Part shown: positions 1-64,000 of the stretch, in pieces
How the letters are laid out: the number at the start of each line of letters is the position of its first letter
Numbering within the stretch: the first letter of the stretch is position 1
Assembly: GCA_030998015.1 (NCBI GenBank)
Contig: JARWMV010000076.1
Coordinates: 1-64,000 of the forward strand
DNA length: 64,000 nucleotides
From: Ceratorhiza oryzae-sativae
Lineage: Eukaryota; Basidiomycota; Agaricomycetes; Cantharellales; Ceratobasidiaceae
Direction of reading: 5' to 3'
Notes under the pieces: generated by a model
What the model was told of the DNA's origin: nothing
The model's database searches: none
The model's input: the letters and a program-made list of their open reading frames with translations, nothing else
Made by a program: the position numbers and the translations under genes

Positions 1-51
1 AGCCTCAACAACGACAAGCTACAGCAGACCAATACACAAGTAGGGGGCCGT

Positions 52-776
52 TTAGAGGCTAATGAGGCCCAAGACGTTGGCGACGACCTGCAAGTGGAGG
101 GTGATGAAGATGCGGACGTTGACGTCAACAATGCTGGATGAACGATGTCAGACGAAATCATGCTGAAGGATTGAAATGTATACTCACGCCTCGAGGACAA
201 CAGCAATGACGGCGCCAATGCAGACGTCGAGCTTGACGAGGAGGAGCTGGATGCATGCCTGGAGCTCAACGCAGAGACCAATCACGACGGTGAGGCCAAA
301 CTTGACAACGAGCTGGATGCAGGCCTGAACGATGACCTGGAAACACATTTGAGTAGATGTTCAGGGCATTCGATGCAGTAAACTTACAGTGATTATCAGC
401 GCAACCTTAGCGCAGATATCAAGTTTCACGGAGATATCGATGTCGGCAATCACGCCAAGGTCAATGATGGCAGAAACGCAAGCCTTGATGATCACAACCA
501 AGGCAGCAATAGCAACCTTCACATCAGCGATAACAGAAGCCGCAACTAAAATGCACCAGGTTGAGTAATGTGAAGGAAAGCAGTGCTGCATTACTTACGA
601 ATAACCTTGATCTGGACTTGGACGTCGACGCAGAGATGCTCAATAAGCTCGACGAGGGCTTTAACCGACACTTCGCGCGCCTGAAGCTCCTTGCTCTCGG
701 TAGGACGAGCAGACACGAGGAAGCTCAAAGAGAGCATGAAGAAGGCGACCATGGCAATGCGGCTGAAGGAAGACAT
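52..776 (-). CDS. small secreted helix-rich protein, family member a (4 exons)
   Basis: Exons read on the minus strand are 599-776, 388-545, 188-336 and 52-133, giving 567 nt and 188 residues. All three introns are about 50 bp and start GTAAGT, GTAAGT and GTGAGT. The start MSSFSRIAMVAFFMLSLSFL is a clear signal peptide, with likely cleavage after VSA near residue 23. The mature part is a run of amphipathic Val/Ile/Ala/Leu segments with regularly spaced single Cys residues, e.g. around ACV and DIC. A TATA box lies at 889-894, about 115 bp upstream. Members b and c encode nearly the same protein, but exon 4 differs here: it ends LGLISL and is longer. I do not recognise a named family. Secretion and a surface or extracellular role are inferred from the leader only. 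Confidence 0.8.
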
Positions 777-2933
777 GGTAGTGGATTTAGTAGAGTGTAC
801 GAAGAGAATGTGGTGGGTAAGTGAATGAGTGACTGTAGCTGAAGAGAGCTGCGAGACGATGGAGTTTTGAGATCAGTTTCTGCCCGCATTTATACCCCGT
901 GGACTAGCCCGTAAGCGCGGTTGGACGCCTGCTTGAAATGGGCGAAGCCTTCTTTGCGTATTCCGCATCCAGTCCTAGCATGGAACTGAAAAAGAAAAGA
1001 AGATCTCCAGAGCGGGAAGGACGTAAGCGTCACGAAAGAAGCCTAATTACAAACACTCCACCCAAGCCTCGGGTACAGTCCATCGAGTGGCGCCCATAGG
1101 CTGTCACGTTTCCGACTATTTGACAGCTAGAGAAGCTTCGAGCCTAGGCATCAATCCATCTAGCGCTTAGCTTCAACACCATAGTGCACCATAGATCATA
1201 CTTCTTTTACATCGCTGGCGGCTGGTATAGCACTCGGCTTCAAGCCTGATATGCAGCAGGCGAGCCGCTCGTTCTTTTTTTGTCTCGTCGAAATACACAT
1301 AACTCGTGGATCGTCCCGAAGGAAGCGGCTTTGTAAAGGCCAATGTGGGAATGAAGCATGATGCGTGGGCTCCATCGAAACCTGGCTTTTGCAAAACGCG
1401 CGAGGATGGGCTGAGACATCCCTCGGGCTTCTTTGGAGGCTTCTTCATAGGGACTGCTCCCTGATGAAGCGCCGGTGACGATTCATTCACGACAGATGCG
1501 ATGTCACCCTGTCAACTATGTCAATATCCGTCCTCGCCAAAGTGAATAAAACTACTTGGCAGTACCACGAGCACCGATACGGTTAGACGTGGTTTTATAT
1601 GATAGTCTAGCAACTGGCTTTCGGAGCGAAAATCACTGGTCAAATTCCCCCAGAGAAGTATTCAAGGTTAGATGGAAAAAAACGGACCACGGCATTGACA
1701 TGAAGCCTCAGCTCAGAGAAGAGCTACTATCCCTGACCGAGAGGGAGGGGCTTGTACATTTTCCAAAGGCCTGGCAGGCTGCTCGATGTCAGCCTGGGGT
1801 GTGTGATTTGTCCTAAAGCCGGTTAATGCCATCGGTTGTGAGGGCAACCGGCCCCGCGTCGTAGACTTAACAAGTTGCGGATACACGGAAGACCGTTCTG
1901 AGCTTCTCGGTATTCTAAGATGATTGATGGACGCTGCGGAGGAAAAAATGAATGAAGTGGATGATCCTCATATTCCGCTAAATCACACCACCAGCGACTA
2001 GGAAGGTCTCTCGTCAACAACGTACGTGCCCATCGTTGCAACGGCCAGAATGATGCTTCTGGGTCATGTTCGGAGTCCCCTATTAAAAATTGAATGGGAG
2101 CACACGCGTTGCGTCAGGTCTCCTCCTACTGACATCGATCAATGAGAGATCAAATCAATGCCCAAGTATTACCAAGTTTGGGTGGGTTTGAATGCGAATG
2201 GTGACCATCGAATTTTGCGTCGAAACTTGTCCCAGCTATTGGATGGATGGTTTGCGCAGGGGGGGGGGGCAAATATCGGCACATTCAGTGAATGAGAGCT
2301 GCAGACATATTCAGGCGCAGGCTTAGTTTCCCAACATGGTGAGCAACGAAACTCAAGGGCTCATTCAAATGATTGTGCATTCATTTGAAGGCACTCGCGA
2401 GAAGAATCTTCGGGCTAGAAGATATCGACGCATGCCTCCAAGGCAAATGCAACAGATGCTACACTAAGAATGCACAAGCCTTCGCTAGTGAAATCTTCGA
2501 AAGGATAAGCCCACACGTTAAATAACTGAAGAGCTACGTCGTGAGAAGCAGGCTCGTATGGATAATATCAAGCTATTGATTCCAGGCAACAAGAAAATGT
2601 CCCAACATAATGTCCAAATACACAACTCGTTATTTGCTTAGTAGGCACCAGTACCGGCACTGTTGAACGATTCCGCGCATATATCGAGGATATATCGATA
2701 TTTTACCTTTCCTTTGTCTCGCGTCCGATATTATGTGTTTTATCCCCGTTTGTAATTTCTTTCTCTCGTATACACGCCGATGTACCGCCTGAATTTTCCC
2801 GTTGTATTCTATATAAACGAATGTACATGTCGCTTCAACCTCAGCGACGTTCTCCCCACTCATCTCTAGCGGGCTCAATCCGCTTCGTCTCACTGCGCTA
2901 AGTCTCAATTGGAGCGCAGTTATTCTCTGCGCT
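777..2933. other. intergenic, no gene seen
   Basis: Beyond the upstream region of member a (similar to members b and c up to about position 1000) I see no exon structure, signal peptide or known domain. Short open frames here have no supporting features. An 11-base G run sits near 2268. Confidence 0.4.
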
Positions 2934-3694
2934 TCAACAGGCACCAATGCCGAGGTTGATACCAGCACCAAGACCCAAGACGCCCAGGCAGAGAACGAGG
3001 TGGACTTGGCCCATGAGACCCATGGTGGCTCCAGCAAGACCACATGACCAGTTAGATGCGTAAACAAACGGAGGCGCAGTGATACATACCCCTTGACAAT
3101 CAGCGAAATCACACCACCAACGCAGATGTTCAAGTTCAAAAGTAGAACCTTGAGGCAAACGTCAATCTGGACGAATAGGCCGACAACCGCGAAGATTCCG
3201 AGTTTGGCGGATACTGCGACGCAGACTTTCACGAGGAGCTGGGTATCGGAATGGTTAGGGAGTTCAGGATCATAAAGAACTATTCAGGTAACTTACAGAG
3301 ATGATGGAGCAGATACAGGCAACAAGGCTAGCCTTGGCCTCGACAGTGATTGCGACACCAGCTCCAATTTTTAGCAGTTCGGCCGCGCATCCCTGGAGTA
3401 CGGTAACGATAGTTTAATTGCGATTTCGAGTTCAGTTTTGCTGCCGCAACCAGCTGTGTATGCGAGCGATGAGCGACTAGATAAAGATCATTTCGTACGA
3501 AAATACACCTACCAATACCGTTATTCTTGGCTTCGATATCGGTCGCAAGGCCGAGAAGGAGAGCCGAGACCGCGTCCGTGCCAGTGGGCCGACAAACCGT
3601 ACCGTAGGTTCGAGAAGCAAGCGGAATAGCGCTGACCAAGAAGCTCAGCGAGAGCAACGAATGCGAAGGTGGCGATGCGGGTGAACGAGAACAT
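2934..3694 (-). pseudogene. diverged, frameshifted member d of the secreted-protein family
   Basis: The start MFSFTRIATFAFVA at 3694 matches the leader of members a-c, but the following LSLSFLVSA piece is in another frame, so at least one base is missing. Further on, segments such as GAGVAITVEAKASLVAC and VCVAVSAKLGIFAVVG, and the end GAGINLGIGAC with stop at 2934, have the family's Val/Ala/Cys pattern. They are separated by recognisable introns (GTAGGT...ACACAG, GTAAGT...CCCAG, GTATGT...). A second frame change lies near 3400, and the last splice junction is also out of phase. It is either a decayed paralogue or a gene with sequence errors. Confidence 0.55.
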
Positions 3695-4854
3695 TTCAAG
3701 TAAATGAATGGAAGCCGAAAGAATGGATGGAAACGTTGCAGAGCAGAGAACCGAATCGAATTGATGAGGATTCGGGCTTCACGAAGCCGGCTTTTATACA
3801 ATGTGGCTCTCCTTGTCGCAAGAGGCGAGCAGCAAAACTCGAGCGACCTACGGCGGCCGTTTGTCGGGCTCGAAATATTTTTCCATGTCTTCGCTGTCGC
3901 CGGATAACGTGAGTCGAGGAACGGGTTGGCAAGTACGAGCGTGTTCCGGCTGAATTTTCGTATTCTGTCGCTGTCAAGAGTAACAAATCGGTCTTCGCGC
4001 GACATGATTCAATTAGTGATCCGCTTGCTTCCGATTGATACCCGCTCAAGGCATCTCGAACCGTCCAGCCGGGGCTGTGCTCACTGCCGATCAGCTGAGG
4101 TTGAGCCAATCTTTGAGACAAGGTCGAGGATAGATCCTAGACACGAGGGTCGAGATTTGCCACAAACGCAACCGCACAATGCAAATAGCCGATATCGACG
4201 TCGCCCTAGGGTGATACCGAATTCTACACCCACTCGAAACCTTCTCTTGGCGAGCCTTTGTCGTCAGACAAGCGCAACAAAGAATCAAATTATCAACGAA
4301 CCAGCTCGTTCCGTTACGAGAGAGAGGAAAATCTGTTCCTTGGCTTCAATGAAACGTGTTCCGGAGGTTTAAACGAATACCTAAGCGGTTGAGCGTCGGC
4401 GAAATAGAACCGTGATTGGAAGGACTATGTTCTGGATAGGATTTGCATCGATGTTGGAATTAGACCCGTGGGACGGATCCCAAGCGATCTCCGAATTGCT
4501 CGAAACAGGGGGACCAAAATGATGCATAGATTTTTCAATCAAATCTTCAAAACCGAGATACTGCGAGTAGATGCATTCTGTAGTTCTGGACAATCTATTG
4601 CAACGATGTATCTTCATTGACCGTCGACCTATCCTTCGTAAACATAGTTAGGCCCAAGCTATAGTATAGCTAAGGGCATCTGCCTAGGTGATTGTGATGT
4701 CAGGAAGCGGAAAACCGGGAAGGCGAGTGGAATAGATAAGAGTTAAGATGCACTAAAAACTTTACCGACGCATATAAGTCATCGGCTGTGTACAGTCAAG
4801 ACACCCATAAGCGCCGAGTAAGCACGAAACTGACCACAAGCCAACAGTGGTGAG
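3695..4854. other. intergenic, no gene seen
   Basis: A TATA-like TTTTATACAA near 3790 probably belonged to member d. The rest has open frames on both strands without start context, introns or known motifs, and I see nothing I can name. Confidence 0.4.
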
Positions 4855-6116
4855 GCAGTAGCGACGTGAGGCTGAGCCCTCGATGATGGCGACGGTTAAT
4901 TGTGGCTGGCGATGGGAACAGACGGGGAGGGGAGAGGGGCTGAGAGGCCGGATGGAACAAGGGGACATAAAATTCAAGGACTGCGCGGTGGCTCACAAGA
5001 GACAGGCGAGTTTAACGGCTCAAGAAAGTGGATTTCTGGCAAGCACTTTCGAAGCTAACAAAAGATCATGAAACCGAATCAATCCATTAGTGTACTGTGC
5101 TCTACTACATGAGTGCGTCTAAAGTCCAACAGGCCGAAGCAGAACGATACACGTCCGACGGTCACTTAGAGACCAAGGACGAGACCAAGGACGGAAAGGT
5201 TGATCTTGATGAAGGCGCGAACGTCGACATCGACGATACTGAAACAAGACGTATTTAGAATGAAACAAGGTGCGACAGGACAATTTTTTTTAACTTACGC
5301 CTGGAGGACGATGGCAATAACGGCACCGATGCAGACATCGAGCTTGACGAGCAGGAGCTGGAGGCAAGCTTGGAGCTCAACGCAGAGACCAATGACGACC
5401 GACAGTCCGAACTTGACAACGAGCTGGATGCAAGCCTTGACGATGACCTGAGGAATGGTACAATCAGCGAATGCATAACAAGCATTCTATGGATGAGCTT
5501 ACGGTGATAATTAGAGCAACCTTAGCGCAGATATCGGCCTTGACGGCGACGTCAAGGTCGGCGATAACACCAAGGTCAATGATGGCAGCAACGCAGGCCT
5601 TGATGAGCACAACCAACGCGGCAATCGCAACCTTCACATCAGCGATAACAGAAGCCGCAACTAAAATGCACCAGTTGAGTAATGTGAAGGAAAGCAGTGC
5701 TGCATTACTTACGAATAACCTTGATCTGGACTTGGACGTCGACGCAGAGATGCTCAATAAGCTCGACGAGGGCTTTAACCGACACTTCGCGTGCCTGAAG
5801 CTCCTTGCTCTCGGTAGGACGAGCAGACACGAGGAAGCTCAAAGAGAGCATGAAGAAGGCGACCATGGCAATGCGGCTGAAGGAAGACATGGTAGTGGAT
5901 TTAGTAGAGTGTACGGAGAGAATGTGGTGAGTTAGTAAAAGAGTGACTGTTGCTGAGGAGATCTGCGAGACGATGGAGCTTTGGGATCAATTTCTACCCG
6001 CATTTATACCCCGTTGAACAGTCCGAAAGCGCGGTTGAACGCCCGTTGCAAATGGATGAGGCCTTCTTTGCGCATTCCGCATCAAGCCCTAGCTTGGAAC
6101 TGGAAACGAGTAGAAG
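4855..6116. repeat. left arm of a 1.26-kb inverted repeat
   Basis: This segment is the reverse complement of 7175-8437. It covers the whole of family member b with its promoter and about 300 bp of 3' flank. I see only a handful of differences, including one base missing in intron 1, a T8 versus A7 homopolymer in intron 3 and a few substitutions in the last exon. The duplication is therefore recent or kept alike by gene conversion. Confidence 0.9.
5166..5890 (-). CDS. small secreted helix-rich protein, family member b (4 exons)
   Basis: Minus-strand exons 5713-5890, 5503-5660, 5299-5447 and 5166-5238 give 558 nt and 185 residues, with introns of 52, 55 and 60 bp. It has the same signal peptide as member a, followed by four Val/Ile-rich helical blocks with single Cys residues. 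It is head-to-head with member c across a 1.06-kb spacer, with TATA boxes at 6003-6008 and 7283-7288. It differs from c at the C-terminus (VLGLVLGL against VLALVLGL) and little else. Function is unknown; a secreted, possibly surface-active or host-facing protein is inferred only from size and leader. Confidence 0.82.
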
Positions 6117-7174
6117 ACGGGAAGTAACGTGAGTTATAATACGTTGTTGAAACGAGGCCATCTATTTACTCCAACCGAATAATATATATCCCTGGAGGCT
6201 AGGCGGTCGCCCTGCCCCATGCAGCGGTAGATATTGAAATTTTGTTTCGCCATTATTAGCGAAACTTCTAGCCTATTCTACTAGTCGAAGGCGAAGACCT
6301 CCCCATCGAGCACTCCCTTCGTAGGCGATGCCCCAGCACCTCATCCTTGACTCAGGTACAAGAGGCAAAAGATGTTGGAACTTGGTGTTGAAACTTGGTC
6401 ATTACAACGCGAACGGCGCGTATGTGTCTGACTGTACAGTTCCTCGGGTGGATATCTTTGTATCAGCTTTTATACTCAATGTATTCCAGCGCTCGTTGAT
6501 CTGGCTGACGATCCTCATCGTCTCCTACAACCCGTCTCGCCTTGCGCGTCGTAGTCTGCCGTCTACACAGCCACCCCTTCCATACTCTTCCCGCGCCTTT
6601 TTTCCCTCACTGCACCACAAGGATCTACGTCACAACGACGCTGAATAAAGCCCGATCAGAACGAAGAAAAAAAAACCCCCCGCTCGCTGCACTGGTAAGC
6701 GATCGACGTGAGTGAAAGGGCTTCTGACATAATTGACACTATGTGATCGGTGAAGGCTCGCTGGCGCTCGCAGTCAGGGACCCACACCCCTGCCGAAAAA
6801 AAGTTTCTGAGGAAACCCAACCCGTCCTCAACGCGTTTCGTGAAAATCAGATTTCGGCGGTGTCTATTCATCACACTACATTCCTACTGTGACTTTCATG
6901 ATCTCCTGCCTATAGCCGTTTAACTTCATTGTCAAAACTATGGATTTTTTGAGCCTGTATTGGGTTCCAAGTGGGCGAGTTAAGACGGGAAGCACGCATT
7001 GAAAATTATGTGTCGACCCTAAGAGCGAGATGGAGGATGCCTCGCCGCGAAGCTTTGCTAGCTCTCCAATCATTGGGCAGGCTCCAGCCTCCGGGACGCC
7101 ACTCAATGGGATAAACCCGAGACCAGGCTGGAGCGTTGGTAATTTGGCTTCTTTTACGGCGCTTCGGCGCGAAT
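6117..7174. other. spacer between the inverted-repeat arms
   Basis: This is unique sequence between two divergent promoters. It contains open frames on both strands but no intron pattern or domain I can recognise. It may simply hold the shared upstream region. Confidence 0.45.
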
Positions 7175-7282
7175 CTTCTACTCGTTTCCAGTTCCAAGCT
7201 AGGGCTTGATGCGGAATGCGCAAAGAAGGCCTCATCCATTTGCAACGGGCGTTCAACCGCGCTTTCGGACTGTTCAACGGGG

Positions 7283-7288
7283 TATAAA
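7283..7288 (+). promoter_or_regulatory. TATA box of secreted-protein member c
   Basis: TATAAA sits 113 bp before the start codon of member c. The same box is present at matching distance upstream of members a (889-894) and b (6003-6008), so the promoter was duplicated with the gene. Confidence 0.7.
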
Positions 7289-7400
7289 TGCGGGTAGAAA
7301 TTGATCCCAAAGCTCCATCGTCTCGCAGATCTCCTCAGCAACAGTCACTCTTTTACTAACTCACCACATTCTCTCCGTACACTCTACTAAATCCACTACC

Positions 7401-8125
7401 ATGTCTTCCTTCAGCCGCATTGCCATGGTCGCCTTCTTCATGCTCTCTTTGAGCTTCCTCGTGTCTGCTCGTCCTACCGAGAGCAAGGAGCTTCAGGCAC
7501 GCGAAGTGTCGGTTAAAGCCCTCGTCGAGCTTATTGAGCATCTCTGCGTCGACGTCCAAGTCCAGATCAAGGTTATTCGTAAGTAATGCAGCACTGCTTT
7601 CCTTCACATTACTCAACCTGGTGCATTTTAGTTGCGGCTTCTGTTATCGCTGATGTGAAGGTTGCGATTGCCGCGTTGGTTGTGCTCATCAAGGCCTGCG
7701 TTGCTGCCATCATTGACCTTGGTGTTATCGCCGACCTTGACGTCGCCGTCAAGGCCGATATCTGCGCTAAGGTTGCTCTAATTATCACCGTAAGCTCATC
7801 CATAGAATGCTTGTTATGCATTCGCTGATTGTACCATTCCTCAGGTCATCGTCAAGGCTTGCATCCAGCTCGTTGTCAAGTTCGGACTGTCGGTCGTCAT
7901 TGGTCTCTGCGTTGAGCTCCAAGCTTGCCTCCAGCTCCTGCTCGTCAAGCTCGATGTCTGCATCGGTGCCGTTATTGCCATCGTCCTCCAGGCGTAAGTT
8001 AAAAAAATTGTCCTGTCGCACCTTGTTTCATTCTAAATACGTCTTGTTTCAGTATCGTCGATGTCGACGTTCGCGCCTTCATCAAGATCAACCTTTCCGT
8101 CCTTGCTCTCGTCCTTGGTCTATAA
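7401..8125 (+). CDS. small secreted helix-rich protein, family member c (4 exons)
   Basis: Exons 7401-7578, 7632-7789, 7845-7993 and 8053-8125 give 558 nt and 185 residues. Donors are GTAAGT, GTAAGC and GTAAGT, and acceptors are TTTTAG, CCTCAG and TTTCAG. The first 23 residues form a hydrophobic leader ending VSA/RP. The mature protein is low in aromatic residues and very rich in Val, Ala, Ile and Leu, with Lys/Asp spaced to make amphipathic helices and a Cys roughly every 20-30 residues. I know of no named domain with this pattern. The mirrored copy b and the related a and d show local gene-family expansion. Confidence 0.84.
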
Positions 8126-8437
8126 GTGACCGTCGGACGTGTATCGTTCTGCTTCGGCCTGTTGGACTTTAGACGCACTCATGTAGTAGAGCACAGTACA
8201 CTAATGGATTGATTCGGTTTCATGATCTTTTGTTAGCTTCGAAAGTGCTTGCCAGAAATCCACTTTCTTGAGCCGTTAAACTCGCCTGTCTCTTGTGAGC
8301 CACCGCGCAGTCCTTGAATTTTATGTCCCCTTGTTCCATCCGGCCTCTCAGCCCCTCTCCCCTCCCCGTCTGTTCCCATCGCCAGCCACAATTAACCGTC
8401 GCCATCATCAAGGGCTCAGCCTCACGTCGCTACTGCC

Positions 8438-9074
8438 ACGCGACCCTCATCCTCACGCCATCATTAATACTTTTGCTACAATTTGGAGAGAGAGTGTGTA
8501 GCACGATTCAATCTGCTTTTTGTAGTGCTTCGGTACCGACAACGATTTTATAGAAATCAAATATATATATTTATTGTATAGAAATGGTTTACAAAAGGAC
8601 TGTATGAGTCTGAGTAAAAACAATGGGGTAAAAGGGGCTTGCAGAGCCCATATTCATACTCTACAAATTTGTGTGAGTCATATGCTTTGCTGCTGCCCAG
8701 ATACTGTGCATACATGATGCATTCACACTTGATTCAACTACTGACTTGCACACATTCTAGATCATTTGAGTATGCACATGAAGATTCCACAGATTTTTTG
8801 TATCACATTAGCCCCTATTTGGTATGGGGAACTTTAATTTTTTGCTGACCTCAAAAAGTGCAATTCTCTGGCTCCATGGGGCCATATGTTTCAATACAAC
8901 CATTGAAAGGCTATATGCAATTACAGTCAAAGCCTCTCTGTAGTTCATTTCCTCAGCCAAAGGCCAAAAATCTTACCAGCCATGCACTAAAAGCCCAGCT
9001 GTCAGTGGCAACAAGTCAGGTGATGGCATGGATGCCTTGGATCACAAGGGCAGAGCCCAGGAACAACTTGGCAG
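8438..9074. other. transition into repeat DNA, no gene seen
   Basis: From about 8520 the sequence becomes AT-rich and almost free of CpG, marking the change from host DNA to old repeat DNA. Bases just before 9075 read as decayed interior of the LTR fragment that follows. I cannot identify a coding gene. Confidence 0.4.
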
Positions 9075-9321
9075 TGACAACAACATGTTGCAAGATAGTG
9101 AGTAGAAAGAGAACAAGACTTGTGTTGACAAGGGGGTCAAGTTCATGAGGAGGCCTCATTGAACTTGACCTGGTTTATATATAATCTTCAAGCCACATCA
9201 AAACAAATGCAACTATACAACAAGTCATATTGCTAAGCAATAGAAGCTGCTGCAGAGTTGTGGAATTTCACATCAAAGTTGAAATACATCTTGGTAAGCA
9301 GCCTGGAATGTTCCATGAGTC
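9075..9321 (-). repeat. truncated LTR related to element B
   Basis: Read on the minus strand it matches the element B LTR over the TATA region, the inverted AGGTCAAGTTC...GAACTTGACC hairpin and the block around GATGTATTTCAAC. Its 5' part is cut off at 9321 by the family C LTR, so it is the older insertion. All former CpG sites appear as TpG or CpA. Confidence 0.7.
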
Positions 9322-10626
9322 TGTTACAGGTCAGGGTACACTTGAATATCTAGAGCTTAAGCAAATGTAGATATGTTAGTATACACTAATTGTACTCAAT
9401 ACTTCTTAGACTAGAGTAAGAAGGCTCAAAGTAGTTGCAATGCAATCAAGTAACACTCAAGGTAGTCTTAATCTTTCACAGTGTAAACTGACTAATTTAT
9501 AGGTATAAAGAGCAAGACTACTATGGTCAGGTTCCCTTAGATATCTTAAATGCAGTTCAGCCCTAGTCACTTGGACTAACTGATACTAATCTTAATACTA
9601 GACTTAAGCAATAGCTTATAGGATAGATGGTGGGCTGCCTAATGCGTGTACTTCCTCAGCTACAGGTACTTAGATTTCCTCTAATAGCTGGTACTTAATG
9701 TCATGCTCAATCAGGCAATATTGTATCCTTATATATCTCTGTATATAAGATACAATGACTCAGACAGTATATAACTAATATGGTACTTTATTCCTCAGTA
9801 CTAGTTATATAAGAAATCACACACAGACAAGAGAAAATAGAAAGAGAAAAGAAACCAATAACCAGTCTGGGTTGAGTAGAGGAGGAGGGTGGTCTGGAAG
9901 GGCCTCAGAGGAGGTCCTTTTATACCCTGAGGAGGGCATTCCAGAGCCAAATAGATACATGCATGCCAGTGCGATCATCAAAAGAGGGTACTGCTATACT
10001 TGGGGTACACCCTAGCCCAGTATAGGATAAAAGAGTAAAGACAGGGTGTGGATCGAAGGCATTGATGCATCTGAGACCTGCTATTGGCTTGTAGATCATA
10101 TTATCATAGTATATACATGTAATGAACAGAGGCTACATCTCAGTGAGTCATAAAGTGAGTCAGAGAAGCTTCTGGATCAATTTGGGAAGCTCTCCTGACT
10201 CACTGGAGTCATTAGATCTTGATTGATGGTCCAGTAAGATTCTAATGATCTTCGGGCCATTCCGGCGCGAGGATCCGGTGGATCGCGACGATCTTCGGGC
10301 AGCAGATACCGCCGAAGATTAGCTATCGATAGAGCACAAGATCGCTTTGATAGCGTAAGCGGTTGCCGAGATATGAGCGATGCAATGTTGTAATCAATAT
10401 CTCCTGATAAGAGGAAATATCGCAACCTCTGTATCTCTCTGAGATCTTATCGTAAAAACTTAATAAAATATGCGTTGGAGAGCAGGAAATTTGTACTATT
10501 TAATGAAGAAAATAGTACAATTCAGAGCACATACAAATTCGAGTATTTCACAATTTAATTACAGAGGCATCACTTGAGGTTGGCAGAGCAGACTAAAATA
10601 ATAGAAAATGTTAGTGATCCATAACA
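9322..10626 (-). repeat. family C LTR, 3' LTR of a minus-strand element
   Basis: It begins TGTTATGGATC and ends GACCTGTAACA on the minus strand, the TG...CA form of an LTR, 1305 bp long. Two further copies lie at 13474-14906 and 34747-36195. A polypurine tract (ACTGGGGGGGCTA on the minus strand) touches its start, which marks it as the 3' LTR with internal sequence continuing to the right. It holds a TATA box (TATAAAAGG) and an 82-residue open frame. Confidence 0.75.
10177..10425 (-). CDS. 82-residue open frame inside family C LTR
   Basis: A short frame in the U3 part of the LTR reads MRYFLLSGDIDYNIA...VSQESFPN. A homologous uninterrupted frame of the same length is present in the LTR copy at 34952-35200. 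The copy in the 13474 LTR is broken by at least one stop where an Arg codon stands here. It has no recognisable domain and is Arg/Leu-rich with a central RDPPDP segment. It is unclear whether it is translated; conservation of length in two copies is the only support. Confidence 0.35.
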   Translation of the reverse strand: MRYFLLSGDIDYNIASLISRQPLTLSKRSCALSIANLRRYLLPEDRRDPPDPRAGMARRSLESYWTINQDLMTPVSQESFPN

Positions 10627-13473
10627 TAGCCCCCCCAGTCTGGTATGTCAACTCACATTAGAGAGAATCATATCCCTCATCATCAGAGCTGATGTAAATA
10701 TACTCCCTCTCTTCCAGCTGGCTTGGCTCAGCTAGTTCAGAAGGAGTGGAGGCACCAGACACAGTAAGGACTCCTCATCTGACCTTTAGCCTCAGGATCA
10801 GCTTCAGAGAGAGAGACAGATTGATGGTCCAGCTTCATTTTCAAAATGAACCCTAGGGCGACCATCTGTCACCCCTGTATCCTTGGGGTTGGAAGACCTG
10901 TAACCCATTTGGTTAGCTGGATATGCACTTCCATTTACTAGGATTTTAAGCATACCAAGGGACAGTTTTGGGCCCTGCAGCAGCAGCCAATTGTTCCATC
11001 TTGCTCTTCAGGAACTGGTAGAACTTCTTGGCAGACAATTGTTGCCTCAGAGTGAAGTAGACATGCTGCTCCTTGGTTGTCAGCTTTTAACCCAAGGGTA
11101 GTAGGATTGGGTTTACCATATCATCTCCCCAAGTCTTAGGAACTCCAGACTTATTGGGCTCCAGCCATCCCTTCTTGCAGAATATAGAGTGATATAGATG
11201 GAAACAGTCCTTTCCTGCAGCTATCATGGCACAAGAGAAAGGAGGGAGGACAGCTGTCTTGTCCCTGCCATCATACATAGCCAGACAGTGCAGGCTGCAA
11301 ACAATCTGTAAGGCCCAAATCTGCAATCAAACCACTTCAGAAATAAGGGCAGGAAGAGATTCAAAAGGATTCTGCCAATCCCAAGCAGTGAAGCCTGTTA
11401 TTGGCTCTATAGGGAAGGCAATTCCAGCTTCCCTGAAGTGTGCATATAGAGGTGAATCTGCTGAAAAGTTATGAGACTTGTAGGCCTCTTCCAGAGTCCC
11501 ATTCTGCAGGTAAGTTCCCACAGCATCTTGCACTTGGAGGAGCACATCTACCAAGGCATGGGCTACTTGATCATGCATATACCATCCATCAGTGCCCCAG
11601 TCCTCATTGAAACTATAGTAAATTTCAATGCCATCCCTGAACTTTCATTCCAAGATGGAAGTACTGGAGGCATATAGCCCTTCCCCCATGCACATAGAGG
11701 CTGCCAGGCAAGCAAAGTACTTGGACAGCAGAATTGAATCTGCTACTGCCTTGGCTTGCTCCTCATTGAGCATCATAGGAGGGGACTGCATGGTGCAAGA
11801 ATAGAGAGATAGTGGGTGAAAAGTGCTTAAGAGCTGGTAGGGTGTTGAACCACTGAGGAGAGAGGGCTCTCAAAGGCTGTTTTTATAGAGAGAGTCTGTT
11901 TTCTCTTTGGAATTCATAGGATTGTCCCTTAAGTTCACACAGTGGAATTGGGGGACAATAGCATAAATTCCAAGCAAACCAAACTATAATGTCATGAGTC
12001 TCCATGATATCCCTCAGACGTCTTTGTGCAGCTCTGAGGTTCCCTACTTCTTCCACTAGTTCCCTATTCAACTCCTGTACCCTACTTTCCAAGGCCAACT
12101 CGTCACCAGAAGGTCACCAGATGACTCAGTTCCATCAAAATGAGTCAGATGGTGATTCTGGCTGGTATTCAGGAGAAGGGGAAGGAGGGTAAGCAAGTCT
12201 CAAGTCAACTTTAGATCTTGACTCAAGAGAAGCAACTCACTGATATTCAGGAAGCTTCTCCTGACTCATATTCCCCATCAGTAGGTGCTTCAGAGAGTAT
12301 GGAAGGCTCTCTGGAAGCCTCATGGGGCCGATGTGCATAATCCCTAAACAGATCAGCTTTAGATCTTGACTCAATCGAAGTCAAGAACTTACCAGTCCAT
12401 CCTCTCCAGGAACTCCTCATAGTCAACAGGGCTTATGCTCCTTGGGGGAGGCACAGGCCTTTTCCCTCCTGCCCCATCCATGCATCAAAACCAGATCAAA
12501 TGGGGTTGGCTCCAACCCTGGAGAGGGGGAGTTGGCCATCCAATCTGAAATGAGGGCCTTGACTGGGAGCTTCCAATGGATAGGTTGGAAGTGGAGGATA
12601 AGGGCAGAGAGGGCTGGATTGGGGATACACAGGAAGAGGCACATCTGGGGCAGGCTCAATGCCCTCCCTTCTAGATTGTCGCCTATTCTGCCTGTTTTGA
12701 GATTGCACCCTAGTGCGTTCCCATCTGAGGCCCATAAAGCGATGCTCCAGAATGTCCAGATGGTGCTGGGAGTCTGGGGACGTTGATTGAGTAGTCAGAC
12801 ATGTTTAGAGGGTAAAACTGTGCAGTATACAGCTGTAGTACCTTAGAGACAACACAAAAATCTTATACTGCATGTATTTCACATCCAGTTGCCAATAGGA
12901 AGCTTACTCCAAATAAAAGAAGCTTGTAACTGGCCAAATAGAGTGTGCTCTGCTGTTATCTGTACAGTTATCGCATGCTGATCCTTCCAGATATTTCTTA
13001 TGTAGTCCTCAAACCTTGCTGCTGGTGATTGGTCTAAGCAGTCAACTGAGATTACTTTGCAGTGACTCATTCTGATGATTGCTTAGGGGATCAGACAACT
13101 TTATACTTTAAATCTATATACAGAGAGTTCTAGTATGAGACTTAAAGAGAAGATGAGGGGAAAGGTTTCTGGATGGGGACTAGATGTGATCAATCCAAAT
13201 AGATCAGTGGTCTTGATAAGATGATCAGGAGAGATCTGACTTACCAAGCTTGGTTAATCTTATCTACAGTTGTATAAAAGATCCTAAGTATTGCTGTCAC
13301 TCCATCCCTTGCATTTGATCTGTCCAGTACCATAAGTATTAGACCCAGTAAATAGGTTTGGACTTACAGTATGGGTGGTCTGGCAGGATAAATAGCTCAG
13401 AGGGCATGCCTCTGTTTCCTGGACCCCTGTAAGGGCTGTACTGCCTGCAATTCCTCACCAACACTATGGAGAG
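10627..13473 (-). mobile_element. partial interior of family C element, 5' part missing
   Basis: Sequence between the polypurine tract next to the 9322-10626 LTR and the plus-strand LTR at 13474. It contains no gag, reverse transcriptase or integrase that I can recognise, only remnants of unrelated frames: a Pro-rich one at 12496-12735, a short helical one at 11883-12098 and the pseudogene at 11087-11767. This suggests a non-autonomous LTR element. The second LTR in the same orientation is missing, so the unit is truncated or rearranged. Confidence 0.5.
11087..11767 (-). pseudogene. unrecognised ORF in family C interior with two in-frame stops
   Basis: From MRKQAKAVADSILLSKYFAC at 11767 the frame runs 227 codons to a stop at 11087, broken only by two TGA codons (after ISEVV near 11327 and after STSILE). 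Both could come from CGA by CpG decay. Aromatic- and Trp-rich segments (NEDWGTDGWYMHDQ, GFTAWDWQNPF, KKGWLEPNKSG) look like a real folded protein. I do not recognise it; it may be an accessory or captured gene of the element. Confidence 0.45.
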
Positions 13474-14906
13474 TGTTATGGATCACTAACATTTTTCTAT
13501 TATTTTAGTCTGCTCTGCCAACCTCAAGCAATGCCTCTGTAATTTTCTTGAAATTAAACAAATTTGTATGCATCTGAATTTGTACTATTTGTGTTCCATT
13601 AAATAGTACAAACTTCCTGCTTTCCAACGCATATTTTATTAAGATTTTCCAATAAGATCTCAGAGAGATACAGAGGTTGCAATATTTCCTCTTATCAGGA
13701 GATATTGATTACAACATCACACTGCTCATATCTTGGCAACTGCTTATGCTATCAAAGCAATCTTATGCTCTATCGATAGCTAATCTTCAGCAGTATCTGC
13801 TGCCTGAAGATCATTGCAATCCACCAGATCCTCGCACTGGAACAGCCTGAAGATTGTTAGAATCTTACTGGACCATTAATCAAGATCTAATGACTCCAGT
13901 GAGTCAGGAGAGCCTTCCTGGTTGATCCAGAAGCTTCTCTGACTCACTTTATGACTCACTGAGATGTAGCCTCCATTCATGACATGTATATACTATGATA
14001 ATATGATCTACAAGCCAATAGCAGGTCTCAGATGCATCAATGCCTTTGATCCACACCCTGTCTTTACTCTCTTATCCTATACTGGGCTAGGGTGTACCCC
14101 AAGTATAGCAGTACCCTCTTTTGATGATTGCACTGGCATGCATGTATCTATTTGGCTCTGGAATACCCTCCTCAGGTTACAAAATAGGGATGCTGTGCCA
14201 GAATGAATTCTAAATTCTGGCAGGTGCAGGAATATACAAATTGTAATTGCAGGAATGAAGACTATTACAAAAATCTATTCTGGCACAGCATCCCTAGTAT
14301 AAAAGGACCTCCTCTGAGGCCCTTCCAGACCACCCCTCTCCTCCTACTCTTACTCAACCCAGACCAGTTATTGGTTTCTTTTCTCTTTCTATTTCTCTTG
14401 TCTGTGTGTGATTTCTTATATAACTAGTACTGAGGAATAAAGTACCATATTAGTTATATACTGTCTGATTCATTGTATCTTATATACAGAGGTATATAAG
14501 GATACAATATTGCCTGATTGAGCATGACATTAAGTACCAGCTATGAGAGGAAATCTAAGTACCTGTAGCTGAGGAAGTACATGCATTAGGCAGCCCACCA
14601 TCTATCCTATAAGCTATCACTTGAGTCTAGTATTAAGATTAGTATCAGTTAGTCCAAGCAACTAGGGCTGAACTACATTTAAGATATCTAAGGGAACCTG
14701 ACTGTAGTAGTCTTGCTCTTTATACCTATAAATTAGTCAGTTTACACTGTGAAAGATTAAGACTACCTTGAGTGTTACTTGATTGCATTGCAACTACTTT
14801 GAACCTTCTTACTCCAGTCTAAGAAGTATTGAGTACAATTAGTGTATACTAACATATCTACATTTGCTTAAGCTCTAGATATTCTAGTGTACCCTGACCT
14901 GTAACA
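13474..14906 (+). repeat. family C LTR, likely solo, with a nested foldback insertion
   Basis: TGTTATGGATC...GACCTGTAACA in plus orientation, 1433 bp including a 112-bp insertion. It is flanked by GAGAG and GAGTG, a plausible 5-bp target duplication with one mismatch. No polypurine tract precedes it and no primer site follows, so it looks like a solo LTR. Confidence 0.7.
14185..14296. mobile_element. MITE-like foldback element, 112 bp
   Basis: Perfect terminal inverted repeats of about 20 bp (TAGGGATGCTGTGCCAGAAT and its complement) enclose about 72 bp. The other two LTR copies lack it at this site and read CAGGGTATAAAAGG straight through. Flanking TTACAAAA/TATAAAA suggests an 7-8 bp target duplication as in hAT-type elements. 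Confidence 0.75.
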
Positions 14907-15999
14907 GAGTGCAGCACTTGACAGGGAATAAACAGGTTGATCATGCCTTGTAGCAGAGGACTTACTGATTGATTGGGGTGGTAGGGCTATAAAAAAAGGT
15001 TTTGCCTCATACTGGAGGGCTTATGGTGCACTAATTCTTGAACAGGTTTTCACTCTCAAACACTATGGCTGCTCCCCACCTAGCATTGTACAATCCCTCC
15101 CTATAATAAACTGCCTTGGATGGGTGTGATGTATAGTGGGCTTTTTGCAAGCAGGTGGTTTGCTGTCTGTGACATGTGTGGTGATTGTCATGGCCTAGAC
15201 CATGACACAGATTTTATTATGATTTTCCTATATTTTATACATCTCTCTTTCCCATATTTCTGGACAAGTCCTGTTTAATGGAATATATGCATAGAATTAC
15301 TTACATGATTATATGACCTTGTTGTTGTTTACATTCTGTTTTTACCTTCTGGAATATTCTGTTATGTGGCACCATTCTTACATTGTATGATAGTTGTCTT
15401 GCACCATATGTGTATTTGATATAGCTCATTGTATGAATATATAAGGGAGAGTCTGAGAGCCTTAAGCCTCAGAACTCAACCTCCTGCCATATCCCCTCTA
15501 CTACCTGTGTGACTTATAGTCCATAGTCCCTGCCCAGTCCTCTTAAGGACAAGTGCACATACTTCCACATCCTTGCATCTTATCGCACCCTCACTGCATG
15601 TTCTACCTTAGACATTGTCAGTACAGCCTCTGGCATTGCTGCCCATAGGCTTGTCATTGCCACTTAGGTGTTTGACATTACCCTTCAGGCTGTAGCTCTG
15701 ACAGTGATGGTGCAGACACCTAGGGTTGAGCAATAGGCAACATCTGCCTTGTAGACACCTGGTACTGCCTAGTTCCTTTCTGCTTTTGATTATTATGCAG
15801 TCTGGACCCTTCAGCTATTCCCAGTAGGCTAGTACAGGGCTGCTTCTCAATTCTCAGAGACAGGTACCAAATATGGTATAAAAGCCACAAATGGCAATGA
15901 CATTGAATATGGATGGGCTGAGCCCTGAGGGTTGCACAGAGGCAAGGGGTGGTGGAATGGGGGAAGGAACTGTTGCAATTGTAGAAGAACTTGACCTAG
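14907..15999. other. repeat-derived noncoding DNA with an LTR-like start
   Basis: At 15191 a palindromic TGTCATGG...CCATGACA start is followed by a TATA-like GAATATATAAGGG near 15436, as in an LTR, but I cannot find a matching end or partner. The part next to 16000 is decayed interior of the LTR at 16000-16297. I see no coding gene. Confidence 0.4.
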
Positions 16000-16297
16000 T
16001 GTCATGTCCTAATACTAATCTCTAATGGAGAACTTGATAATGCTCATGACAGGAGGTCAATTTCTTGGGGGAGCCCCCTTGAACTTGACCCTCCTTATAT
16101 ATTCACAGATGCACAGCCTTGTCTACATAGTCTCAAACAACAATTGGTAAACCAATATCACATGTTGACTTGTCAGTGTCTTACAAAGCTTCCAGAATGT
16201 TCCTTTGGTCATGTGACTAGTAAACTTTAGACAAGGTATCTCAAAAAAATATGAGAAAATATTAAATAAATGTCTGGTGCCATGTCAGGTTGTGACA
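16000..16297 (-). repeat. LTR of an element related to B, with primer site
   Basis: On the minus strand it runs from TGTCACAACC to GACATGACA, 298 bp, with a TATATAAGG box and the AGGTCAAGTTC-type inverted motif. Directly after its end is CTAGGTCAAGTTCTTC, the same primer-site sequence as in element B and complementary to the LTR's own CAAGAAATTGACC segment. It is a 5' LTR; its interior to the left is decayed. Confidence 0.65.
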
Positions 16298-17096
16298 TTA
16301 CAAGTCCAGTCAAGACTCAGATATAGGCTTGTTAGCCACCAATACACAGCTGAATTGAATTTGAAAATGTACATGGGGTACAGGGATGTTACAGGACCCC
16401 AAATAGCTTGAGCAATATTAGCCTGGGTGTTGGGTCAAGAATCAAAACACAAAAAAGCACCCAAGACAAATTTACCCAATTAGGTTTGATAGGTGATGAA
16501 GCTAATCAAGAGTTTTTTTTTTATAGTCCTATTTATAGTTGTCTCAGGGCTGGGCCCTATGTTAGACTACAAAAAGTTGCAGGGCATACCCTGGTGCACA
16601 GGTAGGGTAGGACGAAAGAAAACAAGAGTACATATAGGAGAAGAGGAAGCTAGACAGGAACAAACTTGAAGTACATTGGCTATGGCACTACAAACTAAAT
16701 CACCCAGTGGAGTGAACAAAGTTAAGAAGAGATGAGAAATTGTCTGGTTCAAACAGGAGGTCTGAGAGAGTTACCATGTCATGTGACAGGTTATCTAGGT
16801 GGGCAGCATGGTGGGTGCTGTGAGCTGGGCAGAGGATTAGGTAGTGTAACACTGTCTCAGGTAGCCTATGACAATGAGGGCATTCAGGGGACTTGACTTT
16901 CCCTATCTGATGGAGGTGTGCTTGGAGTTGGATGTGTCCGGATGTGAGGTGGTAAAGAAGAGTACTGTTGCAGCATGATAGCTTCCAGGTGTGGTCCAGG
17001 AATTCTTCTGCATGCAATTCCTTATGTCTGGCCACATGTTTCATCCCCAAGTCCAAATGTAACCAATGTTCCAGTGCTTGGGCTCTATATGCTTGC
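16298..17096 (-). pseudogene. 3' fragment of a LINE-type (non-LTR) retrotransposon
   Basis: From 17096 to a stop at 16700 the minus strand reads through a domain typical of the C-terminus of fungal LINE polymerase proteins: HLTSGHIQLQAHLHQIGKV followed by the zinc-finger-like CPHCHRLPETVLHYLILCP (C-x2-C-x7-H-x4-C). The reading frame continues straight to the junction with the LTR of element A1, so the LINE was cut there. The remaining bases to 16298 would be its 3' untranslated tail. Confidence 0.7.
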
Positions 17097-17876
17097 TGTT
17101 ATGACCTGCCTAGCAGACATAACCTAACAACTGAATATTGTACAGATTTATGGCATTTTTCCCGAAGCAGAACAAACCATAAACAAGATCACGTGATCTC
17201 GGCGCTTACTCAATGATTAAGTGCCAGTGGTTACCCTGAACTTGCTCCAGCATTTCTCTCCCATGTTACTTGGAGTGAGGAGCAAGTTGTCACGTGACCT
17301 CAGCGCTTACCCAACGATTAAGCGCTGGTGGTTACCCTGAACTTGCTCCAGCGTTTCTCTCCCATGTTACTTGGAGCAAGGAGCAAGTTGTCATGTGACC
17401 TTGGCGCTTACCCAACGATTTAGCGCTGGTGGTTACCCTGAACTTGCTCCAGCGTTTCTCTCCCATGTTACTTGGAGCGAGGAGCAAGTTGTCATGTGAC
17501 CTTGGCGCTTATCCAGCAATTAAGCGCCAGGTGCTTAAGTCCAAAAGTCACATGACCCTTGGACCTTGTGCAGCTCTATAAGATTCGGAGCTGCACAAAC
17601 TTAGGATAAACAATTACCTAAGACCTAGTACTATATAGAACCTATAACTGCTGTAGACAGCACTTAGGAAAGGGGGGCCACTGCAGCAACCGCAGTCACA
17701 TGTATATAAGGGGAGTAAAGCAAGACTGAACGCCTCAGCTTGCTTTATCTTGTCAACCACCATAGACCATAGCAAACACTGTAACTAGAATGCTCAATAC
17801 ATACTGCATAGCACCAAACCGTCAATGCAGCCACTACTTAAGTGCTCCACAAGGGAGCCTCCAGAGGGTCACAACA
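17097..17876 (+). repeat. 5' LTR of A1
   Basis: Runs TGTTATGACC to GGTCACAACA, 780 bp. It is longer than the 3' LTR (about 580 bp) because it has extra units of a 101-bp tandem repeat. The TATA box TATATAAG is at 17703-17710. Confidence 0.88.
17188..17555 (+). repeat. 101-bp tandem repeat with palindrome and stem-loop
   Basis: Three units plus a partial fourth, period 101 bp. Each opens with TCACGTGA or TCATGTGA (17189, 17290, 17391, 17492) and is followed by a stem-loop. The best is at 17301-17327: CAGCGCTTA, a 9-nt loop CCCAACGAT, then TAAGCGCTG. A further TCACATGA is at 17548. The 3' LTR has two units and A2 has lost most of the stem-loops. Confidence 0.85.
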
Positions 17877-17878
17877 TT

Positions 17879-17890
17879 ATAAAGCAAGCT
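17879..17890 (+). promoter_or_regulatory. putative self-priming site of A1
   Basis: ATAAAGCAAGCT begins two bases after the LTR. It is the exact complement of AGCTTGCTTTAT at 17737-17748 inside the LTR. That segment begins about 34 bp after the TATA box, where the transcript should start. This is the geometry of Tf1-type self-priming. A2 keeps the same pair. Confidence 0.65.
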
Positions 17891-17997
17891 CTTAACTTAA
17901 CTAGTGGCAAACATAAGTATACTACACAGATACTAAGGGCTGAGTACACAAGAAAACCAGCTAACTCCTGTGATACATAAGAGAACATAAAGAAACT

Positions 17998-19635
17998 ATG
18001 TCACAGAGACCACAAACTCAATCTCAAAGCAGAGTGGCAAATAGTAGGCCACAATCACCCAAACCCATTGCTTCCCCAGAGGCTGAAGGTAACCCAGATG
18101 AGACCCTCCAAGGAATGCCAGGGGGGTTGCCACAAAACCCACAACCAGTGGCTCAACCCAACCCCACTCGGGCCCCCATCCTGGGAGGGGAAATAGGGGG
18201 AATACCACTCCGCAGCCCTCAACCGCCAATTCACCTGATAAATCCAGACCCAGAAGATATCTCAAATCCAGAGAGGGATGAGGTAGAAGATATGACCCGA
18301 ACCATATATGAACAAGGCACAGCCTTGGCGGAAGAGGCAAGGACACAACCCCAGCCAGGTCCCGGAGCCATAGCCACTGCCAACCCTATTCACACCATTG
18401 CCACGGCCATCAGGGCAGGGCTCAAGGAACTTAGAGACAATAATCATAGGGAACTAGAAAAGGCAATCATGGGTATAAATCAGTGTCAAATATCACTAAC
18501 CCGACAAGAAGGAAATGTGGACTGGATGGTAAGGTCAATGGAAACATCCAACAAAAATGTCCTCTATGTGGCAAAGAACCAGGACAACCTAAAAGCAGAA
18601 ATGGGGAACCTGATAAAAGAATTAAGGGACATCTCCATGGAAATAAACCGGGTACTGGGAATGCAAGAGCGAAAGCTTGAAAGCTTAGAGAAGAAAACCG
18701 AAAACACAGGGGAGATCCTAATCGCACTAGAACAACGGGTAACCGATCTAGGAAATGAGCTCCGGAAAACAACTGAAGCAGGAAGGCCAAGGGAAAGGAC
18801 AGAAGAAACCAGGGGAAGAACTAGGGTGGTCATAGGAAGCCCCTCACGATCCCCCTCAGCCTCCCCAGTACAAACACCTTTTCTGGGAAGAACCTTCCAG
18901 GTGGAGTGCACAATAAGACCCCAAACAGAACCTCCATCCCAAGCAAACCAACCTACCCTTGCTGCAAACCACACTCCTAAGGAGGCGAGACTAGGGAGAC
19001 CCAGCAAATTCAATGGGAAAAAGGGGAAGGAAGCAGAGAACTTCATAATCAGCATGGAACTTTTCTTTGCTTACTATGACAAATCAGCCTTTGATGACCG
19101 AAAAAAGATATCTGCTGTGCTAATGAACATGGAGGATGGGGAAGCAGCAAACTGGGCACAACATTACCACCAGAAACTACTAGCAGGTGAACACACAGGT
19201 ATTCTTGCATCCTGGAAGGATTTCAGGAAGGGATTCCTGGATGCTTTTAATGACCCAGTCATAAAGGAAAAGACCATCCAGAAACTAAGGAAATTAACAC
19301 AGACCAAGAGTGCATTGGATTATGCTACCCAATTCTGGATCCTGATCCAAGAGGTAGACTGGAACCAGGAAGCCCTCAAGGACCAATTCAGGGAAGGGTT
19401 AAAACCCAAAGTACAACAAGAGATTTTAAGGATTGAAGTACTGGCAAATGAGGCTGAAGGTCCATCATATACCTTAGATCAATTAATTGACTTTGCCTGC
19501 AAAATGGACAACATGCAGTTTGCGAACCAGAAAATGAATACAAGGACCAGCAACTCATCAAATTCAACCTGGGCACCAGCGAAATACAAACAAGGGGGGA
19601 ACAAGCCTTTAGGGACCAGTGGCAAACAGGGGAAT
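17998..19635 (+). pseudogene. gag of A1, N-terminal part (split by element B)
   Basis: 546 codons from ATG to the insertion point. Residues 1-110 are Pro/Gln-rich. A long coiled-coil-like stretch (about 130-260) is followed by a Ser/Arg-rich linker and a retrotransposon Gag domain starting near LGRPSKFNGKKGKEAENF (about 330-510) with the usual FRKGFLDAFNDP and LDYATQFW segments. Gag forms the particle that packages element RNA. The frame resumes exactly at 26581, so gag was intact (about 611 residues) before element B landed. It now runs into the B LTR and stops 21 codons later. Confidence 0.85.
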
Positions 19636-20011
19636 TGTCATGAACTGACACGCATATATCCACTCTACAATATTTTCTCGATTTACTACATTTTATGAGA
19701 TCAACTTCAAAACATACTTGCCTTTTATGGTATATCTGTGTCATGTGACTCAGGGAATGTTCCAGACCGGTAACCGAGATGTATTTCAACTCTGATGTGA
19801 AATTCCGCAGTTCCGCAGTCGCTTCTACTGCTTCTATCTCTTATCTGTCGTGACTCACTGTACGGACTTGTTTGTTATGATGTGGCTCATACCATGTATA
19901 TAAACCAGGTCAAGTTCGCAGAGGATCCCTCAAGAACTTGACCTCTCATCGAATACAAGTTCTTTTACTTTCTCACTATTTTCCTTGTCACCTGACTTGT
20001 CGTCGTTGACA
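19636..20011 (+). repeat. 5' LTR of element B
   Basis: TGTCATGAAC...GTTGACA, 376 bp. The TATA box TATATAAA is at 19897-19904. An inverted pair AGGTCAAGTTC/GAACTTGACCT follows at 19907-19943. Confidence 0.93.
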
Positions 20012-20013
20012 TC

Positions 20014-20028
20014 AGGTCAAGTTCTTGA
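20014..20028 (+). promoter_or_regulatory. putative self-priming site of element B
   Basis: AGGTCAAGTTCTTGA starts two bases after the 5' LTR. It is the perfect complement of TCAAGAACTTGACCT at 19930-19944, which lies 26-40 bp after the TATA box at the expected transcript 5' end. I found no clear match to a tRNA 3' end. The same pair occurs in the related LTR at 16000-16297. Confidence 0.7.
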
Positions 20029-20332
20029 CAATTGTAAGTCTCAGTGTCATCTGGGATATGTTTGGAACGCCATCGGCGTCGTCTCAAGATAACTCCTCGT
20101 TGCCTTCCCCAATCCCACTCCACCTATCCACAGTCACAAGATATCGTTGCCCTATACGCGCCTCTGTGAAACCTTGCATAGCCAGGTCCCTCACACGTCG
20201 TAACAAGCTTCGGTTCTCTAATCTCTTTCGTCAACAAGAGGTGGGGTCGCTCATTGCCCTTAAGTAGCTGAGCAACGGAGGTCACCTTCCTATTCCCATA
20301 GACTCGGGAAAGGGTCTATTTTTCCTTTTATC

Positions 20333-20918
20333 TTGCTCTTGCTCAAGTACGTCTCTGATGGAACGCACGGCCCTCAAGTGGCACAACCTTTTACAGAAGA
20401 TCAGCGTTGCCGCCTGTGTGGGTGGTTCAGACACCTATCGATCCACTGCTTCACCCTCAACTCGGTCGAAAGTATCCTTGAAGAAGCAGGGCACATCGAT
20501 TTTAACCGAGTAGTAATTATCAAAGTCCGCCCCCAGAGAGTCGGACGTGCCCAACAAGCCTTCATCACCAAGCCAGGTGCCCCTGAGTGCAAGATCTGCC
20601 GTCGGCCAAACAAAGCCACCTTCCCCGCACGCTGCCCTTATTGTCCTAAGAAGGACAAATTCCTCTATTACTACACCATCCCTCGCAACCAGCTCTAAGC
20701 TGGAGAACCTCGGTCAACAGCTTCTTCGTCACCTGTTAAACACTATCGAAAACTTCCTAGACAGGTACCGTTATTACCGGAATAAGTACGAAGAAACCCG
20801 TGAAGAACTTCACGAAGCCAAGGCCCGTTGCGCATACTTAACTGAACGTTTGTGCGAACACCAGGAGGACTACCTATCCCTCCTCCAAGACCATCTCAGA
20901 CTAGAAGCTATAGTCTGA
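20333..20918 (+). CDS. pre-gag Cys-rich plus coiled-coil frame of element B
   Basis: A 121-residue frame (20333-20698) contains two Cys/His clusters: CRLCGWFRHLSIHC and CKICRR...CPYCPKK. At about 20690 the sequence continues in another frame with a helical, charged segment LENLGQQLLRHLLNTIENF...EETREELHEAKARCAYL to a stop at 20918. The combination suggests one protein with a zinc-binding head and a coiled-coil tail, broken by a frameshift, or two overlapping frames. A further short frame (20995-21273) precedes gag. Such a leader protein is not a standard Ty3/gypsy component; its role is unknown. Confidence 0.45.
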
Positions 20919-21296
20919 GAAACAGCTGAACCCCACGAGTACGCCTTCCCCGTCTTCTCAACGCCATCAGACCTTCCTCACCCTACCTTTCTAAGTGGCA
21001 CAGGCTCGCCAATTCAGGAAGAAACATCCCTTCCAGCAGCCCAAGCCAATCCTCCCCAAGGAGACACTCCTGTGGGATCAAACTAAATTGAAGAGGGTGG
21101 AGTGCCCATACCATTGCCAAGACACCAAAAGTTGGGACTTGGACGATACCTGGCTAAGGTTTGCAGGGGTCAGAAACTTCGAAATTTATAGACTTGTGCA
21201 GGGGAAAGAAATCCTATATTACCAAAACAATTCCCAATTCCCTGTACTTCCTTACCGTCTCCGTCGCCTTTAAAATTCTATCAAACCTTCTCTGAA

Positions 21297-22688
21297 ATGG
21301 TGTCACAACCTCCTGCCCCTGCCTGGGCAAATATGTCTGATGAAGACAAGGTCATCTATATGCTTCGATCAATGGACGAACTGCGAGAACGAACCAATAA
21401 CCTCCAAAACAACATTGGGGACATCGAACACAATAATAAGACCTATACAGACTCACTCGAAGCAAAACTTACCATGAATCAGACAAAGATAGATGCGGAT
21501 GTGGCCGGACTAGCCACCAATGTCAACAACCTAGTGGGAATGTTAGCCATTCTCCAAACTACTATCACGCGCATTGAGGCGCAAATCAACCTGTCCACGG
21601 GTGGCTCAGGCACTGCTCAAGTACTAACTCCCACTGGTACAGTCCAACCACAACCAGCAGCACCTGCTCCCTCTGGAGGGTTGACTGCAAAAGTTAAGAT
21701 GGCCGCCCCTCAAAAATTTGATGGCACAAAACGGGAAGACGCCATCTCATTCAGAATCGCCTGTGCCCGATATATCAATACAAACATGAGTGGACACTTG
21801 GCCGACCAAGTGGTCGCCTTCATCACCTCTTATCTCGAAGGGTCAGCAGCTGAATGGGTTAACTCGTATGAAGAATTTGAAATTCTCAACCCTGGAACTG
21901 CGATCCCCTGGCTCCACGATGCCAATTTATTCTGGCAAGAATTTACTACCCAATATGGAGATCTGAACCACACTGAAAATAACCACGACAAGTGGCAGAA
22001 GTTGAAACAATCCAAGATGGTTCAGGACTACCTCACCCTATTCAACTTATATTCCACAGGCCTCAACTACAACGATGCCGCCATGCGTGATCAGTTCTAT
22101 GATGGCCTGTCGTCAGACGTAACAGATAGCATGGTGGCCCAAAACTATGATCCCTGCACAAAAACATTTGCCCAGCTCACACAGCGGGCCCTGGAAATTG
22201 ACCGCCACCTCATTTCCTTCGGTAGCAAGAGGACATCTCATGGGGGTAATAAGTCCAGCAGCAACAATGCTTCGACTAGCAGGCCCACAAATAACCCCCA
22301 AAGCGCTCCCCAAAAGGAGAAATTCAAGAATGGGGAACGCATATACAAGATTAAAGATGGCAGGGCTGTAAAAGGCCAAATTGTAGCCATTGGCCCCAAT
22401 GCAAAGGGCTTCACGGTTCCAACCGTCCACTATGATGGCAGTAATGCCAACATACAAGAATCCTTCAAGGACATAAAGAAGGATAACCACCCACCAGCAG
22501 CCCCCAAGGCAAAGGACCCAGACGCAATGGACCTGGATAGCGCAGGGAAAGGGAAGGGAACAAGCACCTGCTACAACTGTGGAGGACAGGGTCATATTGC
22601 AGCCAAATGCCCCTCAGCTAAGATGTCAGGATACGAGGCAGTGGTTGAGGATGTAGAAACAACCGACGATGAGTCGGTAAAAGAATGA
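21297..22688 (+). CDS. gag of element B
   Basis: 463 residues. A short helical N-terminus (about 20-110) is followed by a Gag domain beginning near MAAPQKFDGTKREDAISFRI (about 139), with a W-rich core and the FQEF-type FWQEFTTQYGDLNH segment. A CCHC zinc knuckle CYNCGGQGHIAAKC is near residue 425, and the tail is acidic. The knuckle binds element RNA during packaging. The stop overlaps the start of pol by 4 bp (ATGA-type overlap at 22685-22688), so pol could be made by re-initiation or by a -1 shift. The frame is intact. Confidence 0.88.
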   Translation: MVSQPPAPAWANMSDEDKVIYMLRSMDELRERTNNLQNNIGDIEHNNKTYTDSLEAKLTMNQTKIDADVAGLATNVNNLVGMLAILQTTITRIEAQINLSTGGSGTAQVLTPTGTVQPQPAAPAPSGGLTAKVKMAAPQKFDGTKREDAISFRIACARYINTNMSGHLADQVVAFITSYLEGSAAEWVNSYEEFEILNPGTAIPWLHDANLFWQEFTTQYGDLNHTENNHDKWQKLKQSKMVQDYLTLFNLYSTGLNYNDAAMRDQFYDGLSSDVTDSMVAQNYDPCTKTFAQLTQRALEIDRHLISFGSKRTSHGGNKSSSNNASTSRPTNNPQSAPQKEKFKNGERIYKIKDGRAVKGQIVAIGPNAKGFTVPTVHYDGSNANIQESFKDIKKDNHPPAAPKAKDPDAMDLDSAGKGKGTSTCYNCGGQGHIAAKCPSAKMSGYEAVVEDVETTDDESVKE

Positions 22689-25600
22689 GCTCAAACCATG
22701 CCAGGGGGGCGGTCTTGGGCGTTATGTTACAAAATGCGCATAATGAAAATAAAAATATGGAAATGGAATGTATGTCGTTAGGAAACCAATCACAACTACA
22801 ATTTTTCTTTCATGCATTCCCTCTGTGCATAACCCCCAAACACAAGTCTGCATATAACATGAAAAAATTCAACGGATGGGCCATGATTGACTCAGGGGCC
22901 ATGTCAGTATTTATACATGAAGATTTGGTTAAACAATACCGTATTCCTACTGTTGCCCTAAAAACACCCAAGAAACTAAGGGTAATCGATGGAAGGGAGA
23001 TAGACTCTGGGTCTGTGACCCACTATTGCACCTTTGAGCTGTGCATTCGAGAGCATCGAGAAATCCTCAGCGCCTATGTTGTGAACGTTGGAAAAAACAA
23101 TTTAGTCCTGGGCATGTCATGGCTCAAATTCCATAACCCCAACATTGATTGGGATGGAAAAGACATGAAGTTCGACTCACCAATATGCCTGAAGCATTGC
23201 ATCACAAAACCCTTGCACATGCGTGCAAATGAACCTAAGGAGCTTCAGCTGGACTCCCTAGACTCCCTCCCAACAAAATATAAAGAGTTCCAGAAAATAT
23301 TCGCCGAAGAAGACGACGTCCAACCACTACCACCCCATAGAAAGTGGGATATGGAAATAGATTTAAAACCAGATGCCAAGCCAAGACATGGTCCCATATA
23401 TAGTGTGGGTGTCAAGGAAGATGCAGAATTACGCAAAACCTTGGATCGCCAACTGAAAGCAGGGCATATCAGACCCTCAAGGTCACCAATGGCATCTCCA
23501 GTCATATTCGTCAAAAAAAAGAATGGGAAGCTGCGCATGTGCATCGACTACCGGCGGCTAAACGAAATGACCGTCTCCAATGTATACCCACTCCCACGCA
23601 TCAATGATATTGTGGAAACTTTGCGTGGGGCAAAGATATTTACCAAGTTCAACCTAAAGTGGGGTTTCAACCTCATACGAATTCGGGAAGGAGACGAATG
23701 GAAGGCTGCTTTCAAGACCAAATACAGGCTGTATGAGCCCCTAGTCATGCAATTTGGTCAAAAGAACGCACCGGGAACCTTCATGGCCATGATCCGAGAA
23801 GAATTCCAGGACATCAAGGGCATTTACGTTGTAATCTACATGGACGACATATTAGTATTCTCAAAGAACCAGGAAGAACACAATGAACACGTCAGAGAAG
23901 TCCTGCGCTGGCTTCAAAAGGCTGGTCTATACTGCGCCCTGGAGAAATGTGTTTTTGATGTCACTGAAGTGGACTACCTGGGAATAGTAGTGACTCCCCA
24001 GGGAATTAAAGTAGACCCAGCCAAGGTCGAAAAGGCTGTTGAATGGCCAACCCCCACCAACCCAACCAAAGTCCTGGAAGGATTGGGATTTGCAAATTGG
24101 TTGAGGCACTTCATAAAAGACTTTTCAAAAATCACAAGATGTCTTTATGAACTTGTCAAAAAGGACGTAAAATGGGAATGGACAGAAGAAAGGGATCAAG
24201 CATGGAATCTGCTGAAGCAGAAATTAAAAGAAGCCCCCCTCCTAATTCAGCCAGAGCCCAACAAACCATTCATTCTGGAAACCGACGCCTCAGGCTATGC
24301 CACAGGCGCGGTATTATTACAATACGGAGAGGACGGAATGCTCCACCCAATTTCCTATTACTCCAAGGCAATGGTCCCAGCAGAGAGAAACTACGATATT
24401 TACAACAAAGAAATGCTGGCAATTATCAAGGCCCTTAAACACTGGCGTCATTTGTTAGAAGGGGCCGAACACCCAGTAAACATTGTTTGTGACCACAAGA
24501 ATTTGGAGTATTGGAAGACAAATCGGCCACTGAACAGTCGGGTCACACGGTGGCATGAGTTCTTATCCAGGTTCGAATTCAAGATTTTATATGTTGAAGG
24601 GGCAAAGAATGGCAGGGCAGACATACTCTCTAGGCTGTCAAGACACATCCCTAAAGAGGGGGGTGAGAGCCAAGCTCTGCTTGCACAAAACCAATTTTTG
24701 GAATTAAAATCTCTGTGGTTACAAGCAATCACACCAGACCATGACCTGGAACAACTCATTAGGGACGCTATCCCAGGGGATGAGCACCTGTCAAAAGTGC
24801 TAAAAGCCCTAGAGGACAATGAGAAGGTCAAAGATTGGGAATGGGATGAAGGACTCTTACGACACAAGGGCAGAATCTACGTCCCAAATAACAAGGAACT
24901 TCGCAAACTGGTCATTGAAAGCTGTCACGATAGCCCAGCAGCAGGACACCCAGGACAGTTCAGAACATATGAGTTGTTAAATTGCAAATACACGTGGTTA
25001 TCAATGAAAAAATCAGTCAACGAATATGTCACACACTGCGAGTCATGCATCAGGAACAAGCACAGCAACCAAGTTCCCCCAGGGCTCTTAAACCCAATAC
25101 CTGCACCAGAAAAACCTTGGGAAGAAATTACCTACGATCTGATCACTGGGCTACCCTTGTCAGAAGGATTTGATGCCATATTTACAGTCGTCGATCGCCT
25201 GACAAAAATGGTCCACTTTATTCCATGTCAATCGGAAGCCAGTGCTATGGATTGCACCAACCTGTTCCTAACATATGTATGGAAACTCCACGGGTTACCA
25301 CAGAAAACAATCTCAGACCGTGGCCCCAACTTCGCATCCAAATTCTTAAGGCACTTATACAAACGACTGGATATAAAACCCTCCTACTCCACAGCATACC
25401 ACCCTCAGACAGATGGCCAGTCCGAACGAGCCAACCAAGTAGTGGAAGGGTACATCAGACTATGTATCAGACAGACAAGATGACTGGGTCGCGTCTTACC
25501 ATTAGCTGAATTTGCCTACAATAATGGTGTCAACGCCTCAACTGGCAAATCACCATTCTTTGCAAACTATGGTTTCCACCCAAGGCTAGCAGTTGGGGAC

Positions 25601-26212
25601 AGGGAGGAACCAGAACTCCCTTTAGCAGACAACCATGCAGAATGGCTCCAAAAGGGCCATGACGAACTTAGGGCAGCCCTGGAAATAGCAAACCAGAGAA
25701 TCAAGGAATACTATGACCAGAAGCATTGGACTCCTGAAGCAATTAAGGTTGGAGACAAAGTCTGGCTTGATACCAAAAACATACGGACACAGCAGGCCTC
25801 CAGGAAACTGGCCCACAAAAGAGTTGGACCATTCAAGGTGGTAGCACAACATGGCACACATGCCTACAAACTGGACCTACCGATAACCATGAAAATACAC
25901 CCAGTGTTTCATGTCTCACTCCTGACCAAATATAAGGACGACCCCTATGGCTGTCAGGTTCCCCCACCACCACCTGTGGTAACTCCTGAAGGGGAAGAAG
26001 AGTTCGAAGTGGAACAGATTATAAAGTCACGATACAACAAAAGATCTAACGTCTTCGAATACTATGTCAAGTGGCTTGGCTATGACGAGCAACAATGGTT
26101 GACCTATGACGACCTGGCGAATGCACCAGAACTCATTGCTGACTATGTCAAGTCGCACCCAAAGGCACCCCAGGACCCCCGTGCCTTGAAGGGGGGAAGT
26201 GTCATGAACTGA
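22685..26212 (+). pseudogene. pol of element B (protease-RT-RNase H-integrase-chromodomain), broken
   Basis: The frame is open for 932 codons to 25483. Visible are the aspartic protease (MIDSGAMSVF), reverse transcriptase with YMDDILVFS, RNase H (ILETDASGYATGAV) and the integrase zinc finger (HDSPAAGHPGQ...CESC). The integrase core follows, with YDLITGLP, SDRGPNF and QSERANQ. Just after this the frame stops at 25481-25483 where small compensating indels disturb a QDDW-like segment; the same frame then continues with RVLPLAEFAYNN to a C-terminal chromodomain (about 25990-26150, VKWLGYDEQQW) and ends at 26212. The motif A catalytic Asp of the RT also reads Asn (FNLKWG), so the enzyme is probably dead. 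Confidence 0.85.
26188..26199 (+). promoter_or_regulatory. polypurine tract of element B
   Basis: GAAGGGGGGAAG lies immediately before the 3' LTR, the usual place for second-strand priming. It overlaps the end of the pol frame. Confidence 0.7.
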
Positions 26213-26575
26213 CACGCATATATCCACTCTACAATATTTTCTCGATTTACTACATTTTATGAGATCAACTTCAAAACATACTTGCCTTTTATGGTATATC
26301 TGTGTCATGTGACTCAGGGAATGTTCTGGACCGGTAACCGAGATGTATTTCAACTCTGATGTGAAATTCCGCAGTTCCACAGTCGCTTCTACTGCTTCTA
26401 TCTCTTATCTGTCGTGACTCACTGTACAGACTTGTTTGTTATGATGTGGCTCATACCATGTATATAAACCAGGTCAAGTTCGCAGAGGATCCCTCAAGAA
26501 CTTGACCTCTTGTCGAATACAAGTTCTTTTACTTTCTCACTATTTTCCTCGTCGCCTGACTTGTCGTCGTCGACA
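26200..26575 (+). repeat. 3' LTR of element B
   Basis: 376 bp, ending GTCGACA, followed by the GGAAT target duplication. It keeps several CpG sites (GTCGCC, CGTCGACA) that are TpG or CpA in the 5' copy, and the reverse at other sites. Confidence 0.93.
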
Positions 26576-26580
26576 GGAAT

Positions 26581-26778
26581 ACCCAAACCAACAACATGGT
26601 AAGGATACCAAACAGTGAAAAGGACAGGCAAAGGAAAGAAGGACTCTGTATCAAATGCGGTAAATCAGGGCATGTCCTGAAGGAGTGCCAAGGCCAGTGG
26701 ACCTACGACAAAGCTAAGATACAAGGGAAGGCCAGCACACAAGTTGAGGAAGAAAGCAGCTCTGAGTTGGAAAACTAA
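26581..26778 (+). pseudogene. gag of A1, C-terminal part with zinc knuckle
   Basis: Continues the gag frame in phase from 19635 and ends at 26778. It carries the CCHC knuckle CIKCGKSGHVLKEC and an acidic tail ending SSELEN. In A2 the same region follows gag directly with no insertion. Confidence 0.85.
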
Positions 26779-26795
26779 TTGGTCCTACCACTTCC

Positions 26796-29700
26796 ATGTT
26801 GGAGGACCCCAATATAACCCCTACCGCAGATGTATGTTACCTCAAGAAGTCTAGTAATCAATCAATAATATACACTATGGTAGAGGGAATCATGGAACCA
26901 GCTAAGACGCTGATTGACTCAGGATCTTCAACCAACTTCATCGATAAGGCCTATTCAAGGGAAAAAGGGATTCCAACCACTCCCCTCAAACACAAGAAAT
27001 CAATTGTGGCCATTGATGGAAATGAAATCAAGGATGCCATAGAAGAAAGGGCAGAACTAAACATCAAAGTGGAAGGGAAGACACTAAAATGCTCCCTTTA
27101 TGTAATGACTCTAGGTGACACAGACATAGTCCTAGGGAAAGAATGGCTTGAAGAAGCAGAACCTATCATAGATCGGAAAGACCTTACCATCTCATACCCA
27201 GATGAAATCAAGGCAAGGGCAGCAAGTGAAAGCCTACAAATCCCAGAAGAATTTAGGGATTTTGAAGACCTATTTGGGGAAGAAGGTTTCCGAGAACTTC
27301 CACCCCGCCAAGGTAACCTAGACTTCAAAATGGACCTGATCGAGGGAGCGGAGCTGCCAAAGCCTGCAAAGAGGTACAGTATGTCACCAGCAGAAACAAA
27401 GGCGCTCAGGGAGTACCTAGAGGAGGAACTAAGAAACAGGAAAATAAGGCCCAGCCAGTCAGTTGTAGCTGCACCCTGTTTCTATGTGAACAAAGCAGAT
27501 GGAGGGCTTAGGTTGGTAGTCGACTACCATAAGATGAATGACATCACCAAGCCAGACAGGTTTCCACTTCCAATCCAAATAGAATTGATTGAGAGACTGA
27601 AGGATGCAACCATCTATTCAAAAATGGATGTTCGATGGGGGTTCAACAACATCAGAGTAAAAGAGGGAGACAAATGGAAAACAGCTTTCAGGACAGGAGA
27701 AGGCCAGTTTGAATGCTTGGTCATGCCATTCGGAGTAAAAGAAGGACCAAGAACCTTTACCAGGTTCATGATGGAAAAGTTCCATGACATAATAGACGAT
27801 TATGTGGTAATCTACATGGACAATGTACTAGTGTTTTCCAGAAACAGGGAAGAACACATACAACATGTCAGGGAAGTGTTAAGAAGAATGAGGGAAAACC
27901 ACCTCTTCCTCAAACCCCACAAGTGCCAGTTCTTTGTGAAGGAGGTAAGCTTCATTGGAATTGTCATATCCCCAGAAGGGATATTGATGGAAAAGGAAAA
28001 GGTAAAGGCAGTTCTAGAATGGCCAGAACCTAACACAGTAAAAGAAGTCCAAGCCTTCCTAGGCTTCGTGGGGTTCTATAGAAGGTGGATAGAGAAGTTT
28101 AGTACCTTAGCCAAACCCCTCACAGATCTCACCCAAAAAGATGTCAAATTCCTGTGGGAAAGAAAACAACAGGAAGCATTTGAAGCTATCAAGGAAGCAG
28201 TAGCAAGAGAACCGGTCCTGATCCACCCAAACCCAAACAGGCCATACATACTGGAAACAGATGCCTCAGGAGTGGCCATGGGGGCAGTACTAAGCCAAAA
28301 GGGTGATGACAACCGATTGCATCCAATTGCCTTCCTATCGAAGAGCTTCACCCCACCAGAGAAAAATTATGACACCTACAACAAGGAGTTGCTTGCAATT
28401 GTTAGGTCCTTAGAGCACTGGAGGTTATACTTAGAAGGGACAGAGGAACCTATTGTGATATACACTGACCATAGGAACCTCCAGTACTGGCAAAATGCCC
28501 AGATGTGGAATAGAAGGCATGCCAGATGGTATCTCACTCTGGCACCCTTCAATTTTCAGATTGTGTATAGACCAGGGAAACTCTCACAGAAGCCAGATGC
28601 CCTTTCCAGAAGGAGCGACCATGGGGATACCCCTATGGAACCACAGATCATGATTCCAGAAGAAAGGTTCATAGGTTTCATGGCAGAAGTACAGGGGAAT
28701 TTCTGGGAAGAGCTTAAAGAAGCTCAGGAAGAAGACGAATCTATCAGATCCTTAAGGCTGAGCATGGCAAATAAAGAACAACTACCGCCCTCAGTACAGA
28801 AGGAATTTAGACAGTATGAAATGAAGGAGGGCCTATTAAGGTATGACGATAGGCTCTACATCCCGGATGACAAGGACTTGAGGTTGAGTCTCCTTGAGGA
28901 GTGCCATGATGCCCCAGTGGCAGGTCATCAGGGACAAGCCCGAACACTAGAATTACTATCAAGGGATTACTATTGGCCAGGAATGAAGGCCCAAATAAAC
29001 CGATACGTGGAATCTTGTGAAACATGTCAAAGAAGCAAAGGACACAAACAAGGCACTCCCCTGAAGTCCTTACCAATCCCATGGAAACCATGGGCAGATG
29101 TCGCATATGATTTCATTGTCAAATTACCCATCTCAAAAGGGTACAACAGTATCTTGACAGTTGTAGATCGCTTCTCCCGGCAGGCCCATTTTGTACCATG
29201 TCTGGAGAGCACCAATGCAGAAGAACTGGCAGAAATATTCATAAGGGAAGTATGGAGACATCACAGGACCCCAGAAACCACTGTCTCAGACCAAGGGCCA
29301 ACCTTTAACAGCCAATTCCTAAAAGACCTATACAAAGGAATTGGGACAAAGCCCAGATTCTCGACTGCTTTCCATCCAGAAACAGATGGTCTGTCGGAAA
29401 GGACAAATCAATGGGTAGAAGGGTTCTTAAGAACCTTCTGCAATTATAGACAAGATGATTGGGTAAAATGGTTACCCATTGCTGAATTCTGCCACAACAA
29501 CCACGTAAATGCTACAACAGGACAAACCCCATTTGAAACAGTATATGGAAAAAACCCAAGATGGGTTGTCCGAGAGGGAGAAGAACCATCTGAGGCACCT
29601 GCTGCAGACAACATGCGTAATCAAATGGAAAAGGTATGGGATGAGGCAAGAGCCTCAATGGAATTACACCAACAAATGGAAAAGAAAGGGAGGGAATTCA

Positions 29701-30209
29701 AGGTAGGAGACAAGGTTTGGCTGCTCCTAACAAACCTCTTGTCCAAGAGACCCTCCAAGAAACTGGACAACCGAAAAGGGGGGCCCTTTGAAATCACAGA
29801 AAAGATCTCATCCCATGCATATCGCCTGGACTTACCTAAAACCATACGTGTACACAATGTATTCCATGTAAATCTCCTCTCGCCATTCACAGAAGATAAA
29901 GACTTCCGAAGAAGGCAGGCCAAACCACCACCAATCATAACGGAAAAAGGAGAGGAGGAATACAAGGTGGACCACATTGCAAATTATGAATGGCGGAATG
30001 GCGAGCTGTTTTACCAAATCAGATGGAAGGGCTACAACCCAATAGAAGACACAATGGAATGTGCCAGCAAGTTTGCTGACATGAAAGAGGTTCTAAATGA
30101 CTTGCAAAGGTGCTTACCAGACGCACCAATGCCAGTCAAGACAAGTCAGCACTCAGGTGACTCGAAAGGCAGGCCAAAGAGAACCAAACGAGGATCTGGA
30201 AAGCTTTAA
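26796..30209 (+). CDS. pol polyprotein of A1 with chromodomain
   Basis: 1137 residues, one uninterrupted frame starting 17 bp after the gag stop, in another frame. Domains in order: aspartic protease (LIDSGSSTNFID, about residue 40), reverse transcriptase (RLVVDYHKMND to YMDNVLVFS, about 240-350), RNase H (ILETDASGVAMGAV, about 485), integrase zinc finger (HDAPVAGHQGQ...CETCQRSK, about 705-750), integrase core (YDFIVKLP, SDQGPTF, LSERTNQ) and a C-terminal chromodomain (about 1050-1100, IRWKGYNPIEDT). The second Asp of the RT YxDD box reads Asn (AAT at 27822-27824), which would normally abolish polymerisation. A2 carries the same base. Replication in trans or a dead but amplified family are both possible. 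Confidence 0.9.
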   Translation: MLEDPNITPTADVCYLKKSSNQSIIYTMVEGIMEPAKTLIDSGSSTNFIDKAYSREKGIPTTPLKHKKSIVAIDGNEIKDAIEERAELNIKVEGKTLKCSLYVMTLGDTDIVLGKEWLEEAEPIIDRKDLTISYPDEIKARAASESLQIPEEFRDFEDLFGEEGFRELPPRQGNLDFKMDLIEGAELPKPAKRYSMSPAETKALREYLEEELRNRKIRPSQSVVAAPCFYVNKADGGLRLVVDYHKMNDITKPDRFPLPIQIELIERLKDATIYSKMDVRWGFNNIRVKEGDKWKTAFRTGEGQFECLVMPFGVKEGPRTFTRFMMEKFHDIIDDYVVIYMDNVLVFSRNREEHIQHVREVLRRMRENHLFLKPHKCQFFVKEVSFIGIVISPEGILMEKEKVKAVLEWPEPNTVKEVQAFLGFVGFYRRWIEKFSTLAKPLTDLTQKDVKFLWERKQQEAFEAIKEAVAREPVLIHPNPNRPYILETDASGVAMGAVLSQKGDDNRLHPIAFLSKSFTPPEKNYDTYNKELLAIVRSLEHWRLYLEGTEEPIVIYTDHRNLQYWQNAQMWNRRHARWYLTLAPFNFQIVYRPGKLSQKPDALSRRSDHGDTPMEPQIMIPEERFIGFMAEVQGNFWEELKEAQEEDESIRSLRLSMANKEQLPPSVQKEFRQYEMKEGLLRYDDRLYIPDDKDLRLSLLEECHDAPVAGHQGQARTLELLSRDYYWPGMKAQINRYVESCETCQRSKGHKQGTPLKSLPIPWKPWADVAYDFIVKLPISKGYNSILTVVDRFSRQAHFVPCLESTNAEELAEIFIREVWRHHRTPETTVSDQGPTFNSQFLKDLYKGIGTKPRFSTAFHPETDGLSERTNQWVEGFLRTFCNYRQDDWVKWLPIAEFCHNNHVNATTGQTPFETVYGKNPRWVVREGEEPSEAPAADNMRNQMEKVWDEARASMELHQQMEKKGREFKVGDKVWLLLTNLLSKRPSKKLDNRKGGPFEITEKISSHAYRLDLPKTIRVHNVFHVNLLSPFTEDKDFRRRQAKPPPIITEKGEEEYKVDHIANYEWRNGELFYQIRWKGYNPIEDTMECASKFADMKEVLNDLQRCLPDAPMPVKTSQHSGDSKGRPKRTKRGSGKL

Positions 30210-30297
30210 AAAGGAGCCATCCAGGATACCCAAGAAAGGCCAAAGCCCGCTCTACCACCTCACTTGCACCACAACACACCTGCGAAACCCCAAAAAC

Positions 30298-31119
30298 ATG
30301 CCTTTTGTCACTCACCCAGTTGCACATCCCAACCATTACACCCCACTTGCTGAAAATCAGGTGGCCCCACTTTGGCAGCCACCCACCACCAGGCGGCCAG
30401 CACCCTACCCTGGCAGGGAAAATCGTCCTAAACCAGGGATGTACTGCTCCAGTGTGGAAGACGCCCAGAGGTATGCCGAACGACTGTTGCCAGGGGCTAA
30501 CCTAGTGTACATCCCAAAGAAGTTAAGGGATGAAAGGAACTGGATTGACAATGACAAGTACCTGGATCCCAGGTTAGGGGTCCTGACATGGCATGGAAGC
30601 CGGAAGCCAACAACAAGAAATGCCTTGTTAAGAACACCGATGTATGTTGTCGACAATATTGTGGGACCAACAGTCGACGTGGTGACCAAGGCAGCAAGAC
30701 AACAGAGGAGGGCCACAGGCCAAATGGCAGACGGAGGGGACTGGGAGGTGGAGCGCTGGGCAAAGGCATTGCTGGAAGAATGGAAGTTGACACCAGCTGC
30801 ACCGTATGTGGGACTGCTCAAAGCAACTACCACTGATGAGATGTTTACTGCTATCAGGACGAAGCAGGCAAACATGAGTGACTTCCAAAATTGGGTGAAG
30901 GTGCACCCAAACAAAAACACCAATTACAACACTGATATGACAAGCCTTACATCAAGCCTAGAATCACTGGTTGTGGCTGAGGAAGAAGCCAAGCCAGAAA
31001 TAAAGGAACCCACCCTGGACCCAGCTGTGGAAGAAGCCAAACAGGACTGGGACCGGTGGGAAAACAAGCTTGTCAAAGCTCTGGAGGAGGTGCCACTGTT
31101 GGAATCAAACCCCATATGA
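30298..31119 (+). CDS. accessory protein of element A1, 273 residues, unrecognised
   Basis: Starts at the Met of MPFVTHPVAHPNHYTPLAEN, 88 bp after the pol stop. The first 50 residues are Pro-rich (WQPPTTRRPAPYPGRENRPK). The middle is basic and mixed (ANLVYIPKKLRDERNW, LLRTPMYVVDNIVGP, KAARQQRRATGQM). The C-terminus is acidic and helical (VVAEEEAKPEIKEPTLDPAVEEAKQ shortened here to its two ends). There is no transmembrane segment or known motif. A2 has a copy of identical length (822 bp) with two stop codons and no frameshift. Position before the Rep module would suit a particle or DNA-binding protein, but that is a guess. Confidence 0.7.
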   Translation: MPFVTHPVAHPNHYTPLAENQVAPLWQPPTTRRPAPYPGRENRPKPGMYCSSVEDAQRYAERLLPGANLVYIPKKLRDERNWIDNDKYLDPRLGVLTWHGSRKPTTRNALLRTPMYVVDNIVGPTVDVVTKAARQQRRATGQMADGGDWEVERWAKALLEEWKLTPAAPYVGLLKATTTDEMFTAIRTKQANMSDFQNWVKVHPNKNTNYNTDMTSLTSSLESLVVAEEEAKPEIKEPTLDPAVEEAKQDWDRWENKLVKALEEVPLLESNPI

Positions 31120-31200
31120 CCACTTTGCCTCCCACAAATTGTCTCCCAAATGTATAAGAGTTTTATTTTCTTTCACACACCAAACTTAATACATTTCCTT

Positions 31201-31742
31201 TTACTCTCTATTTTTACGTTTGCCCTTGAGGGGCTGGGTATAGGGCTTCTTGCCCCTTTTATCCTTCTTATTGGTCTGAACAACTGACCGGGTAGTGGGC
31301 TGCAGCCAAGGAGCCTCCCCCCCTGGGAAGTCGGCCATGTAGTTCTGGAAACACCCAGAACCAGACGCTGCAAAGGGTGAAGCCTCATCAAACAAGGGAG
31401 CAGAGCCCTCCTCAAAGAATTCAGCAAGAGCAGCCTGGTGAGACTGCTCCTCAAAGGACTTGTAGTCCTGATCAATGAACACCCAGACACGCTCAAGGGT
31501 GGCCTCATGGGCCTGACCATCAAGGAGGATGCGCTCTTCTACAGAACAAGTTAGCTACGTGAGAACAATGAAGAACGAACACACATACCTGGCACCCCAC
31601 AGAAGAACCAGTCCCCAACACCTTGATAGAAGTCTTCAAGGGAGGCGTCGCACACAGCATCACAGTAGGCGCAGTACTCCCCCTCAGGGAGAGACCAGCA
31701 GGTGCAGTCAAGGGGATTGTAGTTCAGGGAAATAACATGCAT
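31201..31742 (-). CDS. spliced antisense accessory protein of A1, 163 residues
   Basis: Exon 1 is 31589-31742 and exon 2 is 31201-31538, with a 50-bp intron (GTATGT donor, CTAAC branch site, TGTAG acceptor). The joined frame is 492 nt. The N-terminus is Cys-rich (LDCTCW, GEYCAYCDAVCD, FFCGVP). The middle is helical and the C-terminus strongly basic (NKKDKRGKKPYTQ, KGKRKNRE). A2 preserves the intron, splice sites and frame, giving 160 residues, which argues for a real gene. Its 3' end faces that of the 273-residue gene across 81 bp, and its 5' end faces Rep. The Cys cluster plus basic tail suggests nucleic-acid binding; the function is unknown. Confidence 0.72.
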
Positions 31743-32484
31743 AGTAAAGACAGGATGAGGAAGGAAAACAACAAAACCACAAACATTAAAAAATCACGGT
31801 GCAACACAATAACTTGCACAAACATCAAAACAAGGTCTGGTCAGGTGACACCAACAGACACGTGACCATCTGCCAGAAAACAAACAACAAAGCGTAGGAA
31901 TCACATGACCTAGCCTAGTCATGTGAATATACGCTATCCCCTAACTACCGGAGGGGTTGGAGAGGGGGCACTGACCAAAGTGGGGGAGTGGAGGCCCTGA
32001 GTGTAGCGAGGATCAAGGCCGATGCGGAGGAACAGATGGGAGGGCACCCCTCAGAGATGCGTCACAAGGGAAAGACATACAAGGACAAGCAAGAAAACAA
32101 ACAAGTCACGTGACACAAAGTGAACATGTGTCCCAAGCAGACGAAGAAAAACAACAAGGTCATGTGACCCAGACAATGTCACATGATATGGCTGCTATCC
32201 CCTGAACTACCGGAGGGGTCGGAGAGGGGGCACTGACCAGAGTGGAGGAGCGGAGGCCCTGAGCGCAGCAAGGTTTAAGGCTGCCACGGGGGAACAGATG
32301 GAAGGGCACCCCTCAGAGATGCGTCATCACTGAAATAAGGTCATGTGATCACAACAAATGCAAGACAGAGTCATGTGACGATCAAAACAGACCTTGCAGC
32401 TTATATAGACAAGCACAAGGCCTGAGATAACCTGCACTCTCATGCTCTCTTCCCAGTCCCCAAATACCTCTAAAACTGTAAACG
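31743..32484. promoter_or_regulatory. divergent intergenic region with iterated palindromes and 134-bp direct repeats
   Basis: It separates the minus-strand gene from Rep. Octamers of form TCACRTGA or TCATGTGA occur at 31901, 31919, 32106, 32160, 32179, 32341 and 32371, plus a near match at 31858. A direct repeat occupies 31933-32066 and 32194-32328. Each unit starts with a possible hairpin CCCCT-(9 or 10 nt)-AGGGG and ends CAGAGATGCGTCA. A TATA box, TATATAG, is at 32402-32408, 83 bp before the Rep start. The same octamer occurs in the LTR repeats. Confidence 0.6.
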
Positions 32485-33771
32485 ATGCTAAGCGGAAATG
32501 GATCGAACATGGCAACACCCCAGCCAAGTGGATCAAGCGAAGGGCAGAGGTCAGCGTCGCCATCGCCAGCGCCCTTGGTATCAAGCCAAGCCCCCTTGCC
32601 CACTTCTATGTGGCCTATGCTGATGGATCAAGGGTCCGAAGAGCTGACCAAAACCGTGCCGGCCCCTCAGTTCCACGTCCAGACCAGGGCGGTGCTGCTA
32701 ACCTGGTCGAAGCTACGCGATCAGCCCTCAAGTGGGCTTGTCGCCCAATACGAGGCGTTCTGCTGCCAACGGCCAAATCATTGGGTGACTTTGGCGGTGG
32801 TGGAACGCCACAACCCCAAGGAACCGAACTACAACCTGGCCCAGCCCCTCCATGTCCACGCCCTCTCCATCAGTCAGGAGCGGAAGGGTGGCTGGAACAC
32901 CCAGAACACCCGGTTCTGGGACTTCGAAGGGCAACACCCCAACATCCTGCCAAAGGACCTCAAGGACAGACCAGGAGGCAACCCTGCAAGGGAGGCTTTC
33001 AACTACCTCTGGAAGGATGTTGGAGCTAATGGCGAGGAGGTAGAGGAGCTGATGGTGGGGGACCTGACCTTGGAAAGGTTGGAGGAAATCCTGGTGAAGG
33101 GGAAGGGCAGGAAAAGGTTGAGGGCAGAGGTGGAGCTGGAGGATGGGGCAGAGATTGTTGCCTTGGCGACAAAAAAAGAATACTACCAGGCATTCAAGCA
33201 CCTGCGCCCCCTCCAGATGGTGACGACGTGGAACTCGGTACAAGCATATGCTGAGTACACATATAAGGAGGACTGGGGATGCATGCCTGCAATCCCGGTG
33301 GAGTTGGAAGTCCCAGAAGACTGGGCGCACATCAACAGGGCAGACCAATGGTTTGTGGAAGAGGCTGAGAAGAGAGGGAGGGGTGTGCGCCATTGCATCC
33401 TGGTGATTGAAGGCAAAACAGGAACTGGGAAGACGGCGTATGCGCGATCCAAGGGCTCCCATAGCTGGATGTGCAATGTCTGGAACGTGGGGAATCTGTC
33501 GGAGGATGCCAACATCTGGATCCTGGATGACATGGTCCAGTCAAACGGGAAGTACTCGCTCAAAGCCCTGAGCCAGTACGAGGCAGACTTCACAGGCAGA
33601 TATGCTCATGTGAAGTCAATGAAGGTACGGCCAACGGTGATCCTGGGGAATAGCTGGTCGGCCATAATGAAGTGTTGGACAGACATAGAGGGGGAAGAAG
33701 GGGACTTATGGGTATCCAAAAACGTAGACTGGGTATACTCAGGAGGGAAGCCATTTTTTGTTTTTCCTTAA
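32485..33771 (+). CDS. rep: CRESS-DNA Rep-like protein (HUH endonuclease + SF3 helicase), intact
   Basis: 428 residues. A Ser/Pro-rich N-terminus (1-60) precedes an HUH domain: motif I LLTWSKL (71-77), motif II HVHAL (123-127), a GRS-like segment FWDFEGQHPNI (145-153) and motif III YLWKD (174-178) with the presumed nicking Tyr174. An SF3 helicase follows: Walker A GKTGTGKT (310-317), Walker B IWILDD (344-349) and motif C VILGNS (385-390). This order and the GRS-like piece are those of geminivirus-like Rep proteins, which nick and unwind circular DNA for rolling-circle replication. All key residues are present. It has its own TATA box and an AATAAA signal 10-20 bp after the stop. It lies in the sense direction of the retrotransposon, and A2 has a decayed copy of exactly the same length. 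Whether it acts on element DNA is unknown. Confidence 0.9.
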   Translation: MLSGNGSNMATPQPSGSSEGQRSASPSPAPLVSSQAPLPTSMWPMLMDQGSEELTKTVPAPQFHVQTRAVLLTWSKLRDQPSSGLVAQYEAFCCQRPNHWVTLAVVERHNPKEPNYNLAQPLHVHALSISQERKGGWNTQNTRFWDFEGQHPNILPKDLKDRPGGNPAREAFNYLWKDVGANGEEVEELMVGDLTLERLEEILVKGKGRKRLRAEVELEDGAEIVALATKKEYYQAFKHLRPLQMVTTWNSVQAYAEYTYKEDWGCMPAIPVELEVPEDWAHINRADQWFVEEAEKRGRGVRHCILVIEGKTGTGKTAYARSKGSHSWMCNVWNVGNLSEDANIWILDDMVQSNGKYSLKALSQYEADFTGRYAHVKSMKVRPTVILGNSWSAIMKCWTDIEGEEGDLWVSKNVDWVYSGGKPFFVFP

Positions 33772-33868
33772 AAAAATAAAAATAATAAATATCTTTGTAT
33801 AAGCTGTTTTATTCACAGACCATGTGTCGAGAAGTAAGCTTAAACAAGGAAATAAGCAAGGAGATAGT

Positions 33869-33995
33869 AATCTCATGTAGCGTAGAGGTTAAGGGGTCTA
33901 GCCTGACTCATCATCCCCTAGCTGAGCAATTACACATTGAACGGAAGGTTGTTGGTTCGAGTCCAGCGCCTTTAACCTCCTTGATATATGAGATA
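33869..33995 (+). ncRNA. tRNA-like structure upstream of the polypurine tract (A1)
   Basis: A box-like TAGCGTAGAGG (33878-33888) and an exact B box GGTTCGAGTCC (33954-33964) set in a good T arm (GTTGG, 7-nt loop, CCAGC). Outer stems AATCTCATG/ATGAGAT and GAGGTTAAGG/CCTTTAACCTC close the fold. The arms do not add up to a normal tRNA because extra bases lie between the T arm and the outer stem. Present in both copies of family A and followed by AAAGGGGGGGATAA and the 3' LTR. Confidence 0.5.
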
Positions 33996-34071
33996 CCTTT
34001 TAGAAACTTTTAGAACCCAGAAAAGAAACATGCCTCGAGATCCCCCAAGACATGTCCAAAGGGGGGGATAA

Positions 34072-34651
34072 TGTTATGACCCGCCTAGCAGACATAACCT
34101 AACAACCGAATATTGTACAGATTTATGGCATTTTTCCCGAAGCGGAACAAACCATAAACGAGATCATGTGATCTTGGGCGCTTACCCAACGATTAAGCGC
34201 TGGTGGTTACCCTGAACTTGCTCCAGTGTTTCTCTCCCATGTTACTTGGAGCGAGGAGCGAGTTGTCACGTGACCTCGGTGCTTACTCAGCGATCAAGCG
34301 CCAGGTGCTTAAAGTCCAAAAGTCACATGACCCTTGGACCTTGCGCGGCTCTATAAGATTCGGAGCTGCACAAACTTAGGATAAACGATTACCTAAGACC
34401 TAGTACTATATAGAACCTATAACTGCTGTAGACAGCGCTTAGGAAAGGGGGGCCACCACAGCAACTGCAGTCACATGTATATAAGGGGAGTAAAGCAAGA
34501 CTGAACGCCTCAGCTTGCTTTATCTTGTCAACCACCATAGACCATAGCAAACACTGTAACTAGAACACTCAATACATACTGCATAGCACCAAACCATCAA
34601 CGCAGCCACTACTTAAGTGCTCCACAAGGGAGCCTCCAGAGGGTCATGACA
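34072..34651 (+). repeat. 3' LTR of A1
   Basis: TGTTATGACC to GGTCATGACA. The polypurine tract CCAAAGGGGGGGATAA abuts it. It has two 101-bp-type repeat units against four in the 5' LTR. Confidence 0.85.
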
Positions 34652-34746
34652 CAAGAAGCATTCAATCATATTTTGAGTTGACAACCACCTTGTTGGACAG
34701 TCAAGAATGAGCTCCAAAAGCTTCATTTTGAACTCTTCCAGCCTCC
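34652..34746 (-). pseudogene. fragment of a hAT transposase
   Basis: The minus strand reads LEEFKMKLLELILDCPTRWL then STQNMIECFL, the well-known hAT segment around D-x-PTRW-x-ST. It is cut on both sides by the A1 LTR and the family C LTR. Confidence 0.6.
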
Positions 34747-36195
34747 TGTTATGGATCACTAACATTCTTTTATTATTTTAGTCTGCTCTGCCAACCTCAA
34801 GCGATGCCTCTGTAATTAATTTGTGAAATACTTGAATTTGTATGCACTCCAAATTGTACTATTTTGTGTTCCATTAAATAGTACAAATTTCCCGCTTTCC
34901 AACACATATTTTATTAAGTTTTTAAAATAAGATCTCAGAGAGATACAGAGGTTGCAATATTTCCTCTTATCAAGAGATATTGATTATAACATTGCACTGC
35001 CCATATCTCTGCAACCGCTTACTCTATCAAAGCGATCTTATCCTCTATCGATAGCTAATCTTCGGCAGTATCTGCTGCCCAAAGATCGTTGCGATCCACC
35101 AGATCCCTGCACCGGAATGGCCCAAAGATCATTAGAATCTTACTGGACCATCAATCAAGATCTAATGACTCCAGTGAGTCAGGAGAGCTTCCCAAATTGA
35201 TCCAGAAGCTTCTCTGACTCACTTTATGACTCACTGAGATGTAGCCTCCATTCATGACATGTATATACTATGATAATATGATTTACAAGCCAATAGCAGG
35301 TCTCAGATGCATCAATGCCTTTGATCCACACCCTGTCTTTACTCTCTTATCCTATACTGGGCTAGGGTGTACCCCAAGTATAGCAGTACCCTCTTTTGAT
35401 GATTACACTGGCATGCATGTATCTATTTGGCTCTGGAACACCCTCCTCAGGGTATAAAAGGACCTCCTCTGAGGCCCTTCCAGACCACCTTCACTACTCT
35501 ACTCAACCCAGACTGGTTATTGGTTTCCTTTTTCTCTTTCTATTTCTCTTGTCTGTGTGATTTCTTATATAACTAGTACTGAGGAATAAAGTACCATATT
35601 AGTTATATACTGTCTGATTCATTGTATCTTATATACAGAGTTATATAAGGATACAATATTGCCTGATTGAGCATGACATTAAGTACCAGCTATTAGAGGA
35701 AATCTAAGTACCTGTAGCTGAGGAAGTACACACATTAGGCAGCCCACCATCTATCCTATAAGCTATTGCTTAAGTCTAGTATCAAGATTAGTATCAGTTA
35801 GTCCAAGCAACTAGGGCTGAACTACATTTAAGATATCTAAGGGAAGCTGACCATAGTAGTCTTGCTCTTTATACCTATAAATTAGTCAGTTTACACTGTG
35901 AAAGATTAAGACTACCTTGAGTGTTACTTGATTGCATTGCAACTACTTTGAGCCTTCTTACTCTAGTCTAAGAAGTATTGAGTACAATTAGTGTATACTA
36001 ACATATCTACATTTGCTTAAGCTCTAGATATTCAAGTTAAGGATGTGATGCTGATATTCTGGCATTCTGGCATCAAGGGTAACTCAATTACAGAAGCACT
36101 GATTTATAAGCTGATGCAATTGAGTTACCCTTGATGCCAGAATGCCAGAATATCAGCATCACATCCTTAATTCAAGTGTACCCTGACCTGTAACA
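34747..36195 (+). repeat. family C LTR, third copy, with nested foldback element
   Basis: TGTTATGGATC...GACCTGTAACA, 1449 bp including the 134-bp insertion at 36037. The TATA box TATAAAAGG is at 35452. It has no obvious target duplication and no interior beside it. It carries the 82-residue open frame at 34952-35200 (MQYFLLSRDIDYNIA...VSQESFPN). Confidence 0.75.
36037..36170. mobile_element. MITE with perfect 53-bp inverted repeats
   Basis: Starts TTAAGGATGTGATGCTGATA and ends with the exact complement; arms of 53 bp surround a 28-bp loop. A 6-bp duplication TTCAAG flanks it (36031-36036 and 36171-36176). The other family C LTRs lack it. Perfect arms mean it is young or still mobilised. Confidence 0.9.
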
Positions 36196-36872
36196 ATGTG
36201 CACAACATTATGAGGATTCCAGGCTGTACTACTCACAATATAGTTTTGAGGATTATTTGAGCCAGAGCTGTACAGTGGTTGGTGCACATAGGTACCATGA
36301 GACCTGGTAGAGTTGCTAGTTGTAGTGTTTTTGAAGTTGAATGGAGGAATATGAGGATGAGTAGGGCACCAATACCCAGAACCACAGTAACAACCAACTA
36401 CCATGATATCAATAAATATGCCTGATCCATAGAGTCAAGGGCTCTTGTTAAAGATGTCATGCCAGAAAAATGCAGGAAACCACCACCTGCATCCAGATTC
36501 TGGCACAAAATCACCATTCTTGCTCCTCCTCTGGCTCCAGATGCCAGAAGGGCAGAATCTGGCTGGAATCTGGCATGTGCCAGAATGACAGAATTCTGTC
36601 ATTTGCCAGAATGCCAGAATGGCAGTACAGTGGTATGGCTGTATGGCTGTATGGTGGAATGCAGGAATGCCAGAATTGTGCAGCAACAAGCTCCAAATGA
36701 CTGAGACCAGCTATCACAAAGATTTAATCATTTTCCAGCCTTGGAATCACCACAAACTCCTTCAACTGAACCTTAAGCAGACAGATGTTAGTCAATATGA
36801 TTGGATTATAACCTTGAGATAAATCAAGAGTAGTATGATATTCACATCAAGCACACTACACACATACACTAT
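36196..36872. repeat. noncoding DNA with clustered CCAGAAT/ATTCTGG motifs
   Basis: Between 36460 and 36690 the heptamer CCAGAAT or close variants occurs many times (e.g. GCCAGAATGCCAGAATGGCAG), with a short GTATGGCT repeat. The same heptamer forms the ends of both foldback elements and recurs at 53273-53450. I see no gene. Confidence 0.5.
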
Positions 36873-37386
36873 TGTTATGACCTGTCAAACAGACATAACA
36901 GAGTAACTGAATATTTTACAGATTTATGGCATTTTTCCTAAGCAGAACAAGCCATAAACAAGGTCACATGATCTTGGTGCTTATGGTGGTTACCCTGAAC
37001 TTGCTCCAGCATTTCTCTACCTTGTTACCTGGAGCAAGGAGTGAGTTGTCACATGACCTCAGTGCTTACCCCTTGGACCTCATGCAGCTCTATAAGATTT
37101 GGAGCTGCACAAACTTAAGATGAACAATTACCTAACCCATGGTACTATATATAACCCATACCTACTGCAGATTGTGCTTAAATAATACATCCACAGCCAC
37201 CACAGCCACAGGTGTATATAGGGAGGATGTAGCAAGACTGGATGCCTCAGCTTGCTTTATCTTGTCAACCACCATAGACCATAGCAAACACTGTAACTAG
37301 AACACTCAATACATACTGCATAGCACCAAACTGTCAATGCAGCCACTACTTAAGTGCTCACAAGGAGCCTCCAGAGGGTCACAACA
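36873..37386 (+). repeat. 5' LTR of A2
   Basis: TGTTATGACC to GGTCACAACA, 514 bp, lacking the tandem 101-bp units. It is followed by the same self-priming site ATAAAGCAAGCT (37389-37400) as in A1. Confidence 0.9.
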
Positions 37387-37509
37387 TTATAAAGCAAGCT
37401 CTTAACTTAACTAGTGGCGAACATAAGTATACTACACAGATACTAAGGGCTGAGTACACAAGAAACCAGCTAACTCCTGTGATACATCAGAGAACACAAA
37501 AAAAAAACT

Positions 37510-39312
37510 ATGTCACAGAGACCACAAACTCAATCTTAAAGCAGAGTGGCAAATAGTAGGCCACAATCACCCAAACCTGCTTCCCCAGAGGCTGAAGGTA
37601 ACCCAGATGAGACCCTCCAAGGAATGCCAGGGGGGTTGCCACAAAACCCACAACCAGTGCTCAACCCAACCCCACTCGGGCCCCCATCCTGGGAGGGAAA
37701 TAGGGGGAATACCACTCTGCAGCCCTCAACTGCCAATTCACCTGATAAATCCAGACCCAGAAGATATCTCAAATCCAGAGAGGGATGAGGTAGAAGATAT
37801 GACCCGAACCATATACGAACAAGGCACGGCCTTGGCGAAGAGGCAAGGACACAACCCCAGCCAGGTCCCGGAACCATAGCCACTGCCAACCCTATTCACA
37901 CCATTGCCACGCCATCAGGGCGGGCTCAAGGAACTTAGAGACAATAACATAGGGAACTAGAAAAGGCAATCACAGGTATAAATCAGTGTCAAATATCACT
38001 AACCCACAAGAAGGAAATGGACTGGATGGTAAGGTCAATGGAAACATCCAACAAAAATGTCCTCTATGTGGCAAAGAACCAGGACACCTAAAAGCAGAAA
38101 TGGGGAACCTGATAAAAGAATTAAAGGACATCTCCATGGAAATAAACTGGGTACTGGGAATGCAAGAGCAAAGCTTGAAAGCTTAGAGAAGAAAACTGAA
38201 AACACAGGGGAGATCCTAATCGCACTAGAACAAGGGTAACCATCTAGGAAATGAGCTCCAGAAAACAACTGAAGCAGGAAGGCCAAGGGAAAGGACAGAA
38301 GAAACCAGGGGAAGAACTAGGGTGGTCATAGGAAGCCCCTCACGATCCCCCTCAGCCTCCCCAGTACGAACACCCTTTCTGGGAAGAACCTTCCAGGCTG
38401 AGTCCACAATAAGACCCTGAACAGAACCTCCATCCCAAGCAAACCAACCTACCCTTGCTGCAAACCACACTCCTAAGGAGGCAACTAGGGAGACCCAGCA
38501 AATTTAATGGGAAAAAGGGGAAGGAAGCAGAGAACTTCATAATCAGCATGGAACTTTTCTTTGCTGACTATGGAATCAGCCTTTGACCGAAAAAAGATAT
38601 CTGCTGTGTAATGAACATGGAGGAGGGGAAGCAGCAAACTGGGCACAACCTTACTGCCGAAACTACTAGCAGGCGAACACACAGGTATTCTTGCATCCTG
38701 GAAGGATTTCAGGAAGGGATTCCTGGATGCTTTTAATGACCCAGTCATAAAGGAAAAGACCATCCAAACTAAGGAAATTAACACAACCAAGAGTGCATTG
38801 GATTATGCTACCCAATTCCAGATCCTGATCCAAGAGGTAGACTGGAACCAGGAAGCCCTCAAGGACCAATTCAGGGAAGGGTTAAAACCCGAAGTACACA
38901 AGAGATCTTAAGGATTGAAGTACTGGCAAATGAGGCTGAAGGTCCATCATATACCTTAGATCAATTAATCACTTTGCCTGCAAAATGGATGACATGCAGT
39001 TTGCAAACCAGAAAATGAATGCAAGGACCAGCAACTCATCAAATTCAACCTGGGCACCAGCAAATACAAACAAGGGGGAACAAGCCTTTAGGGACCAGCA
39101 GCAAACAGGGGAATACCCAAACCAACAACATGGTAAGGATACCAAACAGTGAAAAGGACAGGCGAAGGAAAGAAGGACTCTGTATCAAATGTGGTAAATC
39201 AGGGCATGTCCTGAAGGAGTGCCAAGGCCAGTGGACCTATGACAAAGCTAAGATACAAGGGAAGGCCAGCAGACAAGTTGAGGAAGAAAGCAGCTCTGAG
39301 TCAGAAAACTAA
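37510..39312 (+). pseudogene. gag of A2, multiply frameshifted
   Basis: Homologous throughout to A1 gag, from the same ATGTCACAGAGACC start to the CIKCGKSGHVLKEC knuckle and the SSESEN tail. More than ten one- or two-base deletions and some stops break it into short pieces. It cannot make Gag. Confidence 0.88.
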
Positions 39313-39329
39313 TTGGTCCTACCACTTCC

Positions 39330-42300
39330 ATGTTGGAGGACCCCAATATAACCCCTACTGCAGATGTATGTTACCTCAAGAAGTCTAGTAATCAATCAAT
39401 AATATACACTACGGTAGAGGGAATCATGGAACCAGCAAAGATGCTGATTGACTCAGGATCTTCAACCAACTTCATCGATAAGGCCTATTCAAGGGAAAAG
39501 GGATTCCCCACTCCCCTCAAACACAAGAAATCAATTGTGGCCATTGATGGAAATGAAATCAAGGATGCCATAGAAGAAAGGGCAGAACTAAACATCGAAG
39601 TGGAAGGGAAGACACTAAATGCTCCCTTTATGTAATGACCCTAGGTGACACAGACATAGTCCTAGGGAAAGAATGGCTTGAAGAAGCAGAACCTATCATA
39701 GATTGGAAAGACCTTACCATCTCATACCCAGACAAATCAAGGCAAGGGCAGCAAGTGAAAGCCTACAAATCCCAGAAGAATTTAGGGATTTTGAAGACCT
39801 ATTTGGGGAAGAAGGTTTCCAGAACTTCCACCCCACCGAGGTAACCTAGACTTCAAAATGGACCTGATCGAGGGAGCAGAGCTGCCAAAGCCTGCAAAGA
39901 GGTACAGTATGTTGCCAGCAGAAACAAAGGCTCAGGGAGTACCTAGAGGAGGAACTAAGAAACAGGAAAAATAAGGCCCAGCCAGTCAGTTGTAGCTGCA
40001 CCCTGTTTCTATGTGAACAAAGCAGATGGAGGGCTTAGGTTGGTAGTCGACTACCGTAAGATGAATGACATCACCAAGCCAGACAGGTTTCCACTTCCAA
40101 TCCAAATAGAATTGATTGAGAGACTGAAGGACAACCATCTATTCAAAAATGGATGTTCGATGGGGGTTCAACAACATCAGGGTAAAAGAGGGAGACAATG
40201 GAAAACAGCTTTCAGGACAGGAGAAGGCCAGTTTGAATGCTTGGTCATGCCATTCAGTAAAGAAGGACCAAGAACCTTTACCAGGTTCATGATGGAAAAG
40301 TTCTGTCAAATAGATGATTATGTGGTAATCTACATGGACATGTACTAGTGTTTTCCAGAAACAGGGAAGAACACATACAACATGTCAGGGAAGTGTTAAG
40401 AAGAATGAGGGAAAACCACCTCTTCCTCAAACCACACAAGTGTCAGTTCTTTGTGAAGGAGGTAAGCTTCATTGGAATTGTCATATCCCCAGAAGGGATA
40501 TCGATGGAAAAGGAAAAGGTAAAGGCAGTTCTAGAATGGCCAGAACCTAACACAGTAAAAGAAGTCCAAGCCTTCCTAGGCTTCGTGGGGTTCTATAGAA
40601 GGTGGATAGAGAAGTTTAGCCTTAGCCAAACCCCTCACAGATCTCACCAAAAAGATGTCAAATTCCTGTGGGAAAGAAAACAACAGGAAGCATTTGAAGC
40701 TATCAAAGAAGCAGTAGCAAGAGAACCGGTCCTAATCCACCCAAACCCAAACAGCCATACATACTGGAAACAGACCCTCAGGAGTGGCCATGGGGGCAGT
40801 ACTAAGCCAAAAGGGTGATGACAACCGATTGCATCCAATTGCCTTCCTATCAAAGCTTCACCCCACCAGAGAAAAATTATGACACCTACAACAAGGAGTT
40901 GCTTGCAATTGTTAGGTCCTTAGAGCACTGGAGGTTATACTTAGGGACAGAGGAACCTATTGTGATATACACTGACCATAGGAACCTCCAGTACTGGCAA
41001 AATGCCCAGATGTGGAATAGAAGGCATGCCAGATGGTATCTCACTCTGGCACCCTTCAATTTTCAGATTGTGTATAGACCAGGGAAACTCTCACAGAAGC
41101 CAGATGCCCTTTCCAGAAGGAGGACCATGGGGATACCCCTATGGAACCACAGATCATGATTCCAGAAGAAAGGTTCATAGGTTTCATGGCAGAAGTACAG
41201 GGGAATTTCTGGGAAGAGCTTAAAGAAGCTCAGGAAGAAGACGAATCTATCAGATCCTTAAGGCTGAGCATGGCAAATAAAGAACAACTACCGCCCTCAG
41301 TACAGAAGGAATTTAGACTATGAAATGAAGGAGGGCCTATTAAGGTATGACATAGGCTCTACATCCCAGATGACAAGGACTTGAGGTTGAGTCTCCTTGA
41401 GGAGTGCCATGATGCCCCAGTGGCAGGTCATCAGGGACAAGCCCGAACACTAGAATTACTATCAAGGGATTACTATTGGCCAGGAATGAAGGCCCAAGTA
41501 AACCGATATGTGGAATCTTGTGAAACATGTCAAAGAAGCAAAGGACACAAACAAGGCACTCCCCTGAAGTCCTTACCAATCCCATGGAAACCATGGGCAG
41601 ATGTCGCATATGATTTCATTGTCAAATTACCTGTCTCAAAGGGGTACACAGTCTTGACAGTTGTAGATCGCTTCTCCTGCAGGCCCATTTTGTACCATGT
41701 CTGGAGAGCACCAATGCAGAAGAACTGGCAGAAATATTCATAAGGGAGTATGGAGACATCACGGGACCCCAGAAACCACTGTCTCAGACCAGGGCCAACC
41801 TTTAACAGCCAATTCCTAAAAGCCCTATACAAAGGAATTGGGACAAAGCCCAGATTCTCCACTGCTTTCCATCCAGAAACAGATGGTCTGTCGGAAAGGA
41901 CAAATCAATGGGTAGAAGGGTTCTTAAGAACCTTCTGCAATTATAGACAAGATGATTGGGTAAAATGGTTACCCATTGCTGAATTCTGCCACAACAACCA
42001 TGTAAATGCTACAACAGGACAAACCCCATTTGAAACAGTATATGGAAAAAACCCAAGATGGGTTGTCCAAGGGGGAGAAGAACTATCCAAGGCACCCACT
42101 GCAGACAACATGTGTAATCAAATGGAAAAGGTATGCAATGAGGCAAGAGCCTCCATGGAATTACACCAACAAATGGAAAAGAAAGGGAAGGAATTCAAGG
42201 TAGGGGACAAGGTTTGGCTGCTCCTAACAAACCTCTTGTCCAAGAGACCTTCCAAGAAATTGGACAACCAAAAAGGGGGCCCTTTTGAAATCACAGAAAA

Positions 42301-42649
42301 GATCTTGTCCCATGCATATCACCTGAACCTACCTAAAGCCATACATGTACACAATGTATTCCATATAAATCTCCTCTCACCATTCACAGAAGATAAGGAC
42401 TTCCAAAGAAGGCAGGCCAAACCACCACCAATCATAACAGAAGGAGAGGAGGAGTATGAGGTGGACCACATTGCAAATTATGAATGGCGGAATGGCAAAC
42501 TGTTTTACCAAATCAGGTGGAAGGGCTACAACCCAATAGAAGACACAATGGAACGTGCCAGCAAGTTTGCTGACATGAAAGAGGTCCTAAATGACTTGCA
42601 AAGGCAATTACCAGATGCACCAATGCCAGTCAAGACAAGTCAGCACTGA
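39330..42649 (+). pseudogene. pol of A2, frameshifted in the first three quarters
   Basis: Protease, RT, RNase H, integrase and chromodomain are all recognisable in order but shift frame repeatedly. The RT box loses a base at the codon where A1 reads Asn. From 41750 to 42649 one frame of 299 codons is open (integrase core end GLSERTNQ to the chromodomain), with only an in-frame 3-bp loss. Confidence 0.88.
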
Positions 42650-42789
42650 GGTAACTCAAAAGGCAGGCCAAAGAGAACCAAACAAGGACCTGGAAAGCTT
42701 TAAAAAGAGCCATCCAGGATACCTAAGAAAGGCCAGAGCCTGCTCTACCACCTCACTTGCACCACAATACACCTGCAAAACCCCAAAAC

Positions 42790-43611
42790 ATGCCTTTCAT
42801 CACTCACCCAGTTGCACATCCCAACTGTTACATACCACTTGCTGAAAATCAGGTGGCCCCACTCTGGCAGCCACCCACCACTAGGTAGCCAGCACCCTAC
42901 CCTGGCAGGGAAAATCATCCTAAACTAGGGATGTACTGCTCCAGTGTGGAAGACGCCCAGAGGTACACCAAGCAACCGTTGCCAGGGGCTAACCTAGTGT
43001 ACATCCCAAAGAAGTTAAGGGATGAAAGGAACTGGATCAATGATGACAAGTACCTGGATCCCAGGTTAGGGGTCCTGATATGGCATGGAAGCCAGAAGCC
43101 AACATTCAGAAACACCTTGCTAAGAACACTGATGTATGTCATTGACAATATTGTGGGACCAACAGTCAATGTGGTGGCCAAGGCAGCAAGACAACAGAGG
43201 AGGGCCACAAGCCAAATGGCAGATGGGGGGGACTGGGAGGTGGAGCGCCAGGCCAAGGCATTGTTGGAAGAGTGGAAGTAGACACTGGCTGCACTGTATG
43301 TGGGACTGCTTGAAGCAACTACCACTGATGAGATGTTTACTGCTATCAGGACAAAGCAGGCAAACATGAGCAACTTCCAAAATTGGGTGAAGGTGCACCT
43401 GAACAAAAACACCAATTACAACACAGATATGACAAGCCTTACATCAAGCCTAGAATCACTGGTTGTGGCTGAGGAAGAAGCAAAGCCAGTGATAAAGGAA
43501 CCCACCCTGGACCCAGCTGTGGAGGAAGCCAAACAGGACTGGGACTGGTGGGAAAACAAGCTTGTCAAAGCTCTGGAGGAGGTGCCACTGCTGGAACCAG
43601 CCACCATATGA
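42790..43611 (+). pseudogene. 273-codon accessory gene of A2, two stop codons
   Basis: Exactly the same length as the A1 gene, with no indel. Two TAG stops interrupt it: one after WQPPTTR where A1 has an Arg codon, one after LLEEWK. Between the stops the sequence stays close to A1. Confidence 0.8.
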
Positions 43612-43690
43612 CCACTTTGCCTCCCATGGATTTTTTCTCAAATGTATAAGAGTTTTATTTTTACATATCAAACCTAATACATTTTACTCT

Positions 43691-44223
43691 CTATTTACAT
43701 TTGCCCTTGAGGGGCCAGGTATAGGGCTTCTTGCCCTTTTTATCCTTCTTATTGGTCTGAACAACTGACCAGGTAGTGGGCTGCAGCCAAGGGGCCTCCC
43801 CCCCTGGGAAGTTGGCCATGTAGTTCTGGAAACACCCAGAACCAGATGCTGCAAAGGGCGAAGCCTCATCAAACAAGGGGGCAGAGCCCTCCTTGAAGAA
43901 TTTGGCAAGAGCAGCCTGGTGAGACTGCTCCTCAAAGGACTTGTAGTCCCAATCAACAAGTGCCCAGACACACTCAAGGGTGGCCTCATGGACCCAACCA
44001 TCAAGGAGTATGTGCTCTTCTACAGAGCAAGTTAGCAATGTGAGACTGACAAAGAACAGGCACACATACCTGGCACCCCACAGAAGAACCAATCCCCAAC
44101 ACCCCCATAGAAGTCTTCAAGGGAGGCATTGCACATGGCATTGCAGTAGGCACAGTACTCCCCCTCAGGGAGAGACCAGCAGGTGCAGTCAAGGGGATTG
44201 TAGTGGAGGGAAATAACACACAT
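43691..44223 (-). CDS. spliced antisense accessory protein of A2, 160 residues
   Basis: Exon 1 is 44070-44223 and exon 2 is 43691-44019, with a 50-bp intron having the same GTATGT, CTAAC and TGTAG signals as A1. The joined frame is 483 nt without stops. The N-terminal Cys cluster (CTCW, CAYC) and the basic tail NKKDKKGKKPYTW are kept. The stop comes three codons earlier than in A1. It is the only coding region of A2 that remains fully open. This could reflect chance on a short gene, or selection. Confidence 0.7.
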
Positions 44224-44684
44224 AGTAACAATGGGATGAGGAAGGGAAACAACAAAACCACAAACATTAAAAAATCATGGTGCAACACAATAACCTGCAC
44301 AAACATCAAAACAAAGTCTGGTCAGGTGACACCAACAGACACATGACCATCTGCCAGAAAACAAACAACAAAGCACAGGAATCACATGACCTAGCTAGTC
44401 ACGTGAATATACACTATCCCCTAACTACCAGAGGGGTTGGAGAGGGGGCACCAACCAAAGTGGAGGAGCAGAGGCCCTGAGTGTAGCAAGGAATAAGGCC
44501 AATGCAGGGGAACACAGGAAGGGCACCCCTTGGAGATGCATCATAACCAGCACAAGCCTACATCAGGAAACCATGTGATCACAACAACCAGAGAGGGTAT
44601 ATCTAGGGGAAGCCTTTGGGGGTAAAAGGGGCTATCATTTCATGCCCTCCCCACAAGATGCATCTACCTCAAAAAACACCAACA
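44224..44684. promoter_or_regulatory. divergent intergenic region of A2
   Basis: Shorter than in A1. It keeps one unit of the 134-bp repeat (about 44411-44535) with the CCCCT...AGGGG hairpin, and TCACATGA/TCACGTGA palindromes near 44382 and 44399. A TATA-like GGTATATC lies near 44596. Confidence 0.5.
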
Positions 44685-45971
44685 ATGCTAAGCAAAGATG
44701 GCTTGAACATGGGAACACCCCAGCCAAATGAATCAAGTGCAGGGTGGAGGTTGGCATTGCCATTGCTGGCACCCTTGGAATCAAACTGAGCCCCCTCACC
44801 TGCTTCTATGCAGCTTATGCTGATGGATTGCAGGTCTGAAGAGCTGACCAAAACTGCACTGGCCCCCCAATTCTGTGTCCAGACCAGGGTGGTGCTGCTG
44901 ACCTGGTCAAAGCTACATGATCAGCCCTCAAGTGGGCTTGCTGCCTGATACAAGGTGTTCTGCTGCCACTGGCCCAATCACTGGGCAACCTTAGCCGTGG
45001 TTGAACAGCACAACCTGGAGGAGCCGAACTACAACCTGACCCAGCCCCTGCATGTCCACGCCCTCTCCATCAGTCAGGAACAGAAGGGCAGGTGGAACAC
45101 CCAGAATGTGGGGTTCTGGGACTTCAAGGGGCAACACCCCAACATACAGCCCAAAGACCTCAAGGATGGGTCAGGAGGCAACCCAGCAAGGGATGCCTTC
45201 AACTATCTCTGGAAGGACATTGGAGCTAATGGCAAGGAGATAGAGGATTTGATGGCAGGGGACCTGACCTTGGAAAGGTTGGAGGAGATATTGGTGAAGG
45301 GAAAGGGTGGAAAATGGTCAAGGATGGAGGCAGACTTGGAGGATGGGACAGAGATTGTCACCTTGGCAATGAAACAGGAGTACTACCAGGTGTTCAAGCA
45401 CCTCCGCCCCCTCCAGATGGTGACAATGTGGAACTCAGTACAAGCATATGCCAAGTACACATACAAGGAAGACTGGGGTTGCATGCCTGCAATCCCTGTG
45501 GAGTTAGAGGTCCCAGAAGACCAGGAGCACATCGACCAAGCAGACAGATGGTTTGCCAAGGAGGTCAAGAAGAGGGGAAGAGGGGTGTGCCATTGCATCC
45601 TGGTGATAGAAGGAGAAACTGGAACAGGGAAAATGGTGTATGCACAATCCAAGGGCTGCCACAGCCAGATGTGCAATGTGTGGAATGTGGGCAACTTGTC
45701 AGAAGATGCTGACATTTGGATCCTGGACAACATGGTCCAGTCAAACAAGAAGTACTCACTCAAGGCCCTGAGCCAGTACAAGGTGGACTTCATGGGCAGG
45801 TACACACACATGAAATCGATGAAGGTACAACTGACAGTTATTCTGGGAAATAGCTGGTCAGCAATCATGAAGTGTTGGTCAGACATAGGGGGGGAAGAAG
45901 GGGACTTATGGGTATCAAGAAATGTAGAATGGGTGTACTCAGGAGGAAAACCATTCTTTGTATTCCCTTAG
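44685..45971 (+). pseudogene. Rep-like gene of A2, inactivated
   Basis: 1287 bp, the same length as the A1 gene, with no indel. TGA stops lie at 44787-44789 (codon 35) and 44946-44948 (codon 88). In the helicase part the last Thr of Walker A is Met and the second Asp of Walker B is Asn, both expected to kill ATP hydrolysis. Motif I (LLTWSKL), motif II (HVHAL) and motif III (YLWKD) are still legible. An open frame from about 44955 remains but lacks motif I. Confidence 0.88.
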
Positions 45972-46088
45972 AATAATTTACTGTATTGTACAACTTCTGC
46001 TATGCCCATCCAAACAGTTGGGGCATTCTGAGAAGAAGCAGACAACTCCTCACCCCTGAATAACCTCCACAACAAAGAAAAGAAAAAC

Positions 46089-46215
46089 AATCTCATGTAA
46101 CAAAGAGGTTAAGGGGTCTAGCCTGACTCAGCCTGACCTCATCAAATGATACTGAATCAGCTGAAAGGTTGTTGGTTTGAGTCCAGCACCCTTAACCTCC
46201 TAGGTGCATGAGATT
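46089..46215 (+). ncRNA. tRNA-like structure of A2
   Basis: Same position and outline as in A1. Outer stem AATCTCATG/CATGAGATT is 9 bp perfect, and the second stem GAGGTTAAGGG/CCCTTAACCTC is 11 bp perfect. The T arm GTTGG-7-CCAGC is kept, but the B box has a CpG to TpG change. Confidence 0.5.
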
Positions 46216-46280
46216 CCTTTTGCATAAGGATCTAAACCATGTCTTGAGGTCCCCCAAGACATGTCCAAAGGGGGGGATAA

Positions 46281-46796
46281 TGTTATGACCTGTCAAACAG
46301 ACATAACAGAGTAACTGAATATTTTACAGATTTATGGCATTTTTCCTAAGTGGAATGAGCCATAAACAAGGTCACGTGACCTCAGCACTTATGGTGGTTA
46401 CCCTGAACTTGCTCCAGCATTTCTCTACCTTGTTACCTGGAGCAAGGAGCAAGTTGTCATGTGACCCCAGTGCTTACCCCTTGGACCTCATGCAGCTCTA
46501 TAAGATTTGGAGCTGCACAAACTTAAGATAAACAATTACCTAACCCATGGTACTATATATAACCCATACCTACTGTGGATTGTGCTTAAATAATACATCT
46601 GCAGCCACCACAGCCACAGGTGTATATAAGGAGGATGAAGCAAGACTGGATGCCTCAGCTTGCTTTATCTTGTCAACCACCATAGACCATAGCAAACACT
46701 GTAACTAGAACACTCAATACATACTGCATAGCACCAAACTGTCAACACAGCCACTACTTAAGTGCTTTGCAAGGAAGCATCCAGAGGGTCACAACA
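46281..46796 (+). repeat. 3' LTR of A2
   Basis: 516 bp, preceded by CCAAAGGGGGGGATAA and followed by ACTAT, the target duplication. Confidence 0.9.
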
Positions 46797-49559
46797 ACTA
46801 TAACAAGGGAAAGAAGCATGTCTCTATGGAAAATACACTGTTGCAAGAGTTGGTCAAAAGAAAGAAAAAAGGAGAAACAACAACTGTAGAAAGGAACATG
46901 TTGCTACAGGAAACACACTGTTGCAAGATTCAATGAAGAAGAAGAACAAAGGGAAAATTACAACATAGAAACAAATACTTCCCTGTGGCAGATACACTGA
47001 TGTGGTGTATCAGACATCCTATGTTCTCTGCCCCATCCAACACCAGTCCCTTTGACCAACAACAAAGTATGAGAGACCCTGCTCATAAAAATCTCATTGT
47101 TGAGGCGTTGGTCACCTGAGTTGTTCATATCCAGCCATGCACTTGCTGTTCCAGGACCAGGGTGTAACAAGGTTGTCATTGGACTTGGGAAGATTGAGGT
47201 TAACAACAACATTGGGTAGATAGATTGCCATGTTGGAATGACATGGTCCTTGTGCAAGTCTTTGGTTTCCCTCCAAGCTCCAGTCCTTCATCCAAGATAC
47301 TCTTGTCAGCAACAGTGCTCAAGTCCCTTGCCTTGTACTTCTTCTTTAGAGGACCACCAAGGAGACTGGACATGCTGGAGAATGTAATGTTGCTGGCGTG
47401 GAGGGGACTGTCAATGTTCAACCAAGGCATGGACACAAGCTGCATGCACTTCAGGGCTTGTATAGGACCAGGCGAGCTTGTTGCAATAGGGGGGAACATT
47501 GCATTCTCCATCACTCCTGCCTCATCCTCTCCCACTCCAAAGCTCATCTTGTTCTTGAATGGCCCTCCCCTCTTCCTTGTGTTGGTCTTGTAAGGCCACA
47601 AAGTCCACAGGGGCAAGAACATGCTCAACAAAATTGCCAGAGCAACAAATACCTTGCACACATGCAACACTGCTGTCTGGAGTACAAACAGTAAGGCAGG
47701 GTCTGCACCTGGTACATGTTTGGGGATCAGGATTGTCCCTGTGCAAGGGTGTGCCAAGTTCCCACCAGCTGCACAATGCATTGCCTTGAGTATATGTGTA
47801 TAGGGGTCCCAAGTGTGATTGTGTGTTTGGCCTTTGGCTTTGGTCCTGCTCAGAAACATGCAAGAGGGAGAATGCAAGTCCAACCCAAGGTTATATTTGT
47901 TGTCTATTAATGACAGCTGTGGGGATGGAAGAAAGTGAGTTGGGTGAACAATGAATGATGAAGCAACTAACCTTTCAGATTGGCACTGAGTTGACATCCA
48001 TCCTGCCATGCCATGTTTGGTTTGCTGCACCAGGTGTGTGCAGTGATGGCAGTCCAAGACAGTACTTCCAGGCTGTGGGTGAAGCTGGAGAGGAAGTCTC
48101 AGGGGGGAACTGCACTCAGGTGCTGGCTCATGGTGTTTTGCCCAACTTGATGTAAGGAGAAACTTTGGCCTGGTTGAGGTGAGGCCATATGCCAGCTCTG
48201 GTCAGCCTCATTGTCTTCCACCCCCTCCAGGATGCTAACATCCTACCCCTTGTCCAGATCTGCATAGTGAATCTCAGCATCATTGTCAATCCCAATGTCC
48301 CAAATAACACATCCCCATCAAGATCCAGCTCCAGGTCTGCTGTGTCCAAGTTGGAATTGGACAATGGTGCTAGCAGCTGTGCAAATGTTGTACCAGAGTG
48401 GAGCTGCATAAGGGGCTGACAAGGTGGGAAAATGCTGTTCATTGGTGTTGTAAGAGCCACAGCCAACTTGAGCTATTGTCATCTGGGAGAAGGAAGAGAG
48501 GGAAACACCAGATGGTGAACAACCCAAGGGAAACAGGGCTGGTCAAGCATGATTCTTGGTCTGAGCAGCAAAGGCAAATGCATTGGTGTATCTGTCCCAC
48601 TTGTAGTACCAGGCATAGGCATAGATACCATGCAAAGAGGAGACATGGGAGGTTGTTGGTACAGGTTGTGTGTTTGAGTACACTGGTGCATGGCCTAGTG
48701 GTCAACAATCCACTGATCCACACACAAGCCTACACACTGGCAGATTGTCCCACAACAAACAAGCTCTGCAGTGTGCTGGATAAACCAAGCAATCAACACA
48801 GAAACTTGTTGCCAAGGACAAGCTACTGATGAGTTGGCATAATGTTCAGAGCAGGTGAGAACATTGGGGCAAAGGTAATGGGACCAACCCCAAGCTGGAA
48901 AGACAGTGTGCACAACAGCATTGCCAAATGCACCCTGTCACAAATGATTAATGACTGTCATGATTCAAGTCAAAACCCAATCACTTACTCATCTGGTGTG
49001 TGCTAAGCAAGGGGGAGAGCCCCCAAGTCAAAGAATACACTACAACTACATCCCCATGTTGAGTCAATCATGTCAAGTGAAAACCAACTCAGTACATACC
49101 AGGCACATCCCCACCAGCTCACATGGCACCAACACACACCTGTTGAGTTCAAACACTGAGCCCACAGCCAACTGTCATTGAAAAACAGCAGAAAAAACAA
49201 TGCTGCACCAGCTTAGAAGTATGGTGCCTACAAACATTGGGGTAAGAAGCCAATTCTTACAATGTATTTGTTTTTGTACCTGTGAGCTGGCAACACCAAG
49301 CATACATGGACAAATAGCCCACTGCCAAGCTTGCAAGCCTTGAGGCTGAGGTGTGGCTGTGGTGTGAACTAGAACTGGGATTCACCACATGACCTCCCTT
49401 GACTGCCAAACCCCACAAGAAATCCTGACATTAGCAGCAGCTATAAAAAAGGTTTTTATCAGAGAAAATGCCACCTACCTCTGCAGCTCATTGGGCTGAG
49501 ATAGAGTGCTGGATTGCTTGAGTCTCTTTGCGTATGCCTGTGTTGCTCTCAAGTCACAT
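46797..49559. other. repeat-like DNA with one long unrecognised minus-strand frame
   Basis: CpG-poor sequence. A minus-strand frame of 285 codons (47200-48057) is open. It includes a hydrophobic stretch (VFVALAILLSMFLPLWTLW) and a basic end, but matches nothing I know and has no clear ATG near its start. Two imperfect copies of a CACTGTTGCAAGA-ending unit lie at 46810-46930. I cannot assign a function. Confidence 0.3.
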
Positions 49560-49899
49560 GGACATGACAGGAGACAGCAGCAACAAACCATCCACAGCTG
49601 ACAGTAAGTGTCAATCTTATCATTCATTTCACTAAGTCTCACATTGTCCAGACTGCTGTGGCTGACCCATTGTTGCTTCTCAGGCTCAAAAACATTGACA
49701 TGAGGATTCCAGCCCACTTGGTGGTAAGTTATACATTTTCAACACACACCTGTAAACTAGCTAACACCTATATATTTAGAAGAAGATCAAATTGTAATCA
49801 ATCAATGCAAAAAGCCTGCCAAGCATTGCTGTGCAATGCCCTATGCATCCAGCACTTGCTTGTTGACTCCTGCTGGTTCCAAGTTTGCTGCCTCTGATG

Positions 49900-52800
49900 T
49901 GGACAGACAGTCTGATATTGGTTCAGTCCAGACTGTGAAGCATCAGGTGAAGACCCAGTTGGCCAGGCAGGCAAATCTGCCTGAGCAGGAACTTGGTGAG
50001 ATTATAATTTGCTTATTGTACCTATCTGACAGTGCTTATATGCATAGCTGATACCATTGCACACATTGCAATCAGCTCATCCAGAGCTTATAAAGACTTC
50101 TCAGACCTGGTGATTGACTGGAGTAGTGGTGATCTGCCAACCAGACACATCTGGACTTGTTTGATGTATGTTATCCACTCATCTCTGTAACCTTTTACTT
50201 ACAGATTTTCTGTAGCTGCAAAAAGAAGGTATCTCATGTGATTGGTGCATTGGACACCACACCTTTTCTTTTGCACCAACAAGCATTGTGCAAGAGGCCT
50301 GCTACCAATGCAACACAACTTGGCAATCACAGCTTTCTTGGTACAGGTGACAGCATGACCAAACAAGATGTTTGGGAACTTTGTGTGCTGTGGGTTTGCA
50401 AAAGTGTGTGCCTGTTCTCAATTCTTAATGGTTGACACATGAGTTTCCCATTCAATAGCCTGCATACCCTCAGTAATGTATTTGATCAAATTAGCTAGAC
50501 AAGCTCCTTCATCTGACTGTCCACTGTTACCACCCCCATCAAACCACTCTATCCACTGACATCAAACTGATGTACAAGGCCAGCCAAACCCATCTGGCAT
50601 CCATCATTGATGTTTGTAATCATTTAGCACCTTTTTCCTTATTTGACCCTGATCAACCCTGCACTTAGAATGTCAAAGGTGCCTTGCACATTGTGTTAGA
50701 TATGTATTCATCCAACAACAGCCACACATACCTTGGCATCATCCTCTTCCATCAAGAGGTTGTGCACAAGATGATCCAGATCAAGTGCTTTGTGCTTGAA
50801 TGCTTAAAGTAAGCTCATTTTTTACTTTTGCAGAACTTGGAGATTGTATTTTACATATTTGACTAGCTTTGGTGGTGCCACTCACATGGGCATGAATCTT
50901 GCCCAGAACCTTTGCAAGGTGATGCAAAAGTTTGGAATTGAGGACAGGGTGAGTGCATTTATGGCTAATTTACATTCATTGAACCTCCTTTGAAGGTCTG
51001 GGGCCTGGTATGCAACAGCACATCTAACAACAATACAATGCTGTGCCAGGTGGAAAAGTATAAGTTGAAGTGCCTGAAGGGATGCAAGTCACATGTGTAT
51101 TGTCTCTCACATGTTCTCAATCTTGGCACTCAGGTACATGGTTTGTTTTTTCCCACAACTGTGCCCAATGACTCAGAACCACCCAGCAAGTTGCCCTTCT
51201 GTTTTGTAAGGTGCTCCCACCTGTGGGGCCCAGCAAGTACAAGGATGAGGATGAAGGCAAGGAATGTGACAATGGAGTAAGTGGATTCAATATCAATAAT
51301 ATTGCTTGAACACTAATTTACCCACTTAGTTCAAGGATTTGGACATTGATGAAGAAGATGTCAACAGCAAGGCTGCATCTTGGGTACTTGATGCAGACAA
51401 CAAAGAGGAAGACAAGGATGACAACTTGCCAGACAATATTGATTGAGAGGTTGAAGATTACAACCTGCCAGAAATTACTCCAGGCTCCCCTGAGCAAACT
51501 GAGTCAAATGGTGCAGCCCTTATCATTCAAAAGGTATGCATGCATTCATTGTTTGTTGTGAATCTGACTCATGCATTACACCATTAGGCTGCCTACTTTG
51601 CCAAGAAGATTCAGTTTTTGCCCCTCACCAAACAGATCTTTGTTGAGGAATGCATGGTGCATGAGCTTGAGTGACTGTACAACATTCAATGTGATGTGAA
51701 GACACATTGGAACTTGACAGGCAAGACGACAAAGGACATGCAGTGCATGCTCCCTGCTATGTAAGTTCTTGCTTGCCACTCTCATCTTTTTATTTGACTT
51801 CTAACATGGTATGTTTACAGCTTGAAAACTCAACAGGATTGCTGTCTCAATTACCCTAGGTCACATTGGCTGTGCAAGGAAGACATGGTCCACCTTGAGA
51901 CCCTTGATTGGCTGTTTAATGTATGTGCACTAGCTTGTTGGTGTGGTAAACTAGACTGACTTGTCTTATTAGGCTTTTAAGGTTGTTACTGATGTTGTCA
52001 GGTGTGTGGAGATTCCAATGCTTGCCAATGTGATTATGCACCTTGACACACTCAACTACACCTATGGTCAACTATGCAAAGACAACATGCTTCCCCTCTA
52101 TGCACAACACACAGCAAATTGCACATGTCTCAAGCTGAACCAATACTACAGCAAAACCAATTCATTGCTGATGTATTGGTTTGCTGTTTGTAAGTGTCAT
52201 CTGTTCTCATTTTTGTGGCAGCTTGTTGATACAATCATACCCAGTTTGTCATCCTGCAATGCATGTTGAGTACCTATGTATGTTGAAGTGGCAGCCAAAC
52301 TGGATTGAGGAGGTGATTGGTCTTCTCATGCAGGAGTACCAACAATTTTATCAACTGGCTAGCAAGTCCACAACAGCAGCTACTCCAACAGCAGCTATTT
52401 GACAGTTTGGTTACTTGGTATGTGCTTATACTTGGTCAGTGTTGATTGGAGCTGACTTATCATAGTCATATGCATTGCATCTTTACTGTCAACATGCCAC
52501 ACCTCAAAGCAGCACTGTGTGCCTGGTACATGAGTTTGTGAATGGTTTGTCATTCATTTTTGTCTTCTACACACATGCTGATCAACATACTCCAGCACTG
52601 ATTGTGCTGCCTGTTTTTGACACAAACAGCAATCTGATCTTGTGTAACCTGCTTGCATGGTGGTATAGCCAGCACATTGCTGGTAACAAGTGGCACAGAT
52701 TCATGCAGCTTGCAATGGATATCCTGAGCACACCAGGTACATCATGAACCAACTTTGTCAGCTCACTGCTAACATGATGCTCAGCCACAAGCATCATGGT

Positions 52801-53020
52801 TGAACATATGTTCTCATACATTGGTTTGAGCATCACAAAGCACTGTCATTGTCTCAGCCTGTATTCAATCCAGGTGTTGGTAATGCTGGGTGCATACTCT
52901 AAGGCTGGGCTTGTTCAGCCAGGATGCTTGGTCACACCAAAGATGGAGAAGTTGGCCAAGGCTCAGGCCAAGCCAAAGCCGAAGGAGTCAGGCAAGGGAT
53001 CCTTGTCAGGTAAGGTGTAG
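49900..53020 (+). pseudogene. decayed hAT-family transposase with introns
   Basis: Order of hAT segments: STDIKLMYKASQTHLASIID near 50550, TYLGIILFH near 50730, FGIEDR then VWGLVCNSTSNNNTML (50930-51040), and CKSHVYCLSHVLNLGTQVHG (51090-51140). The C-terminal dimerisation region follows: WWYSQHIAGNKWHRFMQLAM and DILSTPGTS (52660-52740), then VEHMFSYIGLSITKHCHCLS and VLVMLGAYSKAGLV (52797-52915). Introns with GTGAGT and GTAAGC donors are still visible. Stops and frame changes are frequent. Ends and inverted repeats of the transposon were not found. Confidence 0.72.
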
Positions 53021-54059
53021 GGCTATGGTGCTGCTGAGTTTGCCTATGACATGTACAAACTATTTCTCTCCATTTTCAACAATTTTCACAATTTTTTTAA
53101 CTGTTTGTCTTTTGTCTGTGTCTGTAGTTTGAGAAATGCATATTACAAGTCCAATCTCCCTTATATAATTGAAGCAAGGTGAAGCACAACAAAGTCCTCA
53201 TCACAATTTTGCAATAAGATGTGATCAAAAGATACCTCGGTTTTGCTGTACTGGACCATCTAATGAGAGAAGGAATGCCAGAACAACAGAATGCCAGAAC
53301 AATGGAATGACAGAATGATGGAACAACAGAATGACAGAAGCCAGAATTTGACAGTTTCTTCCACAGATTCCTAGTGCTCAGACTGATTCCTGCACTGACT
53401 CTGGCTCCAAGATTGCTGGAAATTGCCAGAATTTTGGTGGAATTTCCAGCAAATTCTGGTATACGGTCTCTGGCACAACATCTTTAGCTCTTGACAAGTA
53501 AACTTGGTGACAAGGACAAGGTCTAATGGTGCAACCAATGCTCCTCTTAAATACTTCACTCAGAATCAACAGATCTTTCAAGCAAACTGTTGTACATTTG
53601 AAAGTGCTACATACATGGTAAGCTTCCATGTTGCACAGTGCCCAACACTGCACAGATGGTGGGGTTCAAGTCATTTGGTGGGGTGATGCAAGGGTGGGAA
53701 TGCTTTAGACAGGACAGCATGTCTAAGCACCCAGCATGCATGAGTCAGCCAACCAGTATGGAAATTTCTCTGAACACAGAACCCTGTCTCTAAAGAGCTG
53801 CTTTGGAGAGCAGACCCTTTCTCCCACATGACAGAAGCAAGGGGGAGAAACATTCTCCAAGGAGATTCTCCTTCTCCTTGCCAACCCTAACCTGGATAAG
53901 CAGCAAGGTCACATGACCTTGTTTATAGCTTGTTTGACTTAGGAGAAAATGCTATAAACTATAGGCTAATTCTCTTGTTACATTATGGCTGTCTGTGCAG
54001 GTCATAACATCTAGAGCACCATTCACTAACAATAATTGCTACAGGTAACACTGTATTAA
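53021..54059. repeat. noncoding repeat DNA with CCAGAA clusters
   Basis: 53273-53460 is dense in CCAGAA/ATTCTGG variants (GAATGCCAGAACAACAGAAT). The rest is CpG-poor with no gene I can recognise. Confidence 0.45.
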
Positions 54060-54337
54060 TCCCACAGATCACTTTGTCCTCAGAAGAGACAGACTTTGGC
54101 TTTGGGCTTGACTGTTGTCAATTCCCAATATGTTTGGCCTTTGCTATGACTATCAACAAATCACAAGGGCAGTCAGTCAAGTATGTAGGTCTGGACTTTG
54201 AAAATGCTGTGTTCTCACACTGTCAACTATATGTGGCACTTTCACACTGTACCTCTGCATCTCAGATCTGTATCTTCAATAATCCCAAGTCAAGTGTTGT
54301 GAAAAATGTGGTTTTTAAGTCTGTACTGAATGACTGA
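54060..54337 (+). pseudogene. C-terminal fragment of a PIF1/Helitron-type helicase
   Basis: CCQFPICLAFAMTINKSQGQ followed by SVKYVGLDFENAVFSHCQLY and VALSHCTSASQI is the conserved C-terminal region of PIF1-like helicases as found in Helitron Rep-helicases (AMTINKSQGQ box and VALSR-type motif). The usual Arg in VALSR reads His here. The upstream helicase and the HUH Rep part are missing. Downstream, 54540-54660 is rich in TTACACC repeats; I could not fix a Helitron 3' end. Confidence 0.65.
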
Positions 54338-55419
54338 ATTGTAATATCTCTGGGCTCCTATTTTTTGTGAATGTTTTTTTTTTCCTTTTCTCCATACCTC
54401 CTGGATTCTCTGTTTCTCAATGTGATATCTAAATGTTCTGTTCTGTTTGAATGCATTTTCCAATTCTATTTTTTTACAAAAAGCAAAACTATAACAACTG
54501 ATTTGGTGGAACCCCCAGAGGTACAACATGGCCTAAAGTTCATGATACATAATGATATATCATTACACAATTATGCCAGTTTAATTTGGCATAACAACAC
54601 CATTACTACACCCCTGTTTTCATTACACCTGTCTACACCTTATTACACCTAATTACCCCCTACAGATTTTGGTGTGTTGAAGCTCTAGGGGAATGTTGTT
54701 TGGCAGAAGCTGCACCATGCTGAGTTATTAAAACATCAAATATTTTGATACAAGTGAGTAGTAATATTGAAACCACCTGCAGGGAAACACCAGTGCTTTC
54801 TTTTTGTACTGATGAACACACGACGCTTGGTTATACGCTATTCAGGGTGTAACTAACTGTAAGCCCTTGGACAAGTCACACTGGAGGACAAAGGCACGTC
54901 CCCAAGGCAAAGACCCGTTCTATCAGGCTATGTAGTGGTCATTCGAATGAATAAAATCCTTTTCTTACTGGGGGGGGGGGGGGGGTTGCGCTTTATTGCG
55001 AATTTGGAAATGGTTTGGGTTCGACGGAGCCAAACTCTCACTAATTGGGGTAAAAATCAAAAATCGATTGACTTGCGTTGCTAAGAAAATGTAAATTACT
55101 GAAGACAACCCAATTAAAGCCTTTTTTTTGCGGTGTACCAATCAATCCCTCGTGGCAGTGCGGGTTACCATTGACACCCGAGTCTGCGCATTAACGTGCG
55201 CTGGCAGGAGGGGTTCATTGATGCACCACGAAAAAATGCTTTACTGGGTTGTCTTTTTCATTGGACGATATTGGACCACAGAGGCATTCTAGCTTTACCG
55301 GAGCTACATAGTCTCTAGCCCCCGGCATATCTGCATCTGTGACAAGCTATCCGCTAGCGCACAATCCGATGATACAAATTTCTTTGGGTTCAGGAGTCCA
55401 GGGTAATAACACATACAGA
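54338..55419. other. boundary between repeat and host DNA
   Basis: CpG returns at about 54800. A 16-base G run sits at 54970-54985. No gene is visible apart from the small foldback element described separately. Confidence 0.45.
55104..55253. mobile_element. MITE-like foldback element, 150 bp, imperfect inverted repeats
   Basis: Ends GACAACCCAATTAAAGCC and GCTTTACTGGGTTGTC are inverted copies; the similarity continues about 30 bp inward (GCGGTG/CACCAC). No clear target duplication. Confidence 0.5.
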
Positions 55420-56210
55420 CTAAACACTAAGCACTAGCCGCCATTACTTGAGCACTCAATTAGTACGGGCTACCCACAGGACGATGGTGGTACTTACTTG
55501 CGTTGATGAGGTCTCCCCCAGCTTCTTTCAACGCCTTGACTGCTTTCGCCCTAGAACAGCCCACCTGTTGCATGATTAAGTCAACGTCCTTCGAGTCCAC
55601 CTCGGACTCGTCCACCGGCTCGCCATCATCCTCTGGTGGGTTGGCTGAGAACTTACTTTAGTTTATGCACTCTTGTACAATGAACCGCTCACCTTTTTCC
55701 GTCGCCGCTGGCTCATCGCTGGCAACCGGTTCCAGCGGAGGCGCCTCGTCTGGCCCATCCTCACGTTCAGCTGCCATGCGCTCCGCTGCTGCTGCGGCTT
55801 CGACCTGGGCGGCATGAGCCGCTGACATGTCCTCGGTCTTTGACTCTCCAAACACAATGTAGCACTCCGAGTTGGGGGATTTAAACACTTCCGGGTTGGA
55901 CACGACCAGGAGCACCTGGGGACAAGAATCTATCAGCCAAGGCCCCGCTATCGGGGCGGTCACTCACGTTGCGAGGTCTCCTCATTGTGACACGTGTGAT
56001 TCCCTGCACCTTTTTCAGACCCAACGCGAGCAGCGCCTTGCGGGCCTTGCGCTCGGACCGAGACTGGATCTTGTCGAGCGCTGCCGCAGAGGTCGGGTCG
56101 AGCTCCTCATGCGCATGCTCGTGGTCGTGGTCGTGGTCGTGGTCATGGTCGTGGCCGTGGGTGTGGTCGTGGCCCTCGTGGTCAGAGATCTCTTCGACGT
56201 GCGCAGCCAT
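55420..56210 (-). CDS. egd2: nascent polypeptide-associated complex subunit alpha
   Basis: Exons 55968-56210, 55693-55915 and 55498-55644 are firm; a tiny last exon (about 55420-55433) is tentative. The protein has a NAC domain ([20 protein letters not shown], then [20 protein letters not shown] and the [18 protein letters not shown] segment) and a C-terminal UBA domain ([20 protein letters not shown]). NAC binds nascent chains at the ribosome exit. The N-terminus is odd: residues about 12-30 are nearly all His and Asp ([16 protein letters not shown]). A long acidic, Ala-rich linker joins the two domains. Its start lies 107 bp beyond the stop of the upstream AP-1 gene. Confidence 0.9.
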
Positions 56211-56317
56211 ATCTCAAACGCGCACTCCGGACGGTGGATGAATGCGACAAGCCACTCGTTTGAGTCCGCTCGGGACGGAAGTAAATATACAAATATGGAA
56301 ATTGAGAAGACAATTAA

Positions 56318-58225
56318 TCACATGGGCATAACTGGTGCAGATCCCTTTTCCAGCGCCGTCCTCAGACTGAGAACCACGGGCATGTTAGTTGAATATCATA
56401 CCGATACCTCGAGACCCACCTGTAGTCATCGCCGTGTTGGGTAATATACCTGCAATCTCTTTCAGCCCCTGCTTAATGTTGCGTCGGCCCGTTACTCACC
56501 TCACCCACGGCAAGGCTTGGTATCCGCTCTTTTCGACAATTTTCAAGTATCGCATCGCACCTGTATACCAGACACTGTGAAGTATGGGATCTCGAAGCGA
56601 ACCGTGATCGGGGCGCGCTTTTCCATATCCTCCGCTGCATGATTCAAAACCACTCAGCCATCACACAATATGTCGAGGCGTCGAACGTACCACGCGGACG
56701 CTCGGCAAGCCAAAGTGCGCTCTCATCAGGAATTCACGAGCGCCACCGAGCTGCTTTATCTTCCAGACGAAAGCCGATTTATCAGGGGCGTACTGAACTG
56801 TGCCCGTCGATGCCTGTCGAGCATCTTGTTCAATACAAGTAGAATAGTAAAATATTGAACTTACACGAAACTTAGGGCTGTCGGCATCATCAGGTACTGG
56901 CACATATATTTCGACATTGTTCGCTGTGCTCCTTCGCTTGAACTGGGCTTTTACCTTTACCATATATTCGATCCTTTGCTCACGAGTAGTATCTCACGTG
57001 TGCAGGGATGAATTGTGAGGCTTACCGAGATCCTTTATGACTTTCTATCGCCGCCTCGACCCAAATCAACGGCTTTACTGGTGTTGAGAGCCTAGCGCCC
57101 AACTCAATAACGATTTGCTGAAGCACATAACAGCGGACTCACCGGTATGACATTAGTTCGAATTCTCCGTCCGGGGGTATGAACGAGATTGTGCGGTCAT
57201 TTTCAAACCGAGACAGCCTCACACACTGGTGAAATTTAACGTCTTCCATCTCTATCGACTTGCCCCTGGACGCTGAACGAAAAAAAGCTTAGACTAGATC
57301 CCTCACTTTAACGACACACACTCACTTCGGCCAGTGCTCTCAAACATGACCTTGTCGTTTAATCCTAACCGGAGCTCAGGCATCCCGGATAAATAGCATT
57401 TCATCTTGACGGCGCCCAATATTTCCGAGCGAATCACGTTCCCATCCGCATTGACCTGCACATGATAGAGATTGCCTGAACACGAGAGAAGCCAGTCGAA
57501 GCCCAAAGACGCACCAACAAGTTGACGCTCTCAATGACATCCAAAAATACCTCGTTCTTCCTGTATCTGATTCCTTCAGATCTCCATGAAACGGCGTTGG
57601 TCACTGCTACTGGTGGCCGAACTTGGATCTCAAGCTTGTGAGATTCTTGCGTAATGTACCTGCATGCCCGTGAGCGAGGCCAGCCAACAAAGGCGACCTC
57701 CACGCTCACTCTTGTAATATTTTGCTCTCGGTTGTTTGAGGGAACCCGAAATCCATCATTTCATCAAGCAACTCGTAGAGATGATCACAAAGTTGTCTCG
57801 AATCGACTCTTCCTCCAACTCTTTAAAATACTCGACGAGCACCTACGGATTACACGCAGTTTTGGATGTAAAATTAATGATAAAGCTGAAGAGTTGAAGC
57901 TTACCGAGACCAGTCGATGCAAAAACAAGATTATTTCCGCTGCGTTGGTATTCCGCTTGGATAGAGCAAGCACTATACCACCAAAGTATAAAAAACGCGC
58001 CCAGATCGACTAGATCAGAGACTTACAGTATAAATTGCTGTGACGGATATGCATAAAATTCACGCCTTGACTAGTAAAACAGGGTGTAACCTGCTGGCCT
58101 TCTTCCTCGAGGTCCAGGATGTAGGGCAGAAATCGCTCGATGTGTGACGGAGAAACATCGTCGCGATAAGAACGCTGAATCAAGGACTTTCCTTTGAGGT
58201 CGAGTATTGCAACTAGACTAGCCAT
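56318..58225 (-). CDS. apm1: AP-1 clathrin adaptor complex subunit mu, about 10 exons
   Basis: Starts [20 protein letters not shown] (exon 1, 58027-58225), the longin-like N-terminus of mu adaptins. Later exons give [58 protein letters not shown], the [14 protein letters not shown] segment, [17 protein letters not shown] and [10 protein letters not shown]. The end is YITQHGDDY then [16 protein letters not shown]. The mu subunit binds YxxPhi sorting signals at the trans-Golgi and endosomes. Two places do not fit the frame: two extra bases near 57779 (in the FVIIYELLD region) and five near 56555 (GIQVRYLKI region). These may be sequence errors, as the rest is well conserved. Confidence 0.88.
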
Positions 58226-58470
58226 ATTGAAGAGAACAGCGCCCCAGGATCCAAAAAAGCTTGTGGTGAGGCTGGATATCCTACGGGCGCTTGGAGACGC
58301 GTCTTATGGGATACAAACACGGCCAAGCAAGCGAGCCACACCAGGTAGTATTATATATTGGAAGGAATAACAAAGAGAAATGAAGGTGGCCGAGTCAGTC
58401 CAACAGCAATGAGTGTAAAAATACATGAATAATTATGGGCAATCCCAAAGGAAGTAAAAGAAGTCGACGT

Positions 58471-60727
58471 CTACATTAAACTATATACCCACCCTTGCTC
58501 CCAACTCACCACCCGCCCTGACCAGCTTGTCAACAGACTCGCATTGCAAGAGCTCGAAACGGCCAGCTGTCCGTTGTAGAACCAGGCAGCAAGCGCCTAG
58601 ACAAAATTAGTCAGTTTTGTTCAGCCGACAGTCAATTGGTAACCTACAATCATCACATAGAATACCACTAGGATGATGCCTTCGACCCAATTTGTCTTGC
58701 CGTCTTGAGTCGCATAATTAACCAGCAGGCAGGCACCTATTGCCGACGCCACCTCAAATACATCTACAGTCTCTGGTGAGGTGTCATCAACACGCGAACA
58801 AAGACTTGTTCTTACCGAACAAGAGAGTCAGCGGCTTTTTCGTGATCCACGCCAGGATCACCAGCAACGGAAGCCAAAATAATAAAAACTGGATGCTGAG
58901 GTCGATGCTTTTGCCTTGAGCAAGTTCATCTGGCTCTTCCAAGTCGTCGAGTTGATCAGGTGTCTATTGGCTGGTGAGAATAGGGTTTCATCACTCTTCA
59001 TACCCCAACTTACCAAAGAACGACGCCTCCAAGCCTTGCGGCAACAATACACAGCAGTCACGAGACCATCCGCCGAATAGGAGAGCAGCGGCAGGAGGAT
59101 CAACCCAAACCACTCAGACGAGAGCCTGTTCACTTGCTGAACATGCTCAATCGACTCGACCAGCTTTTGAGAGGAACGCATCATGTTAGCCTGTTAAACC
59201 AGGGTTGTAGAGGACACTTACGAATTCCGCCGTTACCGCAATCAAGCCAACAACAACTATCAAGAGTACGACAACAGGTCCAGGCCCTACAATGCGAGTC
59301 TTGTGTTTGCTAGTACCAGAGAATACGGCCTTTTCTGACTCCAAGTTCTCGATGTCACTTCGTCTGTTCAGGCGAAGATCGTCATTAAGAGGGTGGCGGT
59401 GAAGATAGACCCGGCTGAGCATATATCTAGAGCAACTGTGAGCCATCCATCGTATGAGCCAGAGATGGACCCTACATGATCATGAGCATGACGGCATAGC
59501 CGCGGCTAAAGGTCTCCACAGCCTGACGGGTACTGTCACTGACAGCAACAGTGCGCGCAGACTCGAGCATGTATTCTTCCTCGGCCCTCTCCGGATTCCG
59601 CTCGCGTGTGCCGTCAGCAGACTCGAGGGCACCACCGACCTGCACCCCTGGGATTATCCCACGACGCCCATGCATGCGTATGCCAATTGCCTGCCGTTTC
59701 GGGGGTGCGACGGGCTCCGGGATAAAGTTGAGGGCGGGCGGTACGGGGATCACTGCACGGACCGAATGGGAACTATGACCGGAGGTCAAGACATTGGGGG
59801 GCGTGGAGCGAGTCGCGTTGCGTATTGCAAGCCCCGTCGGGTTGGAATAAGCTGAGAAAAAAGCTACTGGCACGAGGAGGGTCACGACGCTAAGAACCGA
59901 TGCTAAGTTTGAGGCCGACAAAGGTAACGAATTCCACATACCCCAGAAATAGGAGGCTGGCGTTTAATTGAGTGTGAACAGGCTTGAGTTTCTGCTCGAG
60001 AACACGTGCGCCACCGGTCAAGAATGAAATGCCCGGGACGAGTAGTGCATGCAATAAGATTACGCCTGCGAAGTGGGTCAAGTTGGGCTATGTACATGGC
60101 CCATGACCAGCACGTACCTATCACCGTTGACTGCACCAGGCGCAACTCGCATTCGAACAACAAAAAAATGGCGAGATTAACCTCGACGACACTGAACAAG
60201 AGTTGATAGCAGATCAAGAGCGCCGGTGGAAAGACCTACTTGGCCAAGGTGATTTTCACAAAGTCGCCCAAGGTTTCACCGCAGTAGAGAGCAAATTGGT
60301 TGCCAGCAAACTCGGACATTTTCTCCAGTGGGACAATCGCAAGGAAAGAGACTAGCGACCGAGTGAGCAAATTGGATGGAAATTGCCCATTGTGCTTACG
60401 ACCAAAAACAAGGAGCGGATTGAGCTTCATGAGCGCAGCGGTCCAGGCGAGCGGTACATTGACCAACAGAATATTGAGCCCTGTAGCAATGTGAGTGATG
60501 GTCAATCGGCGCGCTGACGACGCACATGACGAGGTTGCGATGGCCACAAAGCTGTCCCAGACGCCGGGGACGGGCCTGCCGCCGCCTTGGAGGCGCCACC
60601 AGAGGCTGCTCCACCAGCCGGACGGGGGCGCGGTGGGGCGTCGGACGGGCGGGGCGACGAGGGGCGCGGTTGAGGTCGTGCGGTACATGGGCTCGGGCAC
60701 GGTGGACGAGTGGGACAGCGGCGGCAT
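58471..60727 (-). CDS. CAX-type Ca2+/H+ (cation/proton) exchanger, multi-exon
   Basis: The N-terminus MPPLSHSSTVPEP is Pro-rich and cytosolic. Conserved pieces in order: ITHIATGLNILLVNVPLAWT, the VFG/LSFLAIVPLEKMSEF junction across an intron (GTAAGC...GCTAG), FECELRLVQSTVIG, LLHALLVPGISFLTGGARVL, a long loop at 59472-59850, GPGPVVVLLIVVVGLIAVTA, WFGLILLPLLSYSADGLVTAV, KSIDLSIQFLLFWLPLLVIL and GKTNWVEGIILVVFYVMI. It ends shortly after AWFYNGQ. Family members move Ca2+ into the vacuole in exchange for protons. The second acidic repeat (usually GNAAEH) reads SYSADG, so substrate or activity may differ from Vcx1. Confidence 0.8.
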
Positions 60728-61048
60728 GTTGAACGAGTGTGGTGGCGGCCTGCGCAGACGGTGGTCGAGGAGCCAAGAGTTCTAGTCTGGCAGGCAGGCG
60801 CACACAGCTGAAACCCTCGCAAAGAAGGCTCAGGAGCACCTCCTATCCGCCGGCCCTATTCCACACTACATTGTTCTTATCGCATCCACGCCGCCCGCCC
60901 CACCCAAGGAAGCCGACAAGACAGCCTTGTTTGCGCCGGATTCGGCTGAGAAGCTCATTTGTTGTCACCAGCGCTAGCGCGTCTCGGTGACATTTGATGA
61001 AAATATCCCATTCACACAAATACAATTTGGCCCGACTCAAACCTTTCT

Positions 61049-61891
61049 CTACGTACGCGATATCTCCCGCGTCTCACCAGTTGCCAGGTCGACTTCCTTG
61101 ACCCCTTCTCGCGTTATGACCTTGACCGACCAATTCTCTAGTCCGACAATCAGTCGTTTCTGAATCTCGGCAATCCCACGGCGAAGCGTCTCCAGCCCCT
61201 CTCCCAAGTCAGCCTTGGGGTTGTGATACCTGTGAAAATAGTCAGAACGATTGACTCAAGAATGCAAGGTCCGCACCGATCGAGCAAACTGAGCACAAAA
61301 TAGCTGCCATAACCGTGCGCGGCAAAAGGAACCTCGGCTAACGTGCCCAAATAGTCGATCCAGTACAACGAGGGCTTGCCCTTGGGACCATCCGGAGCGT
61401 GTGCTGGAGCCTCTGCAAGATCGATCCCAGCAAGTAGTAGGTTCACCTTGATGAAGATATGTCAATCATCAACTCGCGTCTGCCTTGGGCTGGGCGCTTG
61501 AGATACTGACCGAGTAAGGGCTGCGGCTGCGCAACGAATCGGCCAGCGAGCGTCGGATCCATGCCGCTGCGCTTGGTGGGCGGAGGGGATGGACATAACG
61601 CATCTGATATAGGCGGAGGTTTCGTTCAACGTATTCTGCAAATTGGATCGTATCACCTGCATAGACCCTGGTGAGTACGAATGGTCATGGCTCCTCGTAC
61701 GATCCAGCACGACGAGATAAACACTGATCTCCTTGCTCACCTGGTTCCCCACTATAAGCCATTACAAGGTTCGGCCCAAGGATCTTCATTTTGTCCTCGT
61801 TTGACTTCATCCGAACGATGCTCCGCGCTACACTCATATCGCTCGCGATAAGAACATAGTCTGCCCCAGTAAGCGCAATAGAGCACTCCAT
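61049..61891 (-). CDS. pre1: proteasome subunit beta type-4 (PSMB2/Pre1), 4 exons
   Basis: Exons 61741-61891, 61511-61656, 61277-61446 and 61049-61229 total 648 nt, 215 residues, a normal length. It starts MECSIALTGADYVLIASDMS with no propeptide and no catalytic Thr1, as expected of the inactive beta-4 ring subunit. Further landmarks are MKILGPNLVMAYSGEPGD, NLLLAGID, PSLYWIDYLGTLAEVPFAAH and GYGSYFVLSLLDRYHNP. Donors are GTGAGC, GTCAGT and GTGCGG. Part of the 20S core particle in nucleus and cytosol. Confidence 0.93.
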
Positions 61892-64000
61892 AGTTGATTT
61901 TTCAGGTTTTCCCTCGAATTATACGCAAAGAAGTGGTCGCAATTCGTCTGGGACGAGTCGGCAAGACGAAGCTGATGAACGCGTGAGCCAGACGCGTAAG
62001 TCTTGCCTATTCCTCACGTGACCGAATGTGGCTTTCCATCGTGCCCGGTGGCTACGCAAGGCATCTCTGGTTCAGGGCAACGCTTCTTTTCAACTCCAGA
62101 ATATATTCATTCTCTTTTTTATTCTGTATTATCTACAAAAATGATCCTATCTGAGGTGAACCTCACGCTTTCTACTCCTATTCACCCAAATCACTCAGGC
62201 TTATCGAGCATGGACCCCTGTCCCCTTCCATTGAAATTGCTATTGGATAAATATTCACTTCTGTGCCAAGCAATTCTCCTGAGCCGTTTCTGACCATACT
62301 ATTGGAGTATCCAGCTTGTTGGATACCCGATTCATCCCAGCTTTTCCCCTTCCCACATGGCTTCCATGTTGGCCCAAGGCTCAATGTCAGGCATTCCCTT
62401 CATTCTGAATCATGAAACCGCACCCCTTTTGATATTAACGAAATAGAGACTACGGTCTGACCAAGTATGCATCGCCATCCTTTCTACCATTGAAGGATGT
62501 CTGTCATGGTCTCTTCCTGCAGGCCAGGCTACCACTTGATTCACAGGCTTTCCGTGAGACACACTCTCAATACAACCTCTGTATCCAGCATCTTTACCTG
62601 CCAACGTGATTTGTGCCCTTTGAAATATGTGCATGGGACTTCCAGCGGCCGCCTCTATATGGGCGTATCACCTTTGCACGATGTGTTGGATACACGCCTG
62701 TGATATGCACTCGAGTTTGATAAACTTTACGTCGGCCTATCCGGACAGCCATGCCGATCGATGCGGTTGTCTTGACCACAGACTGCGTTTAGGCACCGCA
62801 ACACTCGTCCCGATTCGGGACATACCCTGAAGCCTATCACAGCCATTGGCACCTGGGCTTGACATCACTATCGTGCTCTTTCAATTTCTCGGGTAGTTGT
62901 ATCCAGTGGAAGCTCGATGCTTTCCACATTGCGTTGACCCCACAACTGAACCTTTGTAAGTTGAGGACTTGACTTGATTATGGGATCCGTGTTTGGGCAA
63001 CGTGTCGCACATCATCCACATCGCACAGTCTCATACTCCGCGAGTCACACGGAGCACGAGCCTTGATGTGTGCAGCTGGCTTTCCCTTTGAGTGTTGCTT
63101 AGGGAACCAGCCTCGGACAACGTATGATCTCACCCCCGGCTTCTTCCCCCCGTTGTCCGGCCAAATTCGTCACGAAAAAAAAGCACATCATTTGCGCCTC
63201 GAGAAGAAGGTCCCCAACGCATGGCCACGCTTTAAGCCCCAGCTCTGACTAATCCTTATGTATATAATTAACCGCACCGACCGCTTCGAGCGCGCGCGTG
63301 CTCGATCGTCGAAGCACGATGCATGCTATAATTGAAGGGATGAGCATGTAGGAAGTGCTTCCCTGAGCGCTGATGTACCAGATACGACAATCCACAAACA
63401 TGCACAATTGATGTTTGCGCTGAACATCCCGATCGTCTCACAGGCACGCATACATGTTTACCATGCTCTATCAGGTGATCATTATCTAGCGATCCACAAG
63501 GCCTTCCCACCTCTTCCTGCTTCTTAGCGTTAGAACGCTTCGTAAAGATGTTCGACTATGCAAGAACGCGCTGCGGAGAGTTTCAAAAACCGGAGTCTCC
63601 AACATTTGAACGAGCACGTGGGGATTGCCACAAAAGAATTCTTTTCGCCTGCAAAGGCGGACATTGTTTGCCACCAAATCGGCTTCTTGGGCTGACCAAT
63701 GCACCTGGTAGATGAATCAAGCTGGTCGAAATATGATGCTCCCGCCTTGAGCTTAATTGACAGGCCAAGGGGCTGGAAAAAAATCAGTATCGCGGGTTAA
63801 AGGGACTGACTCGGTGCTGGCCGAGCAACGCCCAGTGAGGCTAGCTCTGCGACAATAACGATCCAACCACATCTATAGCCTGGACCGAGTCGTGTGCTAC
63901 GAATATCTGCTATGCAAGCCAACGCCATTTGTACGATAGTTGGCTCAAGGACAGATTAACCTCATTGGGTCGGTATGCAAATGGCGCATGTTGGATTGGG
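61892..64000. other. intergenic, no gene seen
   Basis: Upstream of the proteasome gene. CpG content is host-like. Open frames on both strands are short and lack intron signals or domains. I cannot name anything here; part of an exon-rich gene with low conservation could be hidden. Confidence 0.4.

Follow-up and report, generated by a model that had tools for sequence, protein, structure and literature searches.

A Ty3/gypsy LTR retrotransposon family with a geminivirus-type Rep as a resident gene in the fungus Ceratorhiza oryzae-sativae

The window analysed here, 64,000 nucleotides in length, corresponds to positions 1-64,000 of contig JARWMV010000076.1 of Ceratorhiza oryzae-sativae (GCA_030998015.1) and holds two elements, A1 and A2, whose features all lie on the + strand. 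A1 begins with a 780-bp 5′ LTR (17097..17876, TGTTATGACC...GGTCACAACA) that contains ~101-bp tandem units. The predicted 5′ end of its RNA, AGCTTGCTTTAT (17737..17748), is located 34 nt past a TATA-like box and is perfectly complementary over 12 nt to the sequence ATAAAGCAAGCT (17879..17890), which is on this ground predicted to be a self-priming primer-binding site. The gag ORF (17998..19635; Retrotrans_gag and Ty3_capsid) is interrupted by a nested element, B, and is followed by a pol ORF of 1137 aa (26796..30209) with protease, RT, RNase H, integrase, Tf2-1-like SH3 and chromodomain regions. Downstream of pol lie a 273-aa ORF, orf273 (30298..31119), a spacer devoid of long ORFs (31120..32484) with tandem repeats at 31938-32335, and the Rep gene (32485..33771), before the element ends with a polypurine tract (34058..34071) directly 5′ of the 580-bp 3′ LTR (34072..34651). 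Position 30298, the start of the interval highlighted by the initial annotation, is the ATG of orf273, a second ORF besides Rep; its position is kept in all eight elements compared, and a search for known relatives of orf273 outside the element family found none.

LTR pairs are present in both A1 and A2, and 5-bp target duplications were detected in four of the five elements checked (perfect in A2 and in all three others), the exception being A1, where the 5-mers flanking the LTRs are unequal. The Pfam domains follow the Ty3/gypsy order, with gag preceding protease, RT, RNase H and integrase; the chromodomain (PF00385) scores 27.1 bits in the A2 ORF (cut-off 25.1) and 20.5 bits, under the cut-off, in A1. 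These elements are Ty3/gypsy LTR retrotransposons in which a geminivirus-type Rep is resident. The family appears to belong to the Tf1/sushi-type chromoviruses, an assignment based on domains and predicted self-priming. With these it has in common the LTRs, 5-bp target duplications, gag-pol organisation, RT, RNase H, integrase, Tf2-1-like SH3 region and chromodomain, as well as a primer-binding site that pairs over 12 nt with the predicted start of the RNA; unlike them, it has orf273 and the Rep gene downstream of pol and ahead of the 3′ LTR.

The A1 Rep ORF encodes 428 aa without an internal stop, as the initial annotation had reported, and displays in the expected order what we take to be HUH motif I (VLLTWSKL; 32686..32718, residues 68-78), motif II with its H-x-H signature (LHVHAL; 32842..32874, residues 120-130), a GRS-like segment (RFWDFEGQHPNI; 32908..32952, residues 142-156) and motif III with the putative nicking tyrosine (YLWKD; 32989..33024, residues 169-180), followed by the SF3 motifs Walker A (GKTGTGKT; 33403..33450, residues 307-322), Walker B (WILDD; 33508..33543, residues 342-353) and motif C (ILGN; 33628..33660, residues 382-392).

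Profile comparison connects this protein to plasmid Reps. A profile of the Rep family, made from 26 hand-picked proteins out of 50, was aligned using hhalign with nine plasmid Reps (from 9 of 33 phytoplasma plasmid records, forming one accepted Rep set) with a probability of 91.5 and a score of 55.6; 30 column shuffles never exceeded 21.9, and the reversed profile reached 19.3. Both domains contribute, the HUH part scoring 37.4 against 15.8 and the helicase part 33.9 against 18.8 (40 shuffles each). The evidence supports a very divergent family of geminivirus-type HUH-SF3 Reps, with activity predicted from sequence. Like the Reps of phytoplasma plasmids, geminiviruses and genomoviruses, its members have the HUH motifs, GRS-like segment and SF3 motifs in this order, and the profile match to the nine phytoplasma Reps is in keeping with this; they differ in residing in an LTR retrotransposon, in their high divergence, and in being accompanied by neither a recognised capsid gene nor a canonical origin nonanucleotide. 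The label 'geminivirus-like' given initially is supported for both domains at the profile level but needs qualification, in that no Pfam Rep model exceeds its cut-off in the scan of A1 and A2 or in ten Rep members scored singly. Among the 26 members, Gemini_AL1_M gives weak matches to nine (best E 0.001) and Gemini_AL1 to one (E 0.23).

Other searches returned little. Single-sequence and profile Rep searches against PDB sequences yielded no match beyond one chance row, and the structure models are of low confidence (mean pLDDT 32.4 and 48.0), with fold searches returning weak, unrelated matches. In IMG/VR, the family profile picked up twelve pattern matches, none of which was confirmed, and searching with a degenerate Walker A pattern produced no match; the two rows obtained by tblastn of Rep against plasmids were both chance. 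Run against the genome, Gemini_AL1 found 0 matches, a silence that in such a search proves nothing, and Gemini_AL1_M found two sub-threshold rows unrelated to the listed Rep places. All database relatives with a named organism are from Ceratobasidium. Of 30 database relatives of at least 360 aa, 12 contain all seven motif patterns while 18 miss one or more, and many of these motif-deficient proteins are probably decayed or misannotated.

A2 (36873-46796) is enclosed by its own LTRs (36873..37386 and 46281..46796) and by the target duplication ACTAT (36868-36872 and 46797-46801). Its orf273 (42790..43596) is 89% identical to that of A1 and has two stops, and its Rep (44685..45971) is 78% identical over all 428 residues. 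The initial annotation was correct that A2 contains this gene too, equal in position and length, but this copy is not intact, being interrupted by two TGA stops. Across the genome there are at least 99 Rep matches, corresponding to at least 98 places on 64 contigs, and at 47 of the 98 listed places a same-strand RT of this family lies 4.2-5.6 kb upstream. A polypurine tract and a 3′ LTR follow Rep at the same distance in all 30 loci fetched (28 contigs), each with distinct flanks; these were the best-scoring of the 98 listed places and are for this reason biased towards intact copies. With at least 98 places, and with tract and LTR present in 30/30 fetched loci, the linkage is not due to chance. 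The idea that Rep came to lie beside LTRs by accident, through a misassembly or the integration of an ssDNA virus or plasmid, could appeal to the Rep remnants that one report describes in fungal genomes (PMC3198968), but the constant spacing of Rep, tract and LTR amid different flanks and the target duplications that enclose Rep refute this explanation, to which we give practically no credence.

Among 19 RT copies probed that had no listed Rep, 16 still hold Rep remnants in place, while two are interrupted by the nested element B and one ends ~0.9 kb ahead of Rep; the search for relatives without the module, which could have overturned the initial proposal, thus found remnants, interruptions or truncation. 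In two copies of a diverged family (RT 66-67% identical) the order pol, orf273, Rep is kept, and its Rep is 68-70% identical over residues 86-428. These comparisons show that Rep accompanies this family in almost all copies examined and was in the element before the split of the two subfamilies and of the third, diverged family. The copy number, the 30/30 tracts and LTRs, the duplications and the diverged family strongly support the earlier suggestion that the element had Rep before the family expanded, and Rep is almost certainly a resident gene of this retrotransposon family.

Substitution patterns indicate that Rep is under purifying selection. Between A1 and A2 dN is 0.114 and dS 0.686 (dN/dS 0.17), and the median pairwise dN/dS is 0.35 among 29 of 30 copies, one of different length having been omitted; none of the 29 has lost H-x-H, motif III or the Walker B DD. 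That Rep is a passenger, captured once and copied along without a role for the element, seems improbable. Many copies are indeed broken, only 29 of the 99 listed matches being full-length and stop-free, and two studies describe LTR elements with additional ORFs whose role is unclear (PMC7264820, PMC5408684). Against this stand the low dN/dS between subfamilies, the retention of Rep in the diverged family and its presence in other Ceratobasidium genomes, where it is 63-72% identical.

How does this arrangement compare with known mobile elements? Helitrons and Helentrons likewise combine Rep and helicase in eukaryotic mobile elements, and in Helitrons Rep is fused to an SF1 helicase. They lack LTRs, gag and RT, and a Helitron identity was rejected here, Rep being a separate 428-aa ORF enclosed by LTRs with no RepHel fusion. 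A geminivirus or genomovirus genome was likewise rejected, as a stem-loop with a TAATATTAC-like nonanucleotide is absent in A1 and A2. No LTR retrotransposon with a Rep was found in the open-licence literature searched, leaving Terminons and a truffle transposon as the precedents for Rep in mobile elements. In Tuber melanosporum a geminivirus-like Rep has also multiplied within a fungal mobile element; there, the carrier is described as a DNA transposon bounded by terminal inverted repeats of 37 bp, with transposase ORFs and an interrupted Rep (PMC3198968), in contrast with the RNA-copied LTR element and intact Rep copies here. Terminons, the giant Penelope-like retroelements of bdelloid rotifers, are also reverse-transcriptase elements with an accessory Rep, this rather than the type of Rep being the likeness; according to a review they are telomeric, have a Penelope-like RT and lack LTR retrotransposon structure, and their Rep may hint at circular intermediates (PMC6431247).

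The role we favour, tentatively and at somewhat less than an even chance, is that Rep nicks the circular cDNA of the element and copies it by rolling circle. Replication of circular cDNA is one of the two roles that the initial annotation put forward, the other being nicking in aid of integration. Once reverse transcription ends, part of the cDNA would be circularised, LTR circles being usual by-products of LTR elements. Rep could then bind a site in U3, perhaps a 39-nt hairpin, and nick it via the motif III tyrosine; its helicase domain would unwind the DNA while a host polymerase makes further element DNA, which could integrate.

Three units of this hairpin, candidate Rep sites, lie in the 5′ LTR of A1 (17241..17279, 17342..17380 and 17443..17481), and across loci each LTR has one to four. 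The total count is 91, including a few counted twice because two loci (L003 and L031) overlap. In the LTR of the diverged family three stem pairs are mismatched, and the hairpin may be merely a promoter palindrome. The canonical nonanucleotide, TAATATTAC or NANTATTAC, is absent from A1 and A2, which, like the lack of head-to-tail arrays described below, counts against the favoured role.

Alternatively, Rep could regulate the element by binding DNA, or suppress its silencing: it would attach to the U3 repeats and tune transcription or counter host methylation. This is a less likely but serious contender. The repeated hairpin units of U3 adjoin the Rep gene, and geminivirus Reps repress their own promoter and affect host methylation. 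Moreover, all 16 internal stops in the 29 Rep copies are TGA, as decay by C-to-T changes would give, so the element faces methylation-type silencing. The catalytic residues kept in 29/29 copies nevertheless point to catalysis, for which a pure regulator has no need.

Another option, which we consider rather unlikely, is that circles are not replicated and that Rep nicks DNA to assist the integration of linear cDNA or the processing of its ends. HUH enzymes are able to cut and join single strands, and the tandem arrays expected as a residue of replication are missing: among the 98 listed Rep places there are no head-to-tail arrays at the ~9-10 kb unit spacing expected of integrated rolling-circle products, the only two same-strand pairs within 20 kb being 12,200 and 3,940 bp apart, which do not fit this unit. 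But the element already encodes an integrase that is complete, SH3-like and chromodomain regions included, the ordinary 5-bp duplications in four of five elements are what integrase alone would give, and a helicase domain would be superfluous.

Retroelements are seen as following one replication strategy and rolling-circle DNA replicons another. In this family, an LTR retrotransposon has among its own genes a replication initiator of ssDNA-virus type that is old, under selection and present in many copies. The broader proposition of a hybrid replicon, in which copying via RNA is combined with Rep-driven amplification of circular cDNA at the LTR hairpin to give many integrable copies per reverse transcription, is possible, if doubtful. 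If Rep works, retrotransposon cDNA could be multiplied as DNA, a step missing from textbook life cycles, and replication modules would have been exchanged between ssDNA viruses and LTR elements. The family also offers a simple testable system, with numerous copies, ORFs that are intact and relatives that can be cultured (Ceratobasidium).

A comparison of A1 with A2 bears on the relationship between Rep and U3. The two elements are 97.6% identical in gag, 96.2% from pol to orf273 and 92.9% in R-U5; identity falls in the spacer ahead of Rep and is lower in the 3′ cassette, at 81.8% in Rep, 64.7% past Rep and 81.3% in U3. U3 and Rep, adjacent at the 3′ end, moved together in recombination between A1 and A2, as would suit an enzyme that travels along with its target site.

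Element A1 (17097-34651) is a Ty3/gypsy LTR retrotransposon that reads, in order, 5′ LTR, gag, a nested element B, pol, orf273, spacer, Rep, polypurine tract and 3′ LTR. The 5′ LTR (17097-17876) measures 780 bp and the 3′ LTR, directly after the polypurine tract, 580 bp; the 1137-aa pol has protease, RT, RNase H, integrase, Tf2-1-like SH3 and chromodomain matches, and a 1.4-kb spacer separates orf273 (30298-31119) from the 428-aa Rep ORF (32485-33771). The predicted A1 RNA starts 34 nt past a TATA-like box and its first 12 nt are complementary to sequence immediately internal to the 5′ LTR; self-priming of the Tf1/sushi type is predicted from this. Element A2 (36873-46796, target duplication ACTAT) has the same component order, with Rep at 44685-45971. 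Element B, a separate Ty3 element (19636-26575; LTRs 19636-20011 and about 26200-26575; duplication GGAAT), carries gag and pol ORFs, and A-family copies on contigs C15 and C6 are likewise cut by B-like copies.

Rep is a resident gene of the A family, that is, of A1, A2 and their relatives genome-wide. A tblastn search of the assembly (48.8 Mb, 253 contigs, with the window part of one of them) yields at least 99 Rep matches in at least 98 places on 64 contigs, a lower bound since 98 of 251 candidates were scored; 29 matches are full-length and free of internal stops. A-family RT lies within 25 kb at 70 of the 98 places, on the same strand in 68 of these 70, and 4.2-5.6 kb upstream of Rep at 47. 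All 30 fetched loci have a polypurine tract 229-302 bp past Rep and then an LTR, beyond which the sequence is distinct in every case, and three elements outside the window, chosen for full length, show perfect 5-bp target duplications. These loci bear out the initial annotation, which had placed Rep in the element before it multiplied. Seen from the RT side, 66 of 116 RT matches have a listed Rep within 14 kb downstream. Among the other 50, Rep sequence, mostly frameshifted, is present at 16 of 19 existing places probed, two of the remaining three being broken by B-like insertions and one stopping upstream of Rep; two more are diverged copies, both with Rep. Related elements that lack Rep while it occurs elsewhere, the pattern that would speak against the initial annotation, were not seen among the copies probed. 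No Rep match lies in element B, which shares 40% pol identity with A1, and Rep is therefore not general to Ty3 elements in this genome.

Sequence search by itself is weak for Rep identity: of 26 family members, nine match the Pfam model Gemini_AL1_M, with a best E of 0.001, and a single one matches Gemini_AL1 (E 0.23). Geminivirus-type Reps of phytoplasma plasmids served as a yardstick, the first of which matches PF00799 at 3.7e-20 and, by sequence, solved geminivirus Rep structures. Profile-profile comparison with these plasmid Reps aligns residues 61-350 at a probability of 91.5 and with a score of 55.6, against no more than 21.9 in 30 column shuffles and 19.3 for the reversed profile. The HUH part by itself scores 37.4 (40 shuffles, at most 15.8) and the helicase part 33.9 (40 shuffles, at most 18.8), while crossed HUH/helicase pairs give no profile-profile match. 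All 29 copies compared conserve H-x-H, motif III and the Walker B acidic pair. By profile comparison, the protein is a very divergent Rep of geminivirus type, and the earlier label 'geminivirus-like' is supported in both domains.

Rep is also under selection. Between A1 and A2, dN is 0.114 and dS 0.686; the median pairwise dN/dS of 29 copies is 0.35, a value raised by post-insertion decay, with 0.75 in the N-terminal tail, 0.42 in HUH, 0.17 in the linker and 0.27 in the helicase. Internal stops in the 29-copy set are TGA in 16 of 16 cases, which suggests C-to-T decay.

The association of Rep with the family is, from sequence divergence, old. Two copies of a diverged family, whose RT shares 66-67% identity with A1, carry orf273 and then Rep in the A1 order, at about 38-42% identity for orf273 and 68-70% for Rep over residues 86-428. 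Their Rep frames are split between motifs I and II by a predicted spliceosomal intron, delimited by eye, of about 60 nt (GTAAGC...TAG; locus L035, 5895-5970; locus L036, same region, reverse strand). An insertion at this point also occurs in two metagenome proteins, P0025 and P0047; A1-family Rep is free of the interruption, which fits intron loss by passage through spliced RNA. Two search rounds returned 49 and then 78 database relatives; those with organism names are all Ceratobasidium (AG-Ba, 394, 395, 414, 428 and UAMH 11750), and the remainder are metagenome or other proteins lacking such a name.

Identity between A1 and A2 is high in gag, at 97.6%, from pol to orf273, at 96.2%, and in R-U5, at 92.9%, but falls to 81.8% in Rep, 81.3% in U3 and 64.7% in the sequence that follows Rep. 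Reverse transcriptase takes U3 from the 3′ end of the RNA and R-U5 from its 5′ end; the pattern is thus the one expected of template switching, at a point upstream of Rep, from one packaged RNA to another. Tandem repeats of about 136 bp (31938-32335) lie just upstream of Rep, where identity drops. U3 holds one to four units per LTR, each with a 39-nt hairpin. Of 91 units, 80 to 91 retain any given one of the ten stem pairs and 87 have TGTTAC within the loop; in the diverged family three stem pairs are mismatched. The hairpin is no more than a candidate site for Rep. The tandem units, of about 100 bp, vary in number among copies and between the two A1 LTRs, though an LTR pair should begin identical.

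What the sequences show is that Rep is a resident gene under selection, bearing nickase and helicase motifs. On the favoured reading it would target the element's own circular cDNA, nicking within U3 and driving rolling-circle copying of the circle. Two results count against such a role: no canonical origin was found in A1 or A2, and no head-to-tail arrays at unit spacing among the 98 Rep places. Rep may instead regulate the LTR or silencing, or may aid integration.

Terminons are retroelements that carry Reps, as the A family does, and the authors of a review suggest circular intermediates for them (PMC6431247). A truffle TIR transposon similarly places a geminivirus-like Rep in a fungal mobile element (PMC3198968). 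Extra ORFs are known in LTR elements, with no Rep among those in the passages covered of two sources (PMC5408684, PMC7264820), and search listings from an open-licence library yielded no Rep-bearing LTR retrotransposon.

For the companion ORF, orf273, database searches gave no relatives, and Pfam gave no family above cut-off; it is present in all eight elements compared and evolves faster than Rep. Elsewhere in the window, a large inverted repeat (4847-8444 and 182-1004) has arms 99-100% identical with about 1 kb between them, and more copies near the window start. Another dispersed repeat family has three copies (9320-10606, 13588-14908 and 34768-36037), the last of which sits between A1 and A2.
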